Assembly (NCBI GenBank): GCA_023266575.1
Contig: JAHFPV010000019.1
Coordinates: forward strand, 1 to 56,658
Length of the DNA stretch: 56,658 nt
Source: Sphingobium sp.
GTDB taxonomy: Bacteria > Pseudomonadota > Alphaproteobacteria > Sphingomonadales > Sphingomonadaceae
Reading direction: 5' to 3'
In this document: positions 1 through 56,658 of the stretch, piece by piece
How the letters are laid out: the number at the start of each line of letters is the position of its first letter
How positions within the stretch are numbered: position 1 is the first letter of the stretch
Position numbers and translations under genes: made by a program
Notes under the pieces: generated by a model
Seen by the model: only the letters and a program-made list of their open reading frames with translations
Database searches by the model: none
What the model was told of the DNA's origin: nothing

Positions 1-2
1 AC

Positions 3-287
3 GGCGACACCGCCATATCCGGCCTCCGGTTCCGCTTCGCTCCACCTCCGTCCGGATATGGCGGCGATGAGCTTAATGCACTAACAAACCAATCGGTCCA
101 CTCGGTGGGGGCAGATCAGAAAATCGCGCTGCGACGCTCCACCGTAGATACGCTGATCACGGGAGATGCATCGATCCTCCAGCATCCCAAATTTGTCGAA
201 CAGGGCTATGCCAAGGGTATGCGAGACGGAAGCGACGTCTCCTATCAACGGCCGCTATCGCTAGATACGCCTGTTACCCTGTGGTGA
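3..287 (+). other. Open frame running in from the window edge, function unknown
   Basis: A frame open from the window edge ends at a TGA at 285-287. It crosses the inverted repeat at 10-64 and overlaps the 3' end of the TauE gene by about 14 bases on the opposite strand. It could be the tail of a gene entering from the left, a decayed mobile-element fragment, or chance. The part translated from the repeat reads like repeat-derived peptide, and I recognise no domain. It is recorded mainly so that the first 273 bases are accounted for; nothing else is visible there. Confidence 0.15.
10..64. repeat. Inverted repeat with 13-bp perfect arms
   Basis: The arms CCGCCATATCCGG (10-22) and CCGGATATGGCGG (52-64) are exact reverse complements around a 29-base GC-rich loop. 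It may be an intergenic palindromic repeat or the end of a mobile element cut by the window edge. No target-site duplication can be judged because the left flank is missing. Confidence 0.6.
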
Positions 288-1089
288 CTATACCGCTTGT
301 CACACCAGGCAGAAAGGCAGCCGCGCTGCGCCAGAGCATGTAAAGCGCGACGATGAGGATCAGCCCGGCAAAGACCTTGGTCAGCCGCCCGGTCTTCCCC
401 CCCAGCGCCTCGGCCATTCTGGTGCCGCCGATGCTGCCCGCAATACCACCGACAACGAACACGGCAGCCAGCGGCCAGTCGATCAGCCCGGAAAAGGCAT
501 AATTGGCCGCCGTCGTCAGGCCGAAAGTAGTGACCGCGACCAGGGATGTGCCGACTGCCATCAGCATCGGCATCCCCGTCGAAGCCACCAGCCCCGGCAC
601 GATCAGGAAACCGCCGCCAATGCCAAAAAAGCCGGAAAACAGCCCGGACCCCAAGCCATAGGCGACGACTTTTGGCGCTTTTTCCCGATCGCATTGCGCC
701 CCCGGATCACCTGGATTGCCGCGCCCCTTCAGCATCAATACGCCGACCAGCAGCATCACCAGGGCAAACAGCGCCAGCAACTTGTCACCATCGACCATCT
801 TGCCAAATGTCGATCCGGCCAGCGCGCCAACGATGCCCGCCGCCGCGTATATGCCGCCGCACCGCCATTTGACATGATGGGCGCGGGCGTGGTTGGCCAG
901 GCCCGCCGCTGCGTTGGCTGCAACGGCCAATGCGCTTGTGCCGATCGCGACATGGGCGTTGGGCACGCCGACCAGATAGACCATCAGCGGCACGGCAAGG
1001 ATGGAGCCGCCCCCGCCGACCAGCCCCAGCACGAAACCGACCAGTCCACCCGACAGGCCGCCCAGCAGATATTGGGTTGTGTCCATCAT
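274..1089 (-). CDS. Sulfite/sulfonate exporter, TauE/SafE family
   Basis: Polytopic inner-membrane protein of 271 residues with the TauE/SafE pattern: two similar halves, each opening with a glycine-rich hydrophobic segment (GLVGGGGS near the N-terminus and FFGIGGGFL in the second half). Members export sulfite, sulfoacetate or related organosulfur anions. The start chosen is the ATG at 1089, which overlaps the stop of the upstream gene (ATGA); a second ATG follows at once. The open frame runs further upstream, but that part lies inside the neighbouring gene. It is the last gene of a four-gene leftward operon headed by a persulfide dioxygenase, so export of sulfite made from persulfide oxidation is the likely job. 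The substrate is inferred from context. Confidence 0.85.
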   Translation of the reverse strand: MMDTTQYLLGGLSGGLVGFVLGLVGGGGSILAVPLMVYLVGVPNAHVAIGTSALAVAANAAAGLANHARAHHVKWRCGGIYAAAGIVGALAGSTFGKMVDGDKLLALFALVMLLVGVLMLKGRGNPGDPGAQCDREKAPKVVAYGLGSGLFSGFFGIGGGFLIVPGLVASTGMPMLMAVGTSLVAVTTFGLTTAANYAFSGLIDWPLAAVFVVGGIAGSIGGTRMAEALGGKTGRLTKVFAGLILIVALYMLWRSAAAFLPGVTSGIVTTG

Positions 1090-1493
1090 TGCGTGGTGAA
1101 GCGATGGATCGCTATGCCGCCCAACATGGCCAGCACGAAGGGTGCGACGGCTCCCGGAGCCAGCGCCAGGCTGGCAATGGCAGGGCCGGGACACAGGCCA
1201 CCAATGCCCCAGCCGACGCCGAACAGGATCGCGCCCAGCGCCAGCTTGCCGTCGATCGCGCGCGTTTCGGGGAGAGCAAAAGCCTTGTCGGCGAACGGGC
1301 GCTCGATCCGTTTATGGACCATCCAGGCCAGCGCCATCGGGACAATCGCCCCGCCCATCACGAAAGCGAGCGTCGGGTCCCAGGCACCGAAGAGATCAAG
1401 GAAAGCGCGCACCCGCATGGGATCGGCCATGCCTGAAATGGCGAGTCCGGCACCGAACAGCGCACCAGACAATAAGGCGATCATGATCCGCAT
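1086..1493 (-). CDS. YeeE/YedE half-transporter, second half (PmpB-like)
   Basis: A 135-residue membrane protein of the YeeE/YedE (DUF6691) group, carrying the motif [12 protein letters not shown] with its conserved cysteine. Full-length YeeE transporters, which take up thiosulfate, contain two such halves; here they are separate adjacent genes, as in the PmpA/PmpB arrangement of sulfur-responsive operons. The start overlaps the preceding gene's stop (TGATG), so translation is probably coupled and the two halves likely pair in the membrane. The transported sulfur species (thiosulfate, sulfide or persulfide) cannot be read from sequence. Confidence 0.85.
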
Positions 1494-1930
1494 CAGATCA
1501 TTCCTGTCAGACGCATCAGCGCCACGGTTGCAAAGCCGCTACCCATGAAGAGTGCCGTCGCCAGGATCGAGCGCGGCGACAGGCGCGACAGTCCGCATAT
1601 GCCATGGCCGCTGGTACATCCCGATCCGAGCCGCGTGCCATAACCAACGATCAGGCCAGCGATGATCAGCAGTCCGGTGGCGGGAAAGGTCGCGGGAACA
1701 CAGCCCGCCAGCAGCGCCACGAGGAAGGCGCCCAGTGGCAGACCGACAATAAATGCTATCGCCACACCACGCGGCGCACCGCCCGTCGACAGACCGGTGG
1801 CCCGTGCCGCAAGCCCGCTGACCCCCGCGATCCGCCCCAGCCCCAGCAGCATGATCGCCGCCGCCAGCCCGATCATCAACCCGCCGATCAGGCCCGCAAC
1901 CGGCTGCGCCTCTGGAAATCCGGGGATCAT
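1493..1930 (-). CDS. YeeE/YedE half-transporter, first half (PmpA-like)
   Basis: A 145-residue membrane protein with the hallmark [15 protein letters not shown] segment of YeeE/YedE transporters; the two cysteines are the expected sulfur-handling residues. It partners with the 135-residue half encoded immediately downstream. The start at 1930 overlaps the stop of the persulfide dioxygenase gene by ATGA, so all four genes from 2844 down to 274 form one tightly coupled unit. Regulation is expected from the BigR-like repressor encoded at 3566-3949, through the palindrome at 2869-2883. Confidence 0.87.
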
Positions 1931-2844
1931 AGCTGGTTCACCGGGATTTTGAGGTAGGTGACGCCATTGTCGTCGGGTGGCGGCATATGGCCCGCGCGCA
2001 TATTGACCTGCACCGATGGCAGGATCAGGCGCGGCATGGCCAGCGTGGCGTCGCGCGCCTCGCGCATGGCGACGAAATCATCCTCGCTAACGCCGTCATG
2101 CGCATGGATATTGGCACGGCGCTGCTCGGCGACGGTGGTTTCCCAGACATAATGATCGCGCCCTTCGGGCAAATAATCATGGCACAGGAACAGCCGGGTT
2201 TCAGGCGGCAATTCCAGCAGACGGCGTAAAGACCGGAACAGGATACGCGCGTCGCCGCCGGGAAAGTCGGCGCGGGCGGTGCCATAATCGGGCATGAACA
2301 TGGTGTCCCCCACGAACACTGCGTCACCGATGACATAGGCGACGCAGGCGGGGGTGTGACCCGGCACATGCAGTACCGTAACAGCCAGATTACCGATCAT
2401 GAACTGGTCGCCATCAGCCCAGAGATGATCGAAGTCCGACCCGTCGCGCTGAAAATCAGCACCTGCATTGAACAGCGAACCGAATGTTTCCTGCACTTCG
2501 CAGATATGCACGCCGATCGCGATCTTTCCGCCCAGCTTCTGCTGGAGGTAGGGCGCAGCCGAGAGATGATCGGCATGGGCGTGGGTTTCCAGATGCCAGT
2601 CGACGGTCAGCCCCTGCTCTTCCACATAGGCGATGACCGGATCGGCCGCCTGATGCCCGGTTCGTCCGGCCGCGGGATCATAGGTCAGGACGCTGTCGAT
2701 CACGGCGGCGCGGCGGGTTTCGCCGTCATGGACCACATAGGTCACGGTGAACGTCGGCGCGTCGAAGAACGCCTTGACCACCGGTACGCCGTTTTGGGCG
2801 ACACCTACCTGGACACAGGCATTGGCAAGTGCAGGGTCCGCCAC
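1927..2844 (-). CDS. blh: Persulfide dioxygenase-like MBL-fold hydrolase (Blh/ETHE1 type)
   Basis: Metallo-beta-lactamase-fold protein of 305 residues with the metal-binding motif THAHADHL and later metal histidines (HVPGHTPAC, FLCHDY). ETHE1 and Blh proteins bind one iron and oxidise glutathione persulfide to sulfite. A GTG start at 2844 is preferred: AAGGAG at 2856-2851 is spaced six bases from it. The more upstream ATG (2865) has no ribosome site and overlaps the promoter region. First gene of the sulfur operon; products would feed the YeeE halves and the TauE exporter. The N-terminal DUF442 phosphatase-like domain found in some Blh proteins is absent. Confidence 0.88.
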   Translation of the reverse strand: MADPALANACVQVGVAQNGVPVVKAFFDAPTFTVTYVVHDGETRRAAVIDSVLTYDPAAGRTGHQAADPVIAYVEEQGLTVDWHLETHAHADHLSAAPYLQQKLGGKIAIGVHICEVQETFGSLFNAGADFQRDGSDFDHLWADGDQFMIGNLAVTVLHVPGHTPACVAYVIGDAVFVGDTMFMPDYGTARADFPGGDARILFRSLRRLLELPPETRLFLCHDYLPEGRDHYVWETTVAEQRRANIHAHDGVSEDDFVAMREARDATLAMPRLILPSVQVNMRAGHMPPPDDNGVTYLKIPVNQL

Positions 2845-2868
2845 GCGACTCTCCTTTGATTTCATATT

Positions 2869-2883
2869 TACATGATATATGTA
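2869..2883. promoter_or_regulatory. Candidate BigR/SqrR operator
   Basis: Perfect inverted repeat TACAT-GATAT-ATGTA in a strikingly AT-rich stretch within a GC-rich genome. It overlaps the -10 of the leftward promoter and lies between the two divergent transcripts. ArsR-type sulfide sensors of the BigR family bind AT-rich palindromes of this kind, and such a repressor is encoded nearby at 3566-3949. Confidence 0.55.
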
Positions 2884-2906
2884 TATATATAATGTGCAAC
2901 AGTCAA
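2878..2906 (-). promoter_or_regulatory. Promoter for the leftward sulfur operon
   Basis: On the minus strand a -35 TTGACT (2906-2901) is followed after 17 bases by TACATA (2883-2878). The -10 falls inside the candidate operator, which fits repression by occlusion. The alternating AT tract between them allows slightly different -10 choices. Confidence 0.5.
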
Positions 2907-2945
2907 GGGCTTGCCACATTCCTCTGACGATTGCAGGAAAGTGCC

Positions 2946-3569
2946 ATGAACGACGTCACGACCGCCCGCCCGAATCCGCTCCGCATCGGCTCCCTTGCGC
3001 CCGATTTTCGCGCGCGTTCGACCATGGGTGATTTTCAGCTGTCGGCGCTGCGCGGCCAGTGGGTGATCTTCTTTTCGCATCCGGCTGACTTTACCCCGGT
3101 ATGCAGCACTGAATTTGCGGCCCTTGCGCGGCGGCAGGCGGATTTTGCGGCGCTCGACTGCCGGTTGGTCGGCCTGTCGGTGGACAGCCTATATGCCCAT
3201 ATCGCTTGGGTTCGGGCGTTGCGGGACCTGTTCGACGTCCAGATCGGCTTCCCGATCATCGAAGACCCCAGCATGGCGGTGGGCCGCGCCTATGGCATGA
3301 TCGACGAAGATGCGGCGGACAGCATGACGATGCGATCGACCTTCTTCATCGATCCGCAGGGCGTGATCCGCGCAATCACGGCCTATCCCCACAATGTCGG
3401 TCGATCGGTGGACGAGATGCTCCGCCTGTTACACGCATTGCAACAGGTCGATGGCGGGACCAGCCTGACGCCCGAAGGCTGGGCGCCGGGTCAACCCACA
3501 TTGCTGCCTGCTGCTGAAAATGCCGACGCTGCACCCGACTGGTTCTGTCGGCTGGAGGCCCAGCCATGA
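2946..3569 (+). CDS. Peroxiredoxin, Prx6-like
   Basis: 207 residues. The peroxidatic cysteine (about residue 53) sits in HPADFTPVCSTEF, the Prx6/1-Cys signature, and a C-terminal extension ends in DWFC, a position where some Prx6 proteins carry an extra cysteine. The enzyme reduces hydroperoxides in the cytosol. The ATG at 2946 follows an AGGAAA ribosome site; an upstream in-frame ATG at 2931 is less likely. The gene is divergent from blh and overlaps bigR by ATGA, so it lies inside the persulfide-responsive locus. It may protect against peroxide formed during sulfide oxidation or act on persulfides directly; that link is inference. Confidence 0.9.
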   Translation: MNDVTTARPNPLRIGSLAPDFRARSTMGDFQLSALRGQWVIFFSHPADFTPVCSTEFAALARRQADFAALDCRLVGLSVDSLYAHIAWVRALRDLFDVQIGFPIIEDPSMAVGRAYGMIDEDAADSMTMRSTFFIDPQGVIRAITAYPHNVGRSVDEMLRLLHALQQVDGGTSLTPEGWAPGQPTLLPAAENADAAPDWFCRLEAQP

Positions 3570-3949
3570 GCGCTCTTTACGAGGATCGCGACGCGGCGGC
3601 GGCTGCGGCCGAAAAGATCAAGATTTTCGCCCAGTCTCAGCGCCTGATGATTCTGTCCTGCCTGTTGCGAGGCGAACGCAATGTTGGCGAAATCGCCGAC
3701 ATCACCGCCATCGGCCAGCCCGCGCTGAGCCAGCAGCTGGCCGAATTGCGCCGCGCCGATCTGGTCCAGACGCGCAAGGAGGCCAAACAGGTCTGGTACA
3801 GGCTGGCAGATGAGAATGTGGCACTATGCGTGCGCAATATAGAGGCGATGTTCGGCACTGTTGGCAGCCCGATATTGCCCGCTACTGGGAACATGGTTCC
3901 GCCTATGCCAGCAGCCGACGGCGTGGCAGGCTTTGCCCGCATTCTGTGA
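3566..3949 (+). CDS. bigR: ArsR-family persulfide-sensing repressor (BigR/SqrR-like)
   Basis: 127-residue winged-helix protein. A helix-turn-helix spans about residues 38-66 (VGEIADITAIGQPALSQQLAELR), followed by the usual beta wing (RKEAKQVWYRL). Two cysteines, C32 in ILSCLL and C88 in NVALCVRN, occupy the positions that form the polysulfide bridge in SqrR and BigR, and these are the only cysteines. On persulfide stress such proteins release DNA and derepress blh-type operons. It is translationally coupled to the peroxiredoxin gene. The proline-rich C-terminal tail of about 25 residues is longer than usual. Confidence 0.88.
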   Translation: MSALYEDRDAAAAAAEKIKIFAQSQRLMILSCLLRGERNVGEIADITAIGQPALSQQLAELRRADLVQTRKEAKQVWYRLADENVALCVRNIEAMFGTVGSPILPATGNMVPPMPAADGVAGFARIL

Positions 3950-4008
3950 CAAGGGCGCTGGAGGCGCAACAAAATCGGGCAAGGCGCTTATTCCTGCTTG
4001 CGACCATT

Positions 4009-4803
4009 TCAGCGGATTTCGCTCGCCGCGATGATCGACTGGCCTCGCATGATCGACCAAAGGCGATGGGGGGTCTTGGGGTCCCAGTCGATCGCCTGAC
4101 CTTCTGTGGCAATGGGAATGGTGGCCAACAGCTCCAGCGTCGATCCGGCGCTTGGCAGGCGCATGACATATAGCTCCGGCCTGTCGTGGCCCGTGACATA
4201 AAGTTGCCCGTCCGCGCCCCAGCTCATGCCCGAACAGCTGAAAGGGGCAAAGCGCGCCAGCACCTCGGCGGGAAACAGCCAGCCACGCAGTTGCCGGAAA
4301 TCATCGTCAAGCTCCACCAGCGTCGTGTAGCGATGGTCGCGGTCGGCCTCTTTGCCCTTCCCGTCATAATTGGCGAACATTGCCCACCATGTCCCGTCAT
4401 GCCGATCAAGCGCGGTCAGCGATCCCGGCCCCATGCCCAGGCTGATGCTGCGGACATGGCGCAGGCTTTTGGTATCGAAGATTTCGATGGCGCTGGTCTG
4501 CGGCACGGCGGGATAGTTGGACGCCGCGCATATCAGTTCACTGCCCACGATCGTGCAGCTGTTCATATGCGGAAACAGTCTCCGGTCGCCCTTCCACTGC
4601 GCGATGCGCACGCCGTCGCTGATCCGGTACTTGCCGATCCGGTCATTATCGATGGCATAGATATGGACGCCATCGGACGCGACGCCCTGCCGCGCTTCCT
4701 CGGCGGCTATGCGCAGGGTAACCGCCCCGCTGGTCGCAGGGGGCGGCGATGCTGCGACGCCCTGAACGGCAAGCAGCACTGGCAGGATGAGGGGCGCAAA
4801 CAT
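4009..4803 (-). CDS. Secreted propeller-like protein of unknown function
   Basis: 264 residues from the ATG at 4803, opening with a clear signal peptide (MFAPLILPVLLAVQGVAA, cleavage near ASP). The mature part has repeated strand-rich segments with phrases such as IYAIDNDRIGKYRISDG, IEIFDTKSLRHVRSI and LYVTGHDRPELYVM, as expected of a beta-propeller that follows a value along a chain. No catalytic motif is evident. The frame extends 17 codons upstream without a better start. It is convergent with bigR and divergent from the glycosyltransferase cassette, so its role may relate to either or neither. Confidence 0.7.
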   Translation of the reverse strand: MFAPLILPVLLAVQGVAASPPPATSGAVTLRIAAEEARQGVASDGVHIYAIDNDRIGKYRISDGVRIAQWKGDRRLFPHMNSCTIVGSELICAASNYPAVPQTSAIEIFDTKSLRHVRSISLGMGPGSLTALDRHDGTWWAMFANYDGKGKEADRDHRYTTLVELDDDFRQLRGWLFPAEVLARFAPFSCSGMSWGADGQLYVTGHDRPELYVMRLPSAGSTLELLATIPIATEGQAIDWDPKTPHRLWSIMRGQSIIAASEIR

Positions 4804-4895
4804 GACCGACCTATATCCCGATATTTGTGACGGGTTCATGATGGGTGCAATCATGACATGCCGTTCGTCCAGACTTCATCATTCCGTCACGAATA

Positions 4896-6191
4896 GTGCA
4901 TCAGCCTGTTATGAATGTCCGACATGGGCGGGTCATGCAGTGCTTCCGTCAGCCGCTATCGCCGACCGATAAAGCTATCGTCGATAGCGATTGTGAAGCC
5001 GTTTCGCCGCCGCACGTCCTGGTCTTTCTTCATGCCCCCGGACCGGGCGGAGTCGAACGCATTGCGCTGCGGCTGATCACCGGCTGGCGGCGGGCCGGGA
5101 TGGACGTGCGCCTGATGCTCGGCGATCCGGCAGGGCCGATGCAGCATGACCTGCCGCCCGGCAGCGCCACCCAATATCTGCCATCCTGGCCGCTGATCGG
5201 TCGCCGTCTGGCGAGCCTGCGCCTCCTGATCGCCACCTTGCGCGCCATTGATGCGCACCGTCCCAACATTCTGTTTTGCGCCGGCAATGTCTATGCGATC
5301 GTCGCCGTGCTGCTGAAATTGCGGCTTGGTCGGCGTTGCCCGCTCATCCTTGCCAAGGTCAGCAATGATCTGATGCGATCCGACATGCCGGCGATCATGC
5401 GACCCTTCTATCGCCTCTGGCTGCGCATACAGGGCAGGGCGATCGACCATTTCGCTGCCCTGTCCGATCCCATGGCGCGGGAAGTGGCGGCACGGATGCG
5501 CGTCGATCATGCGCGCGTGCATGTCGTGCCCAATCCGGTGCTGGCGCTGACCGATCTGGATGCCGTTGCGGCACCGCCTGCATCGTCAGTGCCGCGACAG
5601 GGCAGGCACTTCGTGGCCGTCGGTCGGCTGGAGCGGCAGAAAGATTATCCGCTGATGCTGCGCGCCTTCGCCAAGGGCAGCGGGTCGGACGACAGGCTGA
5701 CCATCTTCGGGGAAGGCCGTGCGCGTGTCCCTCTCGAACGTCTGGCCGACCGCCTCGGCATCGCGGCGAAAGTGAATTTCGCCGGGTTCAGCACCGATGT
5801 TCGTCGCCAATTGCCGCACCATGATGTGCTGCTGCTCTCATCCCGCTATGAAGGGCAGCCTGGCGTCGTGGTCGAAGCACTGGCGTGCGGGCTTCCGATC
5901 ATCGCCACCCGCTGTTGCGCGAGCATGTCGCCGCTTTTGGACGATGGCGCGCTCGGCACGCTGATCGATGGCGGCGATGAAGCCGCGTTCGCCGATGCCA
6001 TCCGCACCGCGCACCGGGACAGGCAGGACCGCCCGCGCGCCCGCGAAAAGGCTGCGGCGTTCACCATCGAACGCGCCGTCCCCGCCTATCGCGCGCTCTT
6101 CCATCACATGCTGGCAACGCCCCCGCACCGACGGCGCGCCACCCTTGCCAGGCCCCGTTCGCAATCCCCTCTGGAGGCGCAGCTATCATGA
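4896..6191 (+). CDS. Glycosyltransferase family 4
   Basis: About 431 residues with a GT-B fold. The N-terminal domain has HAPGPGGVERIALRLI, matching the GGVE donor loop of GT4 enzymes. The C-terminal nucleotide-sugar domain contains VGRLERQKDYPLMLRAF, FAGFSTDVRRQL, LLLSSRYEGQPGVVVEALACGLPII and a nearby acidic E-x7-E type motif. Retaining transfer from an NDP-sugar onto a lipid or glycan in the cytoplasm is expected. The start is uncertain: ATGs at 4896, 4911 and 4935 are all possible and none has a strong ribosome site. The stop overlaps the next gene by ATGA, and this gene heads the cassette. Donor and acceptor are unknown. Confidence 0.85.
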   Translation: MHQPVMNVRHGRVMQCFRQPLSPTDKAIVDSDCEAVSPPHVLVFLHAPGPGGVERIALRLITGWRRAGMDVRLMLGDPAGPMQHDLPPGSATQYLPSWPLIGRRLASLRLLIATLRAIDAHRPNILFCAGNVYAIVAVLLKLRLGRRCPLILAKVSNDLMRSDMPAIMRPFYRLWLRIQGRAIDHFAALSDPMAREVAARMRVDHARVHVVPNPVLALTDLDAVAAPPASSVPRQGRHFVAVGRLERQKDYPLMLRAFAKGSGSDDRLTIFGEGRARVPLERLADRLGIAAKVNFAGFSTDVRRQLPHHDVLLLSSRYEGQPGVVVEALACGLPIIATRCCASMSPLLDDGALGTLIDGGDEAAFADAIRTAHRDRQDRPRAREKAAAFTIERAVPAYRALFHHMLATPPHRRRATLARPRSQSPLEAQLS

Positions 6192-7126
6192 GCCATGCCG
6201 ATGCCCTTTCCCCGCTGATCCATGCGCCGGGCACAGGCGCGATGCTGGATCCGACCCCGCTCGTGCGGTCCGGCCGCAACTGGACGGCATGGTTCGGCCC
6301 GCTCATCTCCTTTGCGATATTGGCTGTCGTATTCGTTCAGATCGGCTCGTTCGATTTTCACAAGCTTATCGCCATGCTGCCGCGCACCCCGCTTTTCTGG
6401 CTGGTGTTCGCCGTGACATACAGCCTGACGCCGCTATGCGACTGGGTCATCTTCAACCGGCTATGGTCGATCCCCGCCGGTGGTCTGTCGGCCCTGTTCC
6501 GCAAGCGGATCAGCAACGAGCTGCTGCTCGGCTATGTCGGCGACGTCTATTTCTACGCCTGGGCGCGGCGGCATGTGACGATGACCGGATCGCCCTTTGG
6601 CGCGGTCAAGGATTCAGCGATATTGTCGGGCGTGATGGGCAATATCGTCACGCTGGCGATGCTGCTCTTCACGCTGCCGCTCCTGTCATCGCTGCGCCTG
6701 GCGATGGACGGGCGGGCGCTGGGGATATCGCTCACCATCCTTGTCGTGACCTCCTTTGGTCCCATCCTGTTCAGTCGCAAGGTTTTCAGCCTGCCCTGGC
6801 CGGAACGGCGGATGGTGGCGGGCGTGCATCTGGCGCGGATCATCGCCAATGTGCTGCTCTATGCGACATTGTGGCACCTGCTGCTGCCCGATGTCGCATT
6901 GAGCTGGTGGTTCATGCTGTCAACGCTGCGGCTGGTCCTGTCCCGCCTGCCGATGGTGCCGAACAAGGATGTGTTGTTCGCGGGCGTCGCGGTATTCCTG
7001 GTCGGGCGTGAGCTGGAAATTGCTGAGGTTTTGGCGGTGATCGCCAGCCTGCTGCTCGCCGCGCATCTGCTGGTCGGGCTGATCCTGGGTCTGAGCGGCC
7101 TTGTCAAACAGCGGAGGCAGGCATGA
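6188..7126 (+). CDS. Flippase-like polytopic membrane protein (LPG-synthase TM/UPF0104-like)
   Basis: 312 residues with seven to eight predicted membrane segments. The arrangement resembles the lysylphosphatidylglycerol-synthase transmembrane family, a group often found beside glycosyltransferases and proposed to flip glycolipids. Loops carry KRISNELLLGYVGDVYFYAWAR and VKDSAILSGVMGN, polar conserved-looking stretches within membrane segments. It is coupled on both sides by ATGA overlaps to the GT4 and to the DUF2141 gene, which supports a role in moving the product of the cytoplasmic glycosyltransferases across the inner membrane. The family call rests on topology and context. Confidence 0.6.
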   Translation: MSHADALSPLIHAPGTGAMLDPTPLVRSGRNWTAWFGPLISFAILAVVFVQIGSFDFHKLIAMLPRTPLFWLVFAVTYSLTPLCDWVIFNRLWSIPAGGLSALFRKRISNELLLGYVGDVYFYAWARRHVTMTGSPFGAVKDSAILSGVMGNIVTLAMLLFTLPLLSSLRLAMDGRALGISLTILVVTSFGPILFSRKVFSLPWPERRMVAGVHLARIIANVLLYATLWHLLLPDVALSWWFMLSTLRLVLSRLPMVPNKDVLFAGVAVFLVGRELEIAEVLAVIASLLLAAHLLVGLILGLSGLVKQRRQA

Positions 7127-7668
7127 CTAACCTGACCCTTTGGGCGATCAGCATCATGGCCGCTGCGGCAGTGCCGACCATCCCCTCGACCCCTGATCTG
7201 GGTAAGGCGGAGGCGCGCTGCCGCCCCGGCGAAAACGGCCCGTCCTTGCTGCTCGACATTGTGGGCCTCAAGGATCGCGAAGGCCGCCTGAAGGCGGAAG
7301 TCTATCCCGCCAACGATCAGGACTTTCTTCAGGACGACAATATCCTGATTTCTCAGGGCAAGATTTTCCGCCGGGTCGAGGTGCCCGTCGGGCAAGGCTC
7401 CACGCAAAGCGGCTATACCGCGCAAATATGCGTTCGTGTGCCGGGGCCGGGCCGTTATGCAGTCAGCGTGCTGCATGATCGCGACGGCAACCGGAAATTC
7501 GGGCTTTCGGTCGATGGCGTCGGTTTTGGCGGCAACCCGAAACTGGGCATGGGCAAGCCCAAGGCCGCGTCGGCCACGCTGGTCGTCGGCACCGGCCCTA
7601 CGCGCCAACGTATCATCATGAATTATCGCCGGGGATTATTGTCCTTCGGCCCGGTCAAGGCGCTTTAG
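7123..7668 (+). CDS. Exported DUF2141-domain protein
   Basis: 181 residues. An N-terminal hydrophobic segment (LWAISIMAAAAVPTIP) looks like a signal peptide. The remainder matches the DUF2141 layout: an Ig-like beta domain with LLLDIVGLKDREGRLKAEVY near its start and the diagnostic YAVSVLHDRDGNRKF and GVGFGGNPKLGMGKP motifs. DUF2141 proteins are periplasmic and have no assigned activity. Here the protein sits between a flippase-like protein and a second GT4, so it may assist glycolipid handling in the periplasm; that is inference. Three bases separate it from the next gene. Confidence 0.8.
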   Translation: MTNLTLWAISIMAAAAVPTIPSTPDLGKAEARCRPGENGPSLLLDIVGLKDREGRLKAEVYPANDQDFLQDDNILISQGKIFRRVEVPVGQGSTQSGYTAQICVRVPGPGRYAVSVLHDRDGNRKFGLSVDGVGFGGNPKLGMGKPKAASATLVVGTGPTRQRIIMNYRRGLLSFGPVKAL

Positions 7669-7671
7669 GCT

Positions 7672-8847
7672 ATGCGGATCGTCGATATATGCGCCTTTTA
7701 CGCGCCGCAGGGCGGGGGCGTCAAAACCTATGTCCGGCACAAGATGCTGGCCGGCCCGGCGCGCGGGCATGAAGTCATCATCCTTGCCCCCGCCGCGCAG
7801 GCGCATGTCGAATATTTTGGCGATCACGGGCGCATCGAATATGTGCCGGGGCGCCGCTTCCCGCTCGACGGGCGCTATCATTATTTCCATGACGAAGCAG
7901 CTTTGCACGCCCGGCTGGACGCCCTGCGTCCCGATCTGGTGGAGGCATCGACGCCCTGGGGCAGCGCATCGATGGTCGCCAACTGGCGCAGCGATGTGCC
8001 ACGCAGCCTGATCATGCACGCCGATCCGCTGGGCAATTACGCCTATCGCTGGTTCCGCAGCCTTGCCAGTCGCGAACAGATCGATCGCGGGTTCGACTGG
8101 TTCTGGCGACACTTGCGCCGTCTGGACGCGCGCTTCGATCATATCGTGTGCGCCAGTGACGAACTGGCGACGCGGCTCGCCAATGGCGGTTTGCGGCATG
8201 TCGTCACAAACCGCATGGGGGTTCAGCCCGGCATATTCTCGCCCCGGCACCGCGACCCGGATCTGCGGCGACGGCTGCTGCAATGGTGCGACCTGGATGA
8301 TGACGCGCTGTTGCTGTTCGGCGCGGGCCGTCACGCCCCGGAAAAACGGTGGCCGATGATCATCGAGGCCGTAACCGCCTGCGGCTTCGATCGTCCGGTC
8401 GGCCTCGTCATTGCAGGCGATGGCCGCGCGCGCGCCAGCGTGCAACGCGCAGCTGCCGACAACCCGCATGTCCGGCTGATGGCGCCGGTCACCGACCGCC
8501 ATGCCTTTGCCAGCCTGCTCGCCAGCGCCGACGCGCTGGTCCATGGCAGCGAATCCGAAACCTTCTGCATGATCGCGGCAGAGGCGCGGGCCAGCGGCAT
8601 TCCGATGTTCCTGCCCGACGGCGGGGCGGCGGCGGATCATCTGGTGCCGGGCGCCGGCCATCATTACCGCGCGGCGGACGCATCCAGCCTGGCCGCCGCC
8701 ATTCGCCTGTTCCTGACGCAGGGACCAGCGGATCATCTTGCCAACGCCCGCGCCGCGGCCGCCGATACGCGCACGATGGACGCGCATTTCGCCGATCTCT
8801 TCACCCTCTATGAAGGCACCAGACGGAGCCTTCCGCTCGCTGCATGA
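7672..8847 (+). CDS. Glycosyltransferase family 4 (second copy)
   Basis: 391-residue GT-B enzyme. YAPQGGGVKTYVRHK near the N-terminus is the GG(V/I) donor loop, LVEASTPWGSASMVANW follows in the first domain, and the C-terminal domain has FGAGRHAPEKRWPMIIEAV, IAGDGRARA, and SESETFCMIAAEARASGIP with the conserved E-x7-E pair. It resembles lipid mannosyl- and hexosyltransferases that act on diacylglycerol or sphingolipid acceptors, but the resemblance is too loose to name a product. It lies four bases after the DUF2141 gene. A gap of about 120 bases then precedes the next gene, so a promoter may intervene. Confidence 0.85.
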   Translation: MRIVDICAFYAPQGGGVKTYVRHKMLAGPARGHEVIILAPAAQAHVEYFGDHGRIEYVPGRRFPLDGRYHYFHDEAALHARLDALRPDLVEASTPWGSASMVANWRSDVPRSLIMHADPLGNYAYRWFRSLASREQIDRGFDWFWRHLRRLDARFDHIVCASDELATRLANGGLRHVVTNRMGVQPGIFSPRHRDPDLRRRLLQWCDLDDDALLLFGAGRHAPEKRWPMIIEAVTACGFDRPVGLVIAGDGRARASVQRAAADNPHVRLMAPVTDRHAFASLLASADALVHGSESETFCMIAAEARASGIPMFLPDGGAAADHLVPGAGHHYRAADASSLAAAIRLFLTQGPADHLANARAAAADTRTMDAHFADLFTLYEGTRRSLPLAA

Positions 8848-8968
8848 CAATTACTGGTCGGATCAGTGACGCGGTCCGCCTTCGAACTTTCATCATATTG
8901 CAGTGCGGAAGAAACGCGCACGACTCATTGGCGGGCTATGAGCACGCCAGCCATTGGGGGGCATCATC

Positions 8969-10066
8969 ATGTACAAGACTATGCGAGCCATGCTGTTTGC
9001 AGGGCTGGTCAGTTTCGTCGCAACCGGATCGACCAGCAGCAGCCTGCCATATCGTCTCGATATGGCGCAGCTATTGCCGGACGGCGGCAATACGACGCTC
9101 TCCATGATGACCTATAATATCAAGGGTTTGCCCTGGCCGCTCGCTTTTGATCGGGATGCGGCGCTGGCGCGGATCGGCGGGCGTCTGCGCGCCCTGCGGC
9201 AACGGGGGCAGCAGCCCCATATCCTGGTGTTGCAGGAAGCCTTCACGCCGCAGGCGGCAGAGATTGCGCGCACGTCGGGCTATCGGCACATGACGTTCGG
9301 ACCGGATCGGCTGATGCGCTCGCCCATCGCGCCTGCGACGGCGGATCAGGCCTTTCTTGCCGACGCCCGGTGGGATCGTGGCGAGGCGATGGGGAAACAG
9401 ACCGACAGCGGCCTCATCATCCTGTCCGATTATCCGATCGTGCGCGTCCAGCGCCTGGCCTTCCCTGATTTCGCCTGCGCCGGGTTCGATTGCCTCGCCA
9501 ACAAAGGCGTGGTGATCGCCGACATACAGGTGCCTGGCGAAGAGAAGCCCGTCGCCATCGTCAATATCCACCTCAACGCGCGCAAGGCGTCGGGCGTCTC
9601 CGTGGCGCGATCGCTGGCGGCCTATGCGCGGCAGGTCGATCTGACCGCCCGCTTCATCGCCAGCGCCGTCCCGCGCGACCGCACATTGATGATCGGCGGC
9701 GACATGAACATTGGCGGCAACAGCGATCGCACGCGCATCTTCTTCGACAGCTTTTCCCGCCATGGCCTGTCATTCGTGGCAGCTGAGCAGGGCGGCGCGC
9801 AGCTTGCCCTGCAACAGGCTGCGATCCCCGTTCCGCAGGCGCGCGATGACCTGATCCACGCGACCCAGCGCCGCAAGGACTGGATCTTCGCGCGCGCCGG
9901 GCGTGGCACCGCGCTCGTCGTAAAGGGCGCGCATGTGCCGTTCGGGTCGGAACCTGATGGTCAGCCGCTCTCCGATCATTTCGGCTATGTCATCGCCTAT
10001 GACCGCCAGCGCTCGCAACTGGCGCTGGCCGATGCCAGCCCTGCCCAAAAAGGCGAGTATCGCTGA
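8969..10066 (+). CDS. Exported endonuclease/exonuclease/phosphatase-family enzyme
   Basis: About 365 residues, opening with a signal peptide (MRAMLFAGLVSFVATG). The EEP fold shows its catalytic blocks in order: MTYNIKGLPW (Asn), VLQEAF (metal Glu), VNIHLNA (His), GGDMNIG (Asp/Asn) and SDHFGY (Asp-His). The family includes sphingomyelinases, inositol-phosphate phosphatases and nucleases. With two glycosyltransferases and a flippase-like protein upstream, a phosphodiesterase acting on a phospho- or glycolipid head group is more likely than a nuclease; this is inference. ATGs at 8954 and 8969 are both possible. It overlaps the next gene by TGATG. Confidence 0.82.
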   Translation: MYKTMRAMLFAGLVSFVATGSTSSSLPYRLDMAQLLPDGGNTTLSMMTYNIKGLPWPLAFDRDAALARIGGRLRALRQRGQQPHILVLQEAFTPQAAEIARTSGYRHMTFGPDRLMRSPIAPATADQAFLADARWDRGEAMGKQTDSGLIILSDYPIVRVQRLAFPDFACAGFDCLANKGVVIADIQVPGEEKPVAIVNIHLNARKASGVSVARSLAAYARQVDLTARFIASAVPRDRTLMIGGDMNIGGNSDRTRIFFDSFSRHGLSFVAAEQGGAQLALQQAAIPVPQARDDLIHATQRRKDWIFARAGRGTALVVKGAHVPFGSEPDGQPLSDHFGYVIAYDRQRSQLALADASPAQKGEYR

Positions 10067-11238
10067 TGCGCGGCCTGCATCTGCTCGGCCTGGCCTCGCT
10101 GGCGCTGCAAGGCGGCACGGCATCGGCACAGGACATATTCGTCGATCAAAGCATCAGCTTCACGCTGAAGCCTGCGATCCGGCGATCACCCCTGCTGGAG
10201 GCGCGCAGGACCAGCCCGGATTATGGCTGGATCGGCGCGATCCGTCCGCTGCCCGGTGATGAGCCAGACCATGTCGTGGCCCTGCGCCTCCAGCGCCAGA
10301 GCCGCCGGTTCATCGGGGCGCAGGCGGACATTGCACTCCCCTTGGAGACATCGGGTTACGACCACCGCCCGCGCAGCCGCACGAGGATGTTGTCGGTCGA
10401 GGATCATTTCTCCCTTTCCGATCAGGTCGCGATGACACTGGGCTTTGCCGGACTGAAAGTCAGCAACCGCAATGCCAATGTGACGATCGGTAGTGGTGAC
10501 GATCGGCTGCGCGCGCGCGACTGGTTCCTGCCCCACGCCGTCGTCCACTACCGACCCACGTCTGCAATCACGCTGTCGATGAACTATGAAGAAGCCATGC
10601 GCGCCTATGGCGATACCGGCTTTACCGGCCCGCTTGGTCTTTCGCGCCCCGATTTCGAGGCTTTGCGCCGCTCCCTGCGCCCCGAAAAAAGCCGGATCGC
10701 GTCGATTGGCGGCCAATGGTCGGGCGGGGACATGATGGTGACGACCAGCCTCTATCGCGCCGACATCCGCAACGGCCTGTCCTTTGCCGACCGCGCCTAT
10801 CTGCCCACCAATATCGGGTCTGCCCGCCTGTTGGGCGTGAAGATGATGGCCCGGCACCAGCTGACGCCGCATCTCGACTGGTCCGTTCGCTATCAGCAGG
10901 CAGCGGTGGACACCATGACCGGGCGATCCGTGCAGGAACGGGAAATGGCCCTTGCCGCCGCATGGACCAGCGGGGCGTGGCGTGTCGCGGCACAGGGATC
11001 GCGCACCGGCCGCGCGGCCCTGGCTGCTCTTGGCACCCAGCAATCGCCCCTGCGCGCCGAAGGCAGCATCGAATATACGCCCGTGCAACAAGGTCGCCAG
11101 CGATTGCGCCTTGCCGCACGCTTCATCAATCCCAGCCGCCTTGTCAGCATCGGCCTGTCCGGCCCGACGGCCATGGGTAGCCTCCATGCCGTCGATCAGA
11201 CCCGCGCCGTCATGTTCAGCGCCGACATGGGCTGGTAA
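10066..11238 (+). CDS. Outer-membrane barrel resembling a TonB receptor without its plug
   Basis: 390 residues: signal peptide (LLGLASLALQGGTASAQ), then a beta-barrel-like sequence ending in an aromatic residue (SADMGW). Segments such as LRPEKSRIASIGGQWSGGD, LYRADIRNGLSFADRAY and NIGSARLLGVKMMARHQLTP closely resemble the last third of TonB-dependent receptor barrels (LKPE, ALFR.D, GRA...GVE). The 130-residue plug and TonB box are missing. It is co-translated with the EEP enzyme upstream. It might be a degenerate receptor or a specialised channel or scaffold for the cassette product. I cannot assign a substrate. Confidence 0.6.
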   Translation: MRGLHLLGLASLALQGGTASAQDIFVDQSISFTLKPAIRRSPLLEARRTSPDYGWIGAIRPLPGDEPDHVVALRLQRQSRRFIGAQADIALPLETSGYDHRPRSRTRMLSVEDHFSLSDQVAMTLGFAGLKVSNRNANVTIGSGDDRLRARDWFLPHAVVHYRPTSAITLSMNYEEAMRAYGDTGFTGPLGLSRPDFEALRRSLRPEKSRIASIGGQWSGGDMMVTTSLYRADIRNGLSFADRAYLPTNIGSARLLGVKMMARHQLTPHLDWSVRYQQAAVDTMTGRSVQEREMALAAAWTSGAWRVAAQGSRTGRAALAALGTQQSPLRAEGSIEYTPVQQGRQRLRLAARFINPSRLVSIGLSGPTAMGSLHAVDQTRAVMFSADMGW

Positions 11239-11253
11239 GCAACCAGCCCTGTG

Positions 11254-12747
11254 ATGACCAAGGCTGTCCGCATACCTCCCCTGTATATTTTCCTGCTGTT
11301 GCTGGCCATATTGCTGGGCATTGCGGCCCTCCGGCCGATCGACCATGATGAAGGGCAATATGTAGCCGCGGTAGCATTGATGCGATCGGGCCTGCCCTAT
11401 CGCGATTTCGCCTATCTCCAGACTCCATTGCAACCCCTGCTCTTCGCGCCGCTGGCCCGGCTGTGCGAGGGCTGGCTGTTCCTCGCGCTGCGCGCCGTCA
11501 ATACCCTGTGTGCAGCGGGGGCGGCGGCGCTGTTATACCAGACCGTATGTCGGGTGGGAGGGTCGCGGCGCAGCGCCGGGATTGCGGCCATGGCGCTCGT
11601 CACCAGCCATGCTTTCCTGTTTGCGGCCACGGTCGCGCGGAACGATGCCCTGCCTCTATTCCTGCACATGGCCGGTCTCGCGCTGCTCATCGACGCGCTT
11701 GGAAACGCTCGCCGTCCGCTATTCTTCATGCTGGCCGGGCTTCTACTGGGCGCGGCGGCTTCGGCGAAGATCAGCTATGGCCTGCCCGCCGCCGCCATCG
11801 GCCTGTTCGCGCTGGTCAATATTCGACGGCTCGGCCCGATGAGCGTCCTCGCACTGGCGGCGGGCGGGATCGCGGGTGGATTGCCGACCCTGATCCTGTG
11901 GGCGATCGCACCGGATGCGGCCTGGTTCGGCATCATCGACTATAGCCTGAAGGCGCCGCTGGAATGGCAGATGCTGAACCAGCGCACCTATATGGTGGAA
12001 ACTCCGCTCAGCGCACTACGGCTGCTGCGGTTTCTGGCGCAGGGATCGGCGCTGCTGGCGCTTGTCGCAATTGGCGTGGCCGTCCTGCGTCGATCCGCGA
12101 AATTCTCCATGACGACAGCTCTGCTCGACAGCGTGATCCTAGCCGGGTTGATCGCGGCGTGGCTACCCCGGCCCATTTATGTGCAATATCTGGTGCCGCT
12201 GCTGCCCGCGCTGTTTCTCCGCTTCGGCCTGATGCTGGACGATCCCCGCTGGCCGCGCCCCGCCGCGATCGCGGCCCTGATGCTGTGCATGGTGGCAGGC
12301 ACGGCCGAAACAGCCATCCGTATCGCCCCGAACATCGCGCGCGCCCACAGTCCCATCCTGTCGGTAACCCATAGTGCCCATGCGATCGGGCAAAGCGTGC
12401 GCGCCGCAGGCATCACAGGCCCGATCGTCAGCCTGGCCCCGGAACGGGTGGTGGACAGCGGCCTTCCGCTCGATCCGCGCTTTGCCGCCGGACCCTTCCT
12501 GTTCCGCACCCGCAACCTGCTCACCCCGGCGCAGCAGACTGCCTTCCATATGCTGAACGGCGCAAGCATCGCGAACGGCCTGACCCGTCAACCCCCCGCC
12601 GCGATCGTAACCGGGCAGGAAAGCGCGCCGTCCCCCGCCAGTCCGAAGGGTCTCGATTCATCCCTGATCGCTTGGGCACGCGCGCATGACTATCGCGCCG
12701 CAACGCTGCCGTCGGGGGAGGGGACGCTATATCTCCGGCCGGAATGA
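11254..12747 (+). CDS. GT39-like polytopic glycosyltransferase
   Basis: 497 residues with roughly ten membrane segments. The first loop carries DHDEGQYVAAVALMRSGLPYRDF, the Asp-(His)-Asp-Glu motif region of GT39/ArnT/PMT-type enzymes that transfer sugars from polyprenyl phosphate donors at the periplasmic face. A periplasmic C-terminal domain of about 130 residues follows the last helix. The ATG at 11254 is preferred over the GTG just before it. It closes the cassette and gives it a periplasmic modification step. Acceptor and sugar are unknown. Confidence 0.75.
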   Translation: MTKAVRIPPLYIFLLLLAILLGIAALRPIDHDEGQYVAAVALMRSGLPYRDFAYLQTPLQPLLFAPLARLCEGWLFLALRAVNTLCAAGAAALLYQTVCRVGGSRRSAGIAAMALVTSHAFLFAATVARNDALPLFLHMAGLALLIDALGNARRPLFFMLAGLLLGAAASAKISYGLPAAAIGLFALVNIRRLGPMSVLALAAGGIAGGLPTLILWAIAPDAAWFGIIDYSLKAPLEWQMLNQRTYMVETPLSALRLLRFLAQGSALLALVAIGVAVLRRSAKFSMTTALLDSVILAGLIAAWLPRPIYVQYLVPLLPALFLRFGLMLDDPRWPRPAAIAALMLCMVAGTAETAIRIAPNIARAHSPILSVTHSAHAIGQSVRAAGITGPIVSLAPERVVDSGLPLDPRFAAGPFLFRTRNLLTPAQQTAFHMLNGASIANGLTRQPPAAIVTGQESAPSPASPKGLDSSLIAWARAHDYRAATLPSGEGTLYLRPE

Positions 12748-12853
12748 GATAGTCACTCGCTCACTCGCTATCCAGATAACGTCTCGCTGCGTTCCGCACT
12801 GGCGATGCGCGCACGCTGAGGCGATAGGCTGCGCCTGTCGCGGCCTCGCCATC
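12748..12853. other. Gene-free spacer before the first TetR-type box
   Basis: No gene, and no clear terminator with a T-run, is visible. The stretch is GC-rich with scattered direct repeats such as CACTCGCT. The promoter and operator for the dehydrogenase gene follow immediately. Confidence 0.4.
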
Positions 12854-12882
12854 TTGCCGAAAACTTCCTTTCCATCTATGCG
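12854..12882 (+). promoter_or_regulatory. Promoter for the first dehydrogenase (box A promoter)
   Basis: -35 TTGCCG (12854-12859), 17-base spacer, -10 TATGCG (12877-12882). The -10 is the left half of operator box A, an arrangement repeated at five other places in this locus. Confidence 0.6.
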
Positions 12883-12897
12883 ACTATGAATCGCATA
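12877..12897. promoter_or_regulatory. Operator box A (TATGCGA-N7-TCGCATA)
   Basis: Perfect 7-bp arms, TATGCGA at 12877-12883 and TCGCATA at 12891-12897, around CTATGAA. It lies 24 bases upstream of the dehydrogenase start. It is one of six such sites, probably bound by the TetR protein encoded at 16496-17158. Confidence 0.8.
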
Positions 12898-12921
12898 ACT
12901 GTAATGGAAGAGGAAGAGTGA

Positions 12922-13734
12922 ATGGGCATCCCCGACGTGAGCGGACGTTCCTTGTCCGACCTATATTCCCTGCGCGGCAGGAGCGCGGTCGTGACCGGCG
13001 CGGCCTGGGGATTGGGCAAAGCGACCGCACGCCGCTTGGCTGAAGCCGGGGCGTCGGTGCTGATCGCCGATATTGACGGCGAAGCGGCCACTGCCTGCGC
13101 GCAGGAACTGGACGCACAATTTGAGTCCCGCATCATCGCGGTCCAGATGGACGCGGGCGACCCATCCGCGATCAAGGCGACAGTGGACCTGGCCGTCCGC
13201 GAATTTGGCCAGATCGACATCTGGGTCAATAATGCCGGCATCCCCTCCTTCGTGCCTCTGCTCGACCTGGAGGATGCCGACTTCGACCAGGTGATCGCGA
13301 TCAATCTGAAGGGCGCTTTCATCGGCGCGCGGGAAGCGGCGCGATCCATGATCGGCGCTGAACGGCCCGGCGTGATCGTCAACGTCGCGTCGCTTGCCGG
13401 TGTCATGGGCATTTCGGCGGGGCAGGCGGCCTATTGCGCCTCCAAACATGGCGTCGTCGGCCTGACCCGGCAAATGTCGATCGAACTCGCGCCGCACGCT
13501 ATCCGCGTGCTGGGTGTTGCGCCGGGTTTCTCGGTGACGGAAAAGACGATGTTCCTGGCTGAACTGGACGAAGACGCGCTCAGCCAGATTCCCATCCCCG
13601 GCATCGGCGGCAGTCGGCTGGGCCGGGTTGGCGTGGCCGACGATATTGCCCGCGCCATCCTTTTCTGCGCGTCGGACATGGCCCTGTTCATGACCGGTAG
13701 CACGCTGTTGCTGGACGGCGGCATCGCGGCCTAG
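12922..13734 (+). CDS. Short-chain dehydrogenase/reductase
   Basis: 270-residue classical SDR. The NAD(P)-binding TGAAWGLG motif lies near residue 22, followed by the NNAG motif (VNNAGIP), catalytic Ser (VASLAG) and the YxxxK pair in AAYCASKHGV. An acidic residue after the second strand (IADIDG) suggests NAD rather than NADP. AGAGGAAGAG just upstream is a good ribosome site. Box A sits in its promoter, so it belongs to the TetR regulon with the P450 and hydrolases. Oxidation of a hydroxyl on an aglycone or released sugar is plausible. It is convergent with the second SDR. Confidence 0.92.
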   Translation: MGIPDVSGRSLSDLYSLRGRSAVVTGAAWGLGKATARRLAEAGASVLIADIDGEAATACAQELDAQFESRIIAVQMDAGDPSAIKATVDLAVREFGQIDIWVNNAGIPSFVPLLDLEDADFDQVIAINLKGAFIGAREAARSMIGAERPGVIVNVASLAGVMGISAGQAAYCASKHGVVGLTRQMSIELAPHAIRVLGVAPGFSVTEKTMFLAELDEDALSQIPIPGIGGSRLGRVGVADDIARAILFCASDMALFMTGSTLLLDGGIAA

Positions 13735-13781
13735 ATGTGAAGATGCAGGCGGTGTGACGACCGCCTGCATCGCGATCTGCC

Positions 13782-14534
13782 TCAGCCGATGAACATGCCC
13801 CCATTCACCGCCAGAACCTGTCCCGTCACATAGCTGGCGCCATCGGACGCCAGATATTCGCAGGCTGCGGCAATATCCTTCGGCGTTCCGGCGCGCGGGA
13901 TCGGGATATGCTGCGCGATGACTTCCAGCGGCGGGAAGGTGCCAGCGGCAATGCCCTGTTCGGCCATCGGCGTCGCCACGACCGAAGGAGGTATCGTGTT
14001 GACGGTAATGCCATGCGCCGCCAGTTCCCGCGCCAACGACCGCGTCAGGCCGATGACGCCGCTCTTGGCTGCGGCATAATGGGCGCGATCCATCGCGCCG
14101 GACTGCGCCGCCTGCGAGGATATGGTGATGATCCGGCCCCATTTGGCCGCCCGCATGTCGGGCAGGGCGGCCTGCACGGTGTGGAACACGCCTGTCAGGT
14201 TGATGTCGATCATCCGCTGCCAGATATCGACCGAAATATCGTCAAAGGCGATTCCTTCGGAAATGCCAGCATTGGCGATGACGATCGCGATCGGGCCAAG
14301 TTCCGCGCGGATCGCAGCATAGGCGGCATCGATGCTGGCGCGATCGGAAACGTCCACGGTCCGGGCCAATATGGTTGCCCCTTCCTCCCGCAAAGCGGCC
14401 GACTCGCGCAACAGCGCGGCGCGTTGCAGGTCAAGCATCGCGACCGGATGCCCCTTACGCGCGAACAACTGGCAAATGCCAAGGCCGATGCCCGATGCGC
14501 CGCCAGTCACGACCACGACTTTGTTGTTGGTCAT
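13782..14534 (-). CDS. Short-chain dehydrogenase/reductase (second)
   Basis: 250-residue classical SDR from the ATG at 14534; an upstream in-frame ATG is rejected because GGAGAGA inside that extension is the ribosome site for the chosen start. Motifs: TGGASGIG, IANAGIS, catalytic Ser in TISSQAA, and YAAAK. An aspartate after the second strand (MLDLQ) points to NAD. It lies 36 bases downstream of the P450 gene on the same strand, so the two probably share a transcript from the box B promoter, and it may oxidise the alcohol made by the P450. The exact substrate cannot be told. Confidence 0.92.
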   Translation of the reverse strand: MTNNKVVVVTGGASGIGLGICQLFARKGHPVAMLDLQRAALLRESAALREEGATILARTVDVSDRASIDAAYAAIRAELGPIAIVIANAGISEGIAFDDISVDIWQRMIDINLTGVFHTVQAALPDMRAAKWGRIITISSQAAQSGAMDRAHYAAAKSGVIGLTRSLARELAAHGITVNTIPPSVVATPMAEQGIAAGTFPPLEVIAQHIPIPRAGTPKDIAAACEYLASDGASYVTGQVLAVNGGMFIG

Positions 14535-14570
14535 ATCTCTCTCCATGTGCCTGAAAAATGCGACCCGGCG

Positions 14571-16133
14571 TCAGATGAGCGCAAGGTCGGCATCCACTGC
14601 GTCCAGCGCGTCATCGCTAAACTGTCCGGGGGCAAATTTCTGGACGGACCGCAACGTCATCCCCTTGGCCATCGCCAGCCGCTTGTCCTGGCTCATGCCG
14701 GGGAAATGGCGGTCGAGGATGGCCAGGCTGGAGGGGTTGGCCAGCAGGTCGCCAATCTTGGTCTTGGCGGTCGAAAAACCGCTGCGTTCGCCCTGCGGCA
14801 GGGCCGCGGGCTGAGCCGTGACCGACGCGGCCTTGTCGACCGTCAGGTCGACCCCCTGCGCTGGCGTCAGCTTGACGTGCAACTCCGACAAGCCACGAAT
14901 GATGAAGCTTGGCTCGAAATCGAGCGTGCGCTGCCCGCGTGGACCGTGCTTTTCCGCATCCAGGTCGATGTCGGACGTGTACGCCAGCATCTTTTCCAGG
15001 ATGATCCGCACTTCCACCCGCGCCAGCGGCGCACCGGCGCAGACATGCTTGCCCCGACCGAACGCCAGATGTTCCTTGATCTTTGGCCGATCGAGAACAA
15101 GATCGGTCGGATTCTCCCACCGTTGCGGATCGCGATTGGCCGCTGCGAGCGCGACCAATATCTTGGTTCCCGCCGGCACTGCCCGGTCACCGATCTTCGT
15201 GTCCCGGCGCGCCAGACGCGCGGTCTGCTTGGTCGATCCTTCCAGCCGCAGCACTTCTTCCAGAAATTGCGGGATCAGTGACGGATCGGCGCGCAGGCTG
15301 TCCTGCAGGCCCGGCTGATCGGTGATGTAGCGCATGGAATTGCCCAGCAGCTTGGCGCTGGTATCCTGCCCGGCACCGAACAGGAATGTCGCCATCTTGA
15401 CCAGCTCCAGCATGTCGGGTTCGCTGCCGTCCGGGAAGGTCGAATGGGCGAACTCGGTCAGGATGTCCTCCTGGGGGTTCTGGCGGCGATCCTGGATATA
15501 ATTGGCGAAATAGCCGCCCATCACGACCAGCGGATGGTTGGGCGAACTGAAATCATTTTCGCCCGACTCCAGGCTTCCGGGCGGCGGCGCGGCCTCGATC
15601 ACGTCCATGAACATCTGGCGATCGGCGGCGGGCACGCCCAGAAGGTCGGCGATCACCAGCGTCACGAACGGCGTCGCGACCTCCTGGATCAGCTCGCACC
15701 CGCCCTTGGCCGTGATCGTGCGGGCAATTTCGTCGGAATAGGACTGGATGAACGCCTCATTGGCTTTCAGCCGCGATGGCGTGAACAGCTTGTTGAGCAG
15801 CGATCGCATCCTTGTGTGGAGATCATCGTCATAATTGACCAGCAGGTCGCCGCCCAGAAACTCGTCGCGATGCGCCTCCACCTGCGCCGCAATGTCGGAC
15901 CCTTCAGGGGTGAAGGGCAGGGGGGCAGCCGCACCCTGCAAGCCGATGATCGCTGAGAAATCGGCATTATTCCTCAGCACTTCGAGCGTTTCGTCAAAGC
16001 CGGTGACGATCAGATAATCCTTGCCGGGCGGCTGGTAGATGGGGCCACGGGCGCGCACTGCCTCGAAAAAGGAATAGGGGTCCTTCAGGATTTCATAATC
16101 CGTGAAATAGTCGCGTTCTTCCAATGGCGTCAT
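14571..16133 (-). CDS. Cytochrome P450 with an extra C-terminal helical domain
   Basis: 520 residues, about 100 longer than typical bacterial P450s. The I-helix oxygen-binding motif AGQDTS is at 254-259, the K-helix EVLR at 293-296 and the heme loop FGRGKHVCAG has its ligand Cys365. The P450 fold ends near residue 425; a linker leads to a 65-residue domain (about 455-520) that aligns with the small secreted protein at 18109-18426. No signal peptide, so it is cytosolic. The ATG at 16133 with GGGAG upstream is preferred to the TTG at 16169. The promoter carries box B. The ferredoxin at 17280 is its likely electron donor. Hydroxylation of a terpenoid or steroid-like aglycone is inferred. Confidence 0.93.
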   Translation of the reverse strand: MTPLEERDYFTDYEILKDPYSFFEAVRARGPIYQPPGKDYLIVTGFDETLEVLRNNADFSAIIGLQGAAAPLPFTPEGSDIAAQVEAHRDEFLGGDLLVNYDDDLHTRMRSLLNKLFTPSRLKANEAFIQSYSDEIARTITAKGGCELIQEVATPFVTLVIADLLGVPAADRQMFMDVIEAAPPPGSLESGENDFSSPNHPLVVMGGYFANYIQDRRQNPQEDILTEFAHSTFPDGSEPDMLELVKMATFLFGAGQDTSAKLLGNSMRYITDQPGLQDSLRADPSLIPQFLEEVLRLEGSTKQTARLARRDTKIGDRAVPAGTKILVALAAANRDPQRWENPTDLVLDRPKIKEHLAFGRGKHVCAGAPLARVEVRIILEKMLAYTSDIDLDAEKHGPRGQRTLDFEPSFIIRGLSELHVKLTPAQGVDLTVDKAASVTAQPAALPQGERSGFSTAKTKIGDLLANPSSLAILDRHFPGMSQDKRLAMAKGMTLRSVQKFAPGQFSDDALDAVDADLALI

Positions 16134-16171
16134 GTGCCCACTCCCAGTTTCGACCGTCGATGCGATCAATC

Positions 16172-16192
16172 TATGCGATTTATAGTCGCATA
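16172..16192. promoter_or_regulatory. Operator box B (TATGCGA-N7-TCGCATA)
   Basis: Perfect arms at 16172-16178 and 16186-16192 around TTTATAG, 39 bases upstream of the P450 start. Preceded by CAATC, as are boxes C, D and E. Confidence 0.82.
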
Positions 16193-16216
16193 AACTGTCG
16201 CGCTCCCATGCGTCAA
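16187..16216 (-). promoter_or_regulatory. P450 operon promoter
   Basis: On the minus strand, -35 TTGACG (16216-16211), 18-base spacer, -10 TATGCG (16192-16187). The -10 coincides with one arm of box B. Confidence 0.62.
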
Positions 16217-16288
16217 GGCACGATACGAGGCGTCGCGGGGGCGATGGAGTAGGGATTGAAAGCTGTCGTCAGGACCGCGCTTGGCATC

Positions 16289-16317
16289 TTGACGGCGCAG
16301 GTGTGACAATCTATGCG
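16289..16317 (+). promoter_or_regulatory. Orphan rightward promoter (box C promoter)
   Basis: -35 TTGACG (16289-16294), 17-base spacer, -10 TATGCG (16312-16317) within box C. It matches the other five box promoters but points rightward, where no protein gene begins before 17280. No matching -35 is seen for leftward transcription. Confidence 0.55.
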
Positions 16318-16332
16318 ATACATTGTCGCTTA
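16312..16332. promoter_or_regulatory. Operator box C (TATGCGA-N7-TCGCTTA)
   Basis: Left arm TATGCGA at 16312-16318, right arm TCGCTTA at 16326-16332 (one mismatch), spacer TACATTG, preceded by CAATC. It lies 179 bases upstream of the P450 start, so it could also act as an auxiliary operator for that promoter. Confidence 0.72.
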
Positions 16333-16450
16333 GGTGATCCGGCCCGCGCCGTGACGCTCAGCACAAGCATTTCGATTGCGCGGTCCTCCCCAAGAGTACG
16401 TGCATGACTGCCGCGCGCCTTTGATGCTTTTCATCAAAGGCGCGCGGGCC
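16324..16450 (+). ncRNA. Candidate TetR-controlled small RNA
   Basis: Between the orphan box C promoter and the 16-bp hairpin at 16411-16447 lie about 125 bases with no convincing reading frame; the longest ATG frame before the hairpin is six codons. The stretch contains TCCTCCCC (about 16383-16391), an anti-Shine-Dalgarno-type sequence common in alphaproteobacterial small RNAs. Transcription would start near 16324 and stop at the hairpin before running into the 3' end of tetR on the other strand. A true U-tract after the hairpin is missing, which weakens the case. It might instead be a short untranslated antisense transcript. Confidence 0.35.
16411..16447. terminator. Strong hairpin between tetR and the box C transcript
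   Basis: Perfect 16-bp stem (16411-16426 with 16432-16447) closed by a CTTTT loop. It lies 48 bases beyond the tetR stop on the minus strand and about 90 bases past the box C start point on the plus strand, so it could stop both. Neither side has a clear run of Ts. Confidence 0.55.
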
Positions 16451-16495
16451 TTATCGGACCCTCGATAATGGACCTTAAGCTGAAGCGTTGAGCGA

Positions 16496-17158
16496 TTAGT
16501 CGCCCGCGCGCGGACGTCGCGGCGCGATCACCGCCGACTCCACCAGTTCGTGCATGATGTCGGCAACCGCCTCGGACGAATATTCGCCCTCGTCCTGCTT
16601 GAGCCACCAGGACAGGGTTTCGACGATCAAGGTGGTGCTGCAAATCACCGACAATTCTTGCGGCAGCCAAGTCGGATAATCGCTATATTCGGCCGCCAGC
16701 GCCATCGACAGCTGCATCAATTCTTCCCGCATCGCGCCGCCAGCCCCTCCGGTCAGCAGCGCGCGCCACAATATCCTGCGGGCGGCGACATAGTCGCACA
16801 GCGCCAGAAATCCCTTGTGGCTGTAGCCATGGGCAAAGGATATGGCGACCAGCCGGTCTATCTCATCCTGCGCTACATGGTTCAGCAAGGCTTCCTTGTC
16901 GGCATGATGGCGGAAAAAAGTGGCGTTATGGACCCCGGCCCTGGCGCATATCTCGCGCACGGTGATCTGGTCGAATGCCTTTTCCGTCAGCAGATCGAGC
17001 AGTGCCTGTCGCAACGCCGCGGCGCTGCGCACCTGTCTGGGGTCAGTGCCTCTTGACGCGCGCACCTCTGGCAATCTATGCGAATCAGTGTCGCTTATAT
17101 GGGCAGGCTTCACCACTGGCTGCGCTGACGATCCATGTTCCGTCTTTTCCTGTTTCAC
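16496..17158 (-). CDS. TetR-family regulator of the glycoside/P450 locus
   Basis: About 220 residues from a GTG at 17158 with AGGAG seven bases upstream. The helix-turn-helix is clear (FDQITVREICARAGVHNATFFRHHADKEALLNHV), followed by a helical ligand domain. The start is uncertain: ATG 17179 and GTG 17065 are alternatives, and the first 30 codons use AGA, ATA and TTG freely, unlike the rest, so the shorter form (189 residues) is possible. With the longer form, box D lies inside the coding sequence. It is the only TetR gene in the window and sits in the middle of the six boxes, so it is the natural candidate to bind them, with a pathway intermediate as inducer. Confidence 0.87.
   Translation of the reverse strand: MKQEKTEHGSSAQPVVKPAHISDTDSHRLPEVRASRGTDPRQVRSAAALRQALLDLLTEKAFDQITVREICARAGVHNATFFRHHADKEALLNHVAQDEIDRLVAISFAHGYSHKGFLALCDYVAARRILWRALLTGGAGGAMREELMQLSMALAAEYSDYPTWLPQELSVICSTTLIVETLSWWLKQDEGEYSSEAVADIMHELVESAVIAPRRPRAGD
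17053..17082 (+). promoter_or_regulatory. Ferredoxin promoter (box D promoter)
   Basis: -35 TTGACG (17053-17058), 18-base spacer, -10 TATGCG (17077-17082) within box D. The predicted start near 17090 would give a long leader of about 190 bases to the ferredoxin. Confidence 0.55.
17077..17097. promoter_or_regulatory. Operator box D (TATGCGA-N7-TCGCTTA)
   Basis: Arms at 17077-17083 and 17091-17097 (one mismatch) around ATCAGTG, preceded by CAATC. It overlaps the 5' part of tetR and the rightward ferredoxin promoter, so one bound repressor could silence the ferredoxin and hinder tetR transcription. Confidence 0.75.
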
Positions 17159-17279
17159 CACACCACTCCTGCCTCCCATTTTGAAGAAGCAGCTTGCGCC
17201 GTCCGTCAACGAAAAAATGCGTGTGGCACGATCGGCAGCAGCGTCAGCCGCCACCAGAACCATAATAGAAGAGCAAATC

Positions 17280-17597
17280 ATGCCTGAAATCCTGGTAACC
17301 GATCGCGCCGGTCAACAGACCGCGGTGGAAGCAACGACGGACCGGACGCTGATGGAGATCATCCGCGACGCCGGTTTTGATGATATGGTCGCACTATGCG
17401 GGGGATGCTGCGCCTGCGCGACCTGCCATATCCATGTCGACCCGGCTTTTGCAGACAGTCTGCCGCCTATTAGCGCAGACGAAAACGACCTGCTCGATAC
17501 CTCGCCGCATCGCACCGCCGGGTCGCGCCTGGCCTGCCAACTGTCCTTTACGGAGGCCATGAATGGGCTGCGGGTCGCAATCGCGGCAGAAGATTGA
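17280..17597 (+). CDS. [2Fe-2S] ferredoxin, putidaredoxin/adrenodoxin type
   Basis: 105 residues. Cluster ligands C40, C46 and C49 lie in the CGGCCACATC motif, with the fourth at C86 in RLACQL; C43 and C44 are extra. Ferredoxins of this class pass electrons from an FAD reductase to bacterial P450s. The start is the ATG at 17280 with a weak AGAAGAG site; the open frame further upstream has no ferredoxin-like sequence. It is driven by box D and so co-regulated with the P450. No ferredoxin reductase gene is present in the window, so the reductase must be encoded elsewhere. Confidence 0.92.
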   Translation: MPEILVTDRAGQQTAVEATTDRTLMEIIRDAGFDDMVALCGGCCACATCHIHVDPAFADSLPPISADENDLLDTSPHRTAGSRLACQLSFTEAMNGLRVAIAAED

Positions 17598-17612
17598 TGA
17601 TTTTCGGACCGA

Positions 17613-18074
17613 TCAGCCTATCCTGAAATCGCGGAGCATCTGGGCGCACAAGCGGATCTGGTCGGGTTCATACTGCGCCCAGCGCTCATGCAGCATGGCG
17701 GCCATCGCCGCGCGCACCTCATCGCAGATCGCAGCGCCAGCCGCGCTCAGCGTCAGTTCGGTCCGCCGCTGGTCCGTCGCGCTCTTGCGCGCAACCAGCA
17801 GTTGCGCCTTTTCCAGACGACCAAGCTCGGCCGTCACCAGGCTGCGTCCGATGTTCAACATCGTCGCGATATCCAGCGGGTGCAGGCAGCCATTGGATAT
17901 CATCAACAATATCCATGTGCCCCGCGGCCCCAGGTCATGACGCCTGTTGATATGATCCGTCAGGGATCGAAACGGTCGGGATGCGAAGGCCATGCCTTCA
18001 TAGATCATCCCGATCTCGTTCCAGTCCAGTTCTGCGCTTGTCCGACCCTGCGTCATGGCCATGGTCTGGCGCAC
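17613..18074 (-). CDS. MarR-family transcriptional regulator
   Basis: 153 residues. The winged helix-turn-helix is recognisable in HPLDIATMLNIGRSLVTAELGRLEKAQLLVARKSATDQRRTELTLSAAG, including the D-x-R wing signature. The start is uncertain among a GTG at 18074 and ATGs at 18062 and 18056. It lies about 35 bases downstream of the small secreted protein gene on the same strand and probably shares its transcript, with the TTCAA-N3-TTGAA palindrome at 18513-18525 as its likely operator. It lies inside the plant-glycoside locus, but none of the six TetR boxes is near it. Confidence 0.88.
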   Translation of the reverse strand: MRQTMAMTQGRTSAELDWNEIGMIYEGMAFASRPFRSLTDHINRRHDLGPRGTWILLMISNGCLHPLDIATMLNIGRSLVTAELGRLEKAQLLVARKSATDQRRTELTLSAAGAAICDEVRAAMAAMLHERWAQYEPDQIRLCAQMLRDFRIG

Positions 18075-18108
18075 AGACCCCCCAATCGCAAGGGCCGGAC
18101 GGCCAGGA

Positions 18109-18426
18109 TCACTTGGTCGCGGGCAGCTTGGCCAGATCGGTCTGGATCGCGGCCAGCGCCTTGTCCGTCACCGTGTCCGGCGCATATTGCTGGACCGACT
18201 TGAGCGTCATGCCGCGCGCCATGCCGATATTCTCATTGGCGGTAAAGCCGGGCAGATGCTTGTCGACGACCGCCTTGGCCGCAGGATCGTCGAGCAAGGT
18301 GCCGATGTCGGTCGCTTCGACATTATAGGCTGCCGCCGCCGCTGGCGCGGCCGTCTGGGCGTAACTCCCCGTCGCGGAAACCGACGCTGCCATCAGCAGC
18401 GCGGAAGCGATGAAAATGCGTTTCAT
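18109..18426 (-). CDS. Small secreted helical-domain protein
   Basis: 105 residues with a clean signal peptide (IFIASALLMAASVSATGSYAQ, cut near AQT). The mature domain of about 65 residues aligns with the C-terminus of the P450 at 14571-16133: both share IG-x-LL, a D-x-H-x-PG core, MA-x-GMTL-x-SVQ and a closing AL-x-A-x4-DLA, about 45% identical by eye. In my recollection the same domain occurs in sphingomonad and Caulobacter proteins fused to secreted hydrolases. No function is known to me. It is probably periplasmic and co-transcribed with the MarR gene. Confidence 0.8.
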   Translation of the reverse strand: MKRIFIASALLMAASVSATGSYAQTAAPAAAAAYNVEATDIGTLLDDPAAKAVVDKHLPGFTANENIGMARGMTLKSVQQYAPDTVTDKALAAIQTDLAKLPATK

Positions 18427-18512
18427 AACAGGCCTTTCAGTGTTTCAGGGTGAGGCTGTTGCCTTCTGCGCGCCAGCCTAATCATCGCCGCCATTACGAT
18501 CAAGATATTTAA

Positions 18513-18525
18513 TTCAAAAGTTGAA
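18513..18525. promoter_or_regulatory. Candidate MarR operator
   Basis: Inverted repeat TTCAA-AAG-TTGAA in an AT-rich patch, 87 bases upstream of the small secreted protein gene and its downstream MarR gene. MarR proteins often bind palindromes of this form. The rest of the 18427-18559 spacer shows nothing further. Confidence 0.45.
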
Positions 18526-18559
18526 CTAATAACCATGTCCACATGTGTCCGGCTCAGTG

Positions 18560-20101
18560 TCAGCCTTTAAGTTCCAGCAGCGCGACCCCTTCGGGCGGTA
18601 GGCGCAACTGGAGCTTGCGGTCCTTGCTCAGCCGCAGCGTTTCAGGCGGCGCGATGTCCGCCCGTTTGCGCAGCAGCGCCAGCTGATCGGGCTTGGGATA
18701 TTGCGGCGATCCCATTTCGCGCCAGGCGGGCATCGGCGATCCGCGTTCCTGATCGACATAGCGGACAGCGACGTTCTGCCCCGCCCGCGCGCCGATCATG
18801 TCGATGATCAGCGTCTTGGCCTCGCCCCGCACTGTTCGGGTATGGCTCAATCCCGGTATGCCCGACGGCTGCGTTGCCTCGGCCAGGTTCCACACCAACG
18901 CGGCGATCGTCCCATTGTCCCGGCGCGACGCCAGCGCCGGACCGCTGCTCTCCAGCCGCTGCGTCCCCAATGCGCTCAGCAGCTTGTGGGTATTGAAGGA
19001 AGGCTTGGCGATCCCGGCGGAGATCATCCCCCAACCGCTATCGCCTTCCTTCAATATATAGTCGGCAATGCCCAATTCTTCATATTCGCAGCTCATCACC
19101 CATGGCGACATGGCCTGGCAATAGGGCAGCGATTCCTTGACGACATGGGCGATCATCGCCGGGCTGTCCGACGACCATTCGGTGATCCACAGCGGCTTGC
19201 CCGCAAATGTGCTGGCGTCGATCTGCTCGCGCGCCTGCTTGATGGCGCGGGGGATCACGTCATTCTGCGACGTCCGCGCTGTCCCCTTGCCAAACAGCTT
19301 GTCCTGCGAGTCCCCGGCATAGACATGGGTGGTGAAGAAATCGACCGGGGTGTTGGTCTCCGCGCAATAGGCGGCGAAATCGGCGATCCACTCGACCGAT
19401 GCGGTCGATGGACCACCCACCTGGATCTGCGCGTCCACGGCTTTGATCGCCAGCGCAGTCGCCCGGTAAAATTCGAAATATTGCTGCTTCGTGCCGGTCC
19501 AGAACACGCTCAGATTCGGCTCGTTCCACACCTCGAACGGCCATTGCCGCACCTCGGCGATGCCATAGCGCTCGACCAGATGCACGACGAAGGCGGTGAT
19601 GAACTGCGCCCAGGCCTCGTTCGACTTGGGCGGGGTGATGACCCCGCCGTAAAAGAAGAAACTCGTCGTCCCCGACGCCAGCCCCTTGGGCATGAAGGAT
19701 AATTCGACAAAGGGCTTCACCTTGCGCGCCAGCAGCCCGTCATAGACCTGGTCGACCCGCTGGAAATTGGGCGTCGGCCGCATCCGGTTGAGGATGGTCG
19801 GCGTCATCACCGACATTTCATCCGCGAAGATGCCATGGAAGCGCACCCGCTGCGTCCCGACCTCATCGGTCCAGCGTTTGAGATCGTTGCGCCATGGCTC
19901 CCGCAGGGTGATGGCCGCCCGGTCCGATCCGACACATTCCGTCCAGATGTGCGGCAAAGGGCCAGTGGATGTGCGCGTGTCGATCGTGACAGGCACGATC
20001 TCCTCATTCGCCCTCGCGGTTCCGGCATAAGCCGCGCCGATCGCCGCCAGTGACCCCGCGCCCAGCAGCGTGCGGCGGCTCATGCCATCCTCGTTCATCC
20101 C
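18560..20101 (-). CDS. Glycoside hydrolase family 39 (beta-xylosidase type)
   Basis: 513 residues with a twin-arginine-like signal (MSRRTLLGAGSLAAIGAA, cleavage after ARA). The TIM barrel shows the acid/base Glu in FEVWNEPNL and the nucleophile Glu in LWITEWSSD, the two glutamates of GH39; a C-terminal beta-sandwich follows. GH39 enzymes include beta-xylosidases and iduronidases. The ATG at 20101 with AAGAGGA at good spacing is preferred to upstream options. It lies 10 bases after the GH2 gene, so the two are co-transcribed. It probably removes a terminal xylose or similar sugar from a plant glycoside in the periplasm. Confidence 0.9.
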   Translation of the reverse strand, partial: GMNEDGMSRRTLLGAGSLAAIGAAYAGTARANEEIVPVTIDTRTSTGPLPHIWTECVGSDRAAITLREPWRNDLKRWTDEVGTQRVRFHGIFADEMSVMTPTILNRMRPTPNFQRVDQVYDGLLARKVKPFVELSFMPKGLASGTTSFFFYGGVITPPKSNEAWAQFITAFVVHLVERYGIAEVRQWPFEVWNEPNLSVFWTGTKQQYFEFYRATALAIKAVDAQIQVGGPSTASVEWIADFAAYCAETNTPVDFFTTHVYAGDSQDKLFGKGTARTSQNDVIPRAIKQAREQIDASTFAGKPLWITEWSSDSPAMIAHVVKESLPYCQAMSPWVMSCEYEELGIADYILKEGDSGWGMISAGIAKPSFNTHKLLSALGTQRLESSGPALASRRDNGTIAALVWNLAEATQPSGIPGLSHTRTVRGEAKTLIIDMIGARAGQNVAVRYVDQERGSPMPAWREMGSPQYPKPDQLALLRKRADIAPPETLRLSKDRKLQLRLPPEGVALLELKG

Positions 20102-20111
20102 GTCATTCCTC

Positions 20112-22781
20112 TTATCTGGGCGTGACCGCAATCGCCGCGACGACCGCACGGCCGCCTTCGCCCGCGAAATCCAGTTTCAGCACGCCGTCGGTCACACGGA
20201 CATGGAACTGCTTGCGCAGCCCGCGCAGCGCGCCACCGGCTTCCTTGCTGACATCGAACGGGGCCAGCGCCACCTTGCCATTGGCATTCACCCGCATCCT
20301 GACCGGCTCGGTCAGCGCGTTGCGCGGCTCGAACGTGTCGAGCGTGACGGTCCAGCGCCCATTGGCCACCGGTATGGCGTAGGAAAAAGCATCGCCTTCC
20401 CGCCAATAATCGTAGAGCGCGGGAACAGCCGCCTCCACCGTGCGCGGCGCCATCATCCGCCGGCCGCCAAAGCCGCCCATGTTCAGCACGACGGGGATTC
20501 CCCCGGTCACGAAATCGTCGGAGCCATAACGCTGCCCGGCAATGACGCTGCTGCCCAGATCGCCTGAGTTGACGAAAATGCCCCTTGCCGGGTCTGGCCC
20601 GTTCCAGTCCGCCTCGTCACTGATCTGCGCGCCGTTAAATTCGGCGGACGCGACGATCCTGTTGTCGCCGGGGCGCAGGATGACATGCGGCCACAGACAG
20701 ATGCCGTCGGTGCAGAACGCGGTGCCGACCGGGCTGCCGTTCAACGTCAGCTCGGCTTTCGCGGCATTGCTATACGCCTTGACCGTAACATCGCGATAGG
20801 CACGCTCGGTATAGCGCTTCTGGGTCAGGTGCAGCGTCGGTTTGGACGACCATTGCGCCTTGAAGAAATAGAAGGCATCCTTGCGCTCCTTCCGGTCCGC
20901 CGTCACCAGCCCCTTATTGTTGATGTCGATGGAATCGCCTTCCTTGCGAAGGTCGCTGGCAAAATCGAACATGTTCCAGACCCAGCTGGCAAAGACGAAC
21001 GGGCGCTGCCTGATCGCGGCCCAATTTTCCTCATGATACCAGCTTTGATACTCCTCCGGGTGCGGGGAGCCGGTGAAGTTGAGATAGCCGTCCGCGACAT
21101 TGTCCGAATGCTGGCTGGTCGCACCGCCCGCCCCATATTCGGACAGCGATATTGGCAGCTTTGGGTGCTTGGCGTGCAATATGTCCAGCTGCCCGCCCAA
21201 TTGCTCGCGCGCCTCGCGCGGCTGGGGATAATACCAGCCATAATAGCGATTATAGCCGATCAGGTCCGCCGTCCCCGCCAGCTTTTCGCCCGCCGTCTTG
21301 ACCGGGCTCAGACCCTCGCAACAGTCGGCGAATATTGTCGGGCGGAACGGATCCTCGGCCTTGGCGATCACATTCAAATGTTGCAGCAGCGCCAGCGGCT
21401 TCATCGGCTCCTGGCCGACGCCAAAGCCCTTGGCGGAATCCACTTCATTGCCGATCGACCACATCATGACCGAAGGATGATTATATTTCTGGCGGATCAG
21501 CTCGCGCAATTGCTGTTCGGCATTGGCCCATAGTTCGGGCGATCCCTGCCCCCCGGTGACGCTGGGCGATGTGACATAGGGCAGCTCCGCCCACACGACC
21601 ATGCCCGCGCGATCGGCTTCGTCGCTCCATTCGTCGGCCTGTTGATAATGGGCCTCGCGGATCGTGTTCGCGCCCATGTCGACGGCTATCGCCATGTCCT
21701 GCGCATGGTCCGCCCTGGTCAAGGCCCAGCCCACATCGGGCCGGTCCTGGTGCCGGGACACGCCATGCAGCGCTACATGCTTGCCGTTCAGGAAAAAGCC
21801 CTTGTCCGGGTTGACACGGAAATCGCGAATGCCCAGCGGCTGGACCACGCTGTCGATAGGCCGTCCCTTGTCGACCAGTTCGGCGCGCACGGAATAGAGA
21901 TAGGGATCGGCGGTTCCGTTCCACACATGGGGCGATGGCACCACCATGTCGATGGCTTGCTCACTCGCACCCTTGGCGATCCTGACCGGCCTTTCCGAAC
22001 GGGCGACCGCTTTGCTGTCGGCATCCGCGATCGTCGTCACCAGCGTCAATCGTCGATTGGCAGCGGTCGCACTACGCAATCGCGCCAGCACATGAACCGT
22101 CGCCTTGTCCGCAGTGATCGTGCTGGTGCGGGCATAAAGGCCGGGGCCGCCAAAATCGAGCGGATCGAAACTGACATCGGGCAGGGTCAGCAGCGACACC
22201 GCGCGATACATGCCGCCATGGACGAAAAAATCTCCGGCCAGCGGCAAAGTCTCCGCCGTGCTGGCCCCCGCCACCGGCTTGCTGTTATCGGCACGGACGG
22301 CGATCAGATTGTCGGCACCCGGCTTCCATTCCTGCGTCACATCCAGCCGAAAGCGGGCGAACGCCCCCTTATGCGTGCCGACATGCACGCCATTCACCCA
22401 GATGTCGGCAATCTTGCTGACTGCGCCGAAATCCAGATAATAGCGTTGCGGCCCGGTTCCCGCCGACGGCGCGCGCATCGTCAGCCGATACCAGCCAATG
22501 CCCTGCCGGTTGTCGGTGCCGGGCGCGCGCTCCGTGCCATAGCTGCCCAGCCGGTTCCAGCTGTGGGGCACCGACACGCTGTCCCAACCGCTATCGTCGA
22601 AGCCGGGCGCAGCGGGCGCATCGCCTGTCTCGCCAAACCGGAATCGCCAGCCCGACCCAAGGGTCATCGACTGGCGACCGGCGGTTTCCGTTTGCGCCAT
22701 ATCCGCTGGTGGCAAACCGGCTTGCGCAGCCATCGGTGCAGCCAGAGCCAGCAGGCTCGCCACGGTCAGATACAGCTTCAT
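20112..22781 (-). CDS. Glycoside hydrolase family 2 (beta-galactosidase type)
   Basis: 889 residues from the ATG at 22781 (GAGGG five bases upstream), with a signal peptide (LYLTVASLLALAAPMAAQA). Order of domains: sugar-binding jelly roll (GIGWYRLTM, DIWVNGVHVGTHKG), Ig-like domain, TIM barrel with acid/base Glu in SIGNEVD and nucleophile Glu in LSEYGAGG, and a C-terminal malectin-like module (VTLDTFEPRNALTEPVRMRV). GH2 covers beta-galactosidases, beta-glucuronidases and beta-mannosidases; galactosidase fits best by eye, but specificity is not decided. A 14-bp palindrome upstream suggests extra control besides read-through from the TonB receptor gene. Confidence 0.93.
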   Translation of the reverse strand: MKLYLTVASLLALAAPMAAQAGLPPADMAQTETAGRQSMTLGSGWRFRFGETGDAPAAPGFDDSGWDSVSVPHSWNRLGSYGTERAPGTDNRQGIGWYRLTMRAPSAGTGPQRYYLDFGAVSKIADIWVNGVHVGTHKGAFARFRLDVTQEWKPGADNLIAVRADNSKPVAGASTAETLPLAGDFFVHGGMYRAVSLLTLPDVSFDPLDFGGPGLYARTSTITADKATVHVLARLRSATAANRRLTLVTTIADADSKAVARSERPVRIAKGASEQAIDMVVPSPHVWNGTADPYLYSVRAELVDKGRPIDSVVQPLGIRDFRVNPDKGFFLNGKHVALHGVSRHQDRPDVGWALTRADHAQDMAIAVDMGANTIREAHYQQADEWSDEADRAGMVVWAELPYVTSPSVTGGQGSPELWANAEQQLRELIRQKYNHPSVMMWSIGNEVDSAKGFGVGQEPMKPLALLQHLNVIAKAEDPFRPTIFADCCEGLSPVKTAGEKLAGTADLIGYNRYYGWYYPQPREAREQLGGQLDILHAKHPKLPISLSEYGAGGATSQHSDNVADGYLNFTGSPHPEEYQSWYHEENWAAIRQRPFVFASWVWNMFDFASDLRKEGDSIDINNKGLVTADRKERKDAFYFFKAQWSSKPTLHLTQKRYTERAYRDVTVKAYSNAAKAELTLNGSPVGTAFCTDGICLWPHVILRPGDNRIVASAEFNGAQISDEADWNGPDPARGIFVNSGDLGSSVIAGQRYGSDDFVTGGIPVVLNMGGFGGRRMMAPRTVEAAVPALYDYWREGDAFSYAIPVANGRWTVTLDTFEPRNALTEPVRMRVNANGKVALAPFDVSKEAGGALRGLRKQFHVRVTDGVLKLDFAGEGGRAVVAAIAVTPR

Positions 22782-22827
22782 CGACACCCTCAATCCTGTT
22801 GCAGTCCTTGCCTATAATGTGATGCAG

Positions 22828-22841
22828 GCAAACCGGTTTGC
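22828..22841. promoter_or_regulatory. LacI-type palindrome upstream of the GH2 gene
   Basis: GCAAACCGGTTTGC is a perfect 14-bp palindrome with the central CG typical of LacI-family operators. It lies 47 bases upstream of the GH2 start and is enclosed by a longer inverted pair, TGCAGGCA (22823-22830) and TGCCTGCA (22862-22869). A second short palindrome, TTGTC-G-GACAA, sits at 22846-22856. No LacI gene is present in the window. Confidence 0.45.
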
Positions 22842-22912
22842 TGTCTTGTCGGACAAACGGCTGCCTGCACCACTATCGCTACTGCGATGCTGTCCGGGTG
22901 CGTCAAGGCCGC

Positions 22913-25351
22913 TTATCGTGACCCGAAGGCAAAGCGCAGATTGACGCCAAACTCCTGCGGCGCCGTCAACGACCCGCCGGTATAGCTGCTGGTGGCCGAA
23001 GCACCCGTCGGTCCGGTCAGAACCGGTGCGCCATTGGCAAACTGCCCAGCAAAGCCAAGCTGCTGGTAGGAGGTGAACAACGGGTTGGTCCGCGAAATCA
23101 CCCGCGTCGTATTCAAGACATTCTTGGCAAAGAAGGACATTTCCCACATCCCGTCATGGCCACGAACCCCGGCATAGAGGTTCAGCAGGCCATAGGAGCT
23201 GACATTGTCGAACGGGTTGGTCGGATCGCCCTGTGACTTGCCATTATAGGAAAACAGCCCGCGCACATAGCCATCCGTCGCGCTCGAAACCGGGATGCGA
23301 TATTCCGACTGGATCGACGCGCTGAACGGCGGCAGGAAGGCCGACCGGTCGTTGGATCGGCAGGTGGACAGATTGTTGGCACCGACCGCGGCCTGCAACG
23401 CGGCCAGGCTGGGCGTGCCGGTCGTGACATCGGGAATGCCGTCGCCATTAATGTCGTTGCACGCAACCACGCCATTCTTGATCTTGCCCAGCGAATAGCT
23501 GGCCGCGAGGCCTACATTCAGGCGGCTGCCGATCGCGGCCTGAAGATCGGCCTCGATGCCATTGACCTCGACCGGCACGGGGGACACGAAGTTGAACTGG
23601 CCTACTTGCTGGCTCAACCCTGTCACCGCGCCCGAAGCGTTGGTCACCGCCACGGTGTTGACATAGAAAATGCCGGTCGGGGACCTGTAGGGGAAATTCT
23701 GGAATTTCTGATGATAGGCGGTCAGGTTGAATTGCGCGCGGCCGCCAAACAAATTGCTCTTGAAACCCAGTTCGTAGGATTTGGAGCTTTCAGGCGGCAC
23801 GGTCACGAAGGATCGTTCCAGCGCCGACGATGCCAGATTGAAATTGCCGATCGCCGTCAGGCCCGGCCGCCAGGAACTGCCGGTGCTGGCATAGACCATG
23901 AAGTCGGGCGTGAAATTATGCTTGACCGATGCAGCATAGATCAGCTTGCCTTCGTCCCGGTCCTGCGCATCGACGACCCGGCCGTTGACACTGAAACCGC
24001 CGACAAAGCTGTAGTCGATCCGCCGTAACCCGCCTGAAACCTCGGTATTCTTGCCGATATGGGCGGTCAGATTGCCGAAAAAGGACTGTTCATGTTCCTT
24101 GGTCGGTCGGACGATCGGAGTGTTGACGATCTGGGCAACGCCGCCACCAAATGCCAGCGGCAGGCGCACCACCGTCGGCGTCGTCAGATTGGTCTGCGAG
24201 CTATTCTTGTAATCAAAGGCACCAATGACATAATCGAGGAAGCCGAACAGCCGTTCTTCATTCTGCAAACGGACTTCATGAGATGTCGATTTGGCGCGGG
24301 TGTTGGCGACCTGGTCGACGATCCGGCCGGGAAAGAAGATCGCGTCGTCGGCATTATCGCGCGAAAACAGGTTTTGGGTATAATGCTGGCCTTGATAGAC
24401 CAGGCGTTGCCCCATTTGTGCGGCTTCGGCCTGCCAGTTGTAGATATTGAACCGCTGGCGGACCGGACGGGGCCGTTGCTGCAATGACAGGCGGTCCTCG
24501 GCGGTGATCAGGACCGGGCTGGGCGTGGCGGCCGGATTGGCCTCGCTGAACGAAATCGCCTGATCATAGCTGATCGCGTTGCGCTTGATATATTGATATG
24601 TGCCTTCAAACCGCAGCCAGTCGAGCGGCGTCGCCAGCGCCGACAGACGCCCGCTGGTCGTGGTTGAACGCGGATCGGGATTGTTGGCGGCGCGCACCCG
24701 GTCGCCCTCATTCTCGTCCCACACGCCTGCGGCGCGCAGGCCGAATATGCCCTCGATCACCGGGACATTGACGGCCCCTTTCGCATTCATCGTGCCGATG
24801 CAGTTCGCGGTCAGATCGACAAAACCGCCATATTGGAACAGGTCCGGCTTTTTGGAGGTAACCGTGATCGACCCGGACGGCGCGGCGCGTCCGCGCAGCG
24901 TCCCCTGCGGACCACGCTGGACCTCGATCTGGCCGATGTCATACATTTGCTGCAAAATGACGCCCGCCGTAATCGGCGCGTCGTTGAAGTAAAATTCGAC
25001 CGTCGGATTATTGCCGCTGGCATTCAGGTCGAAATTGACCCCGCGCAGCTTCGCGTTCGCGCCGATGCCATTGGCGTTGGAGGACAGTTCCAGGCCGGGG
25101 ACGAGCGATTGCACATCGCTGAAGCTGCGCAGATTGAGCTTGTCGATCTGTGCCGAGGTCACGGCGTTGACGACGGCAGGAACGTCTTGCAGCCCTTCAT
25201 CGCGACGACGGGCCTGAACAATGATGTCCGCCATGGATGTCTGGGACGCGCTGCTGCTGTCGTCCGTTGGGACGGTTTGCGCCCATAGTGGCGCACTGAT
25301 CAGCATCGCACTCAAACTGACGCCGCGACGCAGGACTTGCATGGCTTTCAT
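22913..25351 (-). CDS. TonB-dependent outer-membrane receptor
   Basis: 812 residues. Signal peptide (GVSLSAMLISAPLWAQ), then the plug domain (IIVQARRRDEGLQDVPAVV, LVPGLELSSN, IEVQRGPQGTLRGRAAPSG) and a 22-strand-type barrel ending FAFGSR with terminal alternating residues. GGAGGGG eight bases before the ATG is a strong ribosome site. A lone pair of barrel cysteines is seen around the DINGDG loop, which could be disulfide-linked or bind calcium. It heads the leftward TonB-GH2-GH39 unit under box E. It most likely imports a bulky glycoside for the adjacent hydrolases. Confidence 0.95.
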   Translation of the reverse strand: MKAMQVLRRGVSLSAMLISAPLWAQTVPTDDSSSASQTSMADIIVQARRRDEGLQDVPAVVNAVTSAQIDKLNLRSFSDVQSLVPGLELSSNANGIGANAKLRGVNFDLNASGNNPTVEFYFNDAPITAGVILQQMYDIGQIEVQRGPQGTLRGRAAPSGSITVTSKKPDLFQYGGFVDLTANCIGTMNAKGAVNVPVIEGIFGLRAAGVWDENEGDRVRAANNPDPRSTTTSGRLSALATPLDWLRFEGTYQYIKRNAISYDQAISFSEANPAATPSPVLITAEDRLSLQQRPRPVRQRFNIYNWQAEAAQMGQRLVYQGQHYTQNLFSRDNADDAIFFPGRIVDQVANTRAKSTSHEVRLQNEERLFGFLDYVIGAFDYKNSSQTNLTTPTVVRLPLAFGGGVAQIVNTPIVRPTKEHEQSFFGNLTAHIGKNTEVSGGLRRIDYSFVGGFSVNGRVVDAQDRDEGKLIYAASVKHNFTPDFMVYASTGSSWRPGLTAIGNFNLASSALERSFVTVPPESSKSYELGFKSNLFGGRAQFNLTAYHQKFQNFPYRSPTGIFYVNTVAVTNASGAVTGLSQQVGQFNFVSPVPVEVNGIEADLQAAIGSRLNVGLAASYSLGKIKNGVVACNDINGDGIPDVTTGTPSLAALQAAVGANNLSTCRSNDRSAFLPPFSASIQSEYRIPVSSATDGYVRGLFSYNGKSQGDPTNPFDNVSSYGLLNLYAGVRGHDGMWEMSFFAKNVLNTTRVISRTNPLFTSYQQLGFAGQFANGAPVLTGPTGASATSSYTGGSLTAPQEFGVNLRFAFGSR

Positions 25352-25448
25352 GGAACAATCCCCTCCGATTTCGACGAGCTATTGCCGCTCGTTTCCTGTG
25401 ATTTCCTGCATCGACCGACTCAAACAGGCTCTTGTCCCGCCCTCAATC

Positions 25449-25469
25449 TATGCGACTATATATCGCATA
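25449..25469. promoter_or_regulatory. Operator box E (TATGCGA-N7-TCGCATA)
   Basis: Perfect arms at 25449-25455 and 25463-25469 around CTATATA, 98 bases upstream of the TonB receptor start, preceded by CAATC. Confidence 0.82.
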
Positions 25470-25493
25470 AGTCGTCGCCGTTGCGCTTGTCAA
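25464..25493 (-). promoter_or_regulatory. TonB receptor promoter
   Basis: On the minus strand, a consensus -35 TTGACA (25493-25488), 18-base spacer and -10 TATGCG (25469-25464) within box E. Confidence 0.65.
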
Positions 25494-25522
25494 GCGGCCC
25501 GGTCCCTGCGGGCGTGACCGGC

Positions 25523-25552
25523 TTGACCAAAGCCGAAATAACCGCCTATGCG
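25523..25552 (+). promoter_or_regulatory. GH106 promoter
   Basis: -35 TTGACC (25523-25528), 18-base spacer, -10 TATGCG (25547-25552) within box F. The two promoters of this divergent region are back to back and each carries its own box. Confidence 0.65.
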
Positions 25553-25567
25553 ATACATGATCGCATA
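25547..25567. promoter_or_regulatory. Operator box F (TATGCGA-N7-TCGCATA)
   Basis: Perfect arms at 25547-25553 and 25561-25567 around TACATGA, 80 bases upstream of the GH106 start. Its centre is 98 bases from that of box E, which could allow looping between the two. Confidence 0.82.
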
Positions 25568-25647
25568 AATCGCGCATAACGTAGAATATGTCCAACTCAC
25601 TGTCGGGAATGACGGCGGCGCTATGGAACAAGCCAAGGAGAGGCTGG

Positions 25648-28600
25648 ATGAAGCATCGAACCGGATGGATTGGCGCGCTGGCCATGGCGAGTGCTTCACT
25701 CTTGGGGCTGAGCGCCCAGAGCGTCGTCGCCACGCCTTCGGACGACACCTTGCGCACCGGTTTTGAAACCCCGCCGCAGGACGCCAGGCCGCGCCTTTGG
25801 TGGCACTGGATGGGTGGCAACATATCCGCCGAAGGGGCCAGACTGGACCTGGAATGGATGCAGCGTATCGGCATTGGCGGGGTCCATGCCTTTTCGGGCG
25901 GCAAGCTCCCGACGCCCGCCGTCGTCAAGCCGCCAAAGCCCTTCATGTCCGCCGAGTGGCAAGCCATATTCCGCCAGTCGCTGGGTCAGGCGCATGACGC
26001 AGGCTTTGAATTCGGCATCGCCGCCTCGCCCGGCTGGAGCGAGACTGGCGGACCATGGGTCGCACCCGCCGATGGCATGAAGAAATATGTCTGGAGCGAG
26101 ACGCTGGTAACTGGCGGCCAGCCTTTTACCGGCCAGCTGGCCCTGCCGCCGTCGGCCACCGGGCCGTTTCAGGATGTCGGCAAGGGCGCTGCCGGGCCGC
26201 GCAGCTATGGCGACACGGCGGTCATCGCCTTCCCGACACCAGCGTCGGAACGCAATGTGCCGCCGCCGGTCTGGACGCGGATTTCGGCATTGGGCGCCGT
26301 TCCGTTACCCACCTCGCCAGCGGGGCTTGACCTGCCGCTCGACGCGGAAAAGGGTGTCACTTTGGTCGCATCCTATGCTCGTCCGGTGCAACTGGGTGCC
26401 ATCTCGATCGGCATGAAGAATAATGCCCAGGTGATGATTGAGGTCGATCAGGGGGATGGCCAATGGCGCCCCACCGCCCGCGCCCTGATCGAAGCGTCCA
26501 ATGATCCGTTCATCCATCCAGCGCCGCAGGAAACTGTCGCTTTCTCACCAGTCGTCGCCCGTCAGCTCAGGCTGCGCCTCTTGCCGGTCACATTGCCATC
26601 GCGCGCCTCGCTGGACCGGGTCCTGCCCAAGCCCAGGCTGGATGTCGTGTCGGTCACCCGACTGGCGCTGCACAGCGGTGCGCGGATCAACGGCATCGAA
26701 GCCAAGGCCGGTTTCCAGTCGACCATATCGCCAGAGGCGGCCTCACCCGCGCCGGTCGCGGCCAAGGACGCCATCCCCCGCAATAGGATCGTCAACCTGA
26801 CAGATCGGTTGTGGCCCGACGGATCGCTCGACTGGACGCCTCCGCCGGGTAACTGGACCGTCCTGCGAATGGGGTGGTCCCTCACCGGCGCGGCCAATGC
26901 GCCCGCCGAACCTGACGCGACCGGGCTGGAGGTCGACAAGCTCGATCCCGCAGCGGTGGCGCGTTATCTCGACCATTATCTGGGGCTTTACGACCGGGCC
27001 AGCGGCGGACGGATCGGCGCGGCGGGTATCGGGTCGATGCTGACCGACAGTTGGGAGGCTGGCGTTCAGAACTGGACCCCCAAAATCCTGGCCGAATTTC
27101 AGGCGCGCCGCGGCTATGATCCCGTCCCCTTCCTGCCCGTCCTGACGGGCCGGGTGGTCGGCAGCAGCGCGCTGTCGGAAGCCTTCCTGTTCGATTTCCG
27201 GCGAACGCTCAAGGATATGGTCGCGGACAATCATCATGCGGTGCTGGCGCGGACGCTTCATGCGCGCGGCATGACCTATTATTCCGAAGCGCAGGGCGAT
27301 TTCCCCCGCGCCATCGTCGATGGCATAGCGCTCAAGGCGCGGGCCGATATCCCGACCGCCGAATATTGGTATCGCCCCTTCGCCACCGCGCCAGGCCAGC
27401 CGCCGCTCGCCGCCGACCTCAAGGAGAGCGCGTCGGTCGCCCATCTCTATGGCAAGAAATTCGCCGCCGCAGAGGCGCTGACTGTGGCGGCCATTCAGGA
27501 CCCCTGGGCTTTCTCGCCAGCGATGCTGCGCCCGGTCGCCGACCGGATATTCGCCAGCGGCATCAATCGCCTGCTGCTGCATGAATCGCATCACCAACCG
27601 CTGGTGGACGCAAAGCCGGGCCTGTCGCTCTTCATCTTCGGCCAGTTCTTCAACCGCAACGACACATGGGCGGAGCAGGCCGGACCATGGGTCACTTACC
27701 TGGCCCGCACATCCTATATGCTCCAGCAGGGCCGCCCGATCGCGGATATCGCCTATTTCTATGGCGAGGAACGCAGCCTGACCGAACACTATCTCGATCG
27801 GCTGGAAAGCGACATTCCGGCAGGGTTCGACTTCGACTATGTCAATGCCGAAGCGCTGGTGAACCTGCTTTCTGTCCGCGATGGCCGGATCGTCACGCCC
27901 AGCGGCATGGACTATCGCCTCCTCTACATTCCCGACCGCATCCAGCGCTTCACTTTGCCCACGCTTAGGAAGATCGAGCAATTGGTGGCGCAAGGCGCGA
28001 CCGTCGTGGCGCGCCGCCCGATCGGCGGCCTGGGTGTGCTAAGCCCCGACAGCGCGATCGAAAAAATCGCCAATCGCCTATGGGGACCGCGTGACCGCCC
28101 GCGATCGGCAAGGCGCGTATATGCCAGCATCGCCGAGGCAACCGCGCAGCAGTCTATCACCCCCGATGTCATGTTCGAGGATGCCGAAGCGGCCAAAGAC
28201 ATGCTCTGGCTCCACCGCAAAGCTGGCGACACCGACCTCTATTTCCTGAGCAATCAGAGCGACAAGCCGGTAAGCCTCTGGGCCAGCGTCCGCGCGGACG
28301 GTCGCGCGCCGGAGCTTTGGAACGCCGACACCGGAACGAGCGCACCGGCCAGTTTCCGCCGGGCATCAGGCCGCACCAGCGTGCAGATCAAACTGAACGG
28401 CCATGAGTCCGGCTTCCTGGTGTTTCAGCGCCCAACCGCGCAACCTGCATGGACAGCCGCCGAACCGGTCGAAACAATATTGGCGACCATGAATGACAAT
28501 TGGCAATTGTCTTTCGAACAGGGTCGCGGTGCGCCCGATCAGGCCTATTTCGACCGGCTGATCTCCTGGCCGGACTCAGCCGACCCCGGCATCAAATATT

Positions 28601-28965
28601 ATTCCGGCAGCGCCAGCTACCGCCGTGATTTTGATATGGCGTCCTCCTGGTTGCTGGCTGGGCGACGGGTCACGCTCGATCTGGGCGGGGTGCATGACAT
28701 TGCGACCGTCATCGTTAACGGCGTCCCATTTGCGCCTTTATGGCATTCCCCTTATCGCATCGACATCGGCAAGGCGCTCAAGCCCGGCAACAACCGGCTG
28801 GAAGTCCGTGTCGTCAATCTCTGGCCCAACCGCCTGATCGGCGACAAGCACCCGGGCGCAAAGCCCGTCGCCTTCGCGCCGTCATCCCCCTACAAGCCGG
28901 ACTCGCCATTATTGCCGTCGGGATTGCTGGGACCGGTCCGCCTGATCGGGGTGGATGACCGGTAG
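25648..28965 (+). CDS. Glycoside hydrolase family 106 (alpha-L-rhamnosidase type)
   Basis: 1105 residues, the usual GH106 length. Signal peptide (IGALAMASASLLGLSAQS). The N-terminal barrel opens with PRLWWHWMGGNIS and continues with GIGGVHAFSGG and PGWSETGGPWV, the start of the Glyco_hydro_106 pattern; later blocks include LTDSWEAGVQNWTP and LHESHHQPL. A C-terminal galactose-binding-like sandwich (LDLGGVHDIATVIVNG) closes it. Start at 25648: AAGGAG eight bases upstream. A characterised relative is RHA-P of Novosphingobium, active on rhamnosylated flavonoids. It is expressed from box F and probably removes terminal rhamnose from a plant glycoside. Confidence 0.9.
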   Translation: MKHRTGWIGALAMASASLLGLSAQSVVATPSDDTLRTGFETPPQDARPRLWWHWMGGNISAEGARLDLEWMQRIGIGGVHAFSGGKLPTPAVVKPPKPFMSAEWQAIFRQSLGQAHDAGFEFGIAASPGWSETGGPWVAPADGMKKYVWSETLVTGGQPFTGQLALPPSATGPFQDVGKGAAGPRSYGDTAVIAFPTPASERNVPPPVWTRISALGAVPLPTSPAGLDLPLDAEKGVTLVASYARPVQLGAISIGMKNNAQVMIEVDQGDGQWRPTARALIEASNDPFIHPAPQETVAFSPVVARQLRLRLLPVTLPSRASLDRVLPKPRLDVVSVTRLALHSGARINGIEAKAGFQSTISPEAASPAPVAAKDAIPRNRIVNLTDRLWPDGSLDWTPPPGNWTVLRMGWSLTGAANAPAEPDATGLEVDKLDPAAVARYLDHYLGLYDRASGGRIGAAGIGSMLTDSWEAGVQNWTPKILAEFQARRGYDPVPFLPVLTGRVVGSSALSEAFLFDFRRTLKDMVADNHHAVLARTLHARGMTYYSEAQGDFPRAIVDGIALKARADIPTAEYWYRPFATAPGQPPLAADLKESASVAHLYGKKFAAAEALTVAAIQDPWAFSPAMLRPVADRIFASGINRLLLHESHHQPLVDAKPGLSLFIFGQFFNRNDTWAEQAGPWVTYLARTSYMLQQGRPIADIAYFYGEERSLTEHYLDRLESDIPAGFDFDYVNAEALVNLLSVRDGRIVTPSGMDYRLLYIPDRIQRFTLPTLRKIEQLVAQGATVVARRPIGGLGVLSPDSAIEKIANRLWGPRDRPRSARRVYASIAEATAQQSITPDVMFEDAEAAKDMLWLHRKAGDTDLYFLSNQSDKPVSLWASVRADGRAPELWNADTGTSAPASFRRASGRTSVQIKLNGHESGFLVFQRPTAQPAWTAAEPVETILATMNDNWQLSFEQGRGAPDQAYFDRLISWPDSADPGIKYYSGSASYRRDFDMASSWLLAGRRVTLDLGGVHDIATVIVNGVPFAPLWHSPYRIDIGKALKPGNNRLEVRVVNLWPNRLIGDKHPGAKPVAFAPSSPYKPDSPLLPSGLLGPVRLIGVDDR

Positions 28966-28973
28966 GAGGCGCA

Positions 28974-30416
28974 TCAAAACCGGAAGCTCAGCCAGGTCGC
29001 CAGAAAAGCGGAGTTGCGATAGCCAGCGGCCTTTAACACCTCTTGCGCCTGTAAATATTCAGCCCGCGTCGTCAGGGTCAGTCGTGGCGAGATGGAATAG
29101 ACGATCTGCGCCCGCGCGAGCCGCGCCACCGCTTTGCCCGGCACCCGTTCCGTGCCGACATAGGGCGAATAATTGGCGCGATAGACAGCATCCCGCGCAT
29201 CGTCGCGCCAACTGAACTGATATTCCAGGCTGGCCCGCACGCCCTTGATCGGCTGAAACGAGATATTGGGCGCGACCGCGATTAGATTGGTGGCGGTCAG
29301 GAACAGGCCGTAGCTGAAATAGATATTATTGCCGAACGGCGCATAAGCGTTGCGCAGCGTGCCATTATCATAACCGCCCCCGCCGCTGCCATAATCGACA
29401 TGGACGCCGATACGCGGCGCGCTCTTGTCCGTGCCCAGACGGACCGTTTGCGCGGCAAAGGCTTGCCAGGCGCGGATCGGACGGTCGTTGAACTGGCCAT
29501 ATTGGTGGACCAGCGTCCAATCGAGCGCGACCGGGCCAACGTCGCCCCAAAGTCGCGCGCCCGCATAATAGCGCACCGCAGGCGATACGACGCCGCCCCA
29601 AGTCCCTACGCGATTGCGCCGCCGCCAGAAGAAAGGGTCGAAGTAGAGGCTCGATCCGCCCAGCCAATGGGTCGGCAGCACGAAGCCCGCCGACACGCCG
29701 CTGAACCGCCGGTTCTTGTCGGGCACATCGTCGCCCAGACCGCCATTGCCCAGATCGGTCGTTTCGAAATCGAACAGGGTCGCGCGCATCGTAGGGGTCC
29801 GCGCCCAGGCGCGGGTGCCATTCAGGACGAAGCGGATGGTGTTATTGTCGCGCTGGGAGATGAGCAGATTGGGACCGTCGGTAAACTCCTGCCGTCCATA
29901 ACGTATGCCCAGATCGACATCGCCGATGCGTCCCTTGGCCTCGGCAAAATATTGCTGGCGCACGAAGCTGTTGCGCAATGACCCGGACGGGGTGCCGACA
30001 TTCTTGCCCGATAACTGGCCATGGGCGATTTCGCCATAGAAGCGCAGATGATCGCCGATATGCAGATCCGCGCCGCCCACCAGGCGCACAATGTCCTGCC
30101 GCTGTTCCGGGCCTTCGATCAGTTGCGGATTGCTGGTCAGGTTCATGCGCAGTCGCGCTTCACCGCTCAGCGTCAGATAGATGTCGCCATCCTCATCGAG
30201 CGGCAGATATTTCAGGCGATCGAGAATGTCGTCGCGCTTGGCCGGGTCGCGATAGGCGCTCCAATCCTCTGCCCAGCGGGAGAGGTTATAGCCCTTCGTC
30301 GTCGCACTATCGCCCTGAGCGGCGGCGGGATAGGTTTCGGGCGCGGCGGTCTGGGCGGCTACGGGCATCGCCCAGGCGAGCGTCAACGCGCCGCATAGCA
30401 GGCGGGTCATGGACAT
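28974..30416 (-). CDS. Alginate-export-type outer-membrane porin
   Basis: 480 residues with a signal peptide (LLCGALTLAWAMPVAAQ) and a barrel of the alginate_exp family: SRWAEDWSAYRDPAKRDDILDRLKYLPL is the recognisable N-terminal block, followed by YLTLSGEARLRMN and strands ending in LSFRF. In sphingomonads such porins accompany diverse uptake operons rather than alginate export. It follows dctA by 64 bases on the same strand, so it may form the outer-membrane path for dicarboxylates. It is convergent with GH106, with only eight bases between the stops. Confidence 0.85.
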   Translation of the reverse strand: MSMTRLLCGALTLAWAMPVAAQTAAPETYPAAAQGDSATTKGYNLSRWAEDWSAYRDPAKRDDILDRLKYLPLDEDGDIYLTLSGEARLRMNLTSNPQLIEGPEQRQDIVRLVGGADLHIGDHLRFYGEIAHGQLSGKNVGTPSGSLRNSFVRQQYFAEAKGRIGDVDLGIRYGRQEFTDGPNLLISQRDNNTIRFVLNGTRAWARTPTMRATLFDFETTDLGNGGLGDDVPDKNRRFSGVSAGFVLPTHWLGGSSLYFDPFFWRRRNRVGTWGGVVSPAVRYYAGARLWGDVGPVALDWTLVHQYGQFNDRPIRAWQAFAAQTVRLGTDKSAPRIGVHVDYGSGGGGYDNGTLRNAYAPFGNNIYFSYGLFLTATNLIAVAPNISFQPIKGVRASLEYQFSWRDDARDAVYRANYSPYVGTERVPGKAVARLARAQIVYSISPRLTLTTRAEYLQAQEVLKAAGYRNSAFLATWLSFRF

Positions 30417-30480
30417 GATTTTGGAACCAATCTGTCAGCGGAAGGCGGCCGTCAAGCGGCTCAGGCCTCCCTGAAAAACG

Positions 30481-31827
30481 TCAGGCGGCGGTCAGCACGG
30501 CCTGCGGGGACGCTTCGACAACCTCCGGTGCGGGCAACCGCCCGTCGAGCGCGGCGTTGAGCTTCTCACGGTCCAGCCCGCCTTCCCAGCGTGCGACGAC
30601 GATGGTGGCCACGGCATTGCCGATGAAGTTGGTCAGGCTGCGGCATTCGCTCATGAACCGGTCTACGCCCAGGATCAGCGCCATGCCCGCCAGCGGCACC
30701 GTCGGCACGATCGACAATGTGGCGGCCAGCGTGATGAAGCCCGCGCCGGTCACGCCCGCCGCGCCCTTCGACGAGAGCATCGCGACGCCCAGTAGCAGCA
30801 ATTCCTGCCCCAGCGTCAGTTCGACCCCGGTCGCCTGCGCAATGAACAAGGCCGCCAGCGTCATGTAGATGTTGGTGCCGTCCAGATTGAAGCTGTAGCC
30901 GGTGGGGACGACCAGCCCGACGATGGACTTTTCGCAGCCCGCCCGCTCCATTTTTTCAATGAGGTTGGGCAGCGCGGCCTCGGACGATGATGTCCCCAGC
31001 ACCAGCAGCAATTCGGCCTTGAGGTAACGCAACAGCTTGAAGATGGAAAAGCCGGTCAGCCGCGCGACGCTCCCCAGCACGACGACCACGAACAGCAAGG
31101 ATGTGAGGTAGAAAGTCGCAACCAGCGCGCCCAGATTTGCTAGGCTGCCCACGCCATATTTGCCGATGGTGAAGGCGATCGCTCCGAAGGCACCGACGGG
31201 GGCCGCGCGCATCAGGATCGACACCAGTTTGAAGACGATCAGGCTGAGGCGCTCCATGAAGCGGATCACTGGGGCAGCCGGTTCGCCGACCATGCTGATC
31301 GCGATGCCGAACAGGATCGCGATCAGCAGGATCTGGAGGATGTTACCGTCGGTAAAGGCGCTGACCAGCGTGGTAGGGATGACGCCCAGCAGGAAGCCGG
31401 TCAGCGTCGATTCATGCGCCTTGGCGGCATAATCGGCAACCGCGCCGCCATCCAGCGTGGCGGGATCGATATTCATGCCCGCGCCCGGCTGGACGACATT
31501 GGCGACGATCAGTCCGACCACCAGCGCCAGGGTGGAGAAGGTCAGGAAATAGGCGAAGGCCTTGCCGGCCACCCGGCCGACCGACCCCAATTCCTTCATG
31601 CCAGCAATGCCGGTGACGATGGTGAGGAAGATGACCGGAGCGATGATCATCTTGACCAGCTTGATGAAGCCATCGCCCAGCGGCTTCATCGCTTCGCCAT
31701 AAGCAGGCCAGAAGTGACCGAGCAACGCGCCCAGGATGATCGCGACAATGACCTGGACATAGAGTTGGGACGCGAGACCTTTGCGCACAGGGGGCGGGGA
31801 GGCTGGCGGAAAACTCTGTTTGATCAT
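30481..31827 (-). CDS. dctA: C4-dicarboxylate:cation symporter DctA
   Basis: 448 residues of the DAACS (SLC1) family. Hallmarks are [18 protein letters not shown] (hairpin-1 serine-rich motif), [23 protein letters not shown] and [28 protein letters not shown], all diagnostic for DctA. It imports succinate, fumarate and malate across the inner membrane. Divergent from the dctBD pair, which is the classical arrangement. I looked for a sigma-54 promoter (GG-N10-GC type) upstream and found none with correct spacing; see the DctD entry. Confidence 0.96.
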
Positions 31828-31920
31828 GACGGTTGCTCCATCTCCATAGCCGCCGCTGGCTCAGTCTTTGCGGCAAGGTTATGGTGCGGTGGAATTGGGA
31901 TGCTGCCAAATATCGGCTGC

Positions 31921-31948
31921 ATTTTATATCAACATTCTGATATAAAAT
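31921..31948. promoter_or_regulatory. 11-bp perfect inverted repeat in the dctA-dctB spacer
   Basis: ATTTTATATCA (31921-31931) and TGATATAAAAT (31938-31948) flank ACATTC. It is AT-rich in a GC-rich setting and 94 bases upstream of dctA. It may be an operator, since palindromic AT-rich sites are typical of many regulators, or a promoter-overlapping element. It is not followed by a T-run in either direction. Confidence 0.5.
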
Positions 31949-31988
31949 GATAATCGTGCAGGATCATCCCCTTGCACTGCCCGCATCT

Positions 31989-32039
31989 ATGCGGATTTCC
32001 ACATCGCCATGGCAAGGATTGTGTGATAATCCACACAAT
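31989..32039. promoter_or_regulatory. Tandem DctD-like binding sites
   Basis: Two palindromes resemble the known DctD upstream activator sequence (TGTGCGGA-N2-TCCGCACA type): ATGCGGA-TT-TCCACAT at 31989-32004 (one mismatch) and ATTGTGTG-N6-CACACAAT at 32018-32039 (perfect 8-bp arms). They lie between dctA and dctB, 29 bases apart centre to centre. Confidence 0.5.
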
Positions 32040-33809
32040 ATGACCTGCCTTGCTTTCCTGCCCGATTGGACCCGACGCCTCGCGCCGCTACTGCTGGCGA
32101 TCGCCTTGATCGTCGCTGCGTCGGCCCTGTTTGCCGATCGCTATCATCGCACGCTGCGCGCCCAGACGATCACGACGGAGCGCAACGAGACCACGCAGCA
32201 GACCCGCGCCGTGCTGCGCCTGCTGGAATCGGAGTTGCAGAAATTCCGCCTGCTGCCTGTTGTGCTGAGCGAATATCCCGATCTGCGCGCGGCGCTTCGG
32301 TCTGGCCGGGTGGACATGGCGCTCAATGACAAGCTGGCCGTGCTGAAGGCCAAGACCGGCGCGGGTGCGATCTTTGCGCTGGATCGGTCGGGCCGGACGA
32401 TCGCGGCGTCGAACGCGCGCCTGCCCGACAGCTTCGTGGGACAGGATTACAGCTTCCGTCCCTATTATCGCCTCGGCTGGACCAAGGGCGGCGGCGAATA
32501 TTTCGCGCTCGGCACGGTCAGCCATCGTCCCGGCCTCTATCTGTCCCGCCGGATCGAGAGCGGCGACGGCCCGATCGGCGTGATCGTGGTCAAGGTGGAG
32601 TTTGACGCGATCGAGCGGACCTGGCGGGACCAGCGGGCGCTCAGTTTCGTGGCCGACGCCAATGGCGTCCTGCTGCTCAGTAGCGACCCCACGCTGCGTT
32701 TTCGCGCTTTGCGGGCGATCGATCCGGCACGCAAGGCGAAGATCAAGCAGGCGCTGCAATTTGGCGGCGCGCCCCTGACACCGCTGGGTATCGCGATCGG
32801 TCCCGATGGCCTGACCCGGATGCGCGACGGGTCGCAGGCGATGACGGCTAGCCTGCCCGTGCCGGTGGCAGGCTGGCGGCTTTATCATGTCGAGCTGCTG
32901 GACAATGCGTTGCAGGCGACCCGGCAACGCGCCAATATCGCGGTATTTCTGTTCATCATGTTGCTGTCTTTGCTGCTCGCCGGGTTTGCCTGGGCGATAG
33001 TGCGCCGCCGCCGGGCGCATGAAGCGCGGGCCATATTGGAGCGGGAGGTGGCGTTGCGCACCGCCGATCTGGCGCGGGAAATGGATGCCCGCGCGACCGC
33101 CGACCAGCGCTATCGTCAGGCGCGCGAGGAACTGGCCCATGCCAATCGGCTTGGCACGCTGGGCACGATTTCGGCCGGCGTCGCCCATGAAATCAACCAG
33201 CCGGTCGCCACGATCCGCACCTTTGCCGAAAATGCGTCCGCCTTTCTGGACCGCGCGCAGCCGCAGCAGGCCGCCACCAATTTGCGTGAAATCGTGGCGA
33301 TGACCGACCGGATCGGCAGCATCACCGCGCAATTGCGTCGTTATGCCCGGCGCGGCGTCGGCGATATCGGCCCAGTGTCGCTGGCACAGGCGATGGATGG
33401 CGTGCGCCTGCTGGTCGGCGACCAGTTTCGCAGCGCCGGGGTGTCGCTGTCGCTGCCGACGCCCGGTCCTGACCTGAATGTCCGGGCAGGGCGCGTCCGG
33501 CTGGAACAGGTGTTGGTCAACCTGCTGACCAACGCGCTGGAGGCGGTGCGCGATCGGCCTGATTCCTGGGTCCGGGTCGATCTGATGCAATCGGACGGGC
33601 GCGTCATCCTGGACGTGCGCGACAGCGGCACGGGAATTGATCCCGCCATCGCCGACCAGCTGTTCATGCCCTTTGCCACCACCAAGACGGGCGGCCTCGG
33701 CCTCGGTCTCCACATCGCCCGCGACATCATGGTGGAGTTTGGCGGCACGCTCGACCATGTGGCCAGCGACGACCACACCTTGTTCCGCATGACATTGGAT
33801 GCCCTATGA
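32040..33809 (+). CDS. dctB: DctB-type sensor histidine kinase
   Basis: 589 residues from the ATG at 32040. One membrane helix (about 14-32) leads to a periplasmic double-PDC sensor with the DctB-like start LLESELQKFRLLPVVLSEYPDLRAAL, then a second helix near 300, a coiled linker, an H box (GVAHEINQPVATIRTF), N box (QVLVNLLTNALEA), and G boxes (DVRDSGTGID, GGLGLGLHIA). It senses dicarboxylates in the periplasm. ATG 31947 would add 31 residues without protein-like character and run through the palindromes. It overlaps dctD by ATGA. Confidence 0.92.
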   Translation: MTCLAFLPDWTRRLAPLLLAIALIVAASALFADRYHRTLRAQTITTERNETTQQTRAVLRLLESELQKFRLLPVVLSEYPDLRAALRSGRVDMALNDKLAVLKAKTGAGAIFALDRSGRTIAASNARLPDSFVGQDYSFRPYYRLGWTKGGGEYFALGTVSHRPGLYLSRRIESGDGPIGVIVVKVEFDAIERTWRDQRALSFVADANGVLLLSSDPTLRFRALRAIDPARKAKIKQALQFGGAPLTPLGIAIGPDGLTRMRDGSQAMTASLPVPVAGWRLYHVELLDNALQATRQRANIAVFLFIMLLSLLLAGFAWAIVRRRRAHEARAILEREVALRTADLAREMDARATADQRYRQAREELAHANRLGTLGTISAGVAHEINQPVATIRTFAENASAFLDRAQPQQAATNLREIVAMTDRIGSITAQLRRYARRGVGDIGPVSLAQAMDGVRLLVGDQFRSAGVSLSLPTPGPDLNVRAGRVRLEQVLVNLLTNALEAVRDRPDSWVRVDLMQSDGRVILDVRDSGTGIDPAIADQLFMPFATTKTGGLGLGLHIARDIMVEFGGTLDHVASDDHTLFRMTLDAL

Positions 33810-35131
33810 GTGAGCTGCCCATCCTGCTGGTCGATGATGACGATGCGCTACGGAGTGCCTTGGTCCAGTCCTTCCAACTGGCCGACATGGCGGTCGAGGC
33901 TTTTGCCGATGGCGCGTCGGCGCTGGCGCGGATCGACGCCGGATTTGGCGGCGCGATCATATCGGACATTCGGATGCCGCGCATGGATGGGATGGAGTTG
34001 TTCAAGCGGGTCGCGGCGATCGATCATGAAATTCCGGTGATCCTGATGACCGGGCATGGCGATGTGCCGATGGCGGTCGCAGCGCTCAAGACCGGGGCGT
34101 TCGATTTCATCGCCAAGCCCTTTGCCACCGATCATCTGGTCGCATCAGCCCGGCGGGCGCTGGAGATGCGGCGGCTGGTGCTGGACAATCGCCGCTTGCG
34201 CGCGGCTGCCGACGAAAGCGCGGGCGGCGAACCGCTGATCGGCGAAACCCCGGCCATGGTCCGCTTGCGCGAAAATATGCGCCAGGTCGCCGACGCCGAT
34301 GTCGACATATTGATCGAAGGGGAGACCGGCACCGGCAAGGAACTGGTCGCAACCCTTCTCCACCGCTGGAGCCGCAGGCGCGGTCGACCCTTTGTTGCGA
34401 TCAACTGCGCCGCGCTGCCCGATGCGATTGCGGAGGTCGATCTGTTCGGACAGGAAAGCGGGCGCGCCGCCCATAACCGCACGACCCAGCCGGGCAGGAT
34501 AGCCCGCGCCAACAAGGGGTCGCTCTTTCTGGACGAGATAGAGAGTAGTACGACCTGGTTGCAGGGCGCGCTGCTGCGCGTGCTGGAGGAACGGGAAATA
34601 TTGCCGGTCGGGGCGGAGCAGCCGCAGGCGGTGGACCTGCGCGTGATCGCGGCGACCAAGCCGGGGATCGAGGCCAGCGTCACCGCAGGCCGGTTTCGTG
34701 CGGACCTTCTCTATCGGCTCGACATGGTGCGGCTGCGCATTCCGCCGTTGCGTGAACGACGCGCCGACATTCCATTACTGTTCGGTTATCTGTTGCATCA
34801 GGCGGCCGACCAGATGAAGCGTGACGTTCCCCGCATCGGCCCGGACATTCAGGCCTATCTGGCGGACCATGACTGGCCGGGCAATGTGCGCGAACTCACC
34901 AATTTCGCCAAGCGGACCGTGTTGGGAATGCAGGCGGATGGCGCGGGGGAGGGGGGTGCGCTCTCCCTTACCCAGCAGGTCGAACGTTTCGAGGCGGGCG
35001 TGATCCGGCAGGTGTTGGAGCGGGTCGGGGGCGACGCGCGGTCGGCCATGGCCGAACTGCATCTGCCGCGCAAAACCTTCTACGACAAACTCAACCGCCA
35101 CGGGATAGAGATTGACCGATACCGGCGATGA
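33806..35131 (+). CDS. dctD: DctD-like response regulator lacking the sigma-54 GAFTGA loop
   Basis: 441 residues: receiver domain with phospho-acceptor D54 (SDIRMPRMDG), AAA+ domain with Walker A GETGTGKE (172-179) and Walker B SLFLDE (239-244), and a Fis-type helix-turn-helix (HLPRKTFYDKLNRHGI). At the position of the sigma-54-contacting GAFTGA motif, after VDLFGQES, the sequence reads GRAAHN (about 219-224). All other DctD landmarks are intact. It therefore probably cannot open sigma-54 promoters and may act with sigma-70, as known for NtrC of Rhodobacter. Paired with dctB and divergent from dctA. Confidence 0.92.
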   Translation: MSELPILLVDDDDALRSALVQSFQLADMAVEAFADGASALARIDAGFGGAIISDIRMPRMDGMELFKRVAAIDHEIPVILMTGHGDVPMAVAALKTGAFDFIAKPFATDHLVASARRALEMRRLVLDNRRLRAAADESAGGEPLIGETPAMVRLRENMRQVADADVDILIEGETGTGKELVATLLHRWSRRRGRPFVAINCAALPDAIAEVDLFGQESGRAAHNRTTQPGRIARANKGSLFLDEIESSTTWLQGALLRVLEEREILPVGAEQPQAVDLRVIAATKPGIEASVTAGRFRADLLYRLDMVRLRIPPLRERRADIPLLFGYLLHQAADQMKRDVPRIGPDIQAYLADHDWPGNVRELTNFAKRTVLGMQADGAGEGGALSLTQQVERFEAGVIRQVLERVGGDARSAMAELHLPRKTFYDKLNRHGIEIDRYRR

Positions 35132-35219
35132 GCTGTTCACAGGGGTAAGCGCTTTTTTGCAACGATCCGTGCAAGTCATTCTATTGGATCGGTAGGGCAG
35201 GATCGGCCTAAAGGGGGCC
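35132..35219. other. Spacer before the purine superoperon
   Basis: Only 88 bases separate dctD from the first purine gene. A short inverted repeat TTGCA-N8-TGCAA (about 35157-35174) and AAAGGGGG just before the ATG (ribosome site) are visible. The purine operon promoter must be here or inside dctD; I cannot place it with confidence. Confidence 0.35.
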
Positions 35220-36356
35220 ATGGTCCGCGTTTCCAAGCCTTCCTTTCTGCCCGACCCGTTTCTGCTCTGCCTGATTGCGACGGTGGCAGCCGCGTCGTTC
35301 GTTCCGGTGCGCGGCGCGGCGATCCCTTGGGTCGAGGCGGTGACGGACTTCGCGATTGCGTTGCTTTTTTTCCTGCACGGGGCAAAATTGTCGCGCGACG
35401 CGGTGCTTGCGGGGGCGGGCAACTGGCGGCTGCACCTCTACGTGCTGGCCTCGACCTATATTCTTTTTCCCGTCATCGGCCTCAGCCTCGTCGCCCTGTT
35501 GCGCGGCCATGGCGATGGACTGCTGCTGACCGGCCTGCTCTATCTCAGCCTGCTGCCATCGACGGTCCAGTCCTCGATCGCCTTTACTGCGATTGCTGGG
35601 GGCAATGTCGCGGCGGCGGTGTGCAGCGCATCCCTGTCCAACATCGTCGGCATCATCCTGACGCCGCTTCTGGTCGGGTTGTTCATGGCGGTGGATGGCG
35701 GGGGTAGCGGCTTTCCCTGGCACTCGGTGCAGGCGATCGCGCTGCAACTGCTCGTTCCCTTCCTTGCCGGGCATCTGCTGCGGCCATGGATCGGCGCGTT
35801 CATCGACCGCCACAAGACGATATTGATGCCGGTCGATCGCGGGTCGATCCTGCTGGTCGTCTATACAGCGTTCAGCGCGGCGGTGGTGGGAGGCATCTGG
35901 TCGCAGGTGGGGATTGCCGACCTGTTGCTCCTGCTGCTGCTCAGCCTGGTGATGCTGATCATCGTGATGGGCGCGAATCTGGGCCTTGCGCGCCTCGTCG
36001 GCCTGCCGCGTGCGGACATGATCGTTCTGCTGTTCTGCGGGTCGAAGAAGAGCTTGGTGTCGGGCGTGCCGATGGCGGGCGCTTTGTTCCCGGCGGCGCA
36101 GGTCGGCGTCATCATCCTGCCGCTGATGATCTTCCACCAGATCCAGCTGTTCCTGTGCGCCGCGCTGGCGAGCCGCTTCGCGCGACGAGGCGCAACGCCC
36201 CAGCGCCCGCCACTGCCACGCACCGTGGCGGAGATTGAAGGCGCAGCGCAGCGGCTGGGTCTGACCATAGTCGAACCCTGCATGGCGGGCGTCACCGCCA
36301 ATCTGGCACTGCTGGATCGCCATGCCGACACGCTGTTTGCAACGGAAAAATCGTGA
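35220..36356 (+). CDS. SBF-type transporter fused to an HpxX/AtzG-like domain
   Basis: 378 residues. Residues 1-330 are a polytopic bile-acid:sodium-symporter-like (SBF) protein with about ten helices (LLFFLHGAKLSRDA, SLLPSTVQSSIAFT, FCGSKKSLVSGVPMA). After a PPLPR linker, residues 335-375 read VAEIEGAAQRLGLTI-x3-CMAGVTANLALLDRHAD, matching the short HpxX/AtzG proteins (about 65 residues) that normally form a separate subunit of the adjacent AtzE/HpxY-type amidase. It is translationally coupled to that amidase (ATGA). The transporter may import an oxalurate-like or ureide compound. The fusion is seen directly in one uninterrupted frame; I know of no described example. Confidence 0.82.
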   Translation: MVRVSKPSFLPDPFLLCLIATVAAASFVPVRGAAIPWVEAVTDFAIALLFFLHGAKLSRDAVLAGAGNWRLHLYVLASTYILFPVIGLSLVALLRGHGDGLLLTGLLYLSLLPSTVQSSIAFTAIAGGNVAAAVCSASLSNIVGIILTPLLVGLFMAVDGGGSGFPWHSVQAIALQLLVPFLAGHLLRPWIGAFIDRHKTILMPVDRGSILLVVYTAFSAAVVGGIWSQVGIADLLLLLLLSLVMLIIVMGANLGLARLVGLPRADMIVLLFCGSKKSLVSGVPMAGALFPAAQVGVIILPLMIFHQIQLFLCAALASRFARRGATPQRPPLPRTVAEIEGAAQRLGLTIVEPCMAGVTANLALLDRHADTLFATEKS

Positions 36357-37684
36357 AACAGGCCGTCGAGATCGCCGCCGCTGTCCGGTCGGGGCAGACC
36401 AGCGCCATGGCCGTGCTGGAGCAATGCCTTGCCGGATTGGCGGCAGACGGCGGGCGACTGGTCGCGGTAACGCGCATCCTGGCCGACCGCGCCCGGTCGG
36501 AGGCCGCAGCCGTCGATGCCACTATCGCTGCGGGGCGTGATCCGGGGCCGCTGGCGGGCGTGCCTTATGGCGTCAAGGATCTGTTCGATGTGCGCGCGTT
36601 GCCGACCACCGCAGGGTCCAGCCTCTATGCCGATGCGCCGCCCGCGCAGGCCGATGCGGACGCCATCAGCCGCCTGCACGTCGCAGGCGCGGTGCTGGTC
36701 GCGACGCTCAATATGGACGAATTCGCTTATGGCTTCGCCACCATCAACGCCCGGCACGGCACGACGCGCAATCCCCATGATCTTGATCGGCTGGCAGGCG
36801 GATCGTCCGGCGGATCTGCGGCTGTGGTTGCGGCGGGGTTGCTGCCTTTCTCGCTAGGGTCCGACACTAACGGATCGATCCGCGTTCCTGCCAGCCTGAC
36901 CGGCATTTACGGTATCAAGCCCAGCCATGGCGCGCTGCCCATGGGCGGAGTGTTTCCCTTTGCCGACAGTTTCGACGATATTGGCCCCTTCACCCTGTCG
37001 GTGGCGGACATGCAATGTATCTGGGATGCGCTGGCGGGAAGTCACACCGCCGCCAGCGATCCGATCCGCATCGCTCGATTGGGCGGGCGCTTCCGCGACA
37101 ATGTCGACCCCGACCAGATCGCCGCGATGGATGCGATCGCGCCCGACGCGCCACTGATCGAACTGCCCGATATCGCGCGGGCGCGCTCTGCCGCCTTCCT
37201 GATCACCGCCGCAGAAGGGGGCAGGTTGCATCGCGAGGCTCTGGGCCGCGACGCGATGTCGTTCGATCCGGCGACCCGCGACCGGCTGATTGCAGGCGCA
37301 CTGCTCCCCGACGCGCTCTACGACGCGGCGCAGGCGTTTCGCGCGGACTATAAGCAACGCATCGTCGCCATCATGGACGATTACGACCTGTTGCTGGCCC
37401 CCGCAACGCCCTGTGTCGCGCCGCTGATCGCCGATCCGCGCATTATGATCGACGGTGCGCTGTCGCCCGCCCGCGCGGATCTGGGCATTCATAGCCAGCC
37501 GATCAGCTTTACCGGCCTGCCCTCGCTCAGCGTGCCGCTGCGCCGACCGGGCCGCTTGCCGCTGGGGCTGCAACTGATTGGCAGGCCGGGGGGCGAAGCG
37601 ACATTATTCCGCTTCGCCGCAACACTGGAATATAAGGGGCTGACCGGCGTAACATCGCCCGTCAAACAGGGGGACGCACTATGA
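36353..37684 (+). CDS. hpxY: AtzE/HpxY-family amidase (oxalurate branch)
   Basis: 443-residue amidase-signature enzyme. The Ser-cisSer-Lys triad is present: Lys in GVKDLFD, the cis-Ser in GGSSGGSAA, and the nucleophile Ser in SDTNGSIRVPAS. It groups by eye with AtzE-like amidases, which need an AtzG/HpxX partner; that partner is the tail of the preceding SBF protein. With hpxW and hpxZ further along the same operon, it probably acts on oxalurate from the ureidoglycine-glyoxylate aminotransferase step. Start ATG overlaps the preceding stop. Confidence 0.85.
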   Translation: MKQAVEIAAAVRSGQTSAMAVLEQCLAGLAADGGRLVAVTRILADRARSEAAAVDATIAAGRDPGPLAGVPYGVKDLFDVRALPTTAGSSLYADAPPAQADADAISRLHVAGAVLVATLNMDEFAYGFATINARHGTTRNPHDLDRLAGGSSGGSAAVVAAGLLPFSLGSDTNGSIRVPASLTGIYGIKPSHGALPMGGVFPFADSFDDIGPFTLSVADMQCIWDALAGSHTAASDPIRIARLGGRFRDNVDPDQIAAMDAIAPDAPLIELPDIARARSAAFLITAAEGGRLHREALGRDAMSFDPATRDRLIAGALLPDALYDAAQAFRADYKQRIVAIMDDYDLLLAPATPCVAPLIADPRIMIDGALSPARADLGIHSQPISFTGLPSLSVPLRRPGRLPLGLQLIGRPGGEATLFRFAATLEYKGLTGVTSPVKQGDAL

Positions 37685-39042
37685 CGGATGTGGCGGTAAA
37701 GCCGGGGCCGGGGAACGGGACGGGGCGGCTCGAACGCTATTTCAGCCTGTCGGAACGGGCCACGTCGGCGCAGACGGAGGTGCTGGCCGGCTTCACCACC
37801 TTCCTGACCATGGCCTATATCGTGCTGGTCAATCCCGCGATCCTGGGACAGGCGGGGATGCCGATCGCGGCGGTCGCGGCGGCGACCTGTTTTGCCGCGG
37901 CCTTTGGCTCGATCCTGATGGGGCTGGTCGCCAATACCCCGCTGGCGCTGGCACCGGGCATGGGCCTCAACGCCTATTTCAGCTTCACCGTGGTCCAGCA
38001 GATGGGCGTCCCCTGGCCGGTCGCGCTGGGATGCGTGTTCATTTCCGGCATCGCCTTCCTGATCCTGACGCTGACCGGCGTGCGCCAGATGATCGTTGCA
38101 GCCATTCCGATGCATCTGTTCGCGGCGGTGGCGGGCGGCATCGGCCTGTTCATCGGCTTTATCGGCCTGAAGAACGCAGGCATCGTCGTCGCCAATCCGG
38201 CGACCTTCGTGGCACTGGGCGACTTGAAGGCACCCGGCGCAGCGCTCGCCTTGTTCGGCCTGCTGGTCATCGGCGTGCTGAGCGTGTGGAATGTGCGCGG
38301 CGCGATGCTGATCGGCATCGTCGCGACCACTTTGGTGGGATGGCTGTGCGGCCAGGTGGTGATCAACCCGGAACCCTACAGCCTCGACGCGCTGACCGGC
38401 ACCGCCTTCAAACTCGACCTGTCGGGCGTGTTCGGCCTGACCGGCAGCCATGGCCTCGGCCTTCTCGAAATCCTCTTCGTCTTTCTCTTCGTCGACCTGT
38501 TCGACAATATCGGCACGCTGGTCGCGGTCACCAAGCGGGCGGGGCTGATGGACAAGGCGGGGCGCATCCCCGGTCTCAACCGCATCCTCATCACTGACGC
38601 GGCCGCCACGATCGTCGGGTCGGTGGCGGGCACCAGCACCGTCACCTCCTATGTCGAAAGCGCGGCGGGCGTGCAGGCGGGCGGGCGCACCGGGCTGACG
38701 GCGGTTGTCACCGGCATATTGTTCCTGGCGACCATGTTCGTTGCCCCCTATGCGCAAATCGTCCCGCTGGCCGCCACCGCGCCCGCGCTCATCATCGTGG
38801 GCGGGCTGATGCTGCTGCCGCTGACCGAAATAGAGTGGGAGGACCCGCTCTCGGCGATCCCCGCCTTCCTCACCGTGGCGATGATTCCGCTCACTTTCTC
38901 GATCGCAAACGGGCTGGCCTTCGGCATCACCGCCCACGCCATATTGAAGCTGCTGCGCGGTACCGCGACCAAAGCCGACTGGTTCCTGTTCCTGCTGGCC
39001 GCCCTGTTCGTCGTCCGCTTCATCTGGATGAGCGCGGCATGA
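37681..39042 (+). CDS. NCS2 purine permease (AzgA-like)
   Basis: 453 residues with about 13 membrane segments. The N-terminus LERYFSLSERATSAQTEVLAGFTTFLTMAYIVLVNPAIL and the later NTPLALAPGMGLNAYFSFTVV and FDNIGTLVAVTKRAGL are hallmarks of the AzgA branch, which imports adenine, guanine and hypoxanthine with protons; the uric acid/xanthine branch differs. This fits the exported nucleoside-cleaving enzymes encoded nearby, whose released bases it would take up. Coupled on both sides by ATGA overlaps. Confidence 0.93.
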   Translation: MTDVAVKPGPGNGTGRLERYFSLSERATSAQTEVLAGFTTFLTMAYIVLVNPAILGQAGMPIAAVAAATCFAAAFGSILMGLVANTPLALAPGMGLNAYFSFTVVQQMGVPWPVALGCVFISGIAFLILTLTGVRQMIVAAIPMHLFAAVAGGIGLFIGFIGLKNAGIVVANPATFVALGDLKAPGAALALFGLLVIGVLSVWNVRGAMLIGIVATTLVGWLCGQVVINPEPYSLDALTGTAFKLDLSGVFGLTGSHGLGLLEILFVFLFVDLFDNIGTLVAVTKRAGLMDKAGRIPGLNRILITDAAATIVGSVAGTSTVTSYVESAAGVQAGGRTGLTAVVTGILFLATMFVAPYAQIVPLAATAPALIIVGGLMLLPLTEIEWEDPLSAIPAFLTVAMIPLTFSIANGLAFGITAHAILKLLRGTATKADWFLFLLAALFVVRFIWMSAA

Positions 39043-39956
39043 TGCGCGCGCTCTGCATAGCCCTGTGCGCGCTGCTGCTGCCGGTTCCGGCGCAGGCGAA
39101 GCCGCTCGACCGGACGCCGCGCACGGTGGTCATGACCGCCTTCGCGCCCGAATGGGATGCGCTGGCCCATACGGTCGTCAAGCCCCGGACCTATAAGGTC
39201 AACGGCCTCACCTTCCTGACCGGCACCATGGCGGGCAAGCCCGTGTTGCTGATGCAGAGCGGCGTCAGCATGGTCAACGCGGCGATGAATACCCAATTGG
39301 TTCTGGATCGCTTCACGGTAAAGCGCATCGTCTTTTCCGGCATTGCGGGCGGCGTCGATCCCGCTTTGTCGATCGGCGACGTCATCGTGGCGGAGGATTG
39401 GGCGCAATATCTGGAAGTGTCCTTCGCGCGTCAGACGCCGCAGGGCTGGGTCGTCCCCGAACCCGTCGATGCCGACGCGCCGCCGCCATTCGGCATGATG
39501 TTCCCGCGCGGGGTGAGGTTGGGTAATGCGACGGAAACGCCGCGCCGCCAGTATCGGCAGGCGGTCGATCCTGCGCTGCTGGCGCTCGCCCGGAAAATCG
39601 CGCCTGGCCTGACCCTGCGCCGCTGTGTGGAGGGACAGGCGACCGCGACAAACTGCCTGACCCATGAGCCAAAATTCGTGGTGGGCGGCACTGGCGTCAG
39701 CGCCGGTGTCTATGCCGACAATGCCGAATTTCGCGACTATCTGGCCAAGGCATGGCGCGCGCGCGTCCTCGACATGGAAAGCGCCGCAGTGGTGCAGGTC
39801 GCCTATGCCAATCAGGTGCCTGCCATCGTGTTCCGCAGCCTGTCTGACCTCGCCGGAGGCGACGCGGGCGCGAACCAGATGACCACGTTCATGGCGCTGG
39901 CCTCGGTCAACAGCGCTGATGTCGTGCGCGCCTTCGTCGCCGCGCTGCCGGACTAG
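39039..39956 (+). CDS. Exported nucleoside phosphorylase-superfamily enzyme
   Basis: 305 residues with a signal peptide (RALCIALCALLLPVPAQA). The mature part has the MTA/SAH-nucleosidase fold: VVMTAFAPEWDAL, GVSMVNAAMNTQLVLDRF, IVFSGIAGGVDPALSIGDVIVAEDW, and the substrate-binding VLDMESAAVVQVAYANQVPAIVFRSLSD with the conserved Glu. Cytosolic relatives cleave methylthioadenosine; a periplasmic copy in a purine operon is more likely to split purine nucleosides to bases for the NCS2 permease. The start is at an ATGATG overlapping the previous stop. Confidence 0.82.
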   Translation: MMRALCIALCALLLPVPAQAKPLDRTPRTVVMTAFAPEWDALAHTVVKPRTYKVNGLTFLTGTMAGKPVLLMQSGVSMVNAAMNTQLVLDRFTVKRIVFSGIAGGVDPALSIGDVIVAEDWAQYLEVSFARQTPQGWVVPEPVDADAPPPFGMMFPRGVRLGNATETPRRQYRQAVDPALLALARKIAPGLTLRRCVEGQATATNCLTHEPKFVVGGTGVSAGVYADNAEFRDYLAKAWRARVLDMESAAVVQVAYANQVPAIVFRSLSDLAGGDAGANQMTTFMALASVNSADVVRAFVAALPD

Positions 39957-39957
39957 G

Positions 39958-41544
39958 ATGATGGCGCTTTCCACCATCAGCGGCACGAACGGCATGGTCA
40001 CCGCGCCCCATTTTCTGGCGGCGCAGGCGGGTTGCGACGTGTTGAAGGACGGCGGCAACGCGGTCGAGGCTGCCGTCGCCGTCGCCGCCACGCTGGCCGT
40101 CGTCTATCCGCATATGACCGGCATTGGCGGTGACAGTTTCTGGCTGGTCGCAGAGCCGGATGGCGCGATCCATAGCGTGCATGGCTGCGGCGGCGCGGCA
40201 GCTAAAGCAGACCTTGCCCTCTATGCCGGGCTGGACGCGGTGCCGACACGGGGACCACTTGCCGCCAACACGGTGGCAGGCACCCTGTCGGGCTGGACGG
40301 CGATATTGGAAAGCGGCGGCGGCAATCTGCCTTTGTCCCGCCTGTTGTGCGACGCCATCCACCATGCCGAAACTGGCGTGGCCGTGACCAGCGGCGGCGC
40401 GGCTATCTCGGTGGCCAAGGGCGGCGAACTGCGCGTCCAGCCCGGCGCCTATGCCGCGATCTTCGAGCCGGAAGGCCGCTCCTTGCGAGAAGGTGATGTG
40501 CTGCGCCAGCCCGCGCTCGCCGCGACGCTGCGGATGATTGCTGATAATGGCGCCGCCGATTTCTATACCGGCGCGCTGGCCGATCTGGTCGCGCAGGATC
40601 TGGCGGAACTGGGCAGCCCGGTCAGCCGCGATGATCTCGCCGCGCATCGGGCCACCCGCCCCGTGCCGCTCACGACCCGCATCACCGGCATCGATCTCTA
40701 TAACAGCGCGCCGCCGACGCAGGGCTTGGCGTCCCTCATGATCCTCGCTTTGTTCGACCGGCTGCGCGCGACCCAGGTGGACGGTTTCGACCATGTCCAT
40801 GGTCTCGTCGAGGCGACCAAGCAGGCTTTCCTGCTGCGCGACACCCATGTCGGCGATCCCGCCTTCCATGATTTCGATTATCAGGGATTGCTGGGCGATC
40901 CTGCCGCGCTGGATGCCATCGCCGCGTCCATCGACCCCTCCCGCGCCATGCCCTGGCCCCGCCCGTCGGCGCAGGGCGACACCTGCTGGTTCGCTGCCGC
41001 TGACCGGGAGGGCAGGGTGGTGAGCGCCATCCAGTCCACTTATCATGAATTCGGATCGGGGCTTGTCCTGCCACGGACCGGCATCACCTGGCAGAATAGG
41101 GGCAGCAGCTTCCGGCTGGCAGCGGACGGCTGGAACGCGCTCAAACCGGGTCGCAAACCCTTCCACACGCTCAACCCCGCGCTCGCCCGCTTCGATGACG
41201 GGCGGCTCATGGCCTATGGCACGATGGGGGGCGAAGGCCAGCCACAAACCCAGGCCGCGCTCTTCACCCGCTATGCCCGGTTCGGCGTCGATCTCCAGCA
41301 GGCAATCAGCGCGCCGCGATGGCTGTTGGGGCGAACCTGGGGCGAGGACAGCACGACATTGAAGCTGGAGGACGGGTTTGACGATGCGCTCTATGCAGAG
41401 CTTGCAGCGGCGGGCCATTATGTCGAGCGGGTCGGGCCACTGACCGCGATGATGGGTCATGCCGGTGCCATCGTCCGCCACGCCGACGGTCGCCTGGACG
41501 GCGCAACCGATCCGCGCAGCGACGGGCAGGTGGCGACATGGTGA
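39958..41544 (+). CDS. hpxW: Gamma-glutamyltranspeptidase-like oxamate amidohydrolase (HpxW-like)
   Basis: 528 residues of the Ntn-hydrolase GGT family without a signal peptide, hence cytosolic. Autoprocessing would expose Thr342 in QGDTCWFAAADREG; downstream QSTYHEFGSGLVLP and MGGEGQPQTQAAL form the expected small-subunit active site. HpxW of Klebsiella, of the same family, hydrolyses oxamate to oxalate and ammonia. The operon also holds hpxY and hpxZ. Two adjacent ATGs (39958, 39961) are possible starts. The stop overlaps the next gene by eight bases. Confidence 0.85.
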   Translation: MMALSTISGTNGMVTAPHFLAAQAGCDVLKDGGNAVEAAVAVAATLAVVYPHMTGIGGDSFWLVAEPDGAIHSVHGCGGAAAKADLALYAGLDAVPTRGPLAANTVAGTLSGWTAILESGGGNLPLSRLLCDAIHHAETGVAVTSGGAAISVAKGGELRVQPGAYAAIFEPEGRSLREGDVLRQPALAATLRMIADNGAADFYTGALADLVAQDLAELGSPVSRDDLAAHRATRPVPLTTRITGIDLYNSAPPTQGLASLMILALFDRLRATQVDGFDHVHGLVEATKQAFLLRDTHVGDPAFHDFDYQGLLGDPAALDAIAASIDPSRAMPWPRPSAQGDTCWFAAADREGRVVSAIQSTYHEFGSGLVLPRTGITWQNRGSSFRLAADGWNALKPGRKPFHTLNPALARFDDGRLMAYGTMGGEGQPQTQAALFTRYARFGVDLQQAISAPRWLLGRTWGEDSTTLKLEDGFDDALYAELAAAGHYVERVGPLTAMMGHAGAIVRHADGRLDGATDPRSDGQVATW

Positions 41545-42773
41545 GCGGCGGCGCAAGAGCGGTCGCGCGCTGCGACGCGCTGGGTGTCGCGCCCTATAGC
41601 GATATGGAGGGCGGCCTCTATCGCGGCTATCTGACCCCGGCCTACACCGCCGCGCAGGATGCACTCTCCGAATGGATGGCGCAGGCAGGCATGACCGTGC
41701 GCCGCGATGCCGCCGCCAACCTGATCGGTCGCTATGAAGGCGACTTGCCCGGCGCCCCCGCTTTGCTGATCGGCAGCCATCTCGACAGCGTGCGCGATGG
41801 CGGGCGCTATGACGGGCCGCTGGGCATCATGCTGGGCGTGGAGGCTGTGGGGGCGCTGAACGGGACGGGTCGTCGCCTGCCTTTCCCGATCGAAATCATT
41901 GCCTTCGGGGACGAGGAAGGATCGCGCTTTCCCGCCGCCATGCTGACCAGCCGCGCGGTTGCCGGGACGCTGGACCCCGCAGCACTCCACATTGCCGACG
42001 CCGATGGCGTGCCGCTGGCGCAGGCGGGCGTCACCCTGTCTGACTATCTGTCCGCCGCCCGTGCGCCCGGCACGACGCTTGCCTATCTCGAAGCGCATAT
42101 CGAACAAGGACCAGTGCTGGAGGCAGAGGGGCTGGCCGTCGGCACCGTCACCGGCATCGCGGCCCAACTGCGCTATCAGGTCGTCGTCAAGGGCATGGCC
42201 GGTCATGCAGGCACCAGTTCGATGCCGCTGCGCCGCGACGCGCTGGCAGGCGCGGCCGAGATGATCCTGGCGATCGAAACGATAGCCCGCGCCGATGCTT
42301 CCGATCTGGTCGCGACGGTCGGACGGATCGAGGCGCTGCCGGGCGCGCCCAATGTCATTGCGGGCGAAGTCCGTTTCACCATCGACATCCGCGCAGGTGA
42401 CGCAGCGCGCCGCGACCGGGCAGCGGAAGCGATACTGGACGCGCTGGCCGCTATCGCCGATCGCCGCAACCTGGACTTCGCGATCCAGCGCGTCCACGAC
42501 CTCCCCGCCAGCCCGTGCGACGCGGCGCTGATGGACCTGATGGACGCCGCCATCGCCGACGCCGGCCATCCCGTCCGTCGCCTCGTATCAGGTGCGGGGC
42601 ATGACGCGATGGTGATGGCCGCGCTCTGCCCCACCGCCATGCTCTTCATCCGTTGCAGGCAGGGCATCAGCCATAATCCCGCCGAACATGTCGACCCCGC
42701 CGATGCCGATGTGGCATTGCAGGTCATGCTTGGCTTTATCGACCGATTGGGAGCAACCTTTGACCCCGCTTGA
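41538..42773 (+). CDS. allC: Allantoate amidohydrolase
   Basis: 411-residue M20-family metallohydrolase. Metal ligands are visible: His81 in GSHLDSV, Asp92 in GGRYDG, the catalytic/bridging Glu pair in GDEEGSRF (about 126-127) and the late HNPAE motif. The lid domain has HIEQGPVLEAEG and GMAGHAGTSSMPLRRD, typical of allantoate and ureidoglycolate amidohydrolases and N-carbamoylases. Between an oxamate hydrolase and the ureidoglycine aminotransferase, allantoate is the logical substrate, giving ureidoglycine, CO2 and NH3. Confidence 0.9.
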   Translation: MVSGGARAVARCDALGVAPYSDMEGGLYRGYLTPAYTAAQDALSEWMAQAGMTVRRDAAANLIGRYEGDLPGAPALLIGSHLDSVRDGGRYDGPLGIMLGVEAVGALNGTGRRLPFPIEIIAFGDEEGSRFPAAMLTSRAVAGTLDPAALHIADADGVPLAQAGVTLSDYLSAARAPGTTLAYLEAHIEQGPVLEAEGLAVGTVTGIAAQLRYQVVVKGMAGHAGTSSMPLRRDALAGAAEMILAIETIARADASDLVATVGRIEALPGAPNVIAGEVRFTIDIRAGDAARRDRAAEAILDALAAIADRRNLDFAIQRVHDLPASPCDAALMDLMDAAIADAGHPVRRLVSGAGHDAMVMAALCPTAMLFIRCRQGISHNPAEHVDPADADVALQVMLGFIDRLGATFDPA

Positions 42774-43998
42774 CCCCCTGCTTTTTGGCGAAATCGACCC
42801 GCCACAGCGTTTGTTGATGGGACCGGGACCGGTCAACGCCCATCCCCGCGTGCTGCGCGCCATGTCGGCGGATCTGCTGGGGCAGTTCGACCCCGAAATG
42901 ACCGGCTATATGAACCAGGTCATGGCGCTCTATCGCCCGATTTTCGGCACGCAAAACCAGCAAACGATGCTGATCGACGGGACCGCGCGCGCCGGGATAG
43001 AGGCGGCTTTGGTCTCGCTGGTCGCGCCGGGCGACACGGTGCTGGTGATCAATTTCGGGCGTTTCGGGCTGCTGCTGGGCGAAATCCTCACCCGTATCGG
43101 CGCGGTGATCGAAACCGTTGACGCGCCCTGGGGCGAAGTGGTGCCGATGGATGCGATTGCCGCTGCCATCATACGCACTGGTCCCAAAATCGTCGCTTGC
43201 GTCCATGGCGATACGTCCACGACCATGGCCCAGCCGCTCGACGGCCTAGGCGATCTGTGCCGCGCGGCAGGCGCGCTCAGCTATGTCGATGCGACCGCGA
43301 CCATCGGCGGCATGGAAATCGCTGTCGATCGCTGGGGCATCGACGTCGTCACCGGTGGTCTGCAAAAATGCCTGGGCGGCCCCTCCGGCTCCGCGCCGAT
43401 CACCATCTCCGATAGGGCCGCCGACCACATCTTCGCCCGCCGCCATACCGAAGCGGGCATCCGCAGCGCCGACAGTATCGACGGCGCGGGGCCGCGGATC
43501 GGCTCCAACTATTTCGACCTCGCCATGATCATGGACTATTGGTCGGACAAACGTTTGAACCACCACACCGAAGCGACCTCCATGCTCTACGCCGCGCGGG
43601 AATGTGCGCGGGTGATGCTGGGGGAGGGGCTGGAGGCGCGCTATGCCCGCCACGCCGCCGCTGGCCGGGCGATGAGCGCGGGGCTGCGCGCCATGGGTCT
43701 CACCCTCTTTGGCGACGACGCCCATCGCATGACCAATGTGACCGGCGTGTTCATCCCCGACGGCGTCGATAATGACCGCGTCCGCGCCGCCATGCGCGAT
43801 CATTTCGAGATTGAGATCGGCACCGCTTTCGGGCCGTTGCAGGGCCGCATTTGGCGCATCGGCGCGATGGGCTATAATGCTATGAAGCATAAGGTCTTGA
43901 TAACGCTTGGCGCTCTGGAAGCCTGCCTGCTGCGCGAAGGCTTCGCCCTGCCGCCCGGCGCGGCGATCCCGGCGGCGCTGAAGGCGTGGGACGCATGA
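42760..43998 (+). CDS. pucG: (S)-Ureidoglycine-glyoxylate aminotransferase
   Basis: 412 residues from a TTG start at 42760 with GGGAG six bases upstream; the open frame runs further into allC without protein-like sequence. Class V aminotransferase: MGPGPVNAHPRVL N-terminal signature, IDGTARAGIEAAL cofactor loop, VDATATIGGMEIAVDRWGIDVV and the PLP lysine K203 in GGLQKCLGG. PucG/HpxJ transfers the amino group of ureidoglycine to glyoxylate, giving glycine and oxalurate. The presence of the HpxWXYZ enzymes supports this route over ureidoglycolate. Confidence 0.9.
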   Translation: MTPLDPLLFGEIDPPQRLLMGPGPVNAHPRVLRAMSADLLGQFDPEMTGYMNQVMALYRPIFGTQNQQTMLIDGTARAGIEAALVSLVAPGDTVLVINFGRFGLLLGEILTRIGAVIETVDAPWGEVVPMDAIAAAIIRTGPKIVACVHGDTSTTMAQPLDGLGDLCRAAGALSYVDATATIGGMEIAVDRWGIDVVTGGLQKCLGGPSGSAPITISDRAADHIFARRHTEAGIRSADSIDGAGPRIGSNYFDLAMIMDYWSDKRLNHHTEATSMLYAARECARVMLGEGLEARYARHAAAGRAMSAGLRAMGLTLFGDDAHRMTNVTGVFIPDGVDNDRVRAAMRDHFEIEIGTAFGPLQGRIWRIGAMGYNAMKHKVLITLGALEACLLREGFALPPGAAIPAALKAWDA

Positions 43999-44011
43999 CG
44001 CTACCACCCAC

Positions 44012-44111
44012 CCCCGTTCGCCCTGAGCTTGTCGAAGGGCACCACCGAGCGAAGCGAGGTGCCTTCGCTACGCTCAGGCGAGGGCTTCGACTTCGCTCAG
44101 GCCGAACGGGG
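44012..44111. repeat. Inverted intergenic repeat
   Basis: The outer arms (44012-44036 and 44085-44111) are imperfect reverse complements built around CCCCGTTCG, CCTGAGC and TCGAAG. Elements with CTTCGACTTCGCTCAG cores are scattered in sphingomonad genomes in my recollection. It fills the only sizeable gap in the first half of the purine operon; its right arm ends 14 bases before the allantoinase start and may supply GGGAAGGG as part of the ribosome site. Confidence 0.6.
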
Positions 44112-44125
44112 AAGGGTGGGCCTGC

Positions 44126-45001
44126 ATGACGCTCCCCCGCGACCTCATCGGCTATGGCCAACATCCACCCGATCCGCGCTGGCCCGGCGGCGCGCGTATC
44201 GCTGTGCAATTCGTCGTCAATTATGAGGAAGGCGCGGAAAATAGCGTCCTCAACGGCGACGAGGGGTCCGAAGCCTTCCTCTCCGAAATGGTCGGTGCCG
44301 CCAGCCACCCGGCGCGCGCCATGGCGATGGAAAGCCTCTATGAATATGGCAGTCGCGCCGGTTTCTGGCGCCTGCATCGCCTGTTCACCGAACGCAACCT
44401 GCCCGTCACTATATTCGGCGTCGCCAATGCCATGGCGATGAACCCCGCCGCGGTGGAGGCGATGCTGGCGGCGGACTGGGAAATTGCCAGCCACGGCCTG
44501 AAATGGATCGACTATCAATATGTCCCTGAAGAGGTGGAACGCGCCCATATCGCGCAGGCCATCGCGCTGCATGAAAAGCTGACCGGCACCCGCCCGCTAG
44601 GCTGGTATCAGGGCCGCACATCGCCCAACACCGCCCGGTTGGTGCGCGAAGAAGGTGGCTTCATTTATGATGCTGACAGCTATGCAGACGACCTGCCCTA
44701 TTATGCAGAGGGGCAGCTGATCGTCCCCTACACACTCGACGCCAATGATATGAAGATCGTCGCGCTCAACGGCTTTACCGAAGGCGAGCAATTCTTCCGC
44801 TATCTGCGTGACACGTTCGATCAGCTCCGCGCGGAGGGTGGCCGGATGATGTCGGTCGGCCTGCATGGCCGCATCGCCGGGCGACCAGCCCGCGCCGCCG
44901 CGCTCGCCCGTTTCCTCGACCATGTCATCGCTTGTCGAGACGCCTGGGTCGCCCGCCGCATCGACATTGCCCGCCACTGGATGGAGGTCCACCCCGCATG
45001 A
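44126..45001 (+). CDS. puuE: PuuE-type allantoinase (polysaccharide deacetylase fold)
   Basis: 291 residues. The N-terminus YGQHPPDPRWPGGARIAVQFVVNYEEGAENSVLNGD is nearly diagnostic for PuuE, a metal-independent allantoinase of the carbohydrate esterase 4 fold. Further blocks: YEYGSRAGFWRLHRLF, VANAMAMNPAAVEAM, EIASHGLKWIDY, YQGRTSPNT and a late GLHGRIAGRPARAAAL. It opens the hydantoin ring of allantoin to allantoate. The operon uses this fold rather than the metal-dependent AllB type. The stop overlaps hpxZ by ATGA. Confidence 0.95.
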   Translation: MTLPRDLIGYGQHPPDPRWPGGARIAVQFVVNYEEGAENSVLNGDEGSEAFLSEMVGAASHPARAMAMESLYEYGSRAGFWRLHRLFTERNLPVTIFGVANAMAMNPAAVEAMLAADWEIASHGLKWIDYQYVPEEVERAHIAQAIALHEKLTGTRPLGWYQGRTSPNTARLVREEGGFIYDADSYADDLPYYAEGQLIVPYTLDANDMKIVALNGFTEGEQFFRYLRDTFDQLRAEGGRMMSVGLHGRIAGRPARAAALARFLDHVIACRDAWVARRIDIARHWMEVHPA

Positions 45002-45378
45002 CCATCGACGATCCGATCCTGCTTGCCGAAATCACCGCCGCCTTCATGGAATATGAGCGCGCGCTGATGGCGGACGATGTGCCTGCAATGGACGCGCTGT
45101 TCCACGATGCGCCCACCACCAACCGCTATGGCGTCGGCGAAGTGTTGTACGGAATCGAGGAAATCCGCGAATTTCGCAAAGGCCGCGGCGGCTCACCGCA
45201 GCGCAAGCTGGGGAACGTCGCGATCACCGTCTATGGCGACAGCTTCGCCACCGCCGATGCTGAATTTTTTCGCGAGAATAGCGACCGGCGCGGCCGCCAG
45301 ACCCAGAGCTGGGTCAAGTTCGCGGATGGCTGGAAAGTCGTCTCGGCCCATGTCAGTCTGGAGGGCAACACGCATTGA
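44998..45378 (+). CDS. hpxZ: HpxZ/AtzH-like SnoaL-fold protein
   Basis: 126 residues of the DUF3225 (AtzH-like) group of the SnoaL/NTF2 superfamily: ITAAFMEYERALMADDVPAMDALF, RYGVGEVLYGIEEIREFRKGR, GDSFATADAEFFR and TQSWVKFADGWKVVSAHVSL. Klebsiella hpxZ lies with hpxW, X and Y in oxalurate use. AtzH, the closest studied relative, has an amidase activity in the cyanuric acid pathway. The activity here is inferred from family and operon. Overlaps both neighbours. Confidence 0.85.
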   Translation: MTIDDPILLAEITAAFMEYERALMADDVPAMDALFHDAPTTNRYGVGEVLYGIEEIREFRKGRGGSPQRKLGNVAITVYGDSFATADAEFFRENSDRRGRQTQSWVKFADGWKVVSAHVSLEGNTH

Positions 45379-45815
45379 CTGCGCTGTTCGAACATAGTCC
45401 CTGGGTCGAGGCGCGTGCCGACGCACGGCCATCGTCGGGCGACCGCCATGCCGACCTGATGGCCGTCGTCCATGACGCGACGCCGGAGGAGCAATTGGCG
45501 CTGATCCGCGCGCATCCCGAACTGGCGGGCAAGGCGGCGATCGACAGGACGCTGACCGATGCCTCCGCCGCCGAACAGGCGTCCGCCGGTCTGGATCGTC
45601 TGACCCCACAGGAATATGAACGCTTCCACGCGCTCAACGCGGCCTATCGGGAGCGCTTCGATTTCCCCTTCATCATCTGCGTGCGGCTGACCGACAAGGC
45701 GGGTATATTGGCCGCCATGGAACAGCGGCTGAGCCATGGGCGCGAGGAAGAGATCGCAACCGCGCTTGCCCAGATTGGCGAGATCGTCCGGTTGCGGCTG
45801 GAGGATATGGCATGA
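45375..45815 (+). CDS. uraD: OHCU decarboxylase
   Basis: 146 residues from a TTG at 45375 overlapping the hpxZ stop; GGAGGG lies about nine bases upstream. It opens directly at FEHSPWVEARADARP, where typical OHCU decarboxylases have about 20 more residues (a first helix), so this form is short at the N-terminus. The catalytic His in IRAHPELAGKAA, the GLDRLTPQEYERFHALNAAYRERFDFPFI core and the RLSHGREEE region are present. It converts 2-oxo-4-hydroxy-4-carboxy-5-ureidoimidazoline to (S)-allantoin. Confidence 0.9.
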   Translation: MTALFEHSPWVEARADARPSSGDRHADLMAVVHDATPEEQLALIRAHPELAGKAAIDRTLTDASAAEQASAGLDRLTPQEYERFHALNAAYRERFDFPFIICVRLTDKAGILAAMEQRLSHGREEEIATALAQIGEIVRLRLEDMA

Positions 45816-45830
45816 GCGCCGTTCGCATTC

Positions 45831-45954
45831 CTTCCCCGCACGGGGAGGTGGCGCCGCGAAGCGGTGACGGAGGGGGTTATCCTCCTGGCGTAGCGTGTGG
45901 GGCGATCCCCCTCCACCACCCTGCGGGCGGTCCCCCTCCCCGTATCGGGGAGGA
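45831..45954. repeat. Intergenic repeat carrying two small hairpins
   Basis: Fills the 145-base gap between uraD and the flavoprotein. It starts with TCCCCG-CA-CGGGGA (45833-45846) and ends with CCTCCCCG-TAT-CGGGGAGG (45935-45953). The outer ends are mutually inverted, and the middle has GGAGGGGG and CCCCCTCC blocks, the form of a common alphaproteobacterial intergenic repeat. Its last stem contains the ribosome site of the next gene. Confidence 0.65.
45935..45953 (+). promoter_or_regulatory. Ribosome site sequestered in a repeat hairpin
   Basis: The GGGGAGG at 45947-45953 is the only good Shine-Dalgarno for the flavoprotein (ATG 45961, seven bases away) and forms the 3' arm of an 8-bp stem with CCTCCCCG (45935-45942) and a 3-base loop. 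Folded RNA would hide the site. Confidence 0.5.
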
Positions 45955-45960
45955 ATGGAT

Positions 45961-47379
45961 ATGAGCCTCCCCGCGCTGGAATCCGAACTGGCCCGGCAAC
46001 TCGTCCTGATCGGCCATGGCGGCACCGATTGGACCCGTCCGCGCGCGCATCCAGACGGCCATGTCCATGACGTCGTCATCGTCGGCGGCGGGCAGAGCGG
46101 CCTGGCCGCCGCCTTCGGCCTGTTGCGCGAGCGGGTGTCCAACCTCCTGATCATTGACGAGAACCCCGCCGGGCTGGAAGGGCCGTGGGACACCTATGCG
46201 CGGATGATCACGCTGCGCACGCCGAAGGACCTCAACCCCATCGATTTCGGCATCCCGGCGCTCACCTACCGCTCCTGGTGGGAAGCGCAGCATGGCGCGG
46301 CAGGCTGGGAGGCGGTCGGCAAGATCGCGCGCGGTGACTGGATGGCCTATCTGCGCTGGTATCGCCGCGTTTTGAACCTGCCGGTGCGGAACAACACGAA
46401 ACTGACCCTTGTCGAGCCGCTGGGCGACGGCCTGCACTGCCTGCATCTCGACGGCCAGCCGCCGCTGCTGGCGCGCAAGGTGGTGCTGGCGACCGGCATA
46501 CAGGGCGGCGGCGAATGGCACACGCCCGCCATGATCCGCGACGCCCTGCCTCGCAACCGCTACGCCCATACCAGCGAGCCGATCGACTTTGCCGCGCTTA
46601 TGGGCAAGCGGATCGGCATATTGGGCGGCGGGGCGTCGGCCTTCGACAATGCCAATGCGGCGCTCAGCCTGGGCGTCGCAGCGGCGCATGTGTTCATTCG
46701 CCGCCCGGTATTGCCGCGCATCAACCCGATACGTTTCATGGAACAGGTCGGCTTTACCGGTCGCTATCCCGCGCTGTCGGACGCGGACAAATATGCGGTG
46801 ATGGCGGGCTTCCTGGGCCATAACCAGCCGCCCACCAACGACACATTCGATCGCGCTGCCGCCTGGCCGGGTTTTGACCTTCATCTGGGCGCGCCATGGC
46901 TATCGGTCGAACTGGTCGACGATCAGGTTCGCGTGACCACGCCGCAGGGGACGCATGATTTCGATTTCGTGATCCTGTCCACCGGCCTTGTCAGCGATCC
47001 CGGCCTGCGCGGGGAACTGGGCGCGGTCGCACAGCATATCGCCCGCTGGGCCGATCGCTTCACCCCGCCGTCCGGCAGCGCCAACGCGCTGATCGACGCG
47101 CATCCTTATCTCGGCGATGGCTTTGAGTTACTGCCGCGTACCGACGCTGGCGCGGCGGCGCTGCACGGCCTGTTCGCCTTCAACTATTCCGCGCTCATCA
47201 GCCTGGGACTCTCCGCCTCGGCCCTGTCCGGCCTGCAAACCGCGCTGCCCCGGCTGCTGCGCGGCGTCACTGACCAGCTTTTCCTCGATGATCGCGCCGC
47301 ACTGGTCGCGGACCTGCTGGCTTATGACGAGGCGGAATTTGTCGGGCAATGGCCAAAGCAAGAAGAGGAGGCCGCATGA
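45961..47379 (+). CDS. FMO-like flavoprotein, candidate urate-oxidising enzyme
   Basis: 472 residues. FAD-binding VVIVGGGQSGLAAAFGL at about 38-54, a second dinucleotide fold RIGILGGGASAFDNAN at 217-232 (NADPH site in FMO and BVMO enzymes), and two ATG-type motifs (VVLATGIQGGG, ILSTGLVSDPG). This is the two-Rossmann plan of flavin-dependent monooxygenases, unlike HpxO (PHBH type), cofactor-free uricase or PuuD. It lies exactly between the OHCU decarboxylase and 5-hydroxyisourate hydrolase genes, and no other urate oxidase is seen in the operon. A urate 5-monooxygenase role is therefore a good inference, not proven. It is coupled to uraH by ATGA. Confidence 0.72.
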   Translation: MSLPALESELARQLVLIGHGGTDWTRPRAHPDGHVHDVVIVGGGQSGLAAAFGLLRERVSNLLIIDENPAGLEGPWDTYARMITLRTPKDLNPIDFGIPALTYRSWWEAQHGAAGWEAVGKIARGDWMAYLRWYRRVLNLPVRNNTKLTLVEPLGDGLHCLHLDGQPPLLARKVVLATGIQGGGEWHTPAMIRDALPRNRYAHTSEPIDFAALMGKRIGILGGGASAFDNANAALSLGVAAAHVFIRRPVLPRINPIRFMEQVGFTGRYPALSDADKYAVMAGFLGHNQPPTNDTFDRAAAWPGFDLHLGAPWLSVELVDDQVRVTTPQGTHDFDFVILSTGLVSDPGLRGELGAVAQHIARWADRFTPPSGSANALIDAHPYLGDGFELLPRTDAGAAALHGLFAFNYSALISLGLSASALSGLQTALPRLLRGVTDQLFLDDRAALVADLLAYDEAEFVGQWPKQEEEAA

Positions 47380-47708
47380 TGGCCAGCCTGTCCACCCATG
47401 TCCTCGACACCAGCCATGGCTGCCCCGCCGCTGGGGTCTCGCTGCGTTTGATGGATGGCGACGGGACCGTCCTGTTCGCTGGCGTCACCGACGCGGACGG
47501 TCGATGCCCCGGCCTGCCTGCGCTCACGCCGGGCTGCTACCGGCTGGCATTTGCGGTCGCCCCCTATTTCGCCCGGCGGGGCGTCGATCTGCCCGATCCG
47601 CCCTTTCTCGACAGCATCACCCTCGACTTCGGCATTGCCGATGCGGGCCATTATCACGTCCCCCTGCTCGTATCGCCCTATGGCTATTCGACCTATCGGG
47701 GCAGCTGA
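47376..47708 (+). CDS. uraH: 5-Hydroxyisourate hydrolase
   Basis: 110-residue transthyretin-like protein with all markers: LSTHVLDTSHGCPAAGVSL at the start, a conserved Arg region (ADGRCPGLP), HYHVPLLVSPYGYSTYRGS with the C-terminal YRGS signature. It hydrolyses 5-hydroxyisourate to OHCU. No signal peptide, so it is cytosolic. The start is the ATGATG that overlaps the flavoprotein stop, which implies coupled translation with the proposed urate oxidase. Confidence 0.96.
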   Translation: MMASLSTHVLDTSHGCPAAGVSLRLMDGDGTVLFAGVTDADGRCPGLPALTPGCYRLAFAVAPYFARRGVDLPDPPFLDSITLDFGIADAGHYHVPLLVSPYGYSTYRGS

Positions 47709-47709
47709 G

Positions 47710-49137
47710 ATGAGCGTGCATTTCCTGCTGGACGGCGAACTGGTCGAGATCGCCGACGTTGATCCCACCGCAACCCTGCTTGACCATCTGCGCTACACCA
47801 TGCGCCGCACCGGCACCAAGGAAGGCTGCGCCGAGGGCGATTGCGGCGCCTGCACCGTGCTGGTCGGCGATCTCGACCGAGACGCGATTGTCTGGCGCGC
47901 GGTCAACGCTTGTATCCTGTTCCTGCCGATGCTGGATGGCCGCGCATTGCTGACCGTCGAAAGCCTGGCCCCTGACGGCGCGCTCAACCCGCTTCAGGCC
48001 TGCATGGCCGCCAATGGCAGTTCGCAATGCGGCTTCTGCACGCCCGGCTTCGTCATGTCGCTCTATGGCCGCTGCGTCCGGGCCAGCGGCCATGACCTGC
48101 CGGTCGCCGATGTGCTGGCGGGCAATCTGTGCCGTTGCACCGGCTATGGCCCGATCTTGGCGGCAGGCGATGCGATCGGCTCTTTGGAGCGTGACGACAT
48201 AGCGACTGTTGCGGCGCTCAAGGCTCTGCGCGACAGGCCCGCTGCGTCCGGCCAGTATGGCGAGCGCCGCTGGTTCGCGCCGCGCAGTGGTGCCGCGCTG
48301 GCCGACCTGCTCGCCGACCATCCCGACGCACGCATGGTCGCGGGTGCCACCGATGTCGGCCTGTGGGTGACGAAAGGGCTGCGCAGTATCGACACACTGA
48401 TCTTTCTGGGCGATATCGCCGAATTGCAGACGATAGAGGAAAGCCCCGCTGGCGTCCGGCTGGGCGCTGGCGTGCGCTATGCCGACGCCCATGCTGCCTT
48501 TGCCCGCCTTCATCCCGATCTGGGCGAACTGACCCGCCGGATCGGCGGGTTGCAGGTCCGCAATGCCGGGACTGTCGGTGGCAATATCGCCAATGGATCG
48601 CCGATCGGCGATGGCCCGCCTGCCTTCATCGCTCTGGGCGCGGAACTCACCCTGCGCAGCCGCGACGGGCAGCGGACGATGCCCCTGGAGGACTATTTCC
48701 TCGACTATGGCAAGCAGGACCGCCGCCCCTGGGAATTTGTCGAAAGCCTGTGGATTCCGCGCCCCGGTCCCGATGCTATCATCCATATCGCCAAATTGTC
48801 CCGCCGCTTCGACAGTGACATTTCAGCGGTGTGCGGAGCGTTCAACCTGACCGTGCGGGATGGGACCATCACCGCCGCGCGCATCGCCTTTGGCGGCATG
48901 GCGGCCACGCCGCGCCGCGCGCCGCTGTGCGAAGCCGGAGTGATCGGCCAGCCTTTCACGCTGGCGACGATGGAGCAGGCCGCCGACGCCCTGCGCGCTG
49001 ACTATGCCCCGCTCTCCGACGTGCGTGGGTCCGCCGCCTACCGGATCGACGCCGCCGCCAATCTGCTGCTGCGCTTGTGGCACCGGGAACAGGGGCAGGC
49101 GGTGTCGGTCCTCAGTCTGGACGCCGTCCATGGCTGA
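47710..49137 (+). CDS. xdhA: Xanthine dehydrogenase small subunit
   Basis: 475 residues, ATG at 47710 one base after the uraH stop. Two [2Fe-2S] domains: C40, C45, C48 and C68 bind the plant-ferredoxin-type cluster, and C107, C110 (QCGFCTPG) with C141, C143 (CRCTGY) bind the second. The FAD domain follows, with VAGATDVGLWVTK, GGLQVRNAGTVGGNIANGSPIGD and the closing CO-dehydrogenase flavoprotein C-terminal region. It passes electrons from the molybdenum subunit to NAD. It overlaps xdhB by eight bases. Confidence 0.97.
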   Translation: MSVHFLLDGELVEIADVDPTATLLDHLRYTMRRTGTKEGCAEGDCGACTVLVGDLDRDAIVWRAVNACILFLPMLDGRALLTVESLAPDGALNPLQACMAANGSSQCGFCTPGFVMSLYGRCVRASGHDLPVADVLAGNLCRCTGYGPILAAGDAIGSLERDDIATVAALKALRDRPAASGQYGERRWFAPRSGAALADLLADHPDARMVAGATDVGLWVTKGLRSIDTLIFLGDIAELQTIEESPAGVRLGAGVRYADAHAAFARLHPDLGELTRRIGGLQVRNAGTVGGNIANGSPIGDGPPAFIALGAELTLRSRDGQRTMPLEDYFLDYGKQDRRPWEFVESLWIPRPGPDAIIHIAKLSRRFDSDISAVCGAFNLTVRDGTITAARIAFGGMAATPRRAPLCEAGVIGQPFTLATMEQAADALRADYAPLSDVRGSAAYRIDAAANLLLRLWHREQGQAVSVLSLDAVHG

Positions 49138-51439
49138 TCGCGATCCCGCCTGGCGCGTGCTGCCCAAGCCCTCCCACCCGCATGACAGCGCGCCGCTCCA
49201 TGTCACCGGCGCGGCCCGCTATGCCGATGACGGGCCGGAACCGGCCGACATGCTCCATCTGGCTTTCGGCCAGAGCGCCCATGCCCACGCCCGCATCCTG
49301 TCCATGGACCTGTCCGCCGTCCGCGCGGCGGAAGGGGTGATCCATGTCTTTACCGCCGCCGATATCCCCGGCGCGAACGATGTCAGTCCGGTGGCTGGCG
49401 ACGACCGGTTGCTGGCCGATGGCGAAGTGATTTGCGTGGGGCAGGCGATCTTTCTGGTCGCCGCCACCAGTCAGCGCACCGCGCGCAAGGCCGCGCGCCT
49501 CGCCAAGATCGACTATGAACCACTGCCCGCCTGTCTGACGATCGAGGCGGCGCAGGCGGCCCATTCGCTGATCGAACCGACCCAGCGCATGGCGCGCGGC
49601 GATGCCGACGCCGCGCTGGCGAACGCCCCCCATAGCCTGACCGGCAGTTTCGACATGGGCGGGCAGGATCATTTCTATCTGGAGGGGCAGGTCGCCGTCG
49701 CTACGCCGGGCGAAGATGGCCAGATCCATCTGCTCTGCTCCACCCAGCATCCGAGCGAAGTCCAGCATCTGGTCGCCCATATGCTCCACCGCAACTCCGC
49801 CGACGTGACGGTGGAGGTGCGGCGCATGGGCGGCGCCTTTGGTGGCAAGGAGACACAGGCCGCCCTGTTCGCCACTGCCGCCGCGCTGGTCGCTGACAAG
49901 ACCGGCCGCCCGGCAAAGTTCCGCTGCGACCGGGATGACGACATGGTCATGACCGGCAAGCGCCACGCCTTCCGGGTGGGCTATGATGTGGGTTTCGATG
50001 CCGCGGGCCATGTCCTCGCGCTGCGCCTGCGCCTGGCTTCGCGCTGCGGTGCGACGGTCGATCTGTCCCCGGCGATCAACGACCGGGCGATGTTCCATGC
50101 CGATAATTGCTACTGGTTGCCGCACGTCGAAATCGTCTCGGAACGGCTGAAAACCAACACCGTGTCCGACACCGCCTTTCGGGGCTTTGGCGGGCCGCAG
50201 GGGATGCTGGCGATCGAGCGGGTGATGGACGATGTCGCCGCGCATCTGGGGCATGATCCGCTGGCAGTTCGATGCGTCAATCTCTACGGTCCCGATCGCG
50301 ATGTCGCCCCCTATGGCATGACGATCGCCGACAATATCGCGCCCCAGCTCATCGCCCGGCTGCGCGCCGACGCCCGCTACGACGCGCGCAGCGCCGCGAT
50401 CGCGGCCTTTAACGCCACCAGTCCGATCATCAAGCGTGGCATCGCGCTCACCCCGGTCAAGTTCGGGATCAGCTTCACCACCACCCATTTGAACCAGGCT
50501 GGCGCGCTGGTGCTGGTCTATGCCGACGGGTCGATCCAGATCAACCATGGCGGCACGGAAATGGGGCAGGGGCTGTATATCAAGGTGGCGCAGGTCGTCG
50601 CCGACGTGTTCGCCGTGCCGATCGACCGGGTGCGGATCACCGCGACGCGCACCGACAAAGTGCCCAATACGTCGGCTACTGCCGCCTCATCCGGCGCGGA
50701 CCTCAACGGCATGGCCGCCTATAATGCCGCGATGACGATCCGCGGCCGGCTGACGGGCTTTCTCGCCCGCACCTTCGGTTGCACCGATAGTGATGTGCAT
50801 TTCACGCCTGAAGGCGTCATCGCCGGGAGCGAGCGCCTGAGCTTCGCCCAGCTGTGCCGTAAGGCGCATATCGGTCGCATCTCGCTCGCCGCCACCGGCT
50901 ATTATGCGACGCCGGGCATCGCTTATGACCGGGACGCGCATCAGGGCCGCCCTTTCTATTATTTCGCCTATGGCGCGGCGATAACGGAAGTGGCGATCGA
51001 CACGCTGACCGGCGAGCATAAGGTGCTGGCCGTCGACATCCTCCACGATGTCGGTCGTTCGCTCAATCGCCAGATCGACATCGGCCAGATCGAGGGCGGC
51101 TTCATCCAGGGGCAGGGCTGGCTGACGACCGAGGAACTGATCTTCGACGATCAGGGCCGCTTGCTCACCCATTCGCCCGCGACCTATAAAATCCCGACCG
51201 CGTCGGATCGTCCGGCCCATATGACGATCAGCCTGTGGGATGGCGAGAATGTCGAACCGACCATCAACCGGTCCAAGGCGGTGGGTGAACCGCCCTTCAT
51301 GCTCGCCATCTCGGTCTTTTCCGCCCTGACCCGCGCCGTCGCTGCGGTTGCGCCGGACGTCCGGGCGCTGCCCCGCCTCGACGCCCCCGCCACCCCCGAA
51401 CGCATATTGCGCGCGGTGAGCGAGCACCGCGCGCGATGA
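49130..51439 (+). CDS. xdhB: Xanthine dehydrogenase molybdenum subunit
   Basis: 769 residues from the ATG at 49130. Molybdopterin-binding and active-site blocks are in order: GQDHFYLEGQ, RRMGGAFGGKETQ, FRGFGGPQGMLAIERV with the catalytic Arg region, GTEMGQGLYIKVAQV, and the general-base Glu in KAVGEPPFMLAIS. It hydroxylates hypoxanthine to xanthine and xanthine to urate. The N-terminal domain starts with the usual AARYADDGPEPADMLHLAF. Confidence 0.97.
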   Translation: MADRDPAWRVLPKPSHPHDSAPLHVTGAARYADDGPEPADMLHLAFGQSAHAHARILSMDLSAVRAAEGVIHVFTAADIPGANDVSPVAGDDRLLADGEVICVGQAIFLVAATSQRTARKAARLAKIDYEPLPACLTIEAAQAAHSLIEPTQRMARGDADAALANAPHSLTGSFDMGGQDHFYLEGQVAVATPGEDGQIHLLCSTQHPSEVQHLVAHMLHRNSADVTVEVRRMGGAFGGKETQAALFATAAALVADKTGRPAKFRCDRDDDMVMTGKRHAFRVGYDVGFDAAGHVLALRLRLASRCGATVDLSPAINDRAMFHADNCYWLPHVEIVSERLKTNTVSDTAFRGFGGPQGMLAIERVMDDVAAHLGHDPLAVRCVNLYGPDRDVAPYGMTIADNIAPQLIARLRADARYDARSAAIAAFNATSPIIKRGIALTPVKFGISFTTTHLNQAGALVLVYADGSIQINHGGTEMGQGLYIKVAQVVADVFAVPIDRVRITATRTDKVPNTSATAASSGADLNGMAAYNAAMTIRGRLTGFLARTFGCTDSDVHFTPEGVIAGSERLSFAQLCRKAHIGRISLAATGYYATPGIAYDRDAHQGRPFYYFAYGAAITEVAIDTLTGEHKVLAVDILHDVGRSLNRQIDIGQIEGGFIQGQGWLTTEELIFDDQGRLLTHSPATYKIPTASDRPAHMTISLWDGENVEPTINRSKAVGEPPFMLAISVFSALTRAVAAVAPDVRALPRLDAPATPERILRAVSEHRAR

Positions 51440-52356
51440 GCGAGTGGCTGGGCTGGCTGCGGCGCGTCGCAGGCAAGACACCAAGCGCCTTGATCAGCAT
51501 CTTGGCGAGCGAAGGCTCAGCGCCGCGCGGGGCGGGGACGCGGATGCTCGTCACCGGCGAGGCGTTGCACGGCACGATTGGCGGCGGTCAGCTTGAGTAT
51601 CGCGCGGTCGAGCAGGCCCGCGCCATCCTCGCGCTGCCGCCCGGCCATTGGCGGGTGCAGGATTATCCGCTGGGACCATTGCTGGGCCAATGTTGCGGCG
51701 GACGAGTGCGGCTGCTGATTGAACATTGCGATCCCACAGCCATGGACTGGCTGGCGGATGCGGCGGATGAGCGCATCCTTGTCTCAACCTTCCTACCAGA
51801 CCGGGTGGACCGGCATGTGAGCGACCATGCCCTGCCATCCAGCCTGTCGGCGCGCGGCGATCGTCCCCGTGCCGGTGACAGTCTGGCGGAAATTATCGGC
51901 CAGCACCGCAGGCCGCTCTATCTGTTTGGCGCTGGCCATGTCGGGCAGGCGATCGCCCGTCACGCCGTCAATCTGCCCTTTCGCCTGTCCTGGTTCGATA
52001 CCCGCCCGGTGTTCGAGACGATCGAGGGCGTTGCGGTCGTGCCGGAAGCCGCGATCGAGCAATGCGTCGCCGACGCGCCCGATGACGCTGCCATTCTCAT
52101 CCTGACCCATGACCATGGCCTCGACTATCGCCTGACTCACGCGGCGCTCAACCGCTCCCCTTGCGCTTATATCGGCCTGATTGGCTCCGCCACCAAGGGC
52201 GCGCGTTTCCATGCGCGGCTGACGCGCGACGGCATCGACACGCACGCGCGCGGTCGCCTGACCTCGCCGATCGGCGTGCCGGGTGTCACGGGTAAGGAAC
52301 CCGATGTCATCGCCATCGCCGTGCTGGCCCAATTGCTGCAATTGAGGAACGCATGA
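51436..52356 (+). CDS. xdhC: XdhC molybdenum cofactor insertion chaperone
   Basis: 306 residues. N-terminal XdhC/CoxI domain with SILASEGSAPRGAGTRMLV, TIGGGQLEYRAVEQAR and the cysteine pair in LGQCCGGRVRLL, which handles the cofactor sulfido ligand; C-terminal Rossmann domain with LYLFGAGHVGQAIARHA and LIGSATKGARFHARL. It inserts sulfurated molybdenum cofactor into XdhB. ATGA overlaps on both sides. Confidence 0.95.
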   Translation: MSEWLGWLRRVAGKTPSALISILASEGSAPRGAGTRMLVTGEALHGTIGGGQLEYRAVEQARAILALPPGHWRVQDYPLGPLLGQCCGGRVRLLIEHCDPTAMDWLADAADERILVSTFLPDRVDRHVSDHALPSSLSARGDRPRAGDSLAEIIGQHRRPLYLFGAGHVGQAIARHAVNLPFRLSWFDTRPVFETIEGVAVVPEAAIEQCVADAPDDAAILILTHDHGLDYRLTHAALNRSPCAYIGLIGSATKGARFHARLTRDGIDTHARGRLTSPIGVPGVTGKEPDVIAIAVLAQLLQLRNA

Positions 52357-53648
52357 CCATCCGTGGCTTTCGCGGCGAACTCCTGTCCGTATCGCGCGAT
52401 CCGCATCATCATCCCGACGCCATTCGCCACGAACCCGACGGGTTGCTGGTGGTGGAGGACGGCATCGTGGTCGCGCGCGGTGACTATACCGCGCTGGCGG
52501 GCCATTATCCCGATCTGTCAGTCGAGCAACTATCCGGCCTCATCGTCCCCGGCTTCATCGACGCCCATATCCATTATGCGCAGATGGACCATATCGCCTC
52601 GCACGGCGAACAATTGCTCGACTGGCTGGATCGCCATATTTTCCCGGCTGAAAAGGCCTTTGCCGACCGCGCCCATGCCGACCGGACGGCGAACCTGTTT
52701 CTGGATGAATTGCTCCGCAACGGCACGACCAGCGCGCTCGTCTTTCCCACCGTCCATGCCCATTCGGTCGACGCGCTGTTCGATGCAGCGCTGGGCCGCA
52801 ACATGCGCATCCTGTCAGGCAAGATATTGATGGACCTTGGCCCCGACGGACTGGCGGACACGGTCGATAGCGGGCGCGACGAGAGCGAAGCCCTGATCCG
52901 CCGTTGGCGCGGGCGCGGGCGGCTGGGCTATGCAGTGACGCCACGCTTTGCGCTGACATCGTCGGATGCACAGTTGCAGGTCGCGGGCAGTTTGCTGGCC
53001 GACCATCCCGACATATTGCTGCACACCCATCTGGCCGAAAATCTGCGCGAATGTGCCGCCGTGGCCGATCGCTTTACAACTGCGCAGGACTATCTCGACG
53101 TCTATGACCGCTTCGGTCTGGTCGGCGACCGGTCGGTTTTCGCCCATGGCGTTCATCTGTCCGACCGCGCCTGCACCCGTCTGGCGCAGAGCGGCGCGGG
53201 GATTGCCGTCTGCCCCAGTTCCAACCTGTTTCTGGGGTCGGGCTTCTTCGACTTCGGGCAGGCGGATGCCCATGGCGTGCGGATCGGTCTGGGCACCGAT
53301 GTCGGCGCAGGCACCTCCTTCTCGCTGCTCCATACGGCGGGTCTGGCCTATCAGGCTGCCCTGTCGCGCCATTATCCGCTCGATCCCTTTCGCGCGCTTT
53401 ATCTCGCAACAGTGGGCAGCGCGGCGCTGCTCCACATTGACGACCGGGTCGGCGGTCTGGAGCCGGGGCAGGAGGCTGATTTCGTCCTGCTCGACTGTGC
53501 GGCCACCCCGCTGCTGGCGCGCCGCACGGCCAATGCCACGCTTGCAGACCGCCTCTTCGCGCTGCAAATCCTGGGCGATGACCGCGTCATCGCGCGGACC
53601 CACATCATGGGCCAATGCGCCTGGGACCGACAAGGCATAGCATCATGA
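52353..53648 (+). CDS. guaD: Guanine deaminase
   Basis: 431-residue amidohydrolase. Zinc-binding PGFIDAHIHYAQMDHIAS, active-site HTHLAENLREC with the catalytic Glu, FAHGVHLSD and GLGTDVGAGTSFSLL with the final metal Asp, in the order expected of bacterial GuaD. It converts guanine to xanthine and so feeds the xanthine dehydrogenase encoded just upstream. The length is that of the Klebsiella and E. coli enzymes. Confidence 0.95.
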   Translation: MTIRGFRGELLSVSRDPHHHPDAIRHEPDGLLVVEDGIVVARGDYTALAGHYPDLSVEQLSGLIVPGFIDAHIHYAQMDHIASHGEQLLDWLDRHIFPAEKAFADRAHADRTANLFLDELLRNGTTSALVFPTVHAHSVDALFDAALGRNMRILSGKILMDLGPDGLADTVDSGRDESEALIRRWRGRGRLGYAVTPRFALTSSDAQLQVAGSLLADHPDILLHTHLAENLRECAAVADRFTTAQDYLDVYDRFGLVGDRSVFAHGVHLSDRACTRLAQSGAGIAVCPSSNLFLGSGFFDFGQADAHGVRIGLGTDVGAGTSFSLLHTAGLAYQAALSRHYPLDPFRALYLATVGSAALLHIDDRVGGLEPGQEADFVLLDCAATPLLARRTANATLADRLFALQILGDDRVIARTHIMGQCAWDRQGIAS

Positions 53649-54649
53649 CCGATCTCGACAGCTTCATCCGCGCCCTGCCCAAGGCCGAACTTCATCTGCA
53701 TATAGAGGGCAGTCTGGAGCCGGAACTGATGTTCGCGCTTGCCAAGCGCAACGGCGTCGCCATCCCCTATGCCAGTGTGGAAAATGTCCGCGCCGCCTAT
53801 GCTTTCGGTAACTTACAGGATTTTCTCGACATTTATTATGCCGGGGCGGACGTGCTGCGGACGAGCCAAGATTTCCATGATCTAGCCGCCGCCTATTTTG
53901 ATCGCGCGGCGGCGGATGGCGTCGTCCATGCCGAACTCATGTTCGACCCGCAGACCCATACCGATCGCGGCATCCCCTTTGCCACGGTCATCGAGGGGCT
54001 GCTCTCCGCTTGTGGAGACGCGCAGGTGCGCCATGGCATCAGCAGCGCGCTCATCCTCTCTTTCCTCCGCCATCTGAGCGAAGAGGCGGCGTTTGCGACA
54101 CTGGCCGCCGCAGACCCCTGGCTCGACCGGATCGCCGCGGTTGGCCTCGATTCCTCCGAAAACGGCCATCCGCCCGAAAAATTCGCCCGCGTGTTCGCCG
54201 CCGCCGCCGCCAAGGGTCTGCGTCTGACCGCCCATGCCGGGGAGGAAGGCCCGCCCGCCTATGTCTATCAGGCGCTCGACCTGCTCCATGTCGACCGAAT
54301 CGACCATGGCAACCGCGCGCTGGAGGATGATGCGCTGGTCGATCGGCTGGTGCGTGAGGAGATGACGCTCACCGTCTGCCCGCTCTCCAACCTCAAACTT
54401 TGCGTCATCCATGATCTGGCCGATCATCCGATCGACCGGATGCTGGACCTTGGCTTGCGCGCCACGATCAATTCGGACGATCCCGCCTATTTCGGCGGCT
54501 ATATCGCCGACAATTATAGCGCGGCGGCGGCGGCGCGCGGCCTCACCAGAGCGCAACTCGTCCAGCTTGCCCGCAACAGCTTCACCGGCTCCTTCCTGCC
54601 GCCCGACGCCATCGCCGCCCATCTTGAACGACTGGACGCCTGTCTATGA
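53645..54649 (+). CDS. Adenine deaminase (ADA-superfamily, PA0148-like)
   Basis: 334 residues. LPKAELHLHIEGSLEPELMF metal motif, IYYAGADVLRTSQDFHDLA, GLDSSENGHPPEKF, LTAHAGEEGPPAYVYQALDLL, RIDHGNRALED, LTVCPLSNLKLCVI and INSDDPAYFGGYI. These follow the Pseudomonas PA0148 type, which I recall as deaminating adenine rather than adenosine. Product hypoxanthine would go to xanthine dehydrogenase. The ATG at 53645 overlaps the guaD stop; an upstream ATG at 53615 is rejected. Confidence 0.88.
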   Translation: MTDLDSFIRALPKAELHLHIEGSLEPELMFALAKRNGVAIPYASVENVRAAYAFGNLQDFLDIYYAGADVLRTSQDFHDLAAAYFDRAAADGVVHAELMFDPQTHTDRGIPFATVIEGLLSACGDAQVRHGISSALILSFLRHLSEEAAFATLAAADPWLDRIAAVGLDSSENGHPPEKFARVFAAAAAKGLRLTAHAGEEGPPAYVYQALDLLHVDRIDHGNRALEDDALVDRLVREEMTLTVCPLSNLKLCVIHDLADHPIDRMLDLGLRATINSDDPAYFGGYIADNYSAAAAARGLTRAQLVQLARNSFTGSFLPPDAIAAHLERLDACL

Positions 54650-55743
54650 GGCTGCTTGCCACTTTCGTCGCGCTGCTCCTGACCATCGGCCTCGCCCTTG
54701 CCGACACGCCCAAACGCAAGGTCATTATCGACGATGAGGGCTTTGCGCTGATGCACCTCATGCTGCTGGAGGCGCCCGACGTCGATGTGCTGGGCATCAC
54801 CACCGTGTCGGGCAACACATGGGCCAATCGCGCCACCGCCATGGCGCTGCGCGGGCTGGAAATCGCCCACCGCACCGACGTGCCGGTCGTGCAGGGTGCG
54901 ACCTATCCGCTGCTCAATTCGGAAAGCCTGACCGACCGCTGGGAAGCCCTCTATGGCAAGCTGACATGGAAGGGCGCTTGGATGAAGCAATGGGTCGAGC
55001 CCACCCAGCAAACTACGCCGCCCTATTTCGGGCCCGATGATTCGGTCAACCTGCCCGAAGGCAATCCAACGACCAGGGCGCGCGACGAGATTGCCGCCAA
55101 TTTCCTGATCCGCATGGTTCGCCAATATCCTGGCGAAGTGACGATCATCGCCGCCGGGCCGCTCACCAACCTCGCTCTCGCGCAGCGGCTCGACCCGGCC
55201 TTCGCCAGCCTGGCGAAGGAGCTTGTCTATATGGGCGGCTCGCTCAATCCCCGGCAAGCGCTCGACAATCGCGCTGCTGCCGATTTTGCGCGCGAATTCG
55301 TTAACACGCCCCGGCGCGAATTCAACATTCGCTTCGATCCCGAAGCCGCCAGCATCGTCGCGCGCAGCCCGTGGAAGGCGATTACCGTGGTGCCGGTCGA
55401 TCCCTCCACGGGCACCCAGCGCCGCCGGTCGCTGCTCGACCGCATGGCAAAATCCGCCAGCCCCGACCTCGCCCGCTTCATTGCCGCGATGGAACCCGGC
55501 TTCCCGCTGTGGGACGAGATTGCGGCGGGCGTCTGGCTCGACCCGACGCTCGTGACCGACCAGCAGACGCTTTATGTCGATTATAACAGCCAGTTCGGCC
55601 CCGGCTATGGCGACATGCTCTCCTGGTTCGCGCCCTATCGCCCCGGCCTTGGCGAACAGCCCGCCACCGTCATCCGCATGATCGACGCCGCCCGGCTGGA
55701 GACGCTGATGGTTCGCCTGATGGCGCACAGTGTGAAAAAATGA
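54646..55743 (+). CDS. Exported nucleoside hydrolase-like protein with altered metal motif
   Basis: 365 residues with a signal peptide (LLATFVALLLTIGLALA). The nucleoside-hydrolase fold is clear from VLGITTVSGNTWANRATAMALRGLE, TIIAAGPLTNLALAQR, LVYMGGSL, EFNIRFDPEAASIV and EIAAGVWLDPTLV. The usual calcium motif DxDxxxDD is changed to IIDDEGFALMH, so two of the canonical aspartates are missing. It probably still splits nucleosides in the periplasm, perhaps with an altered metal site. It overlaps the adenine deaminase stop. Confidence 0.85.
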   Translation: MRLLATFVALLLTIGLALADTPKRKVIIDDEGFALMHLMLLEAPDVDVLGITTVSGNTWANRATAMALRGLEIAHRTDVPVVQGATYPLLNSESLTDRWEALYGKLTWKGAWMKQWVEPTQQTTPPYFGPDDSVNLPEGNPTTRARDEIAANFLIRMVRQYPGEVTIIAAGPLTNLALAQRLDPAFASLAKELVYMGGSLNPRQALDNRAAADFAREFVNTPRREFNIRFDPEAASIVARSPWKAITVVPVDPSTGTQRRRSLLDRMAKSASPDLARFIAAMEPGFPLWDEIAAGVWLDPTLVTDQQTLYVDYNSQFGPGYGDMLSWFAPYRPGLGEQPATVIRMIDAARLETLMVRLMAHSVKK

Positions 55744-55781
55744 CAATCGCCAGCCCGACCGCCAAACGCTAGGATAAGCGC

Positions 55782-56477
55782 ATGACGATCAAGCTCATCT
55801 GCCTCGATGCCGACGACACGCTTTGGCACAATATGCGGCATTTCAATGCGACCGAAGAGGCGCTGGTGGCCATGCTCCAGCCCTTTGCCGACGCCCACAT
55901 CGCCCGCGACACGCTCAACGCCTGCGAAGGACGCAACCTCAAACTCTACGGCTATGGGGCTAAGGGGTTCACCCTCTCGATGATCGAGACCGCGGCGGAA
56001 CTGGCCGGGGATCAAATCTCCAAAACGATGATCGAGGAGATTTTGGCCGCCGGACGTGCGCTGCTGGCGCATCCGGTCGACCTGTTCGACGATGTCGCCG
56101 AAACGCTCGATGCGCTGGCCCATAGGGGCAGGCTTGTGCTGGTGACCAAGGGCGACCTGCTGCACCAGGAATCGAAACTTGCCGCCTCCGGCCTCGGCGA
56201 CCTGTTCAGCGGAATCGAAATCGTCAGCGACAAGACAGAAAACACCTTCCGCCGCGTATTCGGCCAATATGGCGTCGCGCCGCACGAAGCGATCATGGCC
56301 GGCGACTCAATGCGATCGGACATCCGCCCCGCGCTGGAGGCCGGGGCCTGGGCCGCCTATATCCCGCAGGAAGGCGCCTGGGTCCATGAAATCGCGGACA
56401 CCCCGGCTGACCATGTCCGCTTCCGCCAGATCGATCGCTTGGCCGAGTTGCCGGACCTCATCGACGCGATCAGTTAG
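55782..56477 (+). CDS. HAD-family hydrolase, possible nucleotidase
   Basis: 231 residues. Motif I LDADDTLW (Asp9, Asp11), motif II VTKGD, motif III Lys near SDKTENTF and motif IV GDSMRSDI, all in order with a helical cap of class I type. The substrate is not decided; 38 bases after the nucleoside hydrolase, a 5'-nucleotidase supplying nucleosides is a reasonable guess, though it lacks a signal peptide. It is the last gene of the superoperon in this window. Confidence 0.88.
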   Translation: MTIKLICLDADDTLWHNMRHFNATEEALVAMLQPFADAHIARDTLNACEGRNLKLYGYGAKGFTLSMIETAAELAGDQISKTMIEEILAAGRALLAHPVDLFDDVAETLDALAHRGRLVLVTKGDLLHQESKLAASGLGDLFSGIEIVSDKTENTFRRVFGQYGVAPHEAIMAGDSMRSDIRPALEAGAWAAYIPQEGAWVHEIADTPADHVRFRQIDRLAELPDLIDAIS

Positions 56478-56658
56478 AACGCGATGACTTTACCTCGATC
56501 CGTTCGTTTCGAGCGAAGTCGAGAAACGTCGCTCACGGGTTTCTTGCATCTTGCGGTTGACCTGAGAGCAGTTGCATTCGGGTTGACCGTCTGGGGTGGC
56601 CACCCCAGACGGTCTGACGGATGGGACCGTGGGTTTCTGGGTTAGAGCCGAAGTCGAG
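56478..56658. other. Gene-free end of window with repeat fragments
   Basis: No gene is seen in the last 181 bases. The stretch holds an imperfect inverted repeat CGTTTCGA ... TCGAGAAACG (about 56506-56529), a motif of the same style as the repeat at 44012-44111, the large palindrome below, and a closing GAAGTCGAG that repeats part of that motif. Confidence 0.5.
56585..56614. terminator. 30-bp perfect palindrome at the end of the purine operon
   Basis: Every base of 56585-56614 pairs with its mirror: arms GACCGTCTGGGGTG and CACCCCAGACGGTC around a central GGCC-type core. It lies 108 bases beyond the HAD stop, so the RNA would form a very stable hairpin. No T-run follows. It could be an intrinsic-like terminator, an mRNA 3' stabiliser or the inverted end of a mobile element. 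Confidence 0.45.

What the first reader, a model, noticed from the sequence alone, without database searches (positions are those of the whole stretch)
12854..25567. Six-site TetR-type regulon with boxes placed on the -10 elements
Seen directly: TATGCGA-N7-TCGC(A/T)TA occurs at 12877, 16312, 16172, 17077, 25449 and 25547. In every case TATGCG is the -10 of a promoter whose -35 is TTGACG, TTGACA, TTGACC or TTGCCG, 17 or 18 bases upstream on the matching strand. Targets are two dehydrogenases (one through the P450 operon), P450, ferredoxin, TonB receptor (with GH2, GH39) and GH106. The one TetR gene lies in the middle. Placement of the operator on the -10 with fixed spacing implies direct occlusion and coordinated induction by one ligand. 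The identity of the binding protein is inferred.
Basis: partly seen in the sequence, partly recalled or inferred. Interest (0 to 1): 0.82.

Follow-up and report, generated by a model that had tools for sequence, protein, structure and literature searches.

The report
Repressor regulon for plant-glycoside breakdown genes
A bacterium, a sphingomonad to judge by its relatives, appears to switch on a whole set of genes for taking up and breaking down a sugar-decorated, probably plant-made compound by releasing one repressor protein from six matching DNA sites, one of which sits inside the repressor's own gene and one of which seems to control a small RNA.

Summary
The six boxes are real, at the stated coordinates, and are the only exact copies in the 3.62-Mb genome. 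All six have a -35-like hexamer 17-18 bp upstream of TATGCG; chance for five of six reaching 5/6 matches is 2e-9 to 1e-7. Of 38 boxes in ten loci, 32 keep a -35 at 17-18 bp. The neighbouring MarR fails this test: a six-box genome (G372) lacks it. Two things were missed. Box 17077 lies inside the tetR reading frame, and this embedded site is kept in frame in seven loci. Box 16312 has no gene; in four loci it precedes a conserved hairpin with a CCUYCCC loop plus a terminator, a candidate small RNA. Repressor sites on -10 elements in a sphingomonad catabolic cluster have a precedent (EdcR, PMC8700777). Best reading: TetR repressor regulon for a rhamnosylated plant glycoside with a hydrophobic aglycone. 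Binding, ligand, transcription starts and the RNA are untested.

The parts
12877..12897 (+). Box A, operator on the promoter of SDR1 (TTGCCG-17-TATGCG)
   Evidence: orthologous SDR1 has a box with -35 in pKN1, G372, G393, and a box without a clear -35 in G172 and RL4
12922..13734 (+). SDR1, short-chain dehydrogenase
   Evidence: Pfam adh_short 7.3e-56
13782..14546 (-). SDR2, short-chain dehydrogenase, second gene of the P450 operon
   Evidence: Pfam adh_short_C2 5.3e-60
14571..16133 (-). Cytochrome P450, closest solved structure CYP150A6, with an extra C-terminal domain
   Evidence: Pfam p450 5.8e-25; 6dcd 2.5e-116; extra domain
16172..16192 (-). Box B, operator on the P450-SDR2 promoter (TTGACG-18-TATGCG)
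   Evidence: a box stands directly before P450 also in pKN1, G372, G393, G387, N. chloroacetimidivorans, G172
16312..16332 (+). Box C, operator on a promoter (TTGACG-17-TATGCG) with no protein gene; candidate small-RNA promoter
16324..16452 (+). Candidate small RNA (both ends inferred): hairpin 16377-16404 with CCUCCCC in its loop region, then terminator hairpin
16411..16447 (+). Terminator-type hairpin, 16 bp perfect stem; followed by TTTTTTT on this strand in pKN1, G372, G393, but only by a short T stretch here
16496..17158 (-). TetR-family regulator (GTG start inferred from the annotated start of the pKN1 orthologue)
   Evidence: Pfam TetR_N 2.5e-9, 37.2 bits against cut-off 24; all-helical TetR fold predicted, pLDDT 85.4
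17077..17097 (+). Box D, operator on the ferredoxin promoter, inside the tetR reading frame (encodes part of HISDTDSH on the other strand)
17280..17597 (+). [2Fe-2S] ferredoxin
   Evidence: NCBIfam fdx_isc 2.3e-12, below the curated cut-off; no Pfam match at 1e-3
18560..20098 (-). GH39, beta-xylosidase-like
   Evidence: Pfam 5e-85; solved beta-xylosidases
20112..22781 (-). GH2, beta-galactosidase/beta-glucuronidase-like
   Evidence: (below curated cut-offs)
22913..25351 (-). TonB-dependent receptor, first gene of the TonB-GH2-GH39 unit
   Evidence: Pfam 1e-27
25449..25469 (-). Box E, operator on the TonB receptor promoter (TTGACA-18-TATGCG)
   Evidence: conserved in pKN1, G372, G393
25547..25567 (+). 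Box F, operator on the GH106 promoter (TTGACC-18-TATGCG)
   Evidence: conserved in pKN1, G372, G393, RL4
25588..28965 (+). GH106 alpha-L-rhamnosidase
   Evidence: Pfam Glyco_hydro_106 1.1e-265; 6q2f 4.4e-249

Best explanation
The TetR-family protein encoded at 16496-17158 is a local repressor. As a dimer it binds a palindrome of about 27 bp (ATC-TATGCGA-N7-TCGCATA-GAT) whose upstream half is also the -10 element of six promoters. When bound it keeps RNA polymerase off. A small ligand, probably the glycoside, its aglycone or an early oxidation product, releases it, and the TonB receptor, three glycoside hydrolases (GH106, GH2, GH39), P450, its ferredoxin and two short-chain dehydrogenases are induced together, for uptake, removal of sugars and oxidation of a hydrophobic, probably terpenoid- or steroid-like aglycone. 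Box D lies in the 5' part of tetR, so the ferredoxin promoter faces the tetR promoter; this may add autorepression by road-block and, after induction, interference with tetR transcription. Box C drives an RNA of about 130 nt with an anti-Shine-Dalgarno-like loop and its own terminator. Shown here: sites, spacing, conservation, co-occurrence with TetR, conserved RNA hairpins. Inferred: binding, repression, ligand, substrate, transcription and function of the RNA, interference at tetR.
For: Exact boxes only in this cluster of the genome. -35 spacing far beyond chance. 38 boxes (<=2 mismatches) in ten loci; 32 have a -35 of at least 4/6 at 17 bp (6) or 18 bp (26), 31 of at least 5/6. Same targets under the box after rearrangement: P450 or its operon with ferredoxin in 10 of 10 of these loci; GH106 also in pKN1, G372, G393, RL4; TonB also in pKN1, G372, G393. 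Two more genomes of the genus, G372 and G393, have six exact boxes each, all in the cluster, and one single-mismatch place each elsewhere. The half site on the -35 side is stricter (third base T in 29 of 32) than its mirror position (A in 24, T in 7 of 32), as expected if it doubles as a -10. The recognition helix reads V(H/N)xxTFFRH in the aligned TetRs of box-bearing clusters and xGYxTxFRHY in 6 of 8 more distant relatives near which no box was seen. Box D is kept in frame inside tetR in seven loci. MarR is excluded by G372. Precedent: the EdcR palindrome overlaps the -10 in four promoters of a sphingomonad catabolic cluster (PMC8700777, section 3.1 read; the sites there were predicted, the repression shown by genetics).
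Against: No binding or expression data. TATGCG is a weak -10 by the E. coli rule. Six of the 38 boxes lack a -35 at 17/18 bp. Of 13 sets of sequence laid out (one, G298ext, skipped as a repeat), G288 and G387a carry a related TetR (49% and 58%) with no box at <=2 mismatches in the 40 kb held; the G387a protein has the same recognition helix (VHNATFFRHH). Most loci were found through TetR, so TetR's presence in them is not independent evidence; the independent test is. pKN1 and G393 are near-identical and count as one lineage. The regulator also resembles DhaS, an activator, so repression is argued from position, not homology. Substrate and ligand rest on enzyme families only.
Confidence: 0.86

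Rival explanations
1. The boxes are bound by the neighbouring MarR-family protein (17613-18074) rather than TetR.
For: It lies in the same cluster and is conserved in pKN1 and G393 (68-69%).
Against: G372 has all six boxes in the same places and no MarR match at 1e-5 in the whole genome; G215, G031 and G298 also have none; G172, G387 and the RL4 plasmid have only distant matches (36-42%), away from the cluster.
Confidence: 0.03
2. TetR binds the boxes but acts as an activator or dual regulator, like DhaS.
For: Best sequence-family and fold neighbours include DhaS.
Against: The site covers the -10 in 32 of 38 cases, a position that blocks polymerase; the -35 elements are good (TTGAC in most), not poor as at many activated promoters (last point from general knowledge).
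Confidence: 0.06
3. Box C is an auxiliary operator for the P450 promoter (looping or cooperative binding) and there is no small RNA.
For: It lies 133-141 bp from box B in four loci (coordinates); in pKN1 and G393 the -35 is not at 17/18 bp from TATGCG; in the window the terminator's T run is poor; no transcript is known.
Against: Window and G372 have TTGACG at 17/18 bp pointing away from P450; pKN1 and G393 have TTGACG 18 bp before TATGAG in the box centre (contexts); the sequence in that direction keeps two hairpins with three pairs changed on both sides, and in three of four loci a T run on that strand only. The spacings 133, 133, 140, 141 differ by about 0.7 helical turn, which looping at this range would not favour.
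Confidence: 0.25
4. The boxes are a chance palindrome or a dispersed repeat without regulatory role.
For: None found.
Against: Shuffle and genome controls, variable 7-bp centre, conservation at different genes.
Confidence: 0.01

Closest known systems
EdcR of Caenibius tardaugens (TetR-type repressor of estradiol degradation; PMC8700777, section 3.1 and passages read)
   Same: TetR-type gene inside a sphingomonad catabolic cluster; one palindrome at several promoters (Pa, Pb, weaker at Pr, Pt) overlapping the -10; repression and effector shown there by genetics and reporters.
   Different: Different palindrome (TnnCnnTACnAnTnGTAnnGnnA); two operons plus edcR and edcT; in the parts read no glycoside hydrolases, no operator inside the repressor frame and no small RNA are mentioned. 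Pfam TetR_C_11, reported for EdcR, is not found in this TetR at 1e-3.
Steroidal-saponin degradation genes of Sphingobium sp. RC1 (PMC10653915; outline with abstract, sections on gene selection and distribution, and passages read)
   Same: Sphingomonad; GH106 and GH39 enzymes with predicted signal peptides acting on saponins; oxidation of the aglycone.
   Different: GH3 and GH78 with them, no GH2 among the six; the words P450 and TetR do not occur in the main text as held; no regulator described in the parts read.
CYP150A6 (PDB 6dcd)
   Same: Closest solved structure to the P450 (E 2.5e-116, residues 2-425).
   Different: This P450 has a C-terminal extension, shared with a small protein of the same cluster.
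Alphaproteobacterial small RNAs with anti-Shine-Dalgarno loops (recalled as a class; only search listings seen)
   Same: C-rich loop complementary to ribosome-binding sites, intrinsic terminator.
   Different: No Rfam match at gathering score; controlled by a catabolic TetR box.

Membership tests
TetR family regulators | N-terminal TetR_N helix-turn-helix above the curated cut-off | tested here: met
   37.2 bits, cut-off 24
TetR family regulators | All-helical fold with a C-terminal ligand/dimer domain | tested here: met
   Nine helices, pLDDT 85.4; the 50 PDB matches shown are TetR-type regulators as far as their titles tell (DhaS, EthR, EthR2, FadR, KstR and others), TM by query 0.41-0.60
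TetR family regulators | Binding to a palindromic operator, released by ligand | not testable with these tools
   Comparative footprint only
EdcR-type regulator | EdcR operator consensus | tested here: not met
   Box consensus from 32 sites is ATC-TATGCGA-N7-TCGCATA-GAT, unlike the printed EdcR consensus
EdcR-type regulator | TetR_C_11 (PF16859) domain | tested here: not met
   Only TetR_N found at 1e-3
EdcR-type regulator | Operator overlapping the -10 at several promoters of one catabolic cluster | tested here: met
   Six of six in the window by sequence; transcription starts not mapped
EdcR-type regulator | Protein homology to EdcR | not tested
   No EdcR sequence at hand
Known small-RNA families | Rfam match | tested here: not met
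   0 matches at gathering score in window 12000-26500
Anti-Shine-Dalgarno small RNA | Loop with CCUYCCC, stable stem, intrinsic terminator, own promoter | tested here: inconclusive
   Loop and stems conserved in four loci (two near-identical), T run in three of four and poor in the window; no transcript known
Saponin catabolic clusters | Activity on saponins | not testable with these tools
   Enzyme families only

The most novel reading that the evidence does not exclude
The regulon has a built-in RNA arm: the sixth operator controls a small RNA with an anti-Shine-Dalgarno loop that is induced together with the glycoside enzymes and represses translation of other mRNAs (for instance of competing pathways, or of the regulon itself as feedback), while the operator embedded in the tetR frame makes the induced ferredoxin transcript run against tetR, giving a switch-like response. 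The RNA arm has been kept in at least three lineages of one genus and the embedded operator in several genera.
Probability: 0.4. Interest if true: 0.68.

Novelty: new variant of a known kind. Interest (0 to 1): 0.52.

Why it matters
It defines a compact repressor/operator set for a plant-glycoside catabolic cluster found on a plasmid and in several other sphingomonad genomes, with operators of about 27 bp that can be tested at once and a probable sensor for a plant glycoside or its aglycone. The operator that doubles as repressor coding sequence and the operator-controlled small RNA would, if confirmed, show how a catabolic repressor can couple enzyme induction with control of its own gene and with translation elsewhere.

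Tried and rejected
MarR as binding protein: rejected. Wider regulon elsewhere in the genome: no exact box, and 2-mismatch places no more frequent than the control. Base-pair targets of the candidate RNA: RNAduplex (no accessibility term) against 36 translation starts of the window gave no sensible ranking; the regulon genes were not favoured. A second model match in the own genome (C14:21748, model R2) lacks the CCUCCC loop and looks like an ordinary terminator after a gene. Weak RNA-model matches in G311, G363, G337, G315 and G407, G333, G389, G403 were not taken as relatives. Rfam: nothing. A blastn search of plasmids with the 196-bp RNA region found nothing, not even pKN1, so that search was too insensitive to count. 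The nhmmer part failed on file format; its blastn part ran. Whether EdcR and this TetR are close relatives was not tested. The TetR alignment holds 18 sequences: 11 of the 23 matches (12 left out, among them those with stops inside), the four loci new counted with L033, L065 and L066. A published description of this regulon was not found in searches of the held library (open-licence papers only).
Full report
The observation. A pattern search finds TATGCGA-N7-TCGC(A/T)TA exactly at 12877, 16172, 16312, 17077, 25449 and 25547. With up to two mismatches there are 12 strand-hits, all at these six places; shuffled windows give 0.64 on average and at most 4 in 100. The window is the whole of contig C3 of a 3.62-Mb assembly. 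In that assembly the six exact sites are alone: every other place listed needs two mismatches, and the total is no higher than for the reversed control pattern (12/14 against 13/15). A hexamer with at least five TTGACA matches at 17 or 18 bp on either strand is found at 1.3% of window positions and 2.8% of 1080 intergenic positions; five of six boxes have one, p about 2e-9 or 1e-7. Four matches, as at box A, are common (11.6% of positions). A weak point is that TATGCG matches the E. coli -10 only in TAT; a strict consensus scan does not list these promoters and lists instead a promoter-like pair at 16281-16310 beside box C.

The genes. Pfam and NCBIfam name two short-chain dehydrogenases, a P450, a TetR regulator, a [2Fe-2S] ferredoxin (weak match), a MarR-like protein, GH39, GH2, a TonB receptor and GH106. 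By sequence the closest solved structures are CYP150A6 for the P450, beta-xylosidases for GH39, beta-galactosidases and beta-glucuronidases for GH2 and 6q2f for GH106. Box A faces SDR1, box B the P450-SDR2 operon, box D the ferredoxin, box E the TonB-GH2-GH39 unit and box F GH106. Distances from the box edge to the start codon are 45, 59, 203, 118 and 41 bases. Box C (16312) faces no protein gene.

Who binds. TetR relatives were sought in 298 genomes of the family (16 with a match at 1e-10), in 94 genomes of the same genus (4 with a match at 1e-40, own genome included), in two other genera (1 of 5 and 1 of 14), in named genomes (2 loci, one of them a short Streptomyces match) and in plasmids (2 records). 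The closer loci were laid out with the window's proteins and scanned for boxes (13 sets, one of them, G298ext, skipped because it repeats the N. chloroacetimidivorans locus). Novosphingobium sp. RL4 has boxes before ferredoxin-P450 and before GH106-GH39, one between SDR1 and SDR2 and one in tetR, the last two without a good -35. N. chloroacetimidivorans has boxes before P450 and before SDR2. G215, G031, G172 and G387 have boxes before P450 or its operon with ferredoxin, and some of the others. G288 and one of two G387 loci have a related TetR but no box at two mismatches or fewer. In the ten loci with boxes there are 38; 32 have a -35 of at least four matches at 17 bp (6) or 18 bp (26), 31 of at least five. 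pKN1 and G393 are almost identical and should be counted once. That the window is from a sphingomonad is inferred from these relatives.

The test that does not start from TetR is: among 298 genomes, four have an exact box. Besides the own genome, G215 has it inside a tetR homologue with TTGACG 18 bp upstream, and the two others have a single site without a -35 above three matches (contexts, read by eye). Whole-genome scans of G372 and G393 put six exact boxes each in the cluster; outside it each has one place with one mismatch. The MarR-like neighbour is not needed: G372 has six boxes and no MarR match at 1e-5, and G215, G031 and G298 also have none. The aligned TetRs from box-bearing clusters share V(H/N)xxTFFRH at the recognition helix; of eight more distant relatives, of which only about 3.5 kb each was scanned, six read xGYxTxFRHY. 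Against this, the box-less G387a protein has the V(H/N) type too. The consensus from 32 promoter-oriented boxes is ATC-TATGCGA-N7-TCGCATA-GAT, the outer triplets being weaker; the half nearer the -35 is the stricter one (third base T 29 of 32; mirror position A 24, T 7), as expected when it also serves as -10 (the boxes were selected with a symmetric pattern, so only the difference between halves counts). The predicted TetR structure has nine helices and the PDB matches shown are TetR-type proteins, at modest TM scores.

Box D inside tetR. The pKN1 tetR is annotated from a GTG 61 bases before its box; the window has a GTG at the same distance (17158). On that reading the box is coding sequence. 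In seven loci (window, pKN1, G372, G393, G215, G031, RL4) it is kept in the same frame and encodes (I/L/K)-(S/C)-D-(T/A)-x-(S/A)-H in the otherwise variable, low-confidence N-terminal arm; in RL4 its -35 is lost. The ferredoxin promoter of the window therefore lies within tetR and points against it (in G215 and G031 the embedded promoter serves other units of the same set). A shared TTGACGGACGG stretch upstream of tetR in window and pKN1 may be its own promoter (inferred). Occupancy of box D would repress the divergent unit and could road-block tetR; after induction the divergent transcript would run over the tetR start. These consequences are inferred.

Box C and a candidate small RNA. Between tetR's end and the P450 promoter the four genus-level loci keep, besides the boxes, one block of about 60-80 bases. 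Read from box C it is a hairpin UGCGYG...CGYGCA enclosing CCUYCCCAA, then ACUGC and a strong GC hairpin that is followed by TTTTTTT in pKN1, G372 and G393, on this strand only; in the window the stem is 16 bp and perfect but the T run is poor. The consensus fold has 21 pairs, three of them with changes on both sides in at least one sequence, and two cells that break or lack a pair (four sequences, two of them identical here). Each fold is far more stable than its shuffles (z -5.1 to -7.5). The promoter is TTGACG-17 in the window and TTGACG-18 in G372; in pKN1 and G393 TTGACG lies 18 bp before TATGAG in the middle of the box (contexts). A covariance model of the four sequences, run over 94 genomes of the genus with strict filters, has matches at 0.01 in 8: strong ones in G000, G372 and G393, which are training loci; two weaker, loop-bearing ones in G387, one 436 bases after a box in its P450 cluster and one just after a gene elsewhere; and weak ones in four other genomes that I do not count. 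No Rfam family matches. Target prediction was uninformative. I take a box-controlled RNA as likely and its function as open.

What it is for. GH106, GH2 and GH39 imply rhamnose, galactose or glucuronate, and xylose-type sugars; the P450, ferredoxin and dehydrogenases imply a hydrophobic aglycone. Sphingobium RC1 uses GH106 and GH39 enzymes, among others, on steroidal saponins (PMC10653915, passages and two sections read). In a megablast search of plasmids with the cluster, the only record besides pKN1 that matches the GH39 stretch is from Sphingobium sp. TomTYG65, an isolate named in that paper, where the gene lies near one annotated 3-beta hydroxysteroid dehydrogenase. The core set of TetR, P450 and dehydrogenases, with or without ferredoxin, occurs in other genera without a match to the three hydrolases in the 20-60 kb held (other hydrolase families were not sought), so the sensor probably answers to the aglycone or an early product rather than to a sugar. 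This is inference.

Known or new. Placing a TetR operator over the -10 in several promoters of one sphingomonad catabolic cluster is known from EdcR (PMC8700777, section 3.1 read). This TetR has a different operator and lacks the C-terminal Pfam domain reported for EdcR. I found no description of this regulon in the searches of the held library. The regulon itself is a well-supported new member; the embedded operator and the possible RNA arm make it a variant.

Noticed in passing
window 14574-14800 and 18112-18426: The last ~75 residues of the P450 and a small protein with a signal-peptide-like start are the same domain (42% identical); the small protein has no Pfam or NCBIfam match at 1e-3. 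The P450s of G215 and G031 stop before it, at 430 and 429 residues; in G215 the domain is a separate gene under the box in tetR.
   Followed up: partly
window 35220-54649: Purine-degradation-like set: permease of the xanthine/uracil type, xanthine-dehydrogenase-type subunits and XdhC, amidohydrolase, adenosine deaminase, polysaccharide-deacetylase-type protein, class V aminotransferase, M20 peptidase; pathway name recalled.
   Followed up: no
window 30481-35131: Dicarboxylate symporter next to a Cache-domain histidine kinase and a sigma-54 response regulator, like DctA-DctB-DctD (families; name recalled).
   Followed up: no
L077 (G387) 15310-15362: Two box-like palindromes in tandem: the box at 15318 is followed at once by AATGCGATTATAAATCGCGTT.
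   Followed up: no
L107 1501-1595 (G387 contig 31): A hairpin-type element with CCUCCC plus a terminator with seven T, similar to the candidate RNA, directly after the stop codon of a protein gene; the only box listed on that contig (one mismatch) is 59 kb away.
   Followed up: partly
L065 about 20030-20050 (pKN1) and the same place in G393: A second, degenerate box-like palindrome inside tetR next to box D (AAGCGACTCACGATCGCG).
   Followed up: no
L035 13819-13839 (G215): A third, weaker box (TGTGCGACACTGTGTCGCTGA) about 200 bases before the TonB receptor, without a TTGAC-type hexamer at the usual distance; it is not among the 38 boxes.
   Followed up: partly
G172:C1:1524081 (L048): G172 has several TetR relatives; a one-mismatch box lies about 3 kb from another of them (1520796), which could be a related site or chance.
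   Followed up: no
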